Shown here in pieces: positions 1 through 64,000 of a stretch of DNA of 64,000 bases. The position numbers were made by a program, and so were the translations under genes. The notes under the pieces were generated by a model. The model saw only the letters and a list, made by a program, of their open reading frames with translations. It searched no databases and was not told the DNA's origin. Position 1 is the stretch's first letter. Every line of letters starts with the position of its first letter. Source of the stretch: Terebella lapidaria (lineage: Eukaryota; Annelida; Polychaeta; Terebellida; Terebellidae). Where the stretch lies: the NCBI GenBank assembly GCA_949152475.1, contig OX424561.1, positions 23,368,481 through 23,432,480 on the forward strand, given 5' to 3'.

Positions 1-90
1 ACCTACTGCCACTGCCACTGCCGGCAAGACTGGATCATCATCTAAAATTCTAGGTGGCAGTGACTTCCCGTAGCCCACTGCCACTGCCAT
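1..90 (-). repeat. Inverted single unit of the GGCAGT minisatellite
   Basis: This segment is the reverse complement of the minisatellite unit seen in direct orientation near 1576-1665, down to the same CTAGAATTTTAGATGATGAT variant. It runs off the left edge, so the array may be part of a larger inverted structure. Confidence 0.85.
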
Positions 91-91
91 A

Positions 92-420
92 TTATTCCAG
101 TTAGAGCAAACCTACGTACTGGTAGTATATAATTCACTTGTACAAGTAGATAAAATAACGCACTGAACTAATAAAACTAATGTTAACTTAATCAGCAATT
201 TTCTTCCAGTTAGAGCAAACCTACGGAGTATATAGAATTTATTTGTACAAGTAAATAAAATATCACACTGAACAAATAAAACTAATGGCATTATTCTTCC
301 AATTAGAGCAAATTACATAGTATATATAATTTATTTGTACAAGTAAATAAAATAACACACTGACCTAATAAAACAAATGTTAACTTAATGAGCAATATTC
401 TTCTAATTAGAGCAAACCTA
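92..420. repeat. AT-rich tandem repeat, unit about 100 bp, three-plus copies
   Basis: Three diverged copies begin near 93, 199 and 291 and a partial fourth near 396. Each has the block TTCCAGTTAGAGCAAACC, then TTTGTACAAGTAAATAAAAT and AATAAAACTAATG. No coding potential is visible. Confidence 0.75.
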
Positions 421-886
421 TATTTCTACACATATCCATTATCCAGTACCATTTGTATTCCAAATACTGGCACAAATTTTCTAAACTGTTTGAATTTTAA
501 ATACACACTTTTACTAGTAAAACTAATGTTCACACCCCCCGCCCCCCCCCCCCCCCCCCCCCCACCTCTCCAATTTTTTCCCCAAATCATATTAAGTTAA
601 CTTTCCTGGATGTTTTATTTTCTGTCACTGCGTTTTATTCTGCGCAGATAGATTGATTTCAAAGTAGTGGCACAAATTCGATTTGTTGTTAAAAATATAT
701 AAATAAAATATTAGACTATTATTAAGAAAAACCAATGTTTATTCATTGAATTCAATTTTTATTTATTAAGCAATGTTCTTTCATTTCCAACATCCTTGTA
801 ATTTGAGAGCCTGCTCTCCCCTCTCCCCCCACCCTTTGTGCCATGTCTGATGTGACTGTTTGTATAAACCCCAGTTGTTGTTTTTT
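421..886. other. AT-rich stretch with a poly-C tract
   Basis: No gene is visible. A nearly pure C run of 29 bases lies at 535-563, interrupted by one G. The rest is AT-rich and probably lies in the intron upstream of the last neurexin exon. Confidence 0.5.
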
Positions 887-2640
887 GGTCCCAGGTTTAT
901 CAGCCAATTCACCTGTAACAGCAGTATCCACTAATTGCATATGACTTGTGACTAACATTTTCTATGATGTTTATATATCTAAAGCACAATCATTGCCAAT
1001 GTTAGGATCATTATCATTTGGTCGGATATTGGTTTGAAATGCATGCCATTGTTTGATGTTCCTGATATCAAAGGCCACAAGGAGAGCAATACTTGCTTCT
1101 CACCCAATCCCACGCATTTGAAACATGTACGCAGAGATCACATTTATTTCACACAAAATATTCATTTGATTTCAGACAATATGTCCCAATGCATCAGGGA
1201 TTGTCCAGTTTTCACCGTTGTAATAAAGTGTTTTTCATGTGGCACTATGACGTCTATCTGATGAATGGTCACTTGCTAGTCATTTGTGAAAGGGAAATCT
1301 TGCTATGGGGCGCTAAAACGTCACCGTCGCTTGCCCGTCACACGAGGAAGGTAAATATTGCTATATGTATGTGGCGCTATAACGTCCATGTCTCGGAACG
1401 TCACTGGGCGTCACTTAGAGATACTAGTGTACTGTGAAGCAACGCTAATAGGTCTATCTGACGGACCGTCGCATGGGCGTCACTCAGAGATACTAGTATG
1501 TGAAGCGTCACTCAGAGATGCTAGTAGGTTACGGCAAAACGCTGCCAGCTAGAATCTTGGATGATAGTCCTGTCTTGCTGGCAGTGGCAGTGGCAGTGGG
1601 GTACGGGAAGTCACTGCCACCTAGAATTTTAGATGATGATCCAGTCTTGCCGGCAGTGGCAGTGGCAGTAGGTTACGGGAAATCACTGCCGCCTAGAATA
1701 TTGGATGATAGTTCAGATCTTGTTGGCAGTGGCAGTGGCAGTAGGTTACGGGAAAACGGTCCCAGGTTTATCAGCCAATTCACCTGTAACAGCAGTATCC
1801 ACTAATTGCATATGACTTAAGTGACTAACACTTTCTATGATGTTTATATATCTAAAGCACAATCATTGCCAATGTTAGGATCATTATCATTTGGTCGGAT
1901 ATTGGTTTGACATGCATGCCATTGTTTGATGTTCCTGATATCAAAGGCCACAAGGAGAGCAATACTTGCTTCTCACCCAATCCCATGCATTTGAAACATG
2001 TACGCAGAGATAACATTTATTTCACACAAAATATTCATTTGATTTCAGACAATATGTCCCAATGCATCAGGGATTGTCCAGTTTTCACCTTTGTAATAAA
2101 GTGTTTTTCATGTGGCACTATGACGTCTATCTGATGAATGGTCACTTGCTAGTCATTTGTGAAAGGGAAATCTTGCTATGGGGCGCTAAAACGTCACCGT
2201 CGCTTGCCCGTCACACGAGGAAGGTAAATATTGCTATATGTATGTGGCGCTATAACGTCCATGTCTCGGATCGTCACTGGGCGTCACTTAGAGATACTAG
2301 TGTACATGTACTGTGAAGCAACGCTAATAGGTCTATCTGACGGACCGTCGCATGGGCGTCACTCAGAGATACTAGTATGTGAAGCATCACTCAGAGATGC
2401 TAGTAGGTTACGGCAAAACGCTGCCAGCTAGAATCTTGGATGATAGTCCTGTCTTGCTGGCAGTGGCAGTGGCAGTGGGGTACGGGAAATCACTGCCACC
2501 TAGAATCTTGGATGATAGTTCAGATCTTGCTGGCAGTGGCAGTAGGTTACGGGATAACGCTGCCGCCTAGAATCTTGGATGATAGTTGAGATCTTGCTGG
2601 CAGTGGCAGTGGCAGTAGGTTACGGGAAAACGCTGCCGCC
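887..2640 (+). repeat. 871-bp tandem duplication
   Basis: Copy A (887-1757) and copy B (1758 to about 2640) match almost base for base from GGTCCCAGGTTTATCAGCC onward, with a shift of 871-873 bp caused by small indels. Each copy is about 620 bp of single-copy-like sequence followed by minisatellite units. The parallel small ORFs in both copies (around 1034-1437 and 1907-2316) are by-products of the duplication, not evidence of genes. Confidence 0.9.
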
Positions 2641-3720
2641 TAGAATCTTGGATGATAGTTCAGACCTTGCTGGCAGTGGCAGTGGCAGTAGGTTACGGGA
2701 AAACGCTGCCGCCTAGAATCTTGGATGATAGTTCAGATCTTGCTGGCAGTGGCAGTGGCAGTAGGTTACCCGAAAAGGTTGCCAGCTAGAATCTTGGAGG
2801 ATGGTCCAATGTTGCTGGCAGTGGCAGTGGCAGTAGGTTTCGGGAAAACGCTGCCGTCTAGAATCTTGGATAATAGTTCAGATCTTGCTGGCAGTGGCAG
2901 TGGCAGTAGGTTACGGGATAACGCTGCCGCCTAGAATCTTGGATGATAGTTCAGATCTTGCTGGCAGTGGCAGTGGCAGTAGGTTACGGGAAAACACTGC
3001 CAGCTGGAATCTTGGATGATAGTTCAGATCTTGCTGGCAGTGGCAGTGGGGTATGGGAAATCACTGCCACCTAGAATCTTGGATGATAGTTCAGATCTTG
3101 CTGGCAGTGGCAGTAGGTTAAGGGAAAACGCTGCCGCCTAGAATCTTGGATGATAGTCCTGTCTTGCTGGCAGTGGCAGTGGGGTATGGGAAATCACTGC
3201 CACCTAGAATCTTGGATGGTAGTTCAGATCTTGCTGGCAGTGGCAGTGGCAGTAGGTTACAGGAAAGCGCTGCCGCCTAGAATCTTGGATGATAGTTCAG
3301 ATCTTGCCGGCAGTGGCAGTGGCAGTAGGTTACGGGAAAACGCTGCCGCCTAGAATCTTGGATGATAGTTCAGATCTTGCTGGCAGTGGCAGTGGCAGTA
3401 GGTCACGGGAAAATGCTGCCGCCTAGAATCTTACATGATGGCCCTGTCTTGCTGGCAGTGGCAGTGGCAGTATGTTACGGGAAAACACTGCCGCCTAGAA
3501 TCTTGGATGATAGTTCAAATCTTGCTGGCAGTGGCAGTGGCAGTGGGTTACTGGAAAACACTGCCGCCTAGAATCTTGGATGATAGTCCAGATCTTGCTG
3601 GCAGTGGCAGTGGGTTATGGGGAATCACTGCCGCCTAGTATCTTGGCTGATAGTTCAGATCTTGGTGGCAGTGGCAGTGGCAGTGGGGTACGGGAAACCA
3701 CTGCCGCCTAGACTCTTGGA
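1515..3720 (+). repeat. 73-bp GGCAGT minisatellite
   Basis: The unit is about 73 bp: GTTACGGGAAAACGCTGCCG, then CCTAGAATCTTGGATGATAG, then TTCAGATCTTGCT and two or three GGCAGT. Three units lie in 1515-1757 and about nineteen in 2395-3720, with length variants from loss of one GGCAGT. In many units GGCAGTG and CACTGCC flank a 14-base GTTACGGGAAA-type loop, so each unit can fold into a short hairpin. The array sits in the presumed last intron of neurexin. Confidence 0.92.
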
Positions 3721-4462
3721 TGCAACATCTATCTCATTCTTGGTGAATTTCGTGATGAGTTAGCATGAAGTACGTACCTGCGTTTGAAACTTTGCGGATG
3801 CCTATTTGTTTTAAATTACACGAGAGAACGATGTATTGTTCAAGGTGTGTTGCAATCGTTATGTTGGATTGCTCGCCTTTGACGTGTATATTCCTAGCTG
3901 TTTTCTTGGGTGGGCGATCCGTCGATATTCCTGAAGACGGGGGAACCGTAAAACAGGCAATATAGGGGAAGAACAATCGTCTTTTATTTGCACCCAATTA
4001 TCAATACCGCCATGACGTCGATACCGGGGCTCATTTGCGCACAGCAGATCGAAAACAAAAGTTAGTTGCGATGTGCTCGCCTATAAAGCATCGAGAGAAA
4101 TCATTGGTGCCCAAAGATTTCTGAATCCATCCAAGGTGGACAGTTGAAGATCGACACATGGAATACAATCGGATGTCGTTCGAAAACTCAAAGGACCGAC
4201 ATGTATAGATTCTGAAGAAACTTCGTTATTTAGGATTTTCCAGGCTTTGTCAGTTGTCGCTGTTTGCTTTGGTAATGTCCAATACTCTACAGACGAAGAA
4301 GACACGTCGATAACAGAGAATAGTTTTGTCAAAAAAAGAAAGAAAAACATCGTTGGTACCGATATGTGACAGCTTCACTAAACTGGAAGTCCAAGGTACG
4401 CCAAGCTCGTATAAACTACGCTCTATACATGGAATAACGCCTCGATATATTTGTTATTTCAG
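3721..4462 (+). other. Intron upstream of the last neurexin exon (partial)
   Basis: I see no exon or repeat of note here. The stretch ends in a polypyrimidine-like run and an AG acceptor (TTTGTTATTTCAG at 4450-4462). The open frame that begins at 4326 runs into the exon by chance. Confidence 0.7.
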
Positions 4463-5099
4463 CCCTACGCCGTCCGATCTGGTGGAGCTGGAGGCGCCCT
4501 GTGAGGCGGACGACGAGGATTGTATCACGGGATCTGGCAGCGGGCACGAGCTCGGGGGCGGTGGCGACAGCAGCAGCAGCAGTACAGCCGGATCGGACCC
4601 CACTCCCGAAGACAAGGACCCGATCATCATCGACGTGGGCGCTGAGACGACCGCCGCCGACAGCACGTCGCCCGAAGTCATCATCTTCGTCAACCAAAAC
4701 ATGACGGAGAAACCGCTGCGCCCGGGTGTCAGCCGCCGGCCTGGCCAGATCGCCACGACGCCGCCTAGTAGAGGAGGCAGTGGCGGCGGTGGCGGCTCGG
4801 GGCCCAACACGCCGAGACCCCGCAATGTGCACCGTGGCGGCACCGCTCTCGGCATGAACATCGGACTCATCGTGGGAATAGCCGTCGGCGTCGTCCTACT
4901 GCTCCTCGTTATTGCATTCGCCTTCTATAAATACAAGAGTAGGGACGAAGGCTCATATAAAATTGACGAGAGTAAGAACTACAGTTATGAGACTTGTAAC
5001 ACGAAGCCGCCGCCGCAAGTGAACGGCGCGGGCTACGCGAAGACCAGCTCTAACTGTTCCAAGTCCAAAAAGAAAGACGTTAAAGAATGGTATGTCTGA
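4463..5099 (+). CDS. NRXN: Neurexin, terminal coding exon
   Basis: Neurexins are presynaptic adhesion receptors that bind neuroligins and other partners outside the cell and PDZ scaffolds such as CASK and Mint inside. This exon encodes about 211 residues in one frame after the acceptor at 4461-4462. In order these are an acidic, Ser/Gly-rich stalk with a CEADDEDC cysteine pair, a Pro/Gly/Thr linker with one N-glycosylation site (NMT), a membrane span (about 4857-4925), and the tail YKYKSRDEGSYKIDESKNY. The end is KDVKEWYV, comparable to EYYV in vertebrate neurexins. The tail motif (YKY-RDEGSY-DE-NY) is diagnostic of the family. The exon joins upstream with two bases of a split codon. Laminin-G/EGF exons must lie left of the window. 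It is GC-rich against an AT-rich background. Confidence 0.95.
4530..4544 (+). other. Candidate glycosaminoglycan attachment motif in the neurexin stalk
   Basis: The stalk reads DDEDC-IT-GSGSG: acidic residues followed by SGSG, which is the classical context for xylosylation of serine and heparan or chondroitin sulfate attachment. Neurexins are known heparan sulfate proteoglycans in vertebrates. Use of this site here is inferred. Confidence 0.5.
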
Positions 5100-6610
5100 C
5101 GCCCATCGATTCCCGTTTTATTACTGTTTTATCGTGCGATTCATTGTGCGAGTGAGAGATCTGGATAAAATTATCGGTGTGTGTATGTGTGTCTTTGCTT
5201 ACATCACATCACGTATGACGTACTGTGTCACGTGTTGGCTACGTGCAGTATGCTAATCGCTTTTCCTTTACAACGCCGCGCATCGATCAAAAACGTCAAA
5301 AGCAACCCCTCGTCTTCAATGTGGAAAAAATGACATGACATGAACGCGAAGGGGGAAGACATTCCATAATCGGATATGGGAGCGACCAGGGAAAATAACA
5401 AATGGAGAACAGAAGAAAAGCGGAGTGTGGCGTTCAAAAGTGCACAAAAATGACGCACGGATTCCGTTATAATGTATGATAAACGTGGATTTGAACGGAT
5501 AATTTCTCTAATGACTGCCATGGCACTTGGATATATCGATCTTCTCCCGCCCAATAGGTATTGGCATAAATGAATGCGGGACATTCCCACCCCTTGATTA
5601 TCATAGATGCCCTAATGCATGTATATAGCCCATTCCGATCTGTAAGCCTGTGTATATAGACTATACTACGAACACAATGTAGATTAGGCAAGTATATGTA
5701 TACCGTACCGTTGTTCATACTGATTTGTATTATGGTTTCTCTATGACATTTTCCTATGATATTATTTATCTGTTATATTCTGATATGAGAAAAGCTATAG
5801 TAGATTGTAGACTTGGATATCTTGCCCCGTGTTGTCATTGCAGATGACTTAGTAATTACTCAGTAAAAGATGCTAGAATTATATATTGGAGTCTTTGTCG
5901 CTCTCTAGAATATATCATTATTGCCCTATGAATCAGTGATAGCTGTGGCCCGTATTGTACGTTATGATCTGGGGAGGCGACTGGGGCATATTGTGCACAC
6001 TCGATTGAAAGCTCGCCAACGCGATGTTGGGAAAACGTGAATCTTTATTCTATTGAGGTTATTGCCACCCAATCTTTGTTCATGTGATGAATACTGTTTA
6101 TTACTATGTACTAGTCACAATATCTGCATTCCAAACAACGAAGTTCATGTTCATGGCATGTATACATTGTTGTTTCATTTTGTACCACATTATATAATTC
6201 AGTAACGAATCAGTATTACAAATTGATAGTTGATGATGTGCTTAAATTGTGCGCTAGATCAAATTTTCTATATCATTTTGTCGAAATTCGTTGGTCAAGT
6301 CAGTGTTTTGATTTTTCAAGTATGTAATTGTGTGTGCTATTTGAAAGACAAATATTAATCAGACATTTGTAATATGTGGACAAATGTGGGGGAAATATCA
6401 ACCCAGTCTGCAGTTGATTATGGGTATGTCTTGTGTGAATTTATGAGTACAATATATTGTTGTTGTTTTTCTTGATAAACTAAATTGCAAATGTGTTCTG
6501 GTTACATTTGCTGTGCGAACCTAATGTCATTTCGTGGTTAATATGACTGTACATTAGGTTAAAAATAATATATTGTGATAATAAAATGACAAACTGATAC
6601 AAAATAAAGT
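5100..6610 (+). other. Neurexin 3' UTR (inferred)
   Basis: No ORF of interest follows the stop. The first 1.5 kb is non-repetitive. AATAAA hexamers occur at 6580-6585 and 6603-6608 and are the best polyadenylation-signal candidates. The true transcript end cannot be fixed from sequence. Confidence 0.5.
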
Positions 6611-7680
6611 GGTTGGTTTATTTTGTATAATATGGTGTTCTGTTGGACATTCTGCGTGACACGCCAAAACACTATATCATAATGCGTTAAATAAGCGGAA
6701 CCTACATGTGTCACAGTTTCCACCCACCCAAAATGGCAGCGTGCGCTCAGCTTCGAAAGTGTGTTTCCAATTTTCACCATAGCCCTAGTAGATAGTATTA
6801 TTTTGTAAATTGTGAGTATCAAGCTTACGTCTTAAATTAAAGTTTACGTGTTTTATAATACTTAATGGTCTCCTTTTATTATAGCCAAGTTAGCATTGAA
6901 GATTATTAGAATAGAATAGAATAGAATAACGTTTATTCAACAATCTCTGAAAAAGTGATGCAAATATACAATAATAACACACCAAAAATAAACGAATCTA
7001 ATATACTCTGCCTTGATACATAGGTTATATTCAGAGATATGCTGAGAGATACATACGAAGCCTAGGGGATGTATTACGTATGGCCTCAAACTAATAATTG
7101 AAGTAAAATAAGACAAATTTGAAGACGTGGACTACGGAAGCGGTAATTGACCATCCACCGAGAAAGGCGGTAATGTAAACAAACTCAAAAAATCTCCGCC
7201 AGAAACTTGCCAGGAAATCAAATAGAAAGGGGCGTCTGTTTGGGCATACAAGTGCAGATATATAACTGTTATGTTTTCTACATTCGATCAGAAAGGTATG
7301 GAAAAATCCGTAACTTACTGCCAATATCACTTTAACATATAAAAATAAAACGACATGTCTGCTGACTTACCATTAGTTTTAACACGACAAAACGTCTTCT
7401 TATGATAATTTTCACGGTAAGACATGTTCACATGATATTTTTTCACAGTACGATGCATTGTTGTGATAATTTTCATTGAAACACGTCATGTCAACTTGAT
7501 TTTCTTACTTTTCACAATATGACAGCTTACCATGATATTTATCACGATAAGGCAACTTACTGTGATACTCAACACGGCAAGTTGTGAAAATTTATGTGGT
7601 TAAGTGGATGGTCAATTAACGCTTCTAAAGGGGACTACTAACAAATCAAAATTAAACTAAACAAAGAAAACCAAGAGGCC
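6611..7680. other. AT-rich intergenic DNA with short simple repeats
   Basis: A (GAATA)n tract at about 6907-6929 followed by ACGTTTATT resembles the 3' tail of some non-LTR retrotransposons in minus orientation, but no LINE body is recognisable beside it. At 7370-7590 there are degenerate repeats of a TTTTCACGGTAAGACA-like motif. No gene is seen. Confidence 0.45.
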
Positions 7681-9155
7681 CCTCGGCCTTGAGAGCTCCT
7701 CTGCAAAAGTTCAAATAGTCATAATATTGAAATTCCAAAAAAAAACAATTTATCCACGTGTTTGACAAAGTGGTCGTTCTGATCTTTCATGCAATTTTTT
7801 TTTTTCAAAAAAAGTTTATTTTTTGGCTAGGAATGGCTCAAAATAAATACATGTAGTTACTTTTTGGGGGGACAACAAACTTTTTTCACCAAGCCTTCGA
7901 AAAATCGAAATGGCCGCCACACGGAGACCAGCAGTTACACTGTAAAGGGCAAGGAAACTTATACACATCACAAAGATACATAAGGATAATCTTTCGAAAT
8001 AAAAATCTCCAAACTGAAAAGACAGTTTTTGAGAAAATGGCAGCCAGTTGCCAAAATTGGGTGTTTTTCGTCAAAAAGTGGCCGTTTTGACCTTTTAAAG
8101 GTCATCGAAGGTCGAATCCAAGGTCATTACACACATCCTCACATATGACTCCAAATTTGAAAGTGTCAATATCTAATAGTCGATTCAACGGCAACAAAAC
8201 TTATACATATCACGAAGGTACATAAGTCGAAACTTATGTATAATTTTGAGGAAAATTGTCTGAACAGATTTGAGAACACGGCCGCCTAACACAAAAATCA
8301 TTGCTTTTTTCGACAAATGAAGGTTTTGACCTTCCAGGATCATTGAAGGTCAATTTCAAGGTTACCATTCAAACCGGAATATATGATTTTCCTTTTGAAT
8401 GTGCCAATATTTAGGCTCTATCTTGAAGTGTTCTAAGAGTTTACTCCGCAAAGCTCCCATTATGAAGACAAAATTGGATGAAATTTCTAAGTTCAAACAA
8501 ATTTTCAAAGGCCAAAAAAAATTTTTTTGATTTGGGACAAAAAAAATTTTGCGCCCACTCGCGGAAAATCAAAACGGCCGCCACACGAAGACCGGCGATT
8601 GAAGGGCATCGGAACTTATACATATCACAGAGGTATATAAGGGGAAACTTTTTAAATGAAAATGTCAAAACTGATCAGACAGTTTTCGAGAAAATGGCCG
8701 CCAAGTGCAAAATTGGCCTTTTCTTAAATGGCCGCCATTTTTAAAAAAAATGCGAAAATAAAAAAACTAAAAATACCTCCCTCTTGAAATATTTTTAGGC
8801 ACTTTTGTGCAAAATTTCAGAAAGATTCGGCCGTCAATTTTGAAGATAGCAAAAATTGTACATTCGGTTAATTATTATAATTATTATTTTTGAAGCCCCC
8901 AAACCCCCGGAAATTCCGGGGTTTCGGAGCTTCAAAAAAGCTGAAAATAGCCCACTTTTTATGAGCAAACGTGTGTTTAGGGGCTATTTTCGGGGATAAG
9001 GGGCTTGCTGGAGATAGGAAATTTAACACGTGAGAAGCCTTTAAACCTTAAATGTTGGGACGGACGGCTAGACGGACGGACGGACGGACGCCGGACAATA
9101 CGGTATCGATAAAGCTCCGCTGCCATTCGGCATAGCGGAGCTAAAAATAACCAAA
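7681..9155 (-). mobile_element. Dispersed non-autonomous repeat with terminal hairpin (copy 1)
   Basis: The copy contains AAATGGCCGCCA blocks, TTGAAGGTCA/AAGGTCA half-sites, GAGAAAATGGCCGCCAAGTG, CACTTTTGTGCAAAATTTCAG and GACGGACGGACGG. It ends in a stem-loop (AGCTCCGCTGCC / GGCATAGCGGAGCT, 9113-9142) followed by AAAAA. The same order of blocks recurs, in either orientation, near 10.3-10.95, 53.5-54.5 and 58.95-61.6 kb. It has no ORF of its own. The superfamily is unknown, and a Helitron-like non-autonomous element is one option because of the terminal hairpin. Confidence 0.65.
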
Positions 9156-9297
9156 AAAAAACACTTACGCTGTGGATGAATGATTGAAACTGGGACTTGG
9201 CAAAAGACAACATATTCATGAGTAATGATAATGAGTATGCTACATGAGCTGGGTTGGTATGAATATACTGACACTGGACTGTCGGACGAAATATTTA

Positions 9298-10320
9298 TCA
9301 GTTCTTTCGTGATGAACAGTCACTACAGGACGGCTTTACACAATGAACAGCATCTAAGTAATTTGAAATTAATGATTGCTTTACTTGTTTTTTTAATCCA
9401 TCGAATGACCACGAATCATAATTGGGGAATATTCTGCACCATTTATTCCATATTTTGGGGAATTCAAAGATTGGGAAATGGCCCGCAAACTCATTGGTAG
9501 GGTGGTTTTCGTGACGTAAGTGCGATTGTCTAGTTGCTATATATTGTTGAATTTCAGTGTTTAATGGGAAGCCCGTGAAAGAAACTGGCAATTTACCTTT
9601 GATATACTTATACATACCAGTAAATAAAGATATCTCATACTCATACTGATCCGGAAGTTTCAGAATAATAAGTTGTTCAAAAAGCGGCTCAGTATGGCTA
9701 TTATAAGAGGCTCTACTTATAGTTCTGATCGCTTTTTTCTGTGACTTCATAGTGGAACTTAAAATAGCACAAGGAACACTTCCTCAGGCCAATAAACCGT
9801 ATGTTAGATATGGGTGTATCATTGAGAAATATAATGTTCTTAAACAACTGAGTGGAAGTATATCTCTAACCTGTCTAATGGCGAAAAGAGCGCGTGACAT
9901 TTTAGCATTTACCGGTATATGTTTCAAGTGATCTTGCCACGTTAGGTTTTCGTCAATTTTGACGCCAAAAAATTTAGTACTTTTTTCTACGTATGACTTA
10001 CCGACTTGCTCAAGGATAGTTCCATTAACTTCAATTTTAAGATTAGTTGTACTTGTAGGCATATCATTTCTTTGAGGTTTGATGTGAAAGAAATTTTGAG
10101 GATTTGGTTTTTCGAGGATTTAGTAACAGTTTGTTGGCACAAAACCAGTAATATTGGTTGTTAATTTCACGGTTTGCAGTTGAGTATGAATTGTCCACAT
10201 TGTTGTCTGAGATATGCCCTGGTTAAAGTAATATCCAATATCATTCACGTACACGAGATAAAGGAGTGGTCCCAAAATTGATCCCTGAGGTACGCCATAT
10301 TCGACCCTCAGCATAGGTCA
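9298..10320 (-). mobile_element. LINE (non-LTR retrotransposon) remnant, reverse transcriptase C-terminal half
   Basis: On the minus strand three open pieces in different frames follow each other. 10120-10314 carries VEYGVPQGSILGPLLYLVYV-ND, the RT motif PQGS-LGP. 9784-10062 carries the region KFFGVKIDENLTWQDHLKHI and LYFSMIHPYLTYG. 9298-9750 carries QKKAIRTISRASYNSHTEPL and the C-terminal tail. The order and motifs fit the jockey/CR1 group of LINEs. The copy is 5'-truncated, the catalytic ADD stretch between the first two pieces is not readable, and frameshifts separate the pieces, so it is dead. It interrupts two hairpin-ended dispersed repeats. Confidence 0.85.
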
Positions 10321-10955
10321 AATTCAAGGTCATGACAATATTCAGCATATATCATTTCCTATATGTCCTCAATTGATTCCTAAGCTGCAAAGTCAATAAT
10401 AAGCAAGATATTAGCCATTTTGTGCCGTGACCATGAAAATACGATCAAAGGTCAAGTTCAAGGTCATGGCAATCTTCAGCATATATCATTTCCTATATGT
10501 CCACAATCAATTCCTAATCTCTAATCTCAATATTAAGTGGCATATTAGGAATAATGTGTCCCATTATAAAGCATAGGAGAATTTAACATGGGAAAGTGCC
10601 ATTTGGGACCCGTCGAAAAAATCAAAATGGCCGCCACACGCAGACCGGCGACTCAAGGGCAACGAAATTTATACACGAAGATCTATATGAGATCTTTTGA
10701 AATAAAATTCTCAATCTGATCACACAGTTTTTGAGAAAATGGCGTCCAAAATCCAAAATTGACCGTTTTCCGACCAAAATGGCTGACATTTTGGCCAAAA
10801 TGCGAAAATAAAAAATAAAAAAAACATACCTCCCTCTGGAAAAATTTTTGTGCAGCATTTTAGGAAGATGTGCCTGTCAACTTTAAAGATAAAAATGTAG
10901 ACGGACGACACGCAACAGGAATAGGTTATCGGGCCATTGGTCCGCTAACCTAAAA
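10321..10955 (-). mobile_element. Dispersed non-autonomous repeat with terminal hairpin (copy 2)
   Basis: This copy has the same block order as the one ending at 9155: AAGGTCA half-sites, TTCCTATATGTCC, AATGGCCGCCACACGCAGAC, CCTCCCTCTGGAAAAATTTT, AAAGATAAAAATGTAGACGG. It ends in a 29-base imperfect palindrome at 10923-10951 (AGGTTATCGGGCC-ATT-GGTCCGCTAACCT) followed by AAAAA. Confidence 0.7.
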
Positions 10956-11074
10956 ACCTCTTTCAGTCTATCTTGTTTGAAATCGCCATTGCCATACGTT
11001 CGGCAGTTATTTACATATCACATGATCAACAAATGTTGCTTAGGCCAAATGAGCTATATTGGCTATTGGCCGAA

Positions 11075-11230
11075 TTTTCACACTTAGCGTCGCAATTTCT
11101 CTTCACATTTAGCGTGAAGGGTGATTTCCTAACTTTCACATTTAGCGTTAGGTTTCACATTTACCGTTAGTGTGTTTTTAAATTCACCGTGCCTTTTCAC
11201 ATTTAGCGTTGACCTCACATTTAACGGTTC
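11075..11230 (+). repeat. Short tandem motif TTTCACATTTAGCGT
   Basis: Five to seven diverged copies of a 15-25 base unit containing TTCACATTTAGCG occur here, and an isolated copy lies near 20546. Confidence 0.65.
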
Positions 11231-11409
11231 AACATACGTTACTGCCATACGCCAATGTGAGACAGCATCATTCGAGAATGTAGATCGAGGTATGGTGGAG
11301 GGGGATTCCAGTGTGGCTGGTCTCAGGTCCACGACGAGATGTCCATGAGGTACGGATCCGCTGAGAGGACATGGAAGAAATATTTTCTGGACATATCATT
11401 ATTGTGTTC

Positions 11410-11640
11410 ATTCGCAGTTTTATTGCGTTCCATCGAATTCCGGATCGCGTTTCATCGCATTCCGGATCGCGTTCCTTCGCGATATTTTTGCGTTCTCTCG
11501 CATTGTGGATCGCGTTTCCTTGCGATAGCCTTCTATGTGCTAGTGCCTATGACTTCTGATAAGGTTTTTCTACAAGATCGCGATTCGGAATGCGAGGGAA
11601 CGCAATAAGATCGCGAGGGAACGAATCGTGGGTTATTATG
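11410..11640. repeat. GATCGCG-rich inverted repeat cluster
   Basis: Several copies of CCGGATCGCGTT / TTGCGTTC on the left (11425-11530) face AAGATCGCGA / GGGAACGCAA on the right (11573-11625), giving an imperfect inverted repeat of a foldback or MITE type. No target duplication could be assigned. Confidence 0.5.
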
Positions 11641-12289
11641 GGCATTTGTGCCTGTACAAAAGACACAAGTATGTCTGAGTATGAATATATTTACTCATTG
11701 TCTGACCCTGATAAGACCAGTATGGCTTTGAATATATTTGTTGTGTTGTTTGTTTCTATTTCGAAACATATTTCACTCACGTTTCGTCTTGGCATCATCA
11801 GAATCTTTTTATATTCCTAAATAACCGGTACATAGACCTCCACCATGACAAGTGTATATATTCAAGAGTCCTTACATAGGCCCACGCTTGATTAGCAATA
11901 AACGTATTAAGCATCATGACAGCGAAAATGATCACTATCGCAGCTGTGTCAGTAACTTTCATTTTCGCGTTAGTATTGAAAGCAAATAGCCCTATGAAAT
12001 ACTAACAATCGCATCAATTTTTATATTAAATCCCGGTATAAATTGACCCATTATGCGAGCAGTAATTTGATGTCAAAACTATAAACAATATATGCATGCA
12101 AATGTTTCTACATTACGTCTATACGCTATGAGTATGTAGCCAATTGGGTAACGTGCTCTCAGAGATTAATTTTGCGCAGTCCAACTATTTGTCTGTAGTT
12201 AAGAATTCAGTGATGTCCTTGTATAAGTATGTTACAGCGACATACAAGTAAAACTTTAGTCATTGTGCTGAAAAAATTTGAAATGCGTT
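11641..12289. other. Intergenic, no feature seen
   Basis: AT-rich sequence without a recognisable gene or repeat. Confidence 0.4.
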
Positions 12290-13055
12290 GAGTAAATAAG
12301 CGAGTGAAATCAGTACACTAGTGTCATGTAAACCATGTAACTCAATAAGCGAGTGAAATCAGTGCACTAGTGTCATGTAAACTATGTAACTCAATAACCG
12401 AGTGAAATCAGTACACTAGTGTCATGTAAACCATGTAACTCAATAAGCGAGTGAAATCAGTACACCAGTGTCATGTAAACCTTGTAACTCAATAAGCGAG
12501 TGAAATCAGTGCACTAGTGTCATGTAAACCATGTAACGCATGTGGAGTGAGTGGCGCAGTGGAAAAGATGTCGGACTCATAATCCAAAGATCATGGGTTC
12601 AAGTCTCGAGCTGGACTGCTGTGCTATTCACTAGTGTCCTTAGGCAAAGCATTTACCACTAATGTGTCTATCACCACCCAGGACTAAAATGGGTACCGGT
12701 TGATAATAGATAATAGAGGTGTTGTATAGAGCGCTTTGAGTGTGGCTGCTCCAAGTACAATCACCCAGACTGGGGTAAAAGTGTAAAGCGCCTTTGAAAG
12801 CGGATTAAGTTCGGCTGTAAAGAGCGCTATATCAAATGTGATAACTTTATCTTTAACTCAATAAGCGAGTGAAATCCGTGCACTAGTGTCATCTAAACCA
12901 TGTAACTCAAAAAGCGAGTGAAATCAGTACACTAGTGTCATGTAAACTATGTAACTCAAAAAGCGAGTGAAATCAGTACACTAGTGTCATGTAAACCATG
13001 TAACTCAATAAGCGAGTGAAATCAGTACACTAGTGTCGTGTAAACCATGTAATGC
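12290..13055 (+). repeat. 49-bp tandem array, interrupted by a SINE
   Basis: The unit AAGCGAGTGAAATCAGTACA-CTAGTGTCATGTAAACCATG-TAACTCAAT recurs with an exact 49-bp period: five units at 12300-12540 and four more at 12857-13050. The units differ by only one or a few bases. The break at 12541-12855 is a SINE insertion. Confidence 0.93.
12541..12855 (+). mobile_element. tRNA-derived SINE, full-length type
   Basis: The head carries a Pol III A box (GTGGCGCAGTGG, 12551-12562) and B box (GGTTCAAGTC, 12597-12606). The anticodon-loop context CTCATAATC is that of elongator tRNA-Met (CAU). The body ends in AAAGCGCCTTTGAAAGCGGA and GAGCGCTATATCAAATGTGA, then a TAACTTTATCTTTA tail. It is inserted in the 49-bp array, whose period resumes on the far side. 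A deleted relative lies at 37586-37692. Confidence 0.88.
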
Positions 13056-13370
13056 CATGTGAAATTTCACGTTCGAATTCATATATGAATCCTACTCCAA
13101 TTATAAACATTCGCCATGCATCGCGACAACAATACACCACACCGGATTTCGATACAATCTCATGCAGCCGGGTAGCGTATCATCCATCCATCACAAATGC
13201 ATGTGTTTTATTAATATGCTTTTGAAGTACGCTTGCATTGCTTCACGTTCAGGCAATATACCAGTCTCTCTATTTTTTGAAATTGTTCGAATATAGAAAT
13301 ATTGTTACATAGTTGAAATCATGAGATTCACAGCAGTATGATTGACGCACCGTCAAAGCAGTACACGATT
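13056..13370. other. Upstream region of the proposed QPCT exon 1
   Basis: No repeat or ORF of note. The region leads into the proposed promoter. Confidence 0.4.
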
Positions 13371-13519
13371 GACCAATCAGAATTCGCCTTTCGTCATTGC
13401 GGAGGCAGGACTCAGGCAGCATCTGGCAAACGCCGAACCGTGTGCCACGCAATCAACCAAAGTATAGAAAGTAAGTGGACGGCAGCGAACTTCGGCACAT
13501 TGCTGGGGGAACAGGCGCA
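13371..13519 (+). promoter_or_regulatory. Candidate proximal promoter and 5' leader with CCAAT box
   Basis: GACCAATCAG at 13371-13380 is a strong NF-Y-type CCAAT box about 147 bp before the ATG at 13520. The stretch between is less AT-rich than its surroundings. No TATA box is seen at a useful distance. The transcription start is not determinable here. Confidence 0.4.
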
Positions 13520-13618
13520 ATGAAAGTTATAGAAAGGCTGTTACTTGTCCTGACAAGTTTGTTGCTGGTGTTGATCGCATCTGGAGACAGCGCCCGAGAC
13601 ACTTGGAGCGCCAGAAAG
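13520..13618 (+). CDS. QPCT: Proposed QPCT exon 1 (signal peptide)
   Basis: An ATG with G at -3 opens 33 codons that read as a secretory signal: MKVIERLLLVLTSLLLVLIA followed by a small-residue cleavage region (SGDSA). The frame ends at AAG followed by GCATGT, a possible GC-type donor in phase 0. The clear QPCT exon 2 at 56574 also starts in phase 0, and in vertebrate QPCT the first exon likewise carries the signal peptide. The strand agrees. Against it are the 43-kb distance and the rare GC donor. The nearest GT donor (13623) gives phase 1, which would not fit exon 2. It could belong to another secreted protein. This assignment is an inference. Confidence 0.42.
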
Positions 13619-14113
13619 GCATGTTTACATCTTCTTTTACATTTTCAGTAGCTCAATGCTAGTTCAGCCCAATAACAGAGTTAAGTGCTAGTCCCTTCCT
13701 GAGGCGATTGTAACGGTTTTCGCCTAACACCCTGTCACAGTAGGTCAGGATTTGTGAGCTTGTTTCAGAAGAAAACATGTTCTGAATGCATGGAATACAC
13801 ACTGTGTATCATTTTCTTCCCCCTCTCAGTTGTTTCCAACGATTCATGTCCCTCAATTTTAAGTTTATTCCATACTTTTTCACTTGACAGCTGTTTGTTT
13901 ACAATGTCATCATGGTGCAGTTTTTTGTCATGCTACAAAGCTGCCACTCAAATTAGCCAATCAGGGAGCATCATGCAATCGGCTGATGATGAGTGTGATG
14001 TCATAATCCGGGAAATCTCCCCTTTTTGGGACTTTTGGCGCCAAACCTTAGATTGAAACATTTTAGCCTGTGGTTGTATAGGGCTCTGCCCGTGAATAGT
14101 GCTAACTCAATAC
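13619..14113 (+). other. Start of the proposed QPCT intron 1
   Basis: No exon-like segment is seen. The last six bases (CAATAC, 14108-14113) are the left target duplication of the next element. Confidence 0.4.
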
Positions 14114-15437
14114 TACGGTGGCTCATTACCGCCAATTACGTTCGTGTATTTCTCACCCCATTTATAATTACCACCTCATAATATTCACCGCGTTTATAAT
14201 TTCCACCCCGTTCATAACTATCACCTCAGAATTATCACCGCGTTTATAATTTCCACCCCGTTTACAATTATCACCTCACAATTTTTACCCCGTTTATAAT
14301 TTCCACCCCGTTCATAATTATGACCTCAGAATTATCACCGCGTTTAAAATTTCCACCCGGTTTATAATTATCACCTCACAATTTTCACCCCATTCATAAT
14401 TTCCACCCCATCTATAATTAACACCTCAGAATTATCACCGAGTTTATAATTATGATTTGATCACAATCATTACTAGGTACATAATTCCAATTGGTGCATT
14501 GAGTCTTAGTATGAAAACTCTTGGTATTCAGTGTACCGTATTGACGCGCATATAAGGACATGTCCTCATATATGAGCACTTCCTTTTATCCAGACATAAA
14601 AACATGTCCTTATATGAGAACTTTCTTTAGAAACTGCCTGTAAAACATCTGACCCACATATAAGGACATTTTGCATGTCGATGATTATAAGTTGTGAAAA
14701 ATGACGCAACTAGAACACATGTAACACGCACCACTACGTATACCATGTTCAGCATATTAATTTCGAATATTCTTGTGGTCTTGAAATTAAATTGTATTCA
14801 TGTTGAATGTATGTGTTATAGACCTACAGGGAATTGTGTGTCACTCAAAGGGACAAAATTAATTGCACCAATAATTTAATTAGGCCCCAATTCTTCAGTT
14901 TATAGTAGTGCATATAGTGTCCTTATATATGATTAAACGGGGTGTTTAATGTCTGGATAAAAGGCCGTCTTCTCATAAATGAACATGTTTTGAATTTTCG
15001 ATATATTGTGAAGATGCACAAATCCACATATAAGGACCTGTCCTTATATGCGCTTCAATGCGGTAGCTATAGAGGCGTTTCCATAAGCATCTTGTTGCTC
15101 TTGGGCTGCATATGTTCAGGAAGTGAGGTGATAATTATAAACGGGGTGGGAATTATGAACGCGGTGATAATTCTGAGGTGGTAATTATAGATGGGGGGAT
15201 ATTATAAACTCGGTGAATATTGTGAGGTGATAATTATAGATGGGGTGGAAATTATAAACGCGGTGAATATTGTGAGGTGATAATTTTAGATGGGGTGGAA
15301 ATTATAAAGGCGTTGAATATTGTGAGGTGATAATTTTAGATGGGGTGGAAATTATAAAGGCGTTGAATATTGTGAGGTGATAATTATAGACGGGGTGAGA
15401 AATGCACGAATATAATTGGCGGTAATAAGCCACCGTA
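14114..15437. mobile_element. Foldback-type DNA element with subrepeat-filled inverted ends
   Basis: The ends are exact mirror images: TACGGTGGCTCATTACCGCC on the left and GGCGGTAATAAGCCACCGTA on the right. The flanking hexamer CAATAC is present on both sides (14108-14113 and 15438-15443) as a target duplication. Each arm (about 14114-14460 and 15127-15437) is a run of short AT-rich repeats around TTTATAATTTCCACCCCG and ATTATCACC. The centre has no meaningful ORF, so it is non-autonomous. The 6-bp duplication and subrepeat-filled arms recall foldback elements; the superfamily is open. Confidence 0.88.
14534..15065. mobile_element. Nested inverted-repeat element inside the foldback element
   Basis: A second inverted pair begins TACCGTATTGACGCGCATAT at 14534 and ends at 15065 as its near mirror, with the arm motif CATATAAGGACATGTCC. 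Further TAAGGACA/TGTCCTTA copies lie inside. No target duplication was found, so it may be an inner part of the host element rather than a separate insertion. Confidence 0.6.
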
Positions 15438-15874
15438 CAATACAGATATGTTCTCTGATTTTTCTGATACATCGTTTCTTACTCTTATTCTTGCGATGCT
15501 AAATGCTATCGTATAGATTTCTTGGCATACTCCATCTGGGAGTCAAACGGCGTTTTCCTGCCAAACTTCTATAGAATCTATCAAATTTCAGCTTGGTTCC
15601 AGCCTATGGCGCGAAACAAGGCTAGTTTGAAGAGTTTTCTGACAGGAAGTTACCATGATGCTGATTTTAGCGTCTAATAGAAGGCCATATGACAATGTCA
15701 GTTAGCCAATCAACGAGCGTTCACCTCATTTAGGCCATATAAAGGGAAACTGTTGTGGAACAGCACCTCAAATATGTTTATATTTTTATATGCCATATTT
15801 CTGAACGAGTGTATATTCATCTCAAAGAATACACTGCTGTAAAATAAATAGACAATATTAGCCTACTTGATTTT
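15438..15874. other. Intronic or intergenic, no feature seen
   Basis: Apart from the right target duplication of the foldback element at its start, nothing is recognisable. Confidence 0.4.
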
Positions 15875-15978
15875 TCAGTATGTGTCCTGATATTTGCCCG
15901 AGATCTCGAGTATTAGCCCGAGGCCGAAGGCCGAGGGCAAATGCCGGGATCAAGGGCAAATATCGGGGCACATGCTGA
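15875..15978. mobile_element. 104-bp palindromic mini-element
   Basis: Arms of 25 bases (15875-15899, 15954-15978) are inverted copies with three mismatches, centred on a GC-rich GAGGCCGAAGGCCGAGGGC core. The size and symmetry suggest a very short MITE. Confidence 0.65.
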
Positions 15979-18900
15979 TCAAAACGTGGCCTTTGAGATT
16001 TACCTCTCAAGGTCATCTTTAGGTCAGGTTTGTAGATAGGGGTAGAATGTAGATAGGGGTTATGTTTTTATTCTGAATATATAAGACGTCATTTATGTGA
16101 GTTAGTTTTGAAATTGACCTCAAACTACATTCAGTTGAAGCAACAGCACCTTGTTTATGCATATATTTTATGGGATGTGTGTGTGTTGTTTATATTGAAT
16201 ATCGTCGCGATATCGAAAGTGAAACTTGAATTATGGATGCGTCATTGGTGATCCGTTTCAAACTCAACCCTTGTAGTGGTGCTGATATCGTCTATAATAG
16301 GATGTCCAACTCTACTCAATTCGGATATAAAAAAACGATTACGTGAAATGACGATATCTCATTTGAGCGTGTCAAAACGGTGACAGGTGCTCGAAATTGA
16401 GTTTTTTCATACTGCATATCACTTCGCTCATGGTGAGATCATACAGGACCGGGAATTGAGAAACATCATCCAATAACTCGGAAATATCTCGTTTCCAAGG
16501 AAATCCGATAAAAATTGCCAATATGAGAACCGTTCTAATATCATTGCAATACTCGATTTTCACTAAATTTTGAGGTAAATGTCCTATCTCATAATTCTGA
16601 GAAGAATCTACCTGTCACCTGGAAAATACCACTAGAGTGGTATTGTATATCTATTATGTGGGTATTTTTTGAAAGAGGGGCAAGTTTTATTGTCACCGTG
16701 AGTGGTCGGTTCTACAGGCGTTTTCGATGGCAGTAAAATGGCATTTCAGGATTATGAACGGTTGCCATGGCATCAAAAAGCAACCGATTTCCATGGAAAC
16801 TGTATATTTTCAAGCGGAGAAGTTAATCCTCCCATTGCTCAAATTGAAAGACGACTGGACTACACCCATCTGAGTTACAGCCTTCGATTCACATACAAAC
16901 ATATATAAGCGGACACTCACAAATCCCGACCCCAATACCACATCACCGACAGCGCGAATGCTGGATGTTGTTGAAGAAATTTAGGTCGTACCCCCACCAC
17001 CCCCACCTATCATATATTTCAATATATGGTTCACAACTGACAACTCTGCTCATGTTTATTACAAGTCTATGTGCACATTGTGATTATTAGTGCCCGGCAC
17101 CAGTTCAACACCCTCAAATCGGAATTACGTAGTATTACGTAATCACGCCTTTTTAGGTAGAGTTTGATATCCTTATAGGGCTGGACAGTGAGATTTGAAA
17201 CGTTGCGTTATTTTCCGTGATTTCGTCATTCTGGAGACAAACATCTTTCCCGCCAAATTTTCCGCCGAATTTGGATAAATTCTAATTGTTCGATTCTGCA
17301 TAATATTATCACAAATTATCAGAAATACACCAGACTTTCAGATACAATCATTGACATCTTTCCGTCGGTATAGAGTCAATAAAAAATAATCGTGCATCAT
17401 TATATCCTGCTCATTTAGGGGTCTGAATACTGTATGTTTGTGGTCATCGTCACGATTACCAAGACCGCAGAAAAAAATGTGTTGCTCCAAGTATATATGT
17501 CCGGGGAATCTGATTCTGGGGTTTTGGGAAATATAGATGGTGTTGCACATATACACTACAAAATAAGTATTAACAGCACAAGGAAACCTGTGTCTTATAT
17601 ACATTTGTAGTTGAAAATAGCACCCCCAAAACACTTTCTTCACAGGAAGCATTTTGAAGGTAATATTTTGAAAATATACGTATTCCAATATTGCCAGCGA
17701 CTTATTCAGAATATCTTTATTGACCTGAAGAAAGAATCCGAAAAATATGACGAATTATATTTTCGTGGGGTGCTGGTGAAATCACAGAATATCAGGAAAA
17801 ATGACCACGTGGCAATGTTTATCTCCAAAATGAATATATGACGTCATGAAAACGTCATTTAGGACGTATATAGAACATGCGTAAACGAAATAATAGTGTA
17901 TAGAGATTCCAACTCCTCAAATGATCTTGTAAATTTTCAATCTATTCCGAATTTAACATTTTTGATGGACAGCACGTTTCTACACTATTCATGCATGTTG
18001 TATGGTGATATGTTTTGGACCATTCACTCACACTCTATAAGTTGGAGAGGGCCACTGCTGGGACCAAAAATGTTTTTTGACATTAGAGCATTGGGGGCGA
18101 AGCCCCCAACCCTCTACATGTCTATGTGCTGACTTTTTTATGGAGGTTTCACGCCAACCCATCGTCGCTCGTTTTGGCATGTAAAAGTTTAGATACCTAC
18201 TTCAAATGAGGATTTTCTTCGTCCTTGACATAAAATCTCTCGAATTGATGGGAAACTTTGACTATTCCACAGATATATCAGGCATGAATCGATGTGCTAG
18301 GTTTGAGAAAATTACGTAAACTGTTCAAATTATCTAAAAAAACGTCCCAAAATGGCGGAGCCGATGGAAATTGACGTTCCCAGAATGCAAAGCAAATTTT
18401 ACCACAATCACGCGTATTTTGGAAAACAATTTCTGTTCAGCAATTCGTGCATGCATACATGCATGTGGGCATCTGCGTGTGGACATTTTTGGCGTTATGA
18501 AGTAGGCCTAAACACAACGATTCGTCTGCGATGCCACGGCTACATTTACCGTAATTTGACGTATTCTATAAAATGACAATTCTATAAAATGACAACAATT
18601 CTGTGTTGGATTGCGAAGTCTTAACTGGTATTTTAATTTGCCCAGTAAAGGCATGTGTTAGGCTATATCTGATGATAGCAGATGCAGATATTCCTCATAA
18701 TTTTCAATGTTTTGAGGATATTCTAATGAGGTTCAGGCGTATCTGTTCCATTGATCGATTTTAAAATAAATGTTTACTTATCAGTAATATGAATGAAGTA
18801 GGCCATGTTTTTCATCCTGGTATACGGAAATGAATTGGAAACATGTAGAGGATAAAATTATGGCCTCTTTTTTTCTTTGGAGGTGGGGGAGGGGGGGGGG

Positions 18901-21284
18901 GGGTAACGTTGTGTAAGATAGGCCTACATTCAGCTGTCGTGGTGCTGATGATGTGCTCAAGCTCTAATGTCGTCTTCCGCAGTTTGCTGCATTTTCTTGT
19001 CTATATCAAAATTGCCATTTATAGGCATGAATGAGTATTTGAGATGTTTTGCAAACATCAACGAGAACTATTCAATACATATTCGATGAAATCTACTTCT
19101 ACAGCCGGTATTATCAAATTCTACAAGATGCTGTGCAGAAATGAAATAGCAAAAGTTATATTCTTTTGATACAATGTAGGCCTATTTACATTTCGTGATT
19201 CAGGATTCGCAAATGATTCATAATGTTGCAGCGAAATCATGAATTGTGAATATTGGTGAAATTTGGACCAAGAAGCGTGGATATCTCCGAAACGTAAACT
19301 TCGAATCGTGAATACATTCACGTTTACGTTTTGTGGGATTTAGTTTTCAATATTCACGTTTTGCTATCTTAGAATATGTAACTAAGACTTAATTAGTTAA
19401 TTTTTCACGTGAACTTCACTCAGTAGCATCAACTCGCAATTGTTAATAACCTGGCGCACCATCAGTAGCTTTCTTTCTAATTGTACTGCCCATAGCATCG
19501 TGGTTGCTAGGGGCCATAGTGGTTTACTTAGTTACCATGGCAATTCCATTTTAGTAAAAAAAAAATGAAGTATTTGTTCAACATATTCAAAAGATCGAAT
19601 ATATCAACTGCATTGCTTATATCAAATACACTAATTGACAAATGGAATTGCTAACTAAAAGAACAATTTTCACACTGATTTTGAACACTGAAACGTGTAT
19701 ATCTCTATAACGAATCAAGAAAATTCAGGTATGTGAAAGCCAAAATTATCACGATAACGGTCTTCGTGCCATGCTGCATGTGCCGTGCCATCTTCTCACA
19801 TCGTTGGCACCATCCAAATCGAAAATTGAATAATTTTAGTACAGGAACCTTTAGGGGCCTTTAATCGTAGCTAAAGTGTGTTATCTTGATGATAATGCAT
19901 TTATTTCATCTTTTACATGAAGACATACACTGATAATGTTTTTTAATTTTTATTTTTTAAAAAAAAAATGCTTATATTCATGTAGTTTAGGCCCATAACA
20001 ACCACCGTTCCTAGAGGCCATATCCAGGGCGTGGTTCCCTTCGTGACGGAATCAGCTAATTAAATTGCGATTATGGTTCATGCGAAATGCGACAAAACAG
20101 TGATTTAGGCCTACACTCGAAATGTACTCGAAAAATCAAGAGTTTTGATTATGAAACATGTGCTCGCTTCACAGACTGCAATTGCCATATTGTGCGTATC
20201 CTTGAAGTTTAGACACACGTGCCTAACCATGACTAAAGATGGTTTGCAAATGACGTCATAAACATGTTTTGAACATATGATTAGTATTGTATAGCCGTCC
20301 ACTCAAGGTGTTGTCGTCCGGTCAATTATTTTGTTAAATGATGTTGAGTTGAGCAATAGCAAACCATCTATACCCATCAAAGTGTTTGACAACCTTGATC
20401 AAAATGAACTACTTCTGAGCATTGAATAATTGATAGAATACATTAATAACTACCTAACTCACTTTTAGCTCACGTTTTTGAATAACAAGGAACAAATATT
20501 TATTGGCAATTTTCGAGAATTCTCATCATATTTTCTATAATTTAGCATTCACATTTAGCGTAGAAAGTCCACGATACTCTAGTTACACGTCATGTGTGCG
20601 TGACTAGTTAATTTTTGACCTGGGTGAATGTTTATTAACCCGGATTTTGGATACTTTTTTTCGTCCACACCATGGAAGAACTAAGCGTTAACAATGAGGA
20701 TACATTGGAGACCTTGAATAGTTGTTTTGTGAATACATTTGCCAAAGAATGAAAGCTTGAGTACATACTTATTTATCATGGAAGACTGAAAATTAACAAC
20801 AATTATTGCGTGGCTTGCACTGTAGCACCTCTTGATGTATAGGTCAAACACCTAAATGCAGGAACTCATACAAACTTTTTCAAAGAAACACTTCATTCCG
20901 TTGAAAGGTTTTGGTTTGCGCACACATTATAAAACATGTACATTCATCTTTGTAGTTGAATTTTGAGAGTGGGGTTGAAAACCTTTCGAAGGTCACAGCC
21001 TGTAAAGCTTGGTACCGGTACAGTTTACGTTACTCAGTTTTCCGTTTCAACATATACCGTAAGGAGATTGAATTTTTACAGGCGGGGATGATGTATAGCG
21101 AGGGGAACCGAAAACGGTCTGGGGGCTTCGAGGGGCATTAATCACGATAACCAGACATGTTGTAATTCTACATTTAATTACAATGCTGCGCCCCCAGAGA
21201 GATAAAAGTAAAAAATATACAGGCAGACTCATAATCAGCCCAAGGGTCAAGAAAGGTTACCAGACTATATATGTTTTGTATTTT
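15979..21284. other. AT-rich non-coding DNA
   Basis: No gene is recognised. Small items are a GTAGATAGGGGT duplication near 16034-16061, a GGGGGCGAAGCCCCC stem-loop near 18091, a G-run at about 18882-18903 that could form a quadruplex, and occasional X-box-like palindromes (GTTGCCATGGCATC near 16760). If the QPCT model is right this is intron 1. Confidence 0.4.
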
Positions 21285-22087
<803 letters not shown>

Positions 22088-22760
22088 ATGCATTCAATAC
22101 ATTGTATTGCGAGATTATACCACACGCACTACCCACCTACCCCGTATATCCCACACGTACTATGTAATACTCCCCATAACCTACTACTCTGTGCACCGTA
22201 CACATTTACCTGTATAGGCCTACACATTCCGAATTACTGTCTACACTGTCGCGTTTCACATCCTACATCCGCCCTGTACACCCTGCAACTACTCCATACA
22301 TCTCGCACCTACCCTATACACCTTCCACATACCCTGTAAATCACGCCCTTCCCCTTTAAATCCCGCACCCGCCCTGTAAATCCCGCACCTACCCTGTAAA
22401 TCCCGCACCGCCCTGTAAATTCCGCACCGGCCCTGTACATCCCGAACCTACCCTATACAAATTCCGCCTACCCTGTAAACCCCGCACCTACCCTGCAAAT
22501 CTCGCACCTACTTTGTAAATCCTGCACCCGCCCTGTACATGCATCTAGACTGTACATCCCGCATAATGACATGCGTCTCGCCCATTATCTGATACATCAC
22601 GCACCTGCAATGTACCAGTATATCGGGCGCCTGCCCTGAATATCCCGCATAATCTGTAAACCTTCCACCTACCCTATACATCCCGCACCCACTAGTACTC
22701 TGTACTAGTAGGCCTGCATTCTCCACCTACCCTGTACATCCTACCCAATTTTCTTCATTC
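22088..22760 (+). repeat. 20-bp satellite, array 1
   Basis: Units of the type TACCCTGTAAATCCCGCACC repeat every 20 bp, with diverged units at both ends. Because the unit lacks stop codons in most frames and 20 is not a multiple of 3, it gives long Pro/Thr/Tyr-rich pseudo-ORFs. Confidence 0.95.
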
Positions 22761-22764
22761 CTTT

Positions 22765-23500
22765 CCCCCCCCCCCCCCCCCCAACATAAGTTTTTCAAGA
22801 TAGACATTTCCGAACGCGCATCATAGGGCGCGCATACATGATGGAAAACATTTGCAACACATTCATTCTTAGGCGGATTGACATAAAATTTGCCAGCATG
22901 TTTAGGATAGTATACAGATGTTATAATAAAACATATCGCTGATTTCAACAAAATCTGCACAACAAATGCCCTAATATATAGTCGTTTTTCCGTCACACTG
23001 GATTTATCATGCAATAATCGGACAATAATTTCCAAAATGTTGATAAATTATCACCCACAGGAAACTATGTGATCTTCAAGTCTGTCTTTATTTTTCATGT
23101 GATATGTATAGATCAAACTCATTGATTAAAAAATGCGCGACACTGCGATGGATTTTGTTTTGCAAAACACTGAACGATATTTCACTTACTAAAATGAATG
23201 AACAGTCTTAGAAAAAAATTCATACGGTGAAAATTTCCAAAACTTAGTCTACATGTCTAACGGAATGTACGTATGAAATTGATGATATAAAATGTGAAGG
23301 TAACGATGTTAGAATTTTCGCAATCTGCATTTGAATGCTGCATGTCAGGCTAGAATTCGTGCATTCGTTCACCATCAAAACGTCATCAGAGTGTCCGTGG
23401 TGCCACTGTTCAATTGGTCGCACGCAATAACGTGAGTTAGCTACATGTATTTTGGTGCGCATAATCTTCGATATCGGATTGGATTGGATTTATTTAGGAA
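22765..23500 (+). repeat. Satellite spacer, copy 1
   Basis: Begins with 18 C, then AAGATAGACATTTCCGAACG, CTTAGGCGGATTGACATAAA and CACACTGGATTTATCATGCA, and ends near GATATCGGATTGGATTGGAT. The same order recurs at 26167, 27285 and 29439. Confidence 0.88.
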
Positions 23501-24339
23501 TATGAGCCCTCAGGATTACCCAGGAAAGTGCATGCACTCATTTCCAGTGGGGGTCCTGTTTTGTGTTGTGTATGTAATGCATTGTCAGAATTTCTATAGC
23601 GGCCTGAAACAGATCACGGTACATCTATCAGCTTCCCCTTAACCACCGCTGAGAATCCCTGTGCAGCAACCGTAATTCTCACCCAGCACGAAGTTTAATG
23701 TCCTCCCCCGCCGGAGGACAACATATCAGGTGCTAAATTCGCGAACACCATTAAAAACGCACGGCCCAAACATGTCGGATATTCTCGAGAAGTGATATGT
23801 ATCACTGAGACTGAATGCCCTAATCGTTATCCAACAATGGCGGACAGTGAATACGGCCTGGTTTTTTTAACCGTTTCAACCGTTAACAAATGCCAGGGCC
23901 ATTTGCTGTGTATAAATATGTCGAAGTCATGCTTAGATATTTCAAACAGACCACGTTTTTTATAGAGAATTCTGCCGGAAAGACAGCAAAATACCACTTG
24001 AATTTGTCAAAATATCCCAGTATATATGGAAGCTATAGCTTACGCATCACGCGGCGGATGGTTACGGAGGATAGTGCGGGTCTTTGCGATGTCATGCAAC
24101 ACGTGGCCTATACGTGATTACACTGAGAGAGAGAGCTACACTGGCAGGGTCCTTCCAGTGGGAACATGTCCTCAAGTATGATCAGGAATACAGAAGGAGT
24201 CAAGCTGAGCTGGGATTTCCCTGGGGATCGGACAACTCTTTCCTAAATTCCTAATGCAAGTATACCTTAAATCTGTACCACAAAATTCTCAGACGGGCCG
24301 GGAATTAGTACTAGTGGTGGCCGAGGCCAGCAACACCCA
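23501..24339. other. Single-copy insert between spacer 1 and array 2
   Basis: No counterpart is seen in the other spacer copies, and no gene is recognised. Confidence 0.45.
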
Positions 24340-26160
24340 CGTTCTCGTACACCTTCCACTCAATCTGTACATCCCGCGCCTACCATGTACAACTTCCACC
24401 TACCCTGTACATCGCAAACCTGCTTTGCACCTTCCACCTACCCTGTACATCCCATATCTACCCTGTACACCTTCCACCCGTCTTGTACATCTGTCGTACG
24501 TCCTGTACCCATTCCATCTACCCCGTACAACCCACACCTACCCTGTACATCTCGCACCCGCCCTATACATCCCGTACCTACATGCCCTGTACATACCACC
24601 CCTACCTTGTACACCTTCAAACTATTCCCTACACCCCGCACCTACCATGAACACGTTCCACCCATTCTCTACATCCCGCACCTACGCTGTACAGATTCCA
24701 GCCACCATGTATACATACCGCCCCTACCCCGTGCATCCCACACCTACCCATACATCCCGTACTTACTCTGTGCACCTTCCACCTACCCTGTACATCCTCC
24801 CCTACCCTGTACATTCAGCATCTACTCTGTAGACCCCCCTACTATGTACATCCCGCATCCACCCTATACTTATCATACCTACCCTCTACCCCGTACACCT
24901 TCCATCTACGTCGTACATCCCGCACCTGCCCTATACATCCCAAACCTGCCCTGTACATCCCACACGTAATCTGTAGGCTACACCGTCCACCTACCCTGTA
25001 CATCCTTTACCTAGTTTGTACACCTTCCACATACCCTGTACATCCTTTACCTACTTTGTACACCTTCCACCTACCCTGTACATCCTCCCCTACCGTGTAC
25101 ATCTTCCACCCATATAGTACACTTTCCACCAACCCTGTACATCCTTCCCCTATCACGTACAGCTTCCACCCATATAGCACACAGTCCACCTACTCTGTAC
25201 ATCCTTCCCCTACCACCTACAGCTTCCACCCATATAGCACACTTTCCACCTACCCTGTGCATCCTTCCCCTACTGCGTACAGCTCCCACCCCTATAGCAC
25301 ACTTTCCACCTACCCTGTACATTCTTCCCCTACCGCGTACAGCTTCCACTTACCCTGTACATCCCACACCTGCTCTGTGCACCTTTCACACGCCCTGTAC
25401 ACCTTCCACCTACCCTGTGCATCCAACACCTACCCCGTACATTCTGCACCTGCCCTCTTTATCCCGCGTGTACCCTGTAGACCTTCCACCTACCATCTAT
25501 ATCCAGCATCTAATCTGTAGACATTCCTCCTACTATGTACATCCCCCGTCTGCCTATACATATGGCACCTACCCTGTAGACCTTCCACCCACCCTCTATA
25601 TCCAGCATCTGTTTGGTAGACTTTCCCATTACTATGTACATCCCGCATCCGCCCTATACATATGGCACCTACCCTGTACACATTCCACCCGCCCTCAACA
25701 CCTCTCAACTGCCCTGTACACCTTCCACCTACCCTATACATCGTGCACCTGCCCTGTTACAGCACACCTTGCATCTACCCTGTACATCCACCCGCCCTGT
25801 ACATATCTCACCGGTCCTGTACACATCCAACCTACCCTGTACAACCCACATCTATACCCTGTACATCTCGCACCCACCCTATACATCCCGTACCTGTACA
25901 TACCACACCTACCTTGTCCACCTTCCATATACCCGATACATTCCTCAACAACTTTGTAAACACTCCACCTATATCCACCTCCACCTGATATCCTGTATAT
26001 CACGCACCTGCCATTTACTAGTATATCACGCGGCTGCCCTGTATATCCCACATAATCTGTAAACCTTCCACCTACCCTATACATCCCGCACCTATACTAG
26101 TGCTCTGTACACATTCCACCTACCCTGTACATCCTCCGTCTACCCACTTTGTTGAGAATT
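24340..26160 (+). repeat. 20-bp satellite, array 2
   Basis: Two unit types alternate: TACCCTGTACATCCCGCACC and TACCCTGTACACCTTCCACC. Parts of the array keep a 40-bp dimer period. There are about 90 units. TGTACA recurs once per unit. Confidence 0.95.
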
Positions 26161-26166
26161 TGTTAT

Positions 26167-26784
26167 CCCCCCCCCCCCCCAATATTTCAAGATAGACATT
26201 TCCGAACGAAGTCTCACAATGAGAGGGCGCACATACATGATTGCAAGCATTTGCAACACATTCCTTCTTGGGCGGATTGACATAAATTTTGCCAGCATGT
26301 TCGGGATAGTATATAGAATATTATAATAAAATATGTCGCTCATTTGAAAAACGTCTGCACAACAAAATTATGCCCTAATATATAGTCGCTATTCCGTCAC
26401 ACTGGATTTATCATGCAATAATCGGATAATATTTCCAAAATGTTTTTGCAAACTGTGAAAGATATTTCACTAACTAAAATGAATTAACATCCCTAGAAAA
26501 AAAAATCATATCATACTTCCAAAACTTAGTCTACATGTTTATCGGACTGTACGTATGAGATTAGTGAAATAAAATGTGGGGGTAACGATGCTAGAATTCT
26601 CGTAATCTGCATTTGAATGCTGCATGTCGGGCTAGAATTCGTGCGCCCGTTTACCATCAAAACGTCATTTTTACAGAAACTCTGTGGCGCCACTATTCGC
26701 ACGTAATAACGTGAGTTGGTTACATGTATATTGGTGTGGAAAATCTTTGATATCGGATTGGGATTGGATTTGATTTACATGCTC
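26167..26784 (+). repeat. Satellite spacer, copy 2
   Basis: 14 C, then AAGATAGACATTTCCGAACG and the same internal blocks as copy 1, closing with GATATCGGATTGGGATTGGA just before array 3. Confidence 0.9.
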
Positions 26785-27270
26785 GCCCGCTACATCCCAT
26801 ACCCGCCCTTTACACTCTCAACCTACCCTGTACATCACGAACCTACACCGTACACCTTCCACCTATACCATTTAAATCCCACACACGCCCTGTACACCCT
26901 GCACCTACTCTGTACATCCCTCACCTACCCTTTACACCTTCCACCAACCCTGTAAATGCTGTACCTTCTATATGTAGGCTAAACCTCCCACTTACTTTGC
27001 ACATCCTGCACTTACCCTTTACAGTCTCCACCTACACTGTACATTTCTCAACTATTTTTTAAACACTCCGCCTATATCCTGTATATCACGCACCTGCCAT
27101 GTAGGCCTACTGGTATATCAAACACCTGCCCTGTATATCCCGCATAATCTGTAAACCTTCCACCTACCTTACATCCCGCACCTACTAGTGCTCTGTACAC
27201 ATTCCACCTTCCCTGTAGGCCTACATTCTCCACCTACCCTATACATCATCCGTCTACCCACTTTGCCCCT
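26785..27270 (+). repeat. 20-bp satellite, array 3
   Basis: About 24 diverged units, including a block near its right end (CGCACCTGCCATGTAGGCCT through the CATAATCTGTAAACC units) that also closes arrays 1, 2 and 4. Confidence 0.93.
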
Positions 27271-27284
27271 CTCCTCCCTCCCCC

Positions 27285-27866
27285 CTTCAAATATTTCAAG
27301 ATACATTTCCGAACGAGTTCTCACAATGAGATGTTCGTGATAGTATATGGATAATAATGTTATAATACAATATAGGCTATCGTTAATTTGAAAAAAAAAT
27401 CTACACAACAAAAGCCCTAATATATAGTCGCTATTCCGTCACACTGGATTTATCATGCAATAATCGGATAATATTTCCAAAATATTGATGAATTATCACC
27501 CACAGCAAACCATGTGGTCTTTAAATCTGTCCAATTTTCATGTCATATATATATAAATCGAACTCATTGATTAAAAATTGTGCAACAGTGCGATGGTTTT
27601 TTTTTTTTGCAAAACGCTGAACGATATTAAGGTAGTTCGCTCCAAACAGTGAGGGGAGGGGGTCAAAGAGTTTCTCAAAATAAATGACTGTATTAACAAA
27701 ATCTAGAGCTTCAAAATGACATATTTTTTAGAGTAACTGATCAGCATCCTAAAACTGAAAAAAAAATAGGGGGTCACTATCCAGTTAGTCGCTACATGTA
27801 TCGAGTTAGCTACATGTATCTTGGTGTGGAAAATCTTTGATATCCGATTGGATTGGATCGGATTTA
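27285..27866 (+). repeat. Satellite spacer, copy 3
   Basis: Same block order as copies 1 and 2 but with an internal deletion after ACGAGTTCTCACAATGAGA and a unique insert near 27630-27790. It ends in GATTGGATTGGATCGGATTT before array 4. Confidence 0.88.
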
Positions 27867-27867
27867 C

Positions 27868-29438
27868 ATATTCGCCCTCTACATCCCACACCCGCCCTGC
27901 ACACTCTCAACCTACCCTGTATATCACGCACCTACAGCGTATACCTTCCACCTATACCCTGTAAATCCCGCACCCGCCCTGTACACCCTGCATCTTTAGT
28001 ACTCTGTACATCCCGCACCTACCCTATACACCTTCAACCTACCCTGTAAATCCCGCACCCGACCTGTACATCCTGCACCTACCCTGTACATCCCGTAGCT
28101 ACCATATGCACCTTCCATATACCTTTTGTAAATCCCGTACCTCCCCTTTAAATCCAGCACCACCCTGAGATACTGCACCTATACCCTGTACATCCCGCAC
28201 TTATCCTATACTAGTACACCTTCCACTTAACCTGTACATTCCACACCTGCCCTATAAATCCCACACCCGCCCTGTACATCTTGCACATACCCTATACACC
28301 TTCCAAATATCCTGTAAATCCCGCACCCGCTTTGTACATACTGCACCTACCCCATACACCTTCTACTTACCTTGTGAATTCCGCATCTACCCTGTAAAAC
28401 CTGCACCGACCCTGTATACATCCTGCACCCGCCCTGTACACCCTGCACCTACCCTATACACCTTCCACTTACCCTGTAAATCCCACACATACCCTGTAAA
28501 TCTCGCACCCGCCCTGTACATGCTGCACTTACACCCTATACACCTTCTGCCTGCCCTGTAATTCTCGCACATACCCTGTTAATCCCGCAACCGCCCTGTA
28601 CATACTGCACCTACCATGTAAATCCCACACATATCCTATACTAGTACACCATCCACTTAACCTGTAAATTCCACACCTGCCCTGTAAATCCCACACCCGT
28701 CCTGTACATCTTGCACATACCCTATACACCTTCCAACTATCCTGTAAATCCCGCACCCGCCTTGTACATACTGCACCCACCCTATACACCTTCCATCTAC
28801 CTTGTAAATCCCACACCTACCCTGTAAAACCCGCACCTACCCTGTATGCATCCTGCACCCGCCCTTCACATCCTGCACCTACCCTATAATACACCTTCCA
28901 CTTACCCTGTAAATCCCACATCTACCCGGTAAACCCGCCCTGTACATACTGCACCTATACGCTACATACTGCAACTACCCTGTATATCCCGCAACTACTC
29001 TGTACATATTGCAAACGCCCTGTACAACCCACACCCGACTTGTATATCCCACACCTGCCCTGTACATCCCGCAAAGGAATTGTACATCCTGCATCTACCC
29101 TGTACATCCCATACCCGCCCTGCACATCCCCCACCTACCCTGTAAATCCTGCATCTTCTATGTAGCCTAAACCTCTCGTTTACTCTGCACGTACCCTTTA
29201 CAGCCTCCACCTACACTGTAGCCTATATTCCTCAACAACTACTTTGTGAACATTCCACCTATATCCTTCATATCACGCACCTGCCATGTAGGCCTACTAA
29301 ACACCTGCCCTGTATATCCCTCGTAATGTGTAAACCTCCCACCTACCCGATACATCCCGCACCTACTAGTACTCTCCACCTTCCATGTACGCCTACATTC
29401 TCCACCTACCCTGAGCATCCCCCGTCTACCCACTTTGT
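27868..29438 (+). repeat. 20-bp satellite, array 4
   Basis: About 78 units, mostly of the CCCTGTAAATCCCGCACC type, with internal longer duplications: the segments from about 28200 and 28620 onward match over more than 150 bp. Confidence 0.95.
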
Positions 29439-29595
29439 CCCCCCCCCCCCCCAACATTTCAAGATATACATTTCCTAACGAGGTCTCACAATGAGAGGGC
29501 GCACATACATGTTTGCAAGCACATTCATTCTTGGGCGGATTGATATAAATTTTGCCAGCATGTTCGGGATAGTATATAGATGATAATGTTATACA
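29439..29595 (+). repeat. Satellite spacer, copy 4 (truncated)
   Basis: 14 C and the first 150 bp of the spacer, up to GTTCGGGATAGTATATAGAT. The array resumes where the other copies continue. Confidence 0.88.
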
Positions 29596-31768
29596 CTGTA
29601 CACTCTCTAACTACCCTGTACACGCCCCCTATCGTGTACACCTTCCACATACCTTGTAAATCCTCTACCCAGCATGTACACATTCCACCTATCCTGTACA
29701 TCCTCCCCCTACCGTGTACACCTTCCACAAATTTTGTACATCCTCTACCTACCATGTACACGTTCCACATACATCCTCTTCCGACCGTGTAAACTTTCCA
29801 CCTTCCCTGTACATCCTCTACCTACCTTGTAGGTACACCCCCATACCGTGTACACCTTCCACATACCTTGCACGTCCTCTACCAACCATGTACACCTTCC
29901 ACCTACCCTGTAATCCTTTCATACCATCTACGCCTTCCACATACCTTGTACATCCTCTACCTACCGTGTAAACTTTCCACCTTCCCAGTACATCCTCGAC
30001 CTACCGTGTGCTCATTCCACCTACCCTGTATATTCTATCTCCAGCCTGTACACATCCCACCTACCATGTACATGGCCCTCTACCGCATACTCCTTCAACC
30101 TATCCTGTACACTTTTTACCTAACCTCTACATCCTTCCTTTACCGTGTACACTTTCCATATACCTTTTAAAACCTATACCTACCATATACGCCTTCCACA
30201 TACCTTGTACATCCTCTACCTATCATGTACATTTTCCACCTACCGTGTACATCCTCCCCCTACCGGACATGTTCACCTTCCACGTACTTAGTACATCCTC
30301 TACCTATCATGTACACCTTCCACCTATCCTGTACATTCTTCAACTACCCTGTACACACGTTCTAGAGTGTACACTTTCCACATACCTTGTACATCCTCTA
30401 CCTACCTTTACACCTTCCACCTACCCTGTACATACTCCATCTACCGTGTTCACATTCCACATACCTTCTCCTCTAGCTACCGTGTAAACTTTCCACCTCC
30501 CCTGTACATCCTCCCCCTACCGTGTACACCTTCTGCATACCTTGTACATCCTATACCTACTGCGTACACCTTCCATGTACCTTTTACATCGCGCACCTAC
30601 TCTGTACTCTTACCGCTTACCCTTAACACATTCTACATACCCTGTATATCATGTAACTACTCCGTACATCTTCCACATATATTGTACATCACGCACTTAC
30701 TCTGTACTCCTTCCACCTAGCCTTTACATCTCACACATACCCTGTACATCATCCCCCTACCTTGTACACCTCTCATATACCATGTACATCCCGCACCTAT
30801 TCTGTACACCTTCCACATACCCTGTACATCGCGCACTTACTCTGTACTCCTTCCATCTACACTGTACACATTCCACATGTCCTGTTCATCATGAACCTAC
30901 CTTCCACATACCCTGTACATCGCGCACCTACTCCGTAATATTTATACCCTGTACACCTTCCACATACTTTTCCTACCTACCCCGTACACCTACCCGTTCA
31001 CATTCCATATACCCTGTACATCTCGCACCGACACTGATCATCTTCCACATATCCTCTAGATTGCGCACCTAGCCTGTACTCATTCCACCTACCCTGTACA
31101 TCACTTACCTACTCTGTACACCTTCCACCTAACCTTTACATCTCACACCAACCCTGTACATCGTTCCCCTTCCCTGTACACCTTCCACCTTACCCCGTAC
31201 ACCTTCCACATACTCTGGACATTCTTTCTAACTACCCCGTACACTTTCCAAATGCCCTGCACATCATGCACCTACTTTGTGCACCTTCCACCTACCATGT
31301 ACACCTCCCACCTACCCTGTAGGTTTACATCGCTCACCTACTCTCTACTCCTTCCACCTACTTGGCACAATTTCTACATACCCTGTACATCGCGCATCTA
31401 CTCTGTACTTTTTCTACGATCAAACAACTACGACCCTGTACACTTGCTATATACGCTGTACATCGTGCACCGCCACTGTACACCTTCCACATACCATATA
31501 GAATGCGCACCTACCCCGTACACCTTCGACCTACCCTGTATATCGCGTACCTACTCTGTACACCTTCACATACCCTGTCACCTACCTCCTCTGTACACCT
31601 TCCACACACCTTTCACATCTCACACCTACCCGGTACATCATCCCGTGCCCTGTACACTTTCCACATACCCTGTACATCGCGCACCTACTCTGTACTCTTT
31701 CCACCTACCCTGTACACATTCCACATACCCTGAACATCACGCACCTACTCCGTAATAATTCCACCTAC
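29596..31768 (+). repeat. 20-bp satellite, array 5
   Basis: About 108 units. CTTCCACATACCTTGTACAT types dominate on the left and CATCGCGCACCTACTCTGTA types on the right. The right end is the insertion point of the 5.7-kb element. Confidence 0.95.
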
Positions 31769-32574
31769 TAGTACAGGAGCCAGGGGCCGAAAATATGAAT
31801 TCCGTCGGCTTTTAGTACTTATGGACAAATTTGGTATCATTGGAAAGCTGAGGGGCTGTAGGTCACGAATCTGCCACATGTAGAATTTTAAAATGTATCC
31901 GCAACCATGGTAACGAGGGTTGAAGATGACCACCTAGAAACCACTGAAATCGGTAAAATTTATGGCAAAATTTGCCATATACCATCATTCATTGTATGTT
32001 TCGGTTTATGCACTGGATTAATATTTAATCCGCTATGTAGATAGATAAAAGAAAGAGAAATACAATACAACACTTTCTTAGAAGTGTTGATGGTGGTAAA
32101 TCGAAAAATGTTACCATAAAAACCATATGTATAGTCAACATTGATATTTAGTTGCTAAGCAGTATATTGATTCGGATTATGATTATTGAAACTTGGATAT
32201 CAAAAAATATCGCCATATTATCAAAATAACTATGATCACTAATGTTTCATATCATGTAATATTATCCACATAATTATACTGTAAAATTAATCAAAATCAC
32301 CACAGCAACACATGACTGTACAAACGTGTATGGCGAGTTATTTACAAGTAAATCACAAATAAATCCCAGCACAGTTTTTTATCGGTTTTAGAACATTTTA
32401 AAATGTGAATATATACGCGATTCAATCAATTAATAGCTTAAAATAACTGAACCATTACATAGGTATCCATAGCAACCGAGATACACAAAACAAACCATTT
32501 CCATGGCAACGGAATTCACGGATATCGCAATACTGCAAAAAGGCATTTTTTTCATGTAGGCAAACCTAATTAGA

Positions 32575-33025
32575 GTATACATATACAGCAAGTAACTACG
32601 GAAAAACAGTCTTACCACAACACATCCTTCATAATTGGTTGCCATGGCATCGACTACAATACATAACATTAGTAACAAATAATATATACAGCAAGTATAC
32701 ATATACAGCAAGTAACTACGGAAAAACAGTCTTACCACAACACATCCTTCATAATTGGTTGCCATGGCATCGACTACAATACATAACATTAGTAACAAAT
32801 AAACGCACATGTATGTTGATCTATTTTTTATGGTTGAATTGAACGATTGTATACACAACTAGATTGTGTAGCTTTTATACTACAACATCCTTCATAATTG
32901 GTTGCCATGGCAACGACTACAATACATAACATTAGTAACAAATAAACGCACATGTATGTTGATCTATTTTTTATGGTTGAATTGAACGATTGTATACACA
33001 ACTAGATTGTGTAGCTTTTATACTG
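32575..33025 (+). repeat. Triplicated block containing X-box palindromes
   Basis: A block of about 120 bp (TATACAGCAAGTAACTACGG ... CATAACATTAGTAACAAATA) is present at 32579 and 32699. The part from CATCCTTCATAATTGGTTGC through AACGCACATGTATGTTGATC recurs from 32885. Each has GTTGCCATGGCA(T/A)C. Confidence 0.88.
32901..32914. promoter_or_regulatory. Perfect RFX X-box palindrome
   Basis: GTTGCCATGGCAAC is the full symmetric consensus bound by RFX transcription factors, which control ciliary genes in animals. A second perfect copy is at 35142-35155, and one-mismatch copies are at 32638-32651 and 32758-32771. Function in this context is unproven. Confidence 0.5.
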
Positions 33026-33725
33026 CAACAAATTTTAATATAGTTTGTGTGAGCACCTGTATTATTTTTCAGACGGCAATAACTATTTCCATTTAGTTGT
33101 CGTAGCGACCATACTGATATATTATACGTATCTGTGTAGTCTGCTGATTCTCATCCACTGTCAGGCCAAACTATAACAAAAAGCTTGATAGCAAGCAATA
33201 GCATTTACATGCATGTCTGTACGTACATGCAGAAGAATTAATCACGCATTCATATGTGGTATTTACACTCGAATGATCATATCCACAATACAGAGCATGA
33301 ATCATACTACCAGATATGAGCTGCAGCCAAAACGAGGTTGTGGCACACTCATAACAGCAACATTACAAACATATAACCCATTGCAAGTGGCGGCAAACGC
33401 GAGGTTGTGGCGCACCTACAACAGGGATGGACGACATGAGATGAGTGACATGCATACATGTAGCAACGATATAATAATAATAATGAGCATTTTATAGTCT
33501 AGGATCACCAACTCAAGTCGGTCTCTCTGACTGCACAATTATTATCCCCGGCAGACCTGTTCACTCCGACACATACTCAACCTCCTGGGAGGCATACAGC
33601 TCTATGTGCAGCCATTTTCAGGCGCAGAGAAACTATTCATGCACATTGTCATTTCTGTCTATAGCCAGGTGCCCAATTATACTGTTTGGGTGAACAGCAT
33701 ACAGCAGCGCAGGTGAATGCACAAA

Positions 33726-33817
33726 CAGGGTCACCCATCCATGTATTACCCACGCCTAGCGTTGCTTAACTTCGGTGATCTTACGGGTACCGGTGTGTCA
33801 TGCGCTACAAGGCCGTA
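33726..33817 (-). pseudogene. 5S rRNA-like sequence (pseudogene or 5S-derived SINE head)
   Basis: On the minus strand the stretch reads TACGGCC ... CACCGGT ... GATCACCGAAGTTAAGCAAC ... TGGATGGGTGACC. It follows eukaryotic 5S rRNA in order and spacing, including the internal Pol III control region. The 3' end departs from 5S after GGGTGACC and the 5' stem bases are changed, so a functional 5S gene is unlikely. A 5S-derived SINE (SINE3 type) would look the same at this end. Confidence 0.75.
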
Positions 33818-34066
33818 TAATACCCATTAGCAGCAGCATGCACGAGGCAGCGACACACTAACAGGGACGGGAATGAACGAAATGGGATGAACTACCAGTT
33901 GGTATGGGCAGACATTTTGTCAACGTTTGCAATGTTGATTTGGTATGACTTAGTTTTTGTGGACTGAACAGTGTACACCTCTACAACTGCATCATCTGGA
34001 ATTCCATAAACACATGTTTATTCAGATTCAGATTGTCTGTTTCCTTCGACTCCTCTAAGTTACCAT

Positions 34067-34409
34067 TCAGACAGGTTGCAGAGGCTTGACAAGTACATGC
34101 TTTGGGGCACTGCAAGCCTCTAGTGCACAGGAACAGCGTCCCCTACAATTGGAGGCTTTGCAATTGTATGTGACTATCTCAATAAGGTTCTTAGGGGCTG
34201 AGTCCATTTCCCATCCATATTCCAGTGGGGACGGAATTGTTAGTTGAGCAGTCAAAGAATCCAGCCAGATGTAGGTTTGGTAGCAAGCCCGCATTGCATA
34301 CAATAATATGCAATATGTGTGGCGATTTTGCCCAAAGATCGTGGCAGGTGATTCTTTCTAAATACTCTTGTTTCTGGCCTTTGTTTTTGGACACTTCTGT
34401 TCGAAGCAC
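34067..34409 (-). pseudogene. Cysteine-rich C-terminal fragment of a mobile-element-type protein
   Basis: Two overlapping minus-strand frames give ITCHDLWAKSPHI...NNSVPTGIWMGNG and then APKNLIEIVTYNCKASNCRG-RCSCALEACSA. A tryptophan-containing segment followed by C-x-C...C...C-x-C resembles the tail of uncharacterised invertebrate proteins often linked to mobile elements. The frames do not continue into each other, so it is a decayed fragment. The family name is not certain. Confidence 0.4.
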
Positions 34410-34828
34410 GTGCGTTGCTTGGCAACGCTCTAACTCTCTCGCCCAGTATGCTGTAACAATGGTCTTACGTCACTTCCCTCGTATCTCGTGATTCAGGGAC
34501 TATAAATACTCTGGAGCCGCATTGTTCAGTGGAGTTGTCTCAGAGCTGAGCAAGGCGAGAGAACGACGGAGGGCTCGGCCATGAGCTCTACGTCCTCACT
34601 CACTGGCTAAGGCCCCTGAGGGCCCTGGGACAATTTCCATACGGGGGCCCAGGTGGAGAAGATCTTGATGACTCGGGGTTGTACGCCCTCTGGATCACCG
34701 GTCTCCCACCTGGGATGGTGTGACACAGGCTCTGGCGGACCATTGGGCTGTCCGGGGTTCCATCCCCCGTGTCGGACCGTGGCGAGCCGGCCTTACAGTT
34801 AACACCACGGTGATGATCGTGTATCTGA

Positions 34829-35130
34829 GTGATGTCCGCAGACATCGCAGCTGACATTGCAATTCTGACAGAAACGTGGCTTCAACACAACGAAGACGAT
34901 ATCAGCAAGGACCTGACACCTCTTGCTTACAACATCATCAGTAAACCCCGCGCTGGTGGCAGACGGGGAGGTGGTGTGGCTGTCCTCTATCGAGATGACG
35001 ACATCCGGAACGCTGCAGCAACGAAGCTTCTGGGAACACTCTCACATCATTCGATGACTCAACATGTCTCTGTTCCGACACATGTCAGAGGACACACCCT
35101 GGATATAGGGCTGGAGTGCTATGGTAGTGG
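34829..35130 (+). pseudogene. LINE endonuclease (EEP) fragment
   Basis: DIAILTETWLQHNEDDISKD and RAGGRRGGGVAVLYRD match the middle of apurinic-type endonucleases of CR1/Rex-like LINEs (the TETWL motif). The frame then jumps to HVSVPTHVRGHTLDIGL, a later piece of the same domain, so an internal deletion is implied. About 330 bp upstream (34500-34828) is GC-richer and may be the LINE 5' part. Confidence 0.75.
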
Positions 35131-35155
35131 CTCAGAAAATGGTTGCCATGGCAAC

Positions 35156-36735
35156 GGAAAAAAGGAAATCACATAATTGGCTATAACTCCGGTTCTAATC
35201 AATATTAAATCTTCAACCTATTCTTGTATTTTTCCTTGGCCAAATCCCAATCGTATGATGTACAACCGATGGTCTTAAGACCAAAACTCTCAATTATCGC
35301 CTAATTTTAGTGACTAAATCTGAAGGGCGAGGGTCTGCAATCTCTGATTGTCTCGTTAATTTCTCTGACATTGTCTGGCAACTTTACTCAATTAGACAAC
35401 ATGCCTGGAATACCATACGAAACACACGTGGTCCTCCGTTATGGAAGGATACGTACGCGATCATGATCAATTAACGCGAATGACTTCATAAATATATACA
35501 GTGTGGTTATCCCTTAACTAGTAAGAAAAAATGGGACATGATTGTTCATTTTTGTGGAAATCTTTTTTTGATGACAACAATGAAATTGGAATATGCATAC
35601 ATGTATGATGCTTTGAATATGGACTCCAGAAACTAGGAACTGCAGAAAGTCAGTATATTGCCTGATCGGAAAATATTAGGAAAAGTACAACAGGACTACA
35701 CGAGTTTGTATATATCTGAATAAAGGCAATACAGCGGCTTACTTTGCAATTTGACCGTCTAGAATGAATATTAAACCTATATAAATGCAGTTTACATTTC
35801 TAGGTAGTTTTTCTCCTATGTGTTGAAGAGTAAAATGCACTGGCGGATCCAGGCGGGAGTGCCCCTGGTGTGTAACAACACCCACCCCCTCGCTATAACA
35901 GAAGTGGCAATTGTGTGTGGAAGGCTTTGGGTTAAAGAGTTGCTACATAACATGTTTCATTTGAAAGAGTTGTACGAATCCTCTGACATACTACAAATTC
36001 CAAAAAATTCTCAAGGGCTTTTCAGCCCTTAAACCCCAGAGCGGAATATCTATAGATTTCAGAATATCCACACTGCACAAAAATTATTTTTGTAAACTAT
36101 ATCTTATATATATCACCTAAAATTCTACAAACCCCCGAAATTTCAATTCACCAGCCGGTTGGAATGTGCCATCGTCTGAGAGCGGCAGGCAGGAATTGTA
36201 CTCCCACTGCCCTGTGGCATACATGTTACATGTTTTAGATATATATTGTACATGCCACATTCCATCGATGTGATGTCAGCCATATAACAGTAAAGCGTTG
36301 AGGGTGTGACTTGACTCGTCAGCCATAATCTTTATGAATAGTGTTCACGGACGGTGAACAAACTCAAACGAGCATATTCTCAATATATTTTGTGTAGAAA
36401 TGGGGAAAAAACATATATGTATTCGGCCTGTAACACATGTATCACGCAACCAACCAAAAGGATTTTTATTTCAAAATTCGCCCTTTATTCGAGAGAAAAT
36501 TCGCTTGAAGTACCATTGGCATATATTGCGTTACAACATCAAGGTAGGGTGCATTCACATGTACCCGGCGGCTGTCTTCTTGAGGAGCGCAGTGAATGAA
36601 TAGAAAATAAATCTCTCAGTGGCTTGGCTGCTGGGAATTCTGTTATAGAAAAAAGGTAAACTATCACAATGCATACGAAATCGTGTCGCTCAGTGATGCA
36701 CTTTTGCAGTTTTGTTAGGCCTATATATGTTCATC
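35156..36735. other. Right half of the 5.7-kb element, no feature seen
   Basis: AT-rich sequence without a recognisable ORF, RNA or repeat before the right inverted arm starts. Confidence 0.4.
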
Positions 36736-37455
36736 CCGTTGCCATGTCAATGGTTTGTTTTGTGTATCTCCGTTGCTATGGATACTCATGAATTGGTTAA
36801 GTTATTTTAAGCTAATGAGTAAATTAATTGTGTATATATTTACATTTTAAGATGATCTAAACCCGATAATAAACTGTGCTGGGATTTATATGTAAAGGAC
36901 TCGCCATACAAGTTTATACAGTCATGTGTTGCTATGGTAATTTTGATTAATTATGTGTATAATTATGTGGATAATATTACATGACATGAAACATTAGTGA
37001 TCATAATTATTTTGATAATATGGCGATATTTTTTTGATATCCAAGTTTCAATAATCATAATCCGAATCAATATACTGCTTATCAACTAATTAAATATCAA
37101 TGTTGACTATACATATGGTTTCTATGGTAACATATTTCGATTTACCACCGTCAACACTTCTAAGAGAGTGTTGTATTGTATTTCTCTTTCTTTTCTCTAT
37201 CTACATAGCGGATTAAATATTAATCCAGTGCATAAACCGAAACATACAATGAATAACGGTATACCGCAAATTTTGCCGTAAATTTTACCGATTTCAGTGG
37301 TTTCTAGATGGTCATCTTCAACCCTCGTTACCATGGTTACGGATACATTTCAAAATTCTACATGAAAGCCCCTCAGCTTTCCAATGATACCAAATTTGTC
37401 CATAAGTACTAAAAGCCGACGGAATTCCTATTTTCGGCCCCTGGCTCCTGTACTA

Positions 37456-38640
37456 TACCCTGTACACCTTCCAGATACTTTGTACATCACGCGGATACTC
37501 TGTACATGCCACACCTACTCTGTACACCTTCCACATACCCTGTACATCGCGCACCTATACTGTACACTGTTCACCTACCCTGCAGTTGAGTGAGTGGTGC
37601 AGTGGATAAGGCGTCGGACAAAGCGCCTTTGAAAGCGGATTAAGTTCGGCTGAAAAGAGCGCTATATCAAATGTGATAACTTTAACTTTACATCACGCAC
37701 TTATTTTGTACACCTTCCACCTAGCCTTTACATCTCTCAACTAACCTGTACATCCTCCCCCTACCCTGTACACCTCCCACCTACCCAGCATACATCGCAA
37801 CTACCCTGTACACCTTCCACATACACTGTACACTGCGCACCTGATCCGTACACATTCCACATACCCTGTACATCGCGTACTTTTTCCATCTACCCTGTAC
37901 ACTTTCCACATGCCCTGTACATCGCGTACCTACTCTGTTCTCCTTCCACCTACTTTGTACACCTTCCAAATATATCCTGTACATCGCGCACCTGCCCCGT
38001 ACACATTCCACATACCCTGTACATCGCCCACTTACTCTGTATTTTTCCATCTACCCTGTACACTTTCCACATGCCCTGTACATCGCGTACCTACTCTGTT
38101 CTCCTTCCATCTACCTTGTACACCTTCCACATATATCCTGTACATCTCTCTCGCAACTGCCGTGTACACATTCCCTATACAGTGTACATGACGTACCTAC
38201 CCTGTACATCGCGCATTTACTTTGTACATCGCCCATCTACTCTGTACACCTTCCACCTCCCCTTTATACATCTCACCTACCCTGTACATCGCGCACCAGG
38301 GCACCCACCTTGTAAAATTCCGCCTACCCTGTAAATTGCATCTACCCTGTACATCTCGCATTTATCCTGTACATCGCGCATCTACTCTGTACACCTTCCA
38401 CCTCCCCTGTAAGTTCCTCACCTACTCTATACATCGCACCTTCCCTGAACATCGCACAACAGGGCACTCACCCTGTAAAATTTCCACTTACCCTGAACAT
38501 CGCGTACCATGGCACCCACCTTGTAAAATTCCGCCTACCCTGTAAACTGGGCATCTACTCTGTACATCGCACATCTACCCTGTACGTCCCGCAATTACCC
38601 TGTACAACCAGCCATGCACGTCCCGCACCTATACGGTGCC
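37456..38640 (+). repeat. 20-bp satellite, array 6
   Basis: Continuation of array 5 beyond the inserted element, with CATCGCGCACCTACTCTGTA types. Longer internal duplications are visible (37890-37990 against 38040-38140). The array fades after 38640. Confidence 0.94.
37586..37692 (+). mobile_element. Internally deleted tRNA-derived SINE
   Basis: Has the head (GTGAGTGGTGCAGTGGATAA, GTCGGAC) and the tail (AAAGCGCCTTTGAAAGCGGA ... GATAACTTTAACTTTA) of the SINE at 12541-12855. The B box and the middle 200 bp are missing. Confidence 0.85.
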
Positions 38641-39158
38641 ACAGCCCAATCTAATATTGTGTTCATGTTAGGCAGAATGATCTACAAGTAAGACAGACAG
38701 CAAAAAAAAATAGATCCATTTTCTTCCTTTATCAAACGAAAGATTGAAAAAATGTCATGCTTTTATTTCAAGGTTTTAGTTAAGATGCGTACCTCAGAAA
38801 CGTACCTGAGATGGGAACATGTGATGTGCTTTTTGAGCACACAAAAGGCAATGGAAGCGCTTTGAACATTGTGTCCAGCTTCCCTTCGAATGCATGATTA
38901 TCTGAGAATTTCAGATACATCTTTACATGATTGGCATACTGAGATATAAGATACTTCGAAATTGTATATTTCATACTCATTCGCGTTTTTGTTGCGCTAG
39001 GAATGATATCGCTTAGTTGTTTATATCAGTGAGCAACACAGAAATTTGCAATATTGCTTGCATGCCGTTTCGACTATTCCCTTATTTACCTGAAACGAGT
39101 CACGTGTCGTGTTTTGATTCACGCTTGAGTGCTTAATTTGGTTGTGGTGAATATATTA
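38641..39158. other. Short single-copy stretch before the LTR retrotransposon
   Basis: Nothing recognised. Its last four bases, ATTA (39155-39158), are the left target-site duplication. Confidence 0.5.
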
Positions 39159-39892
39159 TGTAGTAATTTTAGCGACTGTTACTCCCGTCCCTCCCGCGCA
39201 CTACACATTTCCACAACAAACATTCATTCTACATGACTTACATACAGGACAAGTACACACTATACGATCACAAGCATAAACTCCATGTAGTCATGGTTAC
39301 ATACACAGGTCAAACCACGCACCTGCGGCCCCGCTAGCTCAGTACACTCGGCCCCGTTTACTCGACCTTGACCTTCACATGCACTGACTTCTAAACATAG
39401 AACTTGACACACATACTCCATACATCACGTGCACACATACAGGCATTCCAAGTATTGACACGAGCCGGGGAAACCCACTTTCCCGGTGACATCAGCGCAT
39501 TGCACCACACATTCAACCTATCACAACACCGCTTACACTTGGCGGGAAATTACACAGCCACATGGTCCCTCGGCCCCGGTCTACTGCGCAGAAGTGTAGT
39601 GTAAATCCCAGTGGCAGGACGTATATACAAGAAGCTCCTGTGAGACTGTCGATATTAATATATATAATCTATCGGATATATGTGCAAGTTGTGTAAAGGA
39701 CTATACTAGGGATATAGAAACATAGACTGGGATATCACCCGACGTAGGTGAGAGTGCGACCCTGATTGTGCGTGATTGATCATCAGTCTTTATCACCACA
39801 ATAAACAGTTAAATTGAAACTGCCGGCTTATTGTATCACACGACGACCCAGTTAAACCGGCTTGATATCGGCCGTGAACGATATTCTTCACA
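39159..39892 (+). repeat. 5' LTR
   Basis: 734 bp, TGTAGTAATTTTAGC ... ATATTCTTCACA. An AATAAA hexamer lies near 39801, and CGRCCC motifs occur five times. The 3' LTR shares TTA just before the TG, so the left border could be a few bases further out. Confidence 0.92.
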
Positions 39893-39893
39893 T

Positions 39894-39911
39894 TGGCGCC
39901 GTTCGACCAGG
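39894..39911 (+). other. Primer-binding-like site
   Basis: TGGCGCCGTTCGACCAGG starts one base after the LTR. TGGCGCC is the usual start of a tRNA-primed minus-strand site. The tRNA species is not identified. Confidence 0.65.
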
Positions 39912-39956
39912 ATCTGAGCTAGTCTCGGATTATCGACCCCGATTTGACCGGCAGAA

Positions 39957-42515
39957 ATGGCGATGGCTCCGCCGCTCGACCCTACGGATGACGAGGTAAC
40001 GTTCAATCCGAACCCGGCCTTCCGACCTTCCGGCCCCCGCTCAGTTGCCATGAGCGACACAGTCCCGTTGTCACAGGAGCGACAACCGACCGGCCTGTTC
40101 GACTCTTTCGGTGACCAATCGTCCCTGACTTCGTCCGCACCACCTGAAGACCGCATCGGAGCGTACCTCGACGAAGACCCGCTCGCGCCCTTACACACAG
40201 TGAGTGACATTTTAAGTGCACACGCTAGGGCATACTCGGCCACGCCGGCCAGAACGACCCAGAAATTACGAAGTAACTTTACCGGCAGAGACTATACACG
40301 CTCACGTCAAAGAGCGAGTGTATGTGATCGTATCGTACATTCTACAATGAACATTCGGCCTGTAACCATGGATACATCAATGGTTACACACCCGCCAAGC
40401 GACCCTCGGATACGGCAGTGGGTCTGTGACAATGATAATGTTACGGAACTGGTACCGCCGAGCGCTTATTCGGCAACCCGACCCCGGGCGCCATCAATGA
40501 CGCCAATGCAGTACGACCCAGTACCAGCGGTGTACTCTCGTCTACCGACCGAGCCGACCGTGGTAGAGTACATTCGACCCAGCCAGGAGAGAGCGACTAC
40601 AGGGAGCATTCCAGTGACGACTGCTGTCCAGATCGCGACATCTCCAAGTCCGCAACGACCCAGCGACGCGACAACAGAATATCGCGCCTCCACACGACCA
40701 GCGCGACCTCGGCAACCACCATCTACGTCAAGTCGCCGACCCTGCGACCCCGACACGCCGACTTCCGACACACGCGCTCCCGCGCCGACCACGCACCGAC
40801 CGTCGCCGACTACCGGAGAACAACCGCGCTTTGATCCGTCACAAGATCAAGTTGTGTCTGCTCCGGCAGAAAGTGTTGTGCCAATGATCGGACCTCCGAT
40901 CTCACAATCAGTCGGAAACACCAACGGATATGGTGTACCGCCAGTCGGATACCCTGGCGCAACAAGCGGTGTTCCAAATGGAGTAGCTGTCAGATACTAT
41001 TCACCGCATGTCGGCTACGCGAACCCACCGCCCGGATATGGTGGCGTTCCCAGCGTGATAGCTGACACCGGCTATCATGGTGCACAACCCGGATTAGTGT
41101 ACCATGGTGTATGCCCAGATGGATCGGTATACCGATATCCACCACCGGCTGTATTCCCACCCTCAGTCGGGATACCATGGGTGACGCCTCCATACAGTCA
41201 ACCGGCCCCTGCTGCACAAGCACCACACGACCCCAGTCACACGACGGCACCACCCGCCGCATCGCTCGCCGTCTCCGCGACGACAGCACCGACCGCCCCC
41301 GCTAACGCGACCCCGATCGGCCCAGATACGACGGCTCCGGCGACTTCGGCTGTTCCGACTCCGACGGCCACTGCAGCGACTACACCAGTTGCGGTGAGTG
41401 TTGACACGCCCACGCCACAGAGACTCACGTCTGAGCCCCAAACGTTGGCTACGGCTAAAATGGCTCAATGGCGTGCGACCTTTAAGGAGGGCAATCTCAC
41501 TCAATACGTTCGGAGTTTCGAGCAATTCGCTGCGGCCTTCACTTACTCCGACCTCAACAAGACGACGACCTTCCGGAGCACGCTACGCGGCCGCGCTGAA
41601 GCGCTAGCTCTAAACATCCCGGTCGCAACTCCCTGGGGAGAGTTCCGTCGCCAACTCCTAGAGGGCTGGGAACCCGAGCCCCGTCGACAGTCCAAACGGG
41701 ACGATTTCCCGTTCCTCAAGCGGGAACGAAAAGAGGACGCGGAACACTACATGGAGCGACTCCAGGCCCTGGCGGAGCAAGTGTTCGATGACGTTACGCC
41801 AACGTCGCGGCAACGAACTGTAATTGCGCAATTCGTGAACGGCCAACCCGACCCCATTGCCGATAAACTGTGTGCCCTCACTTTTAACAGTTACAGTGAG
41901 GCACTTACGGCCGTTCTCAAGGTAGAGAGTCGTCAACAGAGGACAGCCAGAGATCGACATCGAGGCACACGACGTGCTGACATTTCCGCAAGCGGATACG
42001 CGGAAGACGACCCTGTCAATGAGGAACTGTCCTGTGCCATGGGACAAGTCACTCAGGGGGAAACACTAACCCCAGAGCAAATTGCGGCCTACTACGACCC
42101 CGCGGACAGTGACACTACCGGCCTACAAGGTTGCGACGAACACTCAGTGCCAACCAGCTCACGCGAGTGGGTGGCTGAAGCCTTCCAGTGCGTCCTTAGT
42201 GACGAGAATGGACTGTGCGAGGAAACGGCTATCTTCTCTGTCCTACGAACAACGGCCCCGATGAAAGGTGATCGACCCCCGCAACCCGGACGACCCATGG
42301 TTTGCTTCTTTTGCAAGAAGCCCGGCCATCGCTGGATGCGATGCTTTCGGCTTAAGGATGTGCTAGTACGTAACGGCATGAAACCGCTAGCATTTCGGCC
42401 CAATGGTCCCGGTACTGACAGAAGGACAGCTCAAGTGTTGTCAGTACCTAACCAAACCGGTAACCAAACCAAACCGGCCCCACCAACACCTCCGACCCCG
42501 TCGTCAAACCAGTAG
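39957..42515 (+). CDS. gag: Gag-like ORF of the LTR retrotransposon
   Basis: 852 codons. The first 480 residues are a low-complexity Pro/Thr/Ser/Ala-rich region with Tyr-Gly-Val repeats (about 340-400). A Gag core follows (about 490-690) with the region WRATFKEGNLTQYVRSFEQF and a REDAEHYMERL-like helix pattern. A CCHC zinc knuckle, C-x2-C-x4-H-x4-C, is at about 783-796. Gag forms the particle and binds the element RNA. Pol lies in another frame shortly downstream, as is usual for the family, which uses frameshifting or read-through to make Gag-Pol. Confidence 0.9.
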   Translation: MAMAPPLDPTDDEVTFNPNPAFRPSGPRSVAMSDTVPLSQERQPTGLFDSFGDQSSLTSSAPPEDRIGAYLDEDPLAPLHTVSDILSAHARAYSATPARTTQKLRSNFTGRDYTRSRQRASVCDRIVHSTMNIRPVTMDTSMVTHPPSDPRIRQWVCDNDNVTELVPPSAYSATRPRAPSMTPMQYDPVPAVYSRLPTEPTVVEYIRPSQERATTGSIPVTTAVQIATSPSPQRPSDATTEYRASTRPARPRQPPSTSSRRPCDPDTPTSDTRAPAPTTHRPSPTTGEQPRFDPSQDQVVSAPAESVVPMIGPPISQSVGNTNGYGVPPVGYPGATSGVPNGVAVRYYSPHVGYANPPPGYGGVPSVIADTGYHGAQPGLVYHGVCPDGSVYRYPPPAVFPPSVGIPWVTPPYSQPAPAAQAPHDPSHTTAPPAASLAVSATTAPTAPANATPIGPDTTAPATSAVPTPTATAATTPVAVSVDTPTPQRLTSEPQTLATAKMAQWRATFKEGNLTQYVRSFEQFAAAFTYSDLNKTTTFRSTLRGRAEALALNIPVATPWGEFRRQLLEGWEPEPRRQSKRDDFPFLKRERKEDAEHYMERLQALAEQVFDDVTPTSRQRTVIAQFVNGQPDPIADKLCALTFNSYSEALTAVLKVESRQQRTARDRHRGTRRADISASGYAEDDPVNEELSCAMGQVTQGETLTPEQIAAYYDPADSDTTGLQGCDEHSVPTSSREWVAEAFQCVLSDENGLCEETAIFSVLRTTAPMKGDRPPQPGRPMVCFFCKKPGHRWMRCFRLKDVLVRNGMKPLAFRPNGPGTDRRTAQVLSVPNQTGNQTKPAPPTPPTPSSNQ

Positions 42516-42661
42516 GGGAAGGTGCTGAGGAGCAAGGACCTTCCAGACAACAGGACAACGTTCCCCGCTCCACATCTGCGGTTGTCACGACTACTGTACC
42601 GGTAACGACACCAATAACGACCCTGCAGCCGGCCCAGCCCACACCTCAGCTCCTTGGAGGG

Positions 42662-45600
42662 GTGTGTACAAAATGTCAAGCTCCGACCCCGAAATCGGCC
42701 TCTTTTCATGAAGGGGTGTCCGCACCGCGGCCACAGCGACCACCACGTGGAGACCGTCGTCCTGAAGGGGTGTCACCCCCGACCGCCAACGGCACCGGAA
42801 CGGACAGCATGTCCGAGATCGAGTGGATCTCCGACGACGGAGGATTCTACGCTTTTCCGAGTGGACCGGAATCCAAACTGCCGCCTCTGCACACACTCTT
42901 CCGGCCACCGCTAGACGACCCCGAAATTCCGGCTGTCATCAACAACTCCAGCGCCACCAATCACAAATGCTGGAAGTTGCCGGTACACGTCGGAAACAAG
43001 ACGATAAAGGCTGTACTCGACTCCGGAGCGCAGATCTCCCTACTGCGACGCGATCAGCTACGTCACGTCCCCGCTGACCAGCGACATTTGCGGTCTACTT
43101 CGGCTATTATTCGTGACGTCACCGGACAGTCAAGCCCGATCGATGGACTGATCGACCTCTCAATACAGGTCGGAACCAACCATATGGTCGTAACCTTTTG
43201 TGTGGCTGACATACATGACGACATGATTCTCGGCATGAACTTTTTTCGGCAAGCTCACGCTGTAGTGAATTACGGTGAAGGGACGATACAGGTACACAAA
43301 GAAATCCTGTTCGCCCATAAAGACATTGAGGCCAATGTTGTCAGAATGGCCGTGCGACGAGCTGTCACCGTCCCCGCACGCAGCGAAGCAATAGTGGAGC
43401 TGGTCCCGACTTCCCGAGTTCGAGTTCGACAACACCCGAGGATAGTCCAGCCACTTACGACCTTTCCCGAGGAAACCGACCTCATCATGGGGAGAACACT
43501 TACGACCCTGAATCGGCAGTGCGTAAAGGTGTCGGTAGTCAATCCAGCAGATACCGGCATTACGCTCACCCGTTCCGACCCTGTCGCCATAGCAAGCCCT
43601 GTCGAAAGTGTCGTCGGAGCTCTGCCACGACCCGGAGAGGAGCCCGACCCGGCCACGGTAGACGCCAGTCACTACCGCGACCTACCGCCACATCTACAAG
43701 AAATGGTGGATCGCGCCGGACTAGCGCCGGAACAGCATCGGCGTTGCGCCAACCTGGTTCACCAATACCAGGACACATTTATGCACCCAGACGGCCAACT
43801 GGGACGGACCCAAGTCGTCCAGCATAGAATCGACACCGGCAACTCGGCCCCAATTCGACAACGACAGCGACGCGTCCCTCAGGCACAGCAAAGCATCATC
43901 GACGAGGAGATCGACAAGATGCTCCGCTTGGGGTGTATTGAGCCGTCCGATTCGCCCTGGAGCGCACAGGTAGTGCTCGTGCGGAAGAAGAACGGACAGG
44001 TACGCTTCTGTGTCGACTATCGGCTCCTGAATGACGTCACCCGCAAGGATTCGTATCCCTTGCCCAACATTCAGGATACTCATGACGCCCTGGCAGGCGC
44101 CAACTACTTCTCGGCCCTAGACCTGGCCTCTGGCTACTGGCAGGTTGAAGTCGACCCCAGCGACAGACCGAAGACTGCCTTCGCCACAAGGAAGGGACTC
44201 TATCAGTTTAAGGTCATGCCATTCGGCCTTAGCAACGCCCCGGCAACCTTCGAACGGCTTATGGAGACCATACTCCGTGGTTACTTGTGGACCCGGTGTA
44301 TGTGCTATCTCGACGACGTGATAGCTTACGGCAGAACATTCGATCAGGCACTCGCAAACCTGGAAGCGGTCCTGGATCGAATCAGATCGGCAGGCCTGAA
44401 ACTTCAGCCCAAGAAGTGTGAGTTATTCCAACGGGAAATCTTGTACTTGGGGTTCATAGTGAGCGGCCAAGGAATCCGAGTCGACCCCAACAAAGTCAAA
44501 GCCATCAGAGAATGGCCGACCCCGTGCGAGATCACCGACGTCAGGGCTTTCCTTGGTTTCGCCAACTACCACAGGCGATTCATCAAGGACTACGCTGAGA
44601 TCGCTGAACCTCTCGTAGCGCTTACCCGAGGTGAATGCCACTTCACTTGGGGACCGGCCCAGCGACGAGCTTTCCAGCGACTCCGCGACGCCCTCATCAA
44701 GGCGCCCAAGCTCGCTCATCCGACCCAGAATCCGGAGGACTACTTCATCCTCGATACGGATGCAAGCGGCTTTGCTGTGGGAGGAGCCCTCTCACAAAGG
44801 GTTAACGGGAAGGAGATCCCCATCGGGTTCGCCAGCAAGACCCTGTCCCGGACCCAGCGGAACTATTGCACCACCTATCGGGAACTACTGGCAGTAGTTG
44901 AGATGGTGCAACACTATCGGCACTACCTCTGGGGTAGGAAATTCCTCCTCCGAACCGACCATAGCTCGCTAAGGTGGCTGAAAAACTACAGCGACGCCGA
45001 CGGCATGCTCGCTAGGTGGCTCGCCAAGCTACAGCAGTATGACTTTCGGATAGAGCATCGACCCGGAAAATTACACGGTAACGCCGACGGCTTGTCACGG
45101 TGCCACAGTTGCAAACACCAAGACTGTCCCGGACGACTCGTCACACCTCCGACCGACCCAGAAACAAGTTCCGGAGAACTTCCAGTTCGTCGGATAACTG
45201 TTGTTCCGACCCAGACAAGGGCAGACCTCCTGGACAGTGATTCGATAACATCACCGGTCTTGCCCCAGCTAGTTTCGGCACGCCAAGTTGTTCGAGTCCG
45301 TGCTTTGGACGCCACACTTGATGGACAAAAGTGGCTTTCGGACTATTCGACCCAGGACATTGTCGCGGCACAGCAAGCCGACCCCAGCGTCGGAAAAGTG
45401 CGGCAATGGATACTAGCCGGCACCAAGCCCGACTCACGAGAAGTCGCCCGCCAAGGAGAGGAGGTAAAGACACTTGTTTCTCGCTGGAACCTCCTGGCGC
45501 TACAAGACGGTGTGCTAGTTCGACATATAAAACCCGACCCTGCTGGACGGCCCGTGGTGCAAACCGTGCTCCCCGTAGCACTCAGGACACAAGTTCTGCA

Positions 45601-47047
45601 CCAACTGCACGACCTCAAGATTGTCGGACATCTCGGCATACAGCGTACCATCGAGAGAGTCAGGCGCCGATTCTACTGGCCCGGCTTGGCGCTGGACGTC
45701 GCCCGCTGGTGTGCCCGCTGCCCGCAATGTGTGACCCGCAAGGGTAAACCGGCCCCAAAAAGATCGCCCCTGACACAGCTACCGACAGGAGCGCCGTTCG
45801 ACAGAATAGCGATGGACATCCTCGACACCCACAAGGTCACGGGAAGAGGCTATCGGTATGTGCTAGTCGTGTCGGACTACTTCACGAAGTACACTGACGC
45901 TTTTCCGCTACGGCGACATACGGCCAAAAATGTTGCCGACACCCTGGTGAATCGGTGGATAGTCTACCACGGTGTCCCCAAAGCGGTCCATAGCGATCAA
46001 GGTACTGAGTTTGAGTCGTCCCTGTTCCGGCATGTTGTGCGTCTACTGGGCGCTAAGAAGATTCGTACGACCCCATACCGACCCCAGAGCGACGGCCAGG
46101 TTGAGCGATTCAACAGGACATTGCTCAACATGCTGAGTGCGTTCGTCAGCGATCGTGCAAACGATTGGGACTTGCACTTGCCATATGTGATAATGGCCTA
46201 TCGAACCTCAGTACACTCGTCCACGGGATGCACCCCGCATCTGATGGTGTATGGACACGAGTGTAACTTGCCAGTCGACCTCATGTTTCCGACCTACGAC
46301 CCTGAGCCTCTACCTCCGTGTGGTCCGGAGTATGTGGAGTATTTGCGGCAAGCCATCAGAACGGCCCACGGTTTCGCCCAAGACCATCTCGAGAAAGCGG
46401 CAATTCGGCAAAAGTTGGGTTATGACGCCCACGCGAAACCACGACCCCAGTTTCAACCAGGCGAACTGGTCCGGTATTATTATCTGCCACTCACGCAGAA
46501 TAATAAGTTCGCTCGGCCCTGGACTGGTCCCTGGAGGATCATCGACCGTGTAACCGAGGTGGATTACCGAATCGCCCTGGTTTCCAACCCTCGGAACACT
46601 CGTGTTGTTCATCTGGATGTGCTCAAGCCATACGAAGGTGACAACCAAGCGGCCCACATCTACTCCGACCCTGTACGACCCACGTCGTCGTCAAGCAAGT
46701 CCGACCCAGAACAGTCACCCGACCCCATGGGACTTCTCAAGGAGTTCTATTACCCTTGGGAGGTAACAGTCCAAGATCGGCATACTGATTCAGACCAAAC
46801 AGCAGAGTCTGATTCGCAAACGACCCCGGATCGTCAATCGCGATCTCCGACTTCATCCGGCTCAAGTCGACATCGGCAACGGAAAAGATCACGTAAATCA
46901 AGTTCCGACACTCCAAAACCGGCACGCAAGACACGCAGGCAAAAGCCTGTGGTATCTTCCGACCCTGAGACAAGCGAGGCTACGCCCCCGCCTGCACGAC
47001 CAAGTCGACCCAGACGCAACGCACGCAGACCGGCCCGCTACAGATAA
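42662..47047 (+). CDS. pol: Pol polyprotein of the LTR retrotransposon
   Basis: 1461 codons with the full Ty3/gypsy order. The aspartic protease has LDSGAQ near residue 119. Reverse transcriptase has FCVDYRLLND and YLDDV near 549, and RNase H has LDTDASG near 697. The integrase has an HHCC finger (about 985-1035) and a DDE core, including HSDQGTEF and QSDGQVERFNR, followed by a GPWRI-type C-terminal module. The last 130 residues are a Ser/Lys/Arg/Pro-rich tail. No chromodomain is seen. Together these enzymes copy the RNA into DNA and insert it in the genome. The first ATG of the open frame is unlikely to be the true start of the polyprotein. Confidence 0.95.
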   Translation: MCTKCQAPTPKSASFHEGVSAPRPQRPPRGDRRPEGVSPPTANGTGTDSMSEIEWISDDGGFYAFPSGPESKLPPLHTLFRPPLDDPEIPAVINNSSATNHKCWKLPVHVGNKTIKAVLDSGAQISLLRRDQLRHVPADQRHLRSTSAIIRDVTGQSSPIDGLIDLSIQVGTNHMVVTFCVADIHDDMILGMNFFRQAHAVVNYGEGTIQVHKEILFAHKDIEANVVRMAVRRAVTVPARSEAIVELVPTSRVRVRQHPRIVQPLTTFPEETDLIMGRTLTTLNRQCVKVSVVNPADTGITLTRSDPVAIASPVESVVGALPRPGEEPDPATVDASHYRDLPPHLQEMVDRAGLAPEQHRRCANLVHQYQDTFMHPDGQLGRTQVVQHRIDTGNSAPIRQRQRRVPQAQQSIIDEEIDKMLRLGCIEPSDSPWSAQVVLVRKKNGQVRFCVDYRLLNDVTRKDSYPLPNIQDTHDALAGANYFSALDLASGYWQVEVDPSDRPKTAFATRKGLYQFKVMPFGLSNAPATFERLMETILRGYLWTRCMCYLDDVIAYGRTFDQALANLEAVLDRIRSAGLKLQPKKCELFQREILYLGFIVSGQGIRVDPNKVKAIREWPTPCEITDVRAFLGFANYHRRFIKDYAEIAEPLVALTRGECHFTWGPAQRRAFQRLRDALIKAPKLAHPTQNPEDYFILDTDASGFAVGGALSQRVNGKEIPIGFASKTLSRTQRNYCTTYRELLAVVEMVQHYRHYLWGRKFLLRTDHSSLRWLKNYSDADGMLARWLAKLQQYDFRIEHRPGKLHGNADGLSRCHSCKHQDCPGRLVTPPTDPETSSGELPVRRITVVPTQTRADLLDSDSITSPVLPQLVSARQVVRVRALDATLDGQKWLSDYSTQDIVAAQQADPSVGKVRQWILAGTKPDSREVARQGEEVKTLVSRWNLLALQDGVLVRHIKPDPAGRPVVQTVLPVALRTQVLHQLHDLKIVGHLGIQRTIERVRRRFYWPGLALDVARWCARCPQCVTRKGKPAPKRSPLTQLPTGAPFDRIAMDILDTHKVTGRGYRYVLVVSDYFTKYTDAFPLRRHTAKNVADTLVNRWIVYHGVPKAVHSDQGTEFESSLFRHVVRLLGAKKIRTTPYRPQSDGQVERFNRTLLNMLSAFVSDRANDWDLHLPYVIMAYRTSVHSSTGCTPHLMVYGHECNLPVDLMFPTYDPEPLPPCGPEYVEYLRQAIRTAHGFAQDHLEKAAIRQKLGYDAHAKPRPQFQPGELVRYYYLPLTQNNKFARPWTGPWRIIDRVTEVDYRIALVSNPRNTRVVHLDVLKPYEGDNQAAHIYSDPVRPTSSSSKSDPEQSPDPMGLLKEFYYPWEVTVQDRHTDSDQTAESDSQTTPDRQSRSPTSSGSSRHRQRKRSRKSSSDTPKPARKTRRQKPVVSSDPETSEATPPPARPSRPRRNARRPARYR

Positions 47048-48495
47048 CCCCGGCCTTGTTATCTGATTGATGTCATTGATGATGAATTATGCATGTCTAA
47101 TGGACTATGATATCATGTCTTTCCCAATAATAATATATTATATTACAATAACAATATATGCATTTAATATGTACAAGATGTCAGTGAGGCAAACTGGTTA
47201 TATACACACTAGATATGATATTATAATTATGATGCTGGTGAAAAATTGGTTGCATGATGATATGTGTTTCGACCCCGTATAACATGTACCATTGATCAAG
47301 GCGTATGTTACGCAATGACTAAGATTATCATGTAAAGCTTCAATCCATGTGTCAGCCGAAGAGGATAATAACCAGTCATACCGTGAGTAAGGCCACTTAG
47401 TTGTCGAAGAGGTGATAGTGTGATTCGTTCCGGAGTATGCGTCGACAGAGCCTCTACTCACTCCATGTAATATTCGGAGGAACGGCCCAGTGGTACGGGA
47501 ACCAGTCACTACATAGCTATCATGCCAAGATGCGGCCTGTCATCAAATTCATCACCCAAAATATTCAAAGCGCCGCGGTGTGACCGACCCAGATCATTGC
47601 AATTTCGACCCCTACAATATTTGCGGCCCCGTCGTCCTGTGAACTGGCTGAAAATGAATGGAACGATGTCCGCCCCTGTGAGTGATTGATATTCATATCT
47701 CAGCCTTTAATAACTGTGTGTCGTCTGTGAAACAGCAACTCGACCCCGTAGTTTATTGTGCGCTAACTTGTGGGAGAAGGAATGATGGACTGATGAGTTC
47801 ACAAGGCACGCACGAGCGCTAATAAACATTTTAGCTGTTTACAGCACCTACATGAAGTCGCCCCTAATAATTACAATAGTGAGTCGTCGGGCAAAAAGAG
47901 CCCAGTAATCTGAATAGTCGACTAGTATAAAAAGACAATGATTCGGCACGAGTTATCCAGGGGACGGCAGCTGGACATACGGAAATCTGGACAGTGTGAG
48001 GACACCCCTACTGTCGTAATGGACTGACCCAAGAGGTCAGAGAAGGATCGCCCCGCGTTTCCTTGACGACGGCCCCGCCTTGCTGTGTGTACGCTTGGAA
48101 CAATGATACATAGCGTAAAGACGTTTTCTATACATATAGAGAGCGCCCCCCGGCCCAGTTCTAAGAATTGAGATGCTGTCAGCATCTTTGTATACGGCAT
48201 TGAAGATTAGCGGCAATCAGGTCACTTGTGCCTGAGACTTTGGAGGAGAAGGACTATTGTCAGAAGTTTCGGCTATCGAGATACAGACTATTGTTATAGA
48301 AACTGTGCTAATCGAACAATATTTATCGGCCTATAGACTGTGATATCATTGAAATCCTGGTCACAAGACTTTGGAGTTAATTCGGCTTGTATCATCGGCA
48401 TTTGAACTAGGCTGGTTTTGAAGAAATCCAGACTTTGTTACAGCCAGCCTAGTCAGTACTTGGGAAGTACTTCGGCTTAATTTCGGCCCGTCAGC
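47048..48495 (+). other. Non-coding gap between pol and ORF3
   Basis: 1.45 kb without a usable ORF, yet CGRCCC still occurs about nine times here. This is the likely place for a splice acceptor or internal promoter for ORF3, but I cannot assign either with confidence. Confidence 0.6.
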
Positions 48496-51294
48496 ATGGC
48501 TGACAAACCCGGAGACGACCGGGAAAATAGCGACCCAGGTGACAATCGGCCCCGCACAGTTAAGCTGGACGGCGATAACATCACCGTCCAAGTGATCGAC
48601 ACCGGGGATGAATCGGATCATCCTATAGTCGTCCCCGACAACGAAGTTTCGTCCGGCCCCGACTCGCAGCCTGAACAGCGCGATCCAGTCACGCTCAGTG
48701 ACACGGCAAGCGGATCAGAAAAGGGAGCGCGACCCAAAACGGCCCGGAGCAAGCTAGCGCAACGAGGAGAGCGCCATACACCGAGCCCGACTCCGGATGA
48801 TATCTTCAATATCGACCCCGAACGCTTCCGCCGACTCGAGGAGGGCGGAAGTATCGTCCAGCGTGCGATTGAGGCACGACAAGCGGCCCAAGAAGCTCAA
48901 CGAGTCGCCACCGCGAGCCGCCAACCCGACCCAGCAAATCAGGTGATCGCCCCGATCGCTCCGGCCCCGACTTCACCCGCTTCCGGTTCAGCGGTAGCAC
49001 GACCTGCGGCCTCCCGTTCTCCAAACAAGAGAACTTATACTTCTTTCAAGAAGAAGCATGGAGCGGGAGCCCGATCGACCTCCAGCAGTTCGTCACGCTC
49101 CAGCGGCGGATCTGCTATTACGGCCCCGACCTCGACTTTCCGTCGGCAAGTGGCGGAATTAATGGAATTGGTGCCACCTCCCGTGACACCCTACGGAACT
49201 CGGCCCATAGACTGGAACAAGGTTCCACTCAGTAAGCGAAATCGGAGCGCTGGATACGGCCACATCCATAACTTCGATGAGCAGTCGACCCTGTCGGAGG
49301 GAAACCTCCTCACATTGGCCCCGCTACAGCGTGGAGACGGTCGATTCGAGTGCCCCTTCTGCATCGGCGAAGAGGAGGGAGCAGGAGAACGACAGTGGTC
49401 CTCCGTGCCACGACGCGGACCTTTTCGGACGGCCCAGAGTCTTGATGCGCACGTGCTAGCGTATCATTTTCCGTTCCTGCGCTACTTCGTGTGTCCGGCC
49501 CGCGACGGCTTCCGGACATTGGCCCAGGAGGAGATGTTCCGGCATCTGTCTCAAGCGACCCCGCAACACGTGACGTCGTTCCCCTTCTACCAGGAAGGAC
49601 GACTATCGGCATCCGGCCCCATGCTCGTCAGGTTCGCGCTACGCTGCAGAGTCGACATGCAGCCGAACCCGAATTATCGACCCCCAAGAGTTCCGGCCAA
49701 CATCCCGATCTTCAGGAGGGATGTCAACACCGTCCTGACGTTCGGCATCTGGCACATGGCGCCAGAGCTCTTTGAGCAGTATCCGCCCAACTCGGCCCCG
49801 GAAGTGCAACAGGTACTCCGTCGACTGGAGTACAATCGTGCTTCGACCCCGGCAGACGAGATTCGGCTTACCCGCATGGTCAGTGACATCGAGACCATGA
49901 ACACGCGGGTTCGAATTCGACGACCCAGTACGATCTTCTTCGTTCGGCCCATAAACTACCAGACGACATCGGTGAGCACGGCGGAGGAGGTCCCGACAAC
50001 GACCACCGGTGTTTCGGCCTCGGCAGTCGTCACGACGGCTTCGTTCGCGACAGTGGTGTCGCCAGCGACAACTCGACCGGTCACCACAGTGACATCCTCG
50101 ACCCCGTCTAGAGCTCGGCCGTCGGATATCATACCCCGGCGGATGGTTGTGGAACGACCCACGGCCTCTAACGTCACGGACTACCGAGTCCGTGAGGGAT
50201 TGGTCCCTCCACCTGAGGAGTATCCGCCACTCCCAAGTCGACCCCTGAATACCACACCGGTATCGTCATCAACCGGCAAGGAGACTCCCGAGCCGAAGAG
50301 TCCAGTTGAGGATCGGCCACCTCCACTCAGGGAGATTGCACCCGGATCTCCTGTACGTGCGACCCCGACACCGTTTTCGACCCCGGAATCTTCACCGGAG
50401 CCTTCACGACGGATGGTGGAACCCGTCCCGCTCCCGCCGTACCTCACGGAGGAAGTGGAACCTCTGCGTTCCGTTCCGACACGCGGCACCGATCGAGACC
50501 GGCCCCGACTCCAAGTGGACGACCCAGAGCAGCTCGAGTCACTCCACAGAGACCTCGACGAGCGTCTGCCGCTTCATGGATCCGGCGAGTTCGCGGCCGA
50601 TTTCCAGTTCCTGCGGCAACACGGCAGACGTTTGGCGACCCGCTCGCTTCCCGGCCTGCAGGCACTACCCGGCCAGAATCCCGACCTCACAGACTTCCTA
50701 CGGGATGAGGACGCCCAGCGGCTCCCGAACTACCTCGGATTTCACGAGGACTTTTGGACGGCTCGTCTCGAACAGGCCGCCCATAATGCCGACCCCTTGC
50801 TTCTGCCGTCAGAACCGGAGGAGCACCTTCCGACCCTGTCACTCGCCCGCGCTGACGATTTAGCGCACCAGTACTTGCGACTGATTCGTCGGGAGTACCT
50901 GTCGGCCCTGGATCACCACATCAGGCAGGCAGAATATAACGGCCTGTCTGTCGGCTTTGGGATGGGTGCTCTGCACGAGCGCCACCAGCCCACGTTCCCG
51001 GACGCCCTGTCCGAAGAAAATCTACGGCTTCGAGTCCGTGTGACTCAGTTGGAGGACCAAGTCGCCCACCAACGACAGGAAATCACTCGGCTTCGAGCGA
51101 CTTCGACCCCGACGCCATCGGAGGCACAAGCTCCGTCGACCCCGACCACACCGACCATCCCGGGGGAGTTGTTGGCCACGATCGTGTCCATCCTGCCCAG
51201 ACTACCCCCGGACGAACAGCTACAGCTGATGCGGCAGGCATCGCCAGCGGCCCCGCCTCCTCCCGCCAGCAGGCGTGAACGGGAGGACAAGTAA
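48496..51294 (+). CDS. ORF3 of the LTR retrotransposon, unknown function
   Basis: 932 codons opening with a strong start context (AGCATGG). I do not recognise the protein. An acidic then Ser/Pro-rich N-terminal third is followed by a folded-looking middle with a first Cys/His cluster (C286-x2-C289 ... H319-x4-H324) and a second (C333 ... HLSQATPQH near 354-361). Then come a Thr/Pro/Ser-rich linker (about 480-690), a helical Leu/Arg-rich segment (about 690-820) and a heptad-like stretch ENLRLRVRVTQLEDQVAHQR near 840-865. There is no signal peptide and no membrane segment, so it is not an obvious envelope protein. A nucleic-acid-binding or Gag-like accessory role is plausible. Confidence 0.75.
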   Translation: MADKPGDDRENSDPGDNRPRTVKLDGDNITVQVIDTGDESDHPIVVPDNEVSSGPDSQPEQRDPVTLSDTASGSEKGARPKTARSKLAQRGERHTPSPTPDDIFNIDPERFRRLEEGGSIVQRAIEARQAAQEAQRVATASRQPDPANQVIAPIAPAPTSPASGSAVARPAASRSPNKRTYTSFKKKHGAGARSTSSSSSRSSGGSAITAPTSTFRRQVAELMELVPPPVTPYGTRPIDWNKVPLSKRNRSAGYGHIHNFDEQSTLSEGNLLTLAPLQRGDGRFECPFCIGEEEGAGERQWSSVPRRGPFRTAQSLDAHVLAYHFPFLRYFVCPARDGFRTLAQEEMFRHLSQATPQHVTSFPFYQEGRLSASGPMLVRFALRCRVDMQPNPNYRPPRVPANIPIFRRDVNTVLTFGIWHMAPELFEQYPPNSAPEVQQVLRRLEYNRASTPADEIRLTRMVSDIETMNTRVRIRRPSTIFFVRPINYQTTSVSTAEEVPTTTTGVSASAVVTTASFATVVSPATTRPVTTVTSSTPSRARPSDIIPRRMVVERPTASNVTDYRVREGLVPPPEEYPPLPSRPLNTTPVSSSTGKETPEPKSPVEDRPPPLREIAPGSPVRATPTPFSTPESSPEPSRRMVEPVPLPPYLTEEVEPLRSVPTRGTDRDRPRLQVDDPEQLESLHRDLDERLPLHGSGEFAADFQFLRQHGRRLATRSLPGLQALPGQNPDLTDFLRDEDAQRLPNYLGFHEDFWTARLEQAAHNADPLLLPSEPEEHLPTLSLARADDLAHQYLRLIRREYLSALDHHIRQAEYNGLSVGFGMGALHERHQPTFPDALSEENLRLRVRVTQLEDQVAHQRQEITRLRATSTPTPSEAQAPSTPTTPTIPGELLATIVSILPRLPPDEQLQLMRQASPAAPPPPASRREREDK

Positions 51295-51806
51295 ATACGA
51301 CCCCGAACTGTTCGGCCCCTTTGATGCGGCCCCGAGTGACCAAACAATTCTGGTCACGGCATATATATATTGTAAATAGTGTACATATACATTTAATATC
51401 CTAGTCATGGCTTTTTGTTTTTATACATGTAATTTTAGTTAAATTTAATCTACATTTTATTTCAGTTCATTAGACTCTTAAAGTTATAGTTCCGTTTCGC
51501 TTCGAAGCGTCGAGGAGTTTTGTTTATCATTCCATCTTTAACATTCCATTTCTCATCAGTCATTGTTATGAATGTATTTGTATATGTATCATCGTAGAGA
51601 CTGCTGACGGACTGACTGCTGACGTTTATTTTGACAGTTAGGAATTTTTATTGTATGAAGTGTTTTCTCATTTCGCGCGGCGTGTGTGTGTGAGTGCTTT
51701 TGGGTTTGACCTTTAGGACTTTTTAGCTTTTTATTGTTTAGTTTTTGGCGACGGTAGGGTCCGGGAAGGGTAATCCCGAGGGCGTAGGATTAATGAAGGG
51801 GTGTTA
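51295..51806 (+). other. 3' non-coding part of the LTR retrotransposon
   Basis: An AT-rich half-kilobase ending in a purine-rich stretch (AATGAAGGGG, 51793-51802) close to the 3' LTR, the likely polypurine tract. Confidence 0.6.
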
Positions 51807-52540
51807 TGTAGTAATTTTAGCGACTGTTACTCCCGTCCCTCCCGCGCACTACACATTTCCACAACAAACATTCATTCTACATGACTTACATACAGGACAA
51901 GTACACACTATACGATCACAAGCATAAACTCCATGTAGTCATGGTTACATACACAGGTCAAACCACGCACCTGCGGCCCCGCTAGCTCAGTACACTCGGC
52001 CCCGTTTACTCGACCTTGACCTTCACATGCACTGACTTCTAAACATAGAACTTGACACACATACTCCATACATCACGTGCACACATACAGGCATTCCAAG
52101 TATTGACACGAGCCGGGGAAACCCACTTTCCCGGTGACATCAGCGCATTGCACCACACATTCAACCTATCACAACACCGCTTACACTTGGCGGGAAATTA
52201 CACAGCCACATGGTCCCTCGGCCCCGGTCTACTGCGCAGAAGTGTAGTGTAAATCCCAGTGGCAGGACGTATATACAAGAAGCTCCTGTGAGACTGTCGA
52301 TATTAATATATATAATCTATCGGATATATGTGCAAGTTGTGTAAAGGACTATACTAGGGATATAGAAACATAGACTGGGATATCACCCGACGTAGGTGAG
52401 AGTGCGACCCTGATTGTGCGTGATTGATCATCAGTCTTTATCACCACAATAAACAGTTAAATTGAAACTGCCGGCTTATTGTATCACACGACGACCCAGT
52501 TAAACCGGCTTGATATCGGCCGTGAACGATATTCTTCACA
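51807..52540 (+). repeat. 3' LTR
   Basis: 734 bp, read as identical to the 5' LTR, and followed by the ATTA target duplication. Confidence 0.93.
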
Positions 52541-52793
52541 ATTATAATATGAAATCAATGATGAAAACACAGAGAAAACTTTCCGAAACGCAACATGCCA
52601 AGCGCAAGTGCTTCGGAATGTTACGGGCAGGTTTTGCAAGTGGTGCAATTGGGCCCCTGTGCGATGTCATCGCCATGTAATCATTCGCCTGCATGATTAA
52701 CATGGATAGCAAAACGGGAAATGCGGCCAACCGACCGCGTCCCGGTGAATAGAGTCACGACTCACCGCAAGAAAGATACATCGATCCTCTTCC

Positions 52794-53402
52794 AATGGTC
52801 CTATTCACAGAATTTCCCGCCACTGGTCACGAGAGTGCCGACCAATCACAGCTGCGCGCAGTAACGGTAATAAACAAATCCGCAGTGTTCAGTTTATCGC
52901 ACATTCTCTCATCATAGACGGCAATACAGATTATATTTAACCTAGATGTCCCATTTTCTGCAACAAGGCTGTATGGAGATAAGGGTTTCTTAGCCAGTTG
53001 ATCACCAAAAACGGACGATGCGAGTTTGGTCAGAATGTCAACACAGTATTGAGGAAATCCCAGTAAGGGAAACACGTGCGAGTGACCATGGTGATCCTCG
53101 CGCTGTGTATGTAAACAAATAGTTCTGGCTACTTAGTAAAATGATTTTACGGGCAATGTTGGTCTCAACGGGGGAATGGATGGGTTTACGGGTACTTTTT
53201 CTCGATATATATGCGATTGTTACATAATGTCAGGTTTCTTTTTGGCCCGAACACTATATCATGCGTGTCACACGACATTATGAGTGGTTTTGCTACACGT
53301 GGTCAAGCTGGGATTTCCCCCAGATTTCCGAAGATTGCGCGCAGCTGCGATTGGTCAGTTTGAACTACGTAGTTTGAGGAGGGGTCTGTGAATAGGACCA
53401 TT
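52794..53402. mobile_element. 609-bp MITE-like element
   Basis: AATGGTCCTATTCACAGA at the left is mirrored by TCTGTGAATAGGACCATT at the right. Subterminal GACCAATCACAGCTGCGCGC and GCGCGCAGCTGCGATTGGTC are also inverted. No ORF and no clear target duplication. Confidence 0.75.
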
Positions 53403-53499
53403 TTCACTCTCATCTTACCACTGGATTAAAAGAGTTAAAATACACTGGCAAAATATTAGACAGTTTTACAACACACATAATATATGCTGGTATGTGCCC

Positions 53500-54530
53500 A
53501 AATGGTATGTGCCAATATATATAAGCATATATCATTTCCTATATGTCTACAATTGATTCCAAAGCTGTGAAGTCGATAATAAGCGAGATATTAGCCGTTT
53601 TATGCTGACCTTGAAAATAAGTTCAAGGTCATCAGAATATTCGGCGTATATCATTTCTTGTATGTTCACAATTGATTCCTAGGCTGTAAAGTCGAAAATA
53701 AGTGAGACATTAAGCCAATTTTTTGCTCTGACATTGAAAATAAGGTCAAAGGTCGACTTCAAGGTCATGAGAATATTCAGCATATATCATTTGCTATATG
53801 TCTACAATTGGTTCCAAAACTGTGAAGTCGAAAATAAGCGAGATATTAACCGTTTTATGCTGACCTTGAAAATAAGGTCCAAGGTCTTCAGAAGATTCGG
53901 CGTTTATCATTTCCTATATGTCCACAATTGATATCTAAACTGTGAAGTCGATAATAAGCTAGATATTAGCCATTTTGTGCTCTGACCTTGAAAATGAGGT
54001 CAAAGGTCAAATTCAAGGTCACGAAAATATTCAGCAGATATCATTTCCTATATGTCCACAATTGATCTCTAATCTCAATATTAAGTGAGATATTAGGCAT
54101 AATGTGTCACATTATAAAGCATAGGGGAAATCAACATGGGATAGTCCCATCTGGGCCAAATTTTGGCCAAAATGGCCCACTTCGAGAGATTCAAGGGCAA
54201 CGAAACTTATACGCATCATAGGGGTAAATATGAGGAGTCTCATGCATCAAAAAGTTACTGACCGGATTTTGAGAAAACGACTGTCAAAGTAAAAAAAATT
54301 GACTGTTTTTTGTCGAAAATGGCCGCCATTTTGGAAAAAATAGTGAAAAATTAAAACAAATAATAAATACCTCCCTCCTGAAATATTTTTGGGCATTTTT
54401 GTGCAAAATTACAGAAAGATTCGACCGTAAAATGTAAAGATAAAAATGTAGATGGACGACGACGACGGACGACGGACGCAACGCCACGGCAACAAGTTAT
54501 TGGACCAAAGGTTCGGAATCCTAAAAATAC
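53500..54530 (-). mobile_element. Dispersed non-autonomous repeat with terminal hairpin (copy 3)
   Basis: Four half-site units (ATATCATTTCCTATATGTCC ... AAGGTCAAAGGTCAAATTCA) lead into GGCCGCCATTTTGGAAAAAA, CCTCCCTCCTGAAATATTTT, AAAGATAAAAATGTAGATGG and GACGACGACGGACG. The end is a degraded palindrome near 54495-54522 (TTATTGGACCAAAGGTTCGG) and AAAAA. Confidence 0.7.
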
Positions 54531-55800
54531 CTTCTTTGCCTTAAATTTTAGAAACAAAATCTGTTCCATTTTGCTGTACCCGTGTGTCCTGATATTTGAG
54601 TCAGCAGAAATACATAAGACCAATGGCTCAATAGGTAATGGAGCGTGACGAGGTCACTTCAAGCATGAGTGGCTACATGTCAACTGCAATTTGTCACTTG
54701 GCAATACTCAAGATACTGCACATTCATGCATGTACACAAGATTTAATCCCGTCTTTTTGCAATCAATGAAGCGAGCAAAACTTCTCTCAATATTTCACAG
54801 TTAAGCTCAACTCCAATACTACAAACACATCGCTCCAATATTCGCATGCAGCTCTCCATTACCTATTGGTAATGAAGAGATAGACAATAGAGTGACTTCA
54901 CTCTATTTATTTCTCGAAGGTATCCCCACACAGGGGCATAAGAGGAAACAAGTGCGAAAAAGAGCTACAATCGGTTACAAATATAATTGTGGCCAACCGA
55001 ACATACAGGGTAATATGGAGACATAAACATGATAAACAAATTGGGCCCAAGTATCATATCCTGCGCCTTCCTCTATATTCAATGAGGATTAAAAAGGTGT
55101 GAGACGGATTAAATGGTATGTTTTCAGTGGACGAGTAGTATTAAGGAGCAGTGTACGGTACTTGGGCCACAAATGGCATGACAAAAATGCAACAATACAA
55201 GGCGAGTCTATTCTTTTCCAGAGACGCGACACTGAACCGTTTATCCGACTTAGTTCTCGGTTCCCCCTCAACTCAACTAAATCTCCGCCGGCATATGCAC
55301 CTGCGAGTAGTAATCTGCGTGTACAACTATACCGTCACACTTCAACAGTGTTTAGGAAACAGAGGGCGACACTGTCTACATTTGTGATGAACTTTGTCCC
55401 CATTATTATATCATGAGAATAGAAGTACATGTCCACTTGCTGTTCTCGGAATTTTCAACGATATATAGAACACGGTATTTACCAAATTTTGATGTCTGCA
55501 TCTAATGAATGGTTTGCATGATAATGATGAATATATATTAATCCCGGATTATGAATGAATCATGAATACAAATAGGGTTTTAGATTCACGACCATGCCCA
55601 CTGCTTGTGCTACCACCTTTCAGTGTCTTGGTGGATTTAGAATTGGGGCTCAACAGTAAAACCTTCTCATCTACATTATATTGGCCTCGACCAAGGTTCC
55701 ATGGCATCAAACGAATTAGTATTCGGCAATGATGAAAACGACCCGCTAGTACGCAAACAAACGCGTCTTGTTTGAGCAGATGTAGTTTGTACACTCGCGG
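54531..55800. other. Intronic DNA, one short inverted pair
   Basis: CAATAGGTAATGGAG (54629-54643) is exactly inverted at 54854-54868, which may mark a 240-bp mini-element. No gene is seen in the rest. Confidence 0.4.
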
Positions 55801-55830
55801 TTGTTGTTTTTACACGCAGTAGATTATATT

Positions 55831-55893
55831 GCAGTAGATTATTGGAAAGAATAATCTACTGCAATATTCTACTGGGAACCGTCTCCCAGTAGA
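55831..55893. repeat. Two adjacent perfect hairpins
   Basis: GCAGTAGATTATT-GGAAAG-AATAATCTACTGC (55831-55862) is a 13-bp perfect stem with a 6-base loop. TCTACTGGGA-ACCGTC-TCCCAGTAGA (55868-55893) is a 10-bp perfect stem with a 6-base loop. Both use the word CAGTAGA, which also occurs just outside on both sides. Confidence 0.85.
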
Positions 55894-55975
55894 TTCTGAA
55901 AAATAAACTACTGCAAAGAACAATAGAACCGTGGATTAACACCCCCCAACATCTCGCACATTTTGATAACTTTGT

Positions 55976-56495
55976 TATAGAGTCAAATTCATCTGTCAGT
56001 GAAACACGCTTTTTGGCGATAATTTTGTTATGGATTATCGTATCAACTTGAAATTTTGTGTGTCTTAATTAGGTATCATGCCGTAATTTTTCACCGAGTT
56101 TCAGTCCAAAATGGGATCAAACAAATTCCAACAAATTCATGTCTTTCATGATGTTTATGCCAGTACAGAATTAATTTATTGCTTTGATTTGACGTCGGAA
56201 GGCATAGTCGCAGTGTATTTTAAGTAAACATGTTTATTTTGAATCAGTATATAACTCAAACATCAAATGAAAATCGTTTTTGTGTGCAGACCCTGAAATT
56301 CCATTGTGGGGCTGAAATTTAACATTGGGGTAGATTACCAACTTTTTCAATTTTTGAGATAGAACTCTGAAATTCGGTTAAAAATTACGGCATGATACCC
56401 AATTAAGACACTCAAAATTTCAAGTTGATTCGATTATCCAAAACAAAACTATGGCCAAAAAGCGTGTTTCACTGACAGATGAACTTTAGAGTATA
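55976..56495. mobile_element. 520-bp MITE, TA-type termini
   Basis: The ends TATAGAGTCAAATTCATCTG and CAGATGAACTTTAGAGTATA are mirror copies, and inverted similarity extends about 110-130 bp inward (TCAACTTGAAATTTTG, TATCATGCCGTAATTTTT). TA at both ends suggests a Tc1/mariner-mobilised MITE. It lies 79 bp before QPCT exon 2. Confidence 0.8.
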
Positions 56496-56573
56496 GACAT
56501 ATGCGGAACAATAGAGTCAGTAGCTATATATCATATATTGGACTGACAAATTTAACTGGAATTACCTTTCTAG

Positions 56574-56744
56574 GAAGCCCATGAACCGAAGAAACTCTCG
56601 TTAGATCAGATGGTAAAGGTCGCAAGCTGGTCGGATGACAAGCGGGGTTACTTCCATAGACATGCTTACTTCAAGAAGGATTTGCTACGGCCGATGTTAA
56701 TTGAGCGTCAACCCGGCACGGCTGGCAGTCTCTTCGTACAAGAC
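56574..56744 (+). CDS. QPCT: Glutaminyl-peptide cyclotransferase, exon 2
   Basis: 57 codons between a CTTTCTAG acceptor and a GTGAGT donor, phase 0 at both ends. The region LLRPMLIERQPGTAGSLFVQD corresponds to [20 protein letters not shown] of human QPCT, the start of the mature catalytic domain. QPCT is a secreted or Golgi zinc enzyme that turns N-terminal Gln or Glu of peptides into pyroglutamate. The next exon follows after a 333-bp intron. Confidence 0.93.
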
Positions 56745-57077
56745 GTGAGTAGTGAGGGTTTTTGTGTATTAGTCTTGTTCATTATGCGGGAGAAAAAGTA
56801 GTGACTGATTTGTCCGTGAATTTCCTGTGACGTGTACACATACATTACATTAGGCTGGGAGATATTACACTACTTTCATTACATACCGGAGGAAATTGGG
56901 GGACTGTGGAAGGCGCTTTCGATTTAATACATTTTTTTGTTTAGATAATGGGAAAACACTGAAGTTCTGAGTTCGTAATTATTGCGATATAGCTAACCTT
57001 TCTTGGTGTATTAACGTTCATTTATTGTTGCCGTGTTAGGATCAATTGAATTTTTTCCTGCTTATTATTAATTACAG
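56745..57077 (+). other. QPCT intron 2
   Basis: A 333-bp GT-AG intron, AT-rich, with no other feature seen. Confidence 0.85.
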
Positions 57078-57350
57078 CACATAAAGAGACACATGAACTC
57101 GTACGGTTGGACCCTGGAAGAAGATTCCTTCGAGGATGAAACCCCTTTAGGAAAGAAAGCTTTCAACTCTCTAATTTACACTCAAGATCCATCAGCATCG
57201 AGGAAACTTGTCATAGCCTGTCACCATGACTCAAAAGTCTTCACGGACTTCAAGTTTGTCGCAGCAACCGATTCAGCAGTGCCTTGTGCGATGATGCTAG
57301 ACATGGCGCGGCTCATGAATGACACACTTTGGGGGGCAGGAAATGACAAG
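57078..57350 (+). CDS. QPCT: Glutaminyl-peptide cyclotransferase, exon 3
   Basis: 91 codons, phase 0 to phase 0 (acceptor ATTACAG, donor GTAACT). KLVIACHHDSK aligns with HLVLACHYDSK, and [20 protein letters not shown] with [20 protein letters not shown], of the vertebrate enzyme. The Asp in ATDSAVPC is the first zinc ligand (D159 in human QPCT) and is present. This exon alone identifies the family (M28-like zinc fold). Confidence 0.97.
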
Positions 57351-57871
57351 GTAACTTGTTGTAATGTAGAAAAAAACGATTTAGATTAAAGTGGTGTCAA
57401 CAAGTCCGTACTAGGCGTATTTTTTTGCCAGACAATGATGATCAAGGTCTCTGTATGCAGAAACCCATAAGAGCGCTGCTGTATGTTCAACTCTGTGTAA
57501 AGGGCGGCACACACGGTATGATTGTCATATATGATGCGTCGTATACTACAAATCAAATATGATTCTGACCATATGGGTTGTTCCCGAAACAGATGTCATT
57601 AAACCTATCCTCCTCTGATTGAGTCCAAACTAAAGGCTATTGCAGATATTTGTCACACACAAAATATTAGTCCAATCATTTACTCCAGCAAATATGCAAA
57701 ACTAGTACAATGTAGTAACAAAGGAATCTGGCTGTACGGTTATTGATGAGTTATTGTCTGTCGTCAACTCCTCAGTACACTGAACCATTACAGTCAGTGA
57801 TCATTGAGGTTATAATCAGGTGACAAGTTACCAAGTGACGCAAGTGTGACAATTGTTTTCTATTTACACAG
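57351..57871 (+). other. QPCT intron 3
   Basis: 521-bp GT-AG intron with no repeat of note. Confidence 0.85.
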
Positions 57872-58036
57872 GCACACGACGTAACGCTAGAGTTTATGTT
57901 TTTGGATGGAAACGAGGCCTTTTGGAGATATACTGACGTTGATTCCCTGTACGGGGCCCGCCACCTCGCGGAGAAAATGGTCAACGACATCGTACAAGTC
58001 GGACCGGAGGAGTATATACCCGATATATATACCATC
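57872..58036 (+). CDS. QPCT: Glutaminyl-peptide cyclotransferase, exon 4
   Basis: 55 codons, phase 0 (acceptor TTTACACAG, donor GTGAGT). LEFMFLDGNEAFWRYTDVDS-LYGARHLAEKM aligns with [31 protein letters not shown] of human QPCT. The second Glu, the zinc ligand E202, is kept. The catalytic Glu before it (E201) is Asn here, encoded by AAC. The exons with the catalytic Asp (D248) and the last zinc ligand (H330) are not in the window and should lie to the right of 64000. The splice sites and frame are clean, so this is not an obvious pseudogene. Confidence 0.95.
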
Positions 58037-58355
58037 GTGAGTGCAAAACTGTCAAAAGCTGGAGTAAGGATGCTTATTCAATGCCTACTCATGTACATCA
58101 ATGCAACTTATTACATTGATGTGCATGCATACATCCTACGTTATGTGTTATTCAACTATAAATGATATTACAGGTATATTCACCTCTGTAGTATCGTATT
58201 ACATTCAACACATATTTACATTTAACAAATATATACATTAACAATATAATGGTTAGGTTCAATGTCTGGGTGAGAAGTAATTTCATGCCAAACTTTATCT
58301 TATTATTCACTACAGCTTGGGAATCAATTGTGGACATATGAGAAATGATATGAGC
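58037..58355 (+). other. Start of QPCT intron 4
   Basis: No exon seen. The intron extends at least to the right edge of the window. Confidence 0.6.
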
Positions 58356-58690
58356 TGAATATTCTCATGACATTGAATGTGACCTTTGACCTTATTTTCA
58401 AGGTCAAAGCACAAAATGGCTAATATCTCGCTTATTATCGACTTTACAGCTTAGGAATCAATTGCGGACATACAGGAAATGATATATGTCGAACACTCTG
58501 ATGAACTTGAAATTGACCTTTGACCTAATTTTCAAGGTCAAAGCACAAAATGGCTATTATCTCGCTTATTATCGACTTTACAGCTTAGAAATCAAATGTG
58601 GATATATAGGAAATGTTAAAAAGCTGAATATACTTGTAACCTTGAAGTTACCAGACCTTCGGTCCGATCACCTATTGGCTAGCCGGTGAG
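58356..58690 (+). repeat. Nuclear-receptor half-site repeat, two units plus hairpin
   Basis: Two units of the 134-bp family (TGACCTTTGACCTTATTTTC, TCAAGGTCA, ATCTCGCTTATTATCGACTT). A palindrome of the AGGTTACC-GGTCCGATAACC family follows at about 58646-58673 (AGTTACCAGACCTTCGGTCC). The stretch 58691-58945 has nothing recognisable. Confidence 0.65.
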
Positions 58691-59859
58691 CTACAGGTCC
58701 CTTGGGCCTATGTTTATTAATTCGGAGAAGCACAACACGTAAACATAGCACCAAAGGTGTTTTCGCTCACCGACAGACCTAGATCAAACCGGCTATTGAG
58801 CTTCAATACTGAAGGTATTCTGACGTCAAATTCATATCAAGGGCACCAGCAGATCCACCATATCCTTATTCATCAGTAATATAACCAGCTGTAGTCATTT
58901 TTATCCGCAAAAACCAATTAACATATAGGCCTACTCTGATTTTTAGGTTACCAAACTATTGGCATGGCGTTGCGTCCGTCGTCGTCGTCGTACGTCTACA
59001 TTTTTATCTTTTTTAGGTTACCGGACCTTTGGTCCGATAACCTATTGCCGTGGCGTTGCGTCCGTCGTCCGTCGTCCGTCCGTCCGTCCGTCCGTCTGTC
59101 GTCCGTTCACATTTTTATCTTTAAAGTTTATGGTCGAATATTTCTGAAATTTTGCACAAAAATACCTAAAAATATTTCCAGGAAAGGTTTTTTTAGTTTT
59201 TTGATTTTCGCATTTTTTTCAAAATGGCGGCCTTTTTCGTCGAAAAATGGCCAATTTTGGACTTTGACGGTCGTTTTCTCAAAATCTGTTCAGTAACTTT
59301 TTTTCTTATTGATGCATGACACTCCTCCTATGTACCCCTTTGACACGTATAAATTTCGTTGCCCTTGAATCGCTCGAAGTGGGCCATTTTGGACCCAAAC
59401 TCGGCCCAAATGGGACTTTCCCATGTTAAATTCTCCTATGCTTTATAATGGGACACATTAAGCCTAATATCTCACTTAAAATTGAAATTAGAGACTAAGA
59501 ATCAATTGTGGACATATAGGAAATGATATATGCTGAATATTCTCGCGACCTTGAATTTGACCTCTGACCTTGGTTTCAAGGTCATAGCGGCCGTTCTCGT
59601 CGAAAATGGCTAATTTTGGACTTTGATGGTCGTTTTCTCAAAATCTGTTCAGTAACTTTTTTTCTTATTGATGCATAACACTCCCCATATGTACTTCTGT
59701 GACATGTATAAATTTCGTTGCGCTTGAATCACTCGAAGTGGGCCATTTTGGGCCCAAACTCGGCCCAGATGTGACTTTCCCATGTTAAATTTTCCCATGC
59801 TTTATAATGGGACACATCAAGCCTAATATCTCACTTAATATTGAGATTAGAGACTAGGA

Positions 59860-60620
59860 ATCAATTGTGGACATATAGGAAATGATATATGCTGAATATT
59901 CTCGTGACTTTGAATTTGACTTTTGACCTCATTTTCAAGGTCACAGGACAAAATGGCTAATATCTCGCTTATTATCGACTTTACAGCTTAGAAATCAATT
60001 GTGAACATATAGGAAATGATATATGCTGAATATTCTCGTGACCTTGAATTTGACCTTTGACCTCATTTTCAAGGTCACAGGACAAAATGGCTAATATCTC
60101 GCTTATTATCGACTTTACAGCTTAGGAATCCATTGTGAACATATAGGAAATGATATATGCTGAATATTCTCGTGACCTTGAATTTGACCTTTGGCCTCAT
60201 TTTCAAGGTCACAAGACAAAATGGCTAATATCTCGCTTATTATCCACTTTACAGCTTAGGAATCAATTGTGAACATATAGGAAATGATATATGCTGAATA
60301 TTCTCGTGACCTTGAATTTGACCTTTGACCTCATTTCCAAGGTCACAGGACAAAATTGCTAATATCTCGCTTATTATCGACTTTACGGCTTAGGAATCAA
60401 TTGTGAACATATAGGAAATGATATATGCTGAATATTCTCGTGACCTTGAATTTGACCTTTGACCTCGTTTTCAAGGTCACAGGACAAAATGGCCAATATC
60501 TTGCTTATTAGCGACTTTGCAGCTTAGAAATCAATTGTGAACATATAGGAAATGATATATGCTGAATATTCTAGTGACCTTGAATTTGACCCTTGACCTA
60601 AATTTCAAGGTTAGTCATTT
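59860..60620 (+). repeat. 134-bp tandem array with nuclear-receptor elements
   Basis: Five units with an exact 134-bp step (60011, 60145, 60279, 60413, 60547 for the same word) and flanking diverged units. Each has TGACCTTGA, the DR1 palindrome-free direct repeat TGACCTTTGACCT, and TCAAGGTCA (60039-60047, 60051-60063 and 60069-60077 in one unit). Confidence 0.92.
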
Positions 60621-60820
60621 TATTTTCAAGGTCAGAATACAAAATGGCTCATATCTCGCTCATTATCAAATTTACAGCTTAGGGGTCCATAGTGAACATA
60701 TAGGAAATGATGTATGCTGAATATTTTGGTGATCTAGAATTTGACCTTTGATCTCATTTTCAAGGTCAGAGAACAAAATGGCTAATATGTCCCTTATTAT
60801 CATCTTTACATCTGCCCCTG

Positions 60821-61330
60821 ATGACGCCAGTGTGTCTTTGGATAAACTATTTGGTCGGGCTTTGTTTCTATTGCAAAATGTTGTATTTTACCTTTCTTAT
60901 TGGCATCATCAAAATTTGATTGTATTGGTGGTAATAGATTGATACTTACATTTATACCACTGAGTCGGTGTCACTGCTGGCGGACGTTAATCTGTCCCCG
61001 AGGATACCATCAACTCAGTAGCCTTCGGGCTTGTGATTGGGTACTTTTGTACTTGTCATGTATCTATTCCATGGGGTTAGATTCGGATTTCTAAATTATT
61101 TTCATAGGTTGTTGGGCAGTTGTATACTAATTCCATCTGGTGTACAGTAGAAACAACTACATTTAACACATTGTCTGCCCATGAAGACGCCAGTGTGTCT
61201 TTGGATAAACTATTTGGTCGGGCTTTGTTTGTTTCTATTGCAAAGTGTAGTATTTTACGTTTCTTATTGGCATCATCAAAATCTGATTGTATTGGTGGTA
61301 ATAGATTGGTACTTACATTTACAGCATAGG
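60821..61330. repeat. 150-bp direct repeat with a conserved minus-strand frame
   Basis: GACGCCAGTGTGTCTTTGGA ... TGGTGGTAATAGATT occurs at 60826-60942 and 61184-61306. On the minus strand both start NLLPPIQS(N/D)FDDANKK. The source is unknown; it may be a captured exon or part of an element ORF. Confidence 0.6.
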
Positions 61331-61674
61331 AATCAATTGCGAATATAGAGGAATGATATATACTGAATATTTTCATAACCTTGAACTTGAACTTTGACCT
61401 CATTTTCAAGGTCACATCACAGAATGGCTAATGTCTCACTTATTATCGACTTTACAGCTTGGGAATTTATTGTGGACATACTAGAAGTGATGTATTTGTT
61501 GAAAATTTCATGGCCTTGAATTTATCAGTGACCTAATTTCAAGGTCACTGGACAAAAGGCTAATATCTAAAATGTATATTATCCGGTAACCTTTCTTAGC
61601 CCTTGGGCTAATTTTTACAATTTCGAACGAAAATACTAGTACCTAAGAATATTCTGAGAGGGAGGGGTTTTTTT

Positions 61675-61865
61675 TAGTTTTTTAGGTCCGAAAACCTATT
61701 GCCATGGCGTTGCGTCCGTCGCCTGTCTGGCCGTCCTTCCGTCCGTCCGTCGTTCGTCCGTCGTCCGTAAAAAAATTTATCGTTAAAGTTTACGATCAGA
61801 TTTGTCTGAGATTTTGCACAAAAATGCCTAAGAATATATTGAGAGTGAGATATTTTTAGTTTATA
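61675..61865 (+). repeat. Fragment of the hairpin-ended dispersed repeat
   Basis: TTTTTTAGGTCCGAAAACCT, CGTTGCGTCCGTC, CCGTCCGTC, then the AATTTATCGTTAAAGTTTAC-type block and TTTTGCACAAAAATGCC. It is cut off by the next element. Confidence 0.7.
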
Positions 61866-64000
61866 TCTCTATCTAGGCTGTGCAAAGCTTCTTTGCACAG
61901 TCACTAGGTTCCCTTCAGGGTCCCTTGGTTCCGGGACTCTCTGCTCTGCTGGGGCAGGGAGTTTCGGCTGGTTCTTCGACTACTGCTTTGCCTGGGGAGC
62001 TTACTCCACCTGTTGGCAAGAAGGTGAAGACTTCTTCTTCCAAGAAGAAGTCTTCTCGTCTTGCTAAGGCAAAGGTGGTCAAGGTACCTGAGGTCGCCCT
62101 CCCCTCACCCTCGGTGGGTCAGGGGGAGGCGTCCATTCCTGTTCTCCCTGCCTCTGGCAAGTCAGGTAAGAGGAAGGGTGCTTCCTCGAAAGCTTTGGAG
62201 GTTGATCGCTCGTCCCTTTTTGACGGCGATCAGGGCTTCTCGGCCGGACTATCTCCTCGGCCGATGGCTATGCTCCGGGCATAGACCATGGAGCTTTGCT
62301 CGATCAGTCATTTGGGTCCTCAGTTTCGAAGTTCGAGGGGGCAGGGAATCCCAGGTTTCGGGAGCGGGCTCACGATCGTTCTTGCGATCGTGAGTCACAG
62401 CTCTATGATCGTACTCTCGATCGTATGCGATCGAGGGTCGATCAGGGTGTTGTTGGGGTTGTTCCTCAACAAAACCCAAGTCCTGTATTCACTGGTGTAA
62501 GTCGTTTGACGGGCGCTACCAGTGACCAGGCGGCCTCTCGTCTCGCTCAGGACGGGCCCTCTGGGTCGTCCATGAGAACCTCGGTCGGATCTTTCAGATC
62601 CAACGATCGGGCAGGGGGGGGGGAGCGTGGGGGCGACGATCGGGACCATTCCTCATCGGAGGACGAGGGTAACGATCGGGGCGAAGGTTCTAACTTTCGC
62701 TGGGCTCTGGAGTCGATAGCAAGGCGTATGGACTTGCCTATCGAGGCTTCGGAGTCCTCTAAGGGGACCGGACGGTTCGCGTCGGCGCCAGTTCGTCGAC
62801 CGGTCCGGCTCCCTGTGGCTCCAGCATTAAACAAGGTCATGACCAAGATCAATACTGGGGTTACGGTGAGGAAGGATATGGCTCGATCAGAGGCCGTGTT
62901 CCCTACTCGTCGGGTTCGACCGGAGTCTATTGACACGTACAGAGCGTTACAGACGCCTGGTGCCAGTCAGACAGCCCTCCCGGTCGATGACCCCAACCTC
63001 CACCTGCTTTCCCGGAAGCAGGGGGTAGTCTGGTCTGCGTATGTGAAGAAGGCTCGCCTTGCTCACTGGCAGACAATGGCTCATGAAGTGATGGGTCAAC
63101 TCTCGTTGGCGGACCACCTCACCACTTTGGTGCAGGAGTTCGTGGATGAGGCGGACTTGGAGGATGGGGATCGTGCCAACATCTTGGCAGCACTCGGAGT
63201 TTTGTCCGGAGTGCTCCAGGCTGGTGAGCACGATAGTGCGCACCTGGGCGCACATTTGGACCTCACCGCGCGCGATGCCGACCTTCGCACTCTTGATGTC
63301 ACCCCTCGGGATGAGTCAAAGTTGCGTGGGAGGCCGTTGTTCACAGGTCAAGTCTTTGGGGGACTCTCCCAGGCTGATGTCACGGTTTTCCGTGAGCATC
63401 TCCGGGATGAGCTTCTCGCCAAGGCGCCCGTGGGCAAGGCGGGGCAGTCTGGCAAGAAGGCCAAGAGCCAGAAGCCAGCACAGTCTCAGGCACCGCAGGC
63501 ACCTTCCTCCTCGCAGGCGCCCTTTCGGGGGGCTCAGCCTCCCCCTCCCCAGGGGGATGGCAAGCGGGGTGGTAAGGCAGGTTGGCGCTTCAAGGGCAAG
63601 GGCAAGTCGGCTAAGAAGTGACTTGCTGCCGGGAAGCGTAGGCTCTGTGGGATCTCTAGTTCTGGTGAACAAACAGGTCCCACAACCTGGTCCAGTTTGG
63701 GGTCGGCTAGCGCAGTTTTCAGGGAACTGGCCCGACGTCGCGGCCTCCGACACCAGTGTCGTGACATGGATGACGGAGGGTCTCACCTTTCGATGGGAGA
63801 CTTCAAAACCGCCGCTAAGACCAAATGCGTGGTTCTTCCCTGTGTCTGGCAATCAGGAAAAGTACTCTCTCTTCAAGCATGAAGTAGACCAATTGCTACA
63901 GAAGAGAGCGATCGAGGTTTCCCAGTTCCAAACGGTAAAAAGTCTCAGCTCACCTCAACACAGTCCTTCGAGTACGTCGGAGTCGAGTACGATTTGCTGA
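61866..64000 (+). mobile_element. DIRS-like tyrosine-recombinase retroelement, left part, broken
   Basis: GC-rich DNA unlike its surroundings. A gag-like region spans about 61880-63620 and ends in a Gly/Lys/Gln-rich basic tail. From about 63650 the start of a reverse-transcriptase region follows, with WGRLAQF...W...VTWMTEG and FKHEVDQLLQKRAIE, the typical N-terminal signature of DIRS-type polymerases. The element continues past the window, so RNase H, recombinase and termini are not seen. It looks broken, with at least a few interruptions. An 10-bp perfect hairpin (61878-61900) sits at its left border. Placement in DIRS rather than another YR group is likely but not proven. Confidence 0.6.

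Follow-up and report, generated by a model that had tools for sequence, protein, structure and literature searches.

The DNA analysed here, which we call the window, is a stretch of 64,000 nucleotides from the polychaete Terebella lapidaria (C7:23368481-23432480; the genome examined comprises 761.6 Mb in 438 contigs). Positions 39159-52540 of the window contain a full-length LTR retrotransposon of 13.4 kb with the pol order of the Ty3/Gypsy elements (Metaviridae). The family to which this element belongs is named family A. The features of the element are listed below by window position.

39155..39158 (no strand): left copy of the target site duplication (TSD) ATTA, sequence read directly
39159..39892 (+): 5' LTR, 734 bp, TG...CA, identical to the 3' LTR, 5 CGRCCC
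39326..52497 (+): span of the 119 CGRCCC sites (first site to last), dispersed with near-random spacing
39894..39911 (+): primer-binding-site-like TGGCGCCGTTCGACCAGG, 3' of the 5' LTR, sequence read directly
39957..42515 (+): gag, 852 aa, with the CCHC knuckle CFFCKKPGHRWMRC (by eye), 23 CGRCCC
42662..47047 (+): pol, 1461 aa, protease-RT-RNase H-integrase (Pfam), 36 CGRCCC
47048..48495 (+): non-coding gap, 1.4 kb, AT-rich, 9 CGRCCC
48496..51294 (+): ORF3, 932 aa, orphan accessory protein, proposed to read the motif, 35 CGRCCC
49168..49800 (+): central C2H2-type domain of ORF3, CPFC...LDAHVLAYH, then FVCPARD...H...H (alignment; by eye)
50998..51102 (+): C-terminal stretch of ORF3, probable coiled coil (weak matches)
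51795..51801 (+): polypurine-tract-like GAAGGGG, 5' of the 3' LTR, sequence read directly
51807..52540 (+): 3' LTR, 734 bp, identical to the 5' LTR, 5 CGRCCC
52541..52544 (no strand): right copy of the TSD ATTA

The family A element is a young animal LTR retrotransposon. Its LTRs are identical across 734 bp and are flanked by a TSD of 4 bp. Pfam matches in pol are RVT_1 (1.6e-34), RNaseH, Integrase_H2C2, and rve, and the domains lie at pol coordinates 107-197 (protease), 440-600 (RVT_1), 663-793 (RNase H), and 971-1141 (integrase). A Pfam search with gag gave no match. The element shares with Ty3/Gypsy the LTRs of the TG...CA form, the short TSD, the order protease-RT-RNase H-integrase, and the CCHC knuckle, but differs in carrying an orphan ORF3 and a family word. 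This placement rests on the pol order and the LTR features; the tree was made of the query and 49 database relatives and contains no named reference clade. Database relatives reach 71% amino acid identity in pol, and a scan of viral contigs found no relative of the family A element. The host genome holds at least 32 copies of family A pol at 99-100% amino acid identity, copy numbers being lower bounds throughout. One candidate relative locus (L001) was set aside, being a GTDB bacterial contig (JAJZEL010000139.1) with a Gypsy-like RT piece of 98 residues at its end (L001 10001-10297), probably through chimeric assembly.

Two details of the element concern its expression. The open frame of pol (1527 aa) begins upstream of the gag stop in a different frame (window 42464-42662), and gag-pol expression may require a frameshift. 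A splice-acceptor-like stretch ending in GTCAG, noted by eye, lies directly 5' of the ORF3 ATG (window 48470-48500), and ORF3 may arise from a spliced RNA. Elsewhere in the window, a long degenerate minisatellite with a period of about 20 bp (TACCCTGTACACCTTCCACC-like) and several open frames occupies 24347-31768, and at 32574-33030 there are duplicated units, 120 and 143 bp long, that are nearly perfect (98-100% matches). An ORF at 4326-5099 matches a syndecan-type transmembrane region and tail (PF01034), and we take its ending to resemble that of neurexin, a sign that the host is an animal. ORFs that look DIRS-like by eye lie near or over the window end (62296-64000), among them a 441-aa ORF that has no Pfam match.

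The most conspicuous property of the element is its saturation with the word CGRCCC on one strand. A reading made from the sequence only had estimated by hand about 110-120 CGRCCC on the plus strand and almost none on the minus strand, and the count is 119 (75 CGACCC, 44 CGGCCC) and 0. The longer form CGRCCCHG that it described fits 76 of the 119 sites, and the word is scarce in the flanking host DNA as it had stated, with 10 occurrences on the plus strand and 5 on the minus strand in the rest of the window (50,618 bases). Its view that the density is similar in the LTRs, the gap, gag, pol, and ORF3 agrees with the counts of 5, 9, 23, 36, and 35 given above; six further sites lie in other short non-coding stretches. 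All three reading frames are used, again as claimed, with frames 0/1/2 containing 7/6/10 sites in gag, 8/15/13 in pol, and 9/19/7 in ORF3. Only its random expectation of 6-7 was too low, since a Markov model of order 0 already gives 12.9. The mean spacing of the sites is 112 bp with a CV of 1.03, which is near-random, and a fixed spacing was rejected. Tandem Repeats Finder (TRF) reported one short tandem repeat in the element, which does not contain the motif, and spread of the words through tandem repeats was rejected as well, as no CGRCCC lies in such a repeat. Since the density is similar in coding and non-coding parts without tandem repeats, the maintenance of a single orientation across 13 kb would have to be under selection in its own right.

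Neither Markov models up to order 3 nor codon shuffles reproduce this number. Markov models of orders 1, 2, and 3 (100 simulations each, as for order 0) give 15.4, 24.0 +/- 4.8, and 54.6 +/- 7.3 occurrences, so that a sequence with the trinucleotide composition of the element, the null proposed as a refuting check, is expected to hold about 24 +/- 5 words and not 119. Shuffling of synonymous codons within each ORF, which preserves the protein and the codon use, gives 7.7 in gag, 9.4 in pol, and 7.3 in ORF3 against the 23, 36, and 35 observed; the highest counts among 2000 such shuffles were 16, 19, and 16. For the three ORFs together, 94 words stand against 24.6 (0/1000 shuffles as high), and selection on the protein is thus insufficient to explain them, as had been argued. 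The non-coding parts contain 20 words with one LTR counted, against 0.8 expected. The eighth place is G in 17 of these 20 sites, and it is the non-coding sites, which lack protein constraint, that best match the longer form. Most one-base neighbours of CGRCCC are near background, and a few are moderately raised on the plus strand relative to the other strand (CGRCCT 33 vs 2, CGRCCA 25 vs 3, CGRCAC 20 vs 6). A shuffle test blind to the word put CGACCC or CGGCCC at the top of its ranking in each of the three ORFs.

The element is C-rich, and a Markov model of order 4 gives 105 CGRCCC, which is near the observed count because such a model nearly contains the word. Both observations would suit a mutational or compositional artefact arising from RT bias, editing, codon usage, or composition. 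We give this explanation next to no weight. The codon and protein nulls fail, and the relative excess is largest in the non-coding parts. Four control ORFs (LINE-like, DIRS-like, bacterial, and neurexin-type; 257-1106 aa) contain no comparable word: their top words reach z of 4.5-5.5 with 3-4 counts each and a largest excess of 3.4-4.8 counts, all four being shorter than pol and so having less power. The Markov, codon, and non-coding tests, together with the conservation of the word between copies, reject composition or codon use as the source. RT bias is rejected by a sister family, described below, whose word differs although its RT is 98% identical to that of family A.

The CGRCCC words are conserved between family A copies at two time scales. 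Diverged copies were found with a 12-base pattern containing the motif, which gave eight loci. Four diverged copies of the 3' part of the element (L002, L003, L005, L006) were pooled; L004 and L007 (97% identical) were compared without pooling, L009 (97%) was left out, and L008 showed no similarity. L004 and L007 each keep 28 of 28 sites. Among the pooled copies, the ORF3 part keeps CGRCCC at 75 of 80 sites (71/76 without the site of the search pattern), compared with 374/636 for other hexamers starting with CpG. The pattern itself yields one kept site and one apparent gain per locus, and the kept one is what was removed in the second figure. The word is likewise kept above control hexamers in the 3' non-coding stretch (11/12 vs 51/80) and in the LTR (16/18 vs 56/110), where identity is 80-84%. 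The pooled copies share ancestry, as seen in losses common to L002 and L006, and p values from them are too optimistic. A/G swaps at the R position are tolerated among copies, and one further CGRCCC site was gained in L003. Copies of pol keep 58 of 60 words in L041 and 57 of 62 in L042. The copy behind L002 is 96% identical to A in pol (L041) and about 89% identical in the 3' part of the element, a sign of recombination between subfamilies.

Recent variation shows the same tendency in 29 further A copies, a comparison that takes in 61 of the 119 sites. The fixed bases of the motif vary at 4 of 305 positions, compared with 58 of 793 directly flanking positions. Among non-coding C/G positions, none of 55 in the motif varies as against 59 of 670 others (p 0.008), and CpG bases vary at 1/122 in the motif as against 49/1026 (p 0.023). 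Within codons, the same direction is seen without significance at third positions (3/89 vs 80/1075, p 0.1) and at four-fold sites (3/64 vs 45/559, p 0.25). The trinucleotide null and the conservation in relatives, including the non-coding LTR, support the function at the nucleic-acid level that the sequence-only reading had suggested; neither of the two outcomes that it had named as refuting occurred. Its list of possible functions (sites for an element protein, RNA packaging, or anti-silencing like that of VANC) can be narrowed by what follows but not decided.

Two sister families came to light in the same genome when it was searched with relatives of A pol taken from the databases. Family B (L040) is 88% identical to A in DNA and 94% in pol amino acids, and family C (L043, L044) 70% and 81%. 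Each family is enriched in a different word on the sense strand, namely CGRCCC in A, TTCGGC in B, and CGRACT/CGRAC in C; oligonucleotide sequences bearing these words are CGACCCCG, TTCGGCA, and CGGACT, respectively. Relative to coding shuffles, TTCGGC occurs 31 times in B (5.7 expected), CGRACT 50 times in C (13.0 expected), and CGRAC 107 times in C (47.5 expected). Family C has no excess of CGRCCC (5 vs 7.8), nor is the B word enriched there relative to coding shuffles, and neither A (7 vs 7.4) nor B (6 vs 5.3) shows an enrichment of CGRACT. The only overlap among the three families is a partial one between A and B, with TCGGC raised in A (43 vs 15.7) and CGRCCC raised in B (44 vs 14.2). When A and C are aligned, 2 of 47 A sites start in the same column as one of the 71 C sites (CGRAC), with a mean of 0.64 and a maximum of 2 in shifted alignments. 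Positions are thus hardly shared, so that A and C have in essence become saturated independently of each other over a similar protein. Taken together, the three words are very probably selected, family-specific sites.

Family B carries two words in different proportions in its parts. Its pol contains 15 CGACCC (4.5 expected) and 13 TTCGGC (1.8 expected), and its ORF3 contains 13 TTCGGC (2.9 expected) and 2 CGACCC (1.3 expected). Here B pol is L040 (copy C11) and B ORF3 is L048/L051 (copy C6), which are different copies of one hit group. Across aligned A and B pol, 13 CGRCCC are found in A only and none in B only, and 9 TTCGGC are found in B only and one in A only. B pol thus looks half-way between A-type and B-type words. 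In this two-way comparison of A and B, the 15 shared CGACCC sites suggest that B pol may descend from an A-type pol. The idea that family B lacks ORF3 was rejected, as ORF3 is absent from the L040 copy and present in other B copies. Individual copies vary in ORF3: in the B copy L047, the C-terminal part stands where the ORF3 start is expected, which is likely a deletion, and the C copy L045 has lost, through an internal deletion that preserves the frame, the finger region kept in L049 and L050.

What reads these words? Because the three families share one genome, a single host reader should impose one word on all of them, and a single host-imposed word is rejected by the differences among the families. 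The family specificity of the words favours a reader encoded by the element, and we consider such a reader highly likely. The strand specificity and the placement in both coding and non-coding parts would also suit a host RNA-processing factor that suppresses splicing or polyadenylation, or exports unspliced RNA, with the families using different factors. The position of ORF3 after a 1.4-kb gap, judged from sequence, probably calls for a subgenomic RNA, which would fit such a role. Three close families with three words in one host, and an A/B pair that has most of the backbone but not ORF3 in common, make a host factor very improbable.

Two element proteins, Gag and ORF3, come into question as the reader. 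Between A and B, amino acid identity is 98% in RT, 96% in RNase H, 97% in integrase, 84% in the protease, 88% in CA, and 82% in the NC region. ORF3 stands at 64% over 674 columns. The A-B dS is 0.55 in pol and 0.88 in the compared part of gag, and is saturated in ORF3. Since ORF3 is more diverged between A and B, its history seems older than that of the rest of the element, and an exchange of ORF3 between lineages would best explain this. In the Gag zinc knuckle, A and B are identical and C is nearly so. ORF3 is a better candidate than the knuckle because the knuckle is thus almost invariant and ORF3 is strongly diverged between A and B.

If Gag were the reader, the dispersed words would act as multi-site packaging signals bound during particle assembly, as has been proposed for some single-stranded RNA viruses. 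The idea of dispersed packaging signals is an established one (PMC6281560), and sites along the whole genomic RNA in the sense orientation only, LTR included, fit packaging. Between A and B, gag has also diverged further than pol has (81% vs 94% amino acids over the parts compared, B Gag being represented downstream of its N-terminal half), and NC-region identity between A and C is 48%, the C gag having been compared over 170 columns. Against Gag, its knuckle hardly changes despite the different words, and the word changes in step with ORF3, whose divergence is saturated, and not with gag, which over the parts compared has changed modestly. The Gag reading is accordingly a possible but unlikely one. 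It is reasonably likely, from these comparisons, that ORF3 is the reader of the family word.

ORF3 itself has features that may suit such a role. Its C2H2-type domain is kept in A, B, and C according to the alignment, with R or K in the FVCPA(R/K)D stretch, the finger being assigned by eye, and one of four ORF3 members gave a weak match to zf-Di19 (E 0.052). Matches for the probable C-terminal coiled coil are at E 0.17 and 0.42 in the A protein and at best 0.00077 to coiled-coil families in other members. The A protein has no Pfam match above the cut-off, two protein searches that each scored about 8000 candidates returned no homologue, and matches in the PDB were at E 0.04 or worse. An AlphaFold model of a piece of ORF3, made without an alignment, had a pLDDT of 30 and was not used.

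All three family words lie mainly on the sense strand, and families A and C also avoid the complement of their own five-base core. GGYCG occurs 11 times in A where 29.4 are expected, and GTYCG 6 times in C where 17.4 are expected (each 0/1000 shuffles as low). The complement of the other family's core is not avoided (GTYCG in A, 34 vs 28.1; GGYCG in C, 19 vs 17.4). For the six-base complements, GGGYCG is absent from A (3.8 expected, 7/1000 shuffles as low), and AGTYCG in C shows a slight deficit without significance (3 vs 5.0, 225/1000). Relative to coding shuffles, family B does not avoid its own complement GCCGA (17 vs 18.2) and does avoid GGYCG (12 vs 24.9). AGTYCG, the reverse complement of the C word, is above expectation in B (L046, L040, L048, L051; 14 vs 6.4) and in A (12 vs 7.2).

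The persistence of one orientation over 13 kb without tandem repeats argues for recognition of a single strand and thus of RNA. Sense-only use, and the fact that A and C avoid the complement of their own core, speak for RNA rather than double-stranded DNA, and we think it likely that the word is read at the RNA level. Predicted accessibility gives this level no support: although the A sites come out as less paired than permuted versions of the word (0.047 vs 0.028, p 0.003), the antisense control does so equally (p 0.0003), and the ORF3 sites of C show nothing.

The DNA-level alternative is an anti-silencing activity, in which an element protein, probably ORF3, would bind the words in chromosomal DNA and keep its own family active. 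Dense, family-specific short words combined with a fast-diverging accessory protein are the picture described for VANDAL and VANC in Arabidopsis, where the VANC21 motifs are likewise in a single orientation (PMC5735166). Every family word contains a CpG, and ORF3 has a C2H2-type domain. The VANC motifs as described lie mostly outside coding sequence and have spread through tandem repeats (PMC5735166), whereas the present words are both coding and non-coding and lie outside tandem repeats. If duplex DNA were bound, A and C would not be expected to avoid their own complement core. The accessory protein of a VANC system binds its word in DNA and removes methylation, a role that ORF3 would have to share under this reading. 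We find anti-silencing improbable.

VANC/VANDAL nevertheless is, by analogy, the nearest evolutionary precedent. Dense short words inside the element, which differ between related families (PMC5735166, PMC10398659), and a fast-diverging accessory protein as reader, a role presumed for ORF3, are the likenesses, as judged from the features described for VANC. VANDAL is a DNA transposon on whose DNA the system acts, with motifs mostly in non-coding tandem repeats (PMC5735166), and the family A element is an animal LTR retrotransposon with RT. Furthermore, 94 of the 119 family A words lie in ORFs, not in tandem repeats and on one strand throughout, and A and C avoid their own complement cores.

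The nearest functional precedent, also by analogy, is CERV of Cer1, an LTR retrotransposon of C. elegans. CERV is described as a nuclear protein that concentrates on the genomic RNA and is required for its export, and as a protein that differs greatly from species to species and has predicted coiled coils and a candidate Cys finger (PMC10309623). ORF3 would resemble it as a fast-diverging accessory protein of an LTR element, with its finger assigned by eye and its coiled-coil matches weak. Unlike ORF3, CERV is a five-exon product whose first exons share the frame of gag, and a dispersed motif does not figure in the description of CERV considered here (PMC10309623); the two proteins are likened by their descriptions. 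The packaging signals of single-stranded RNA viruses offer a third comparison. They too comprise many sense-strand sites along a genome (PMC6281560), and such sites are conserved in family A. The viral signals promote capsid assembly (PMC6281560), whereas the word here is linear and varies between sister families together with ORF3.

We propose that CGRCCC(H)(G) forms recognition sites for an element protein on the sense strand, likely in the full-length RNA, and that ORF3 reads them for family-specific export or packaging; for this reading as a whole we see the chances as evenly balanced. ORF3, with its C2H2-type domain and probable coiled coil, would bind the genomic RNA at about 100 weak sites. 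Coated in this way, the RNA of the protein's own family would be chosen for export from the nucleus and/or for packaging, so that the step served may be export, coating, or packaging. The family word would keep ORF3 from serving the RNA of a sister family. A more specific version, to which we give somewhat less than even chances, is that the word acts as a private address code on RNA, read on the sense strand by a fast-evolving ORF3 and written over the whole element, its coding parts among them. Acquisition of a foreign ORF3 would then trigger the rewriting of the backbone, a process that may be half-way in B.

A search of titles and the beginnings of abstracts, mostly of open-access papers and without preprints, found no strand-specific family word in an LTR retrotransposon. 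If the proposal is true, a retroelement uses a distributed sequence code to tell its own RNA apart from the RNA of close competitors. Reader and words would evolve together, and protein-coding sequence would be bent to carry the code. This would be a parallel to VANDAL/VANC in another class of element, and one that probably works on RNA. A natural experiment is available in families A, B, and C, with three words, three ORF3 proteins, and one backbone that holds two words, and it makes retroelement self-recognition and its shifts in specificity directly testable.
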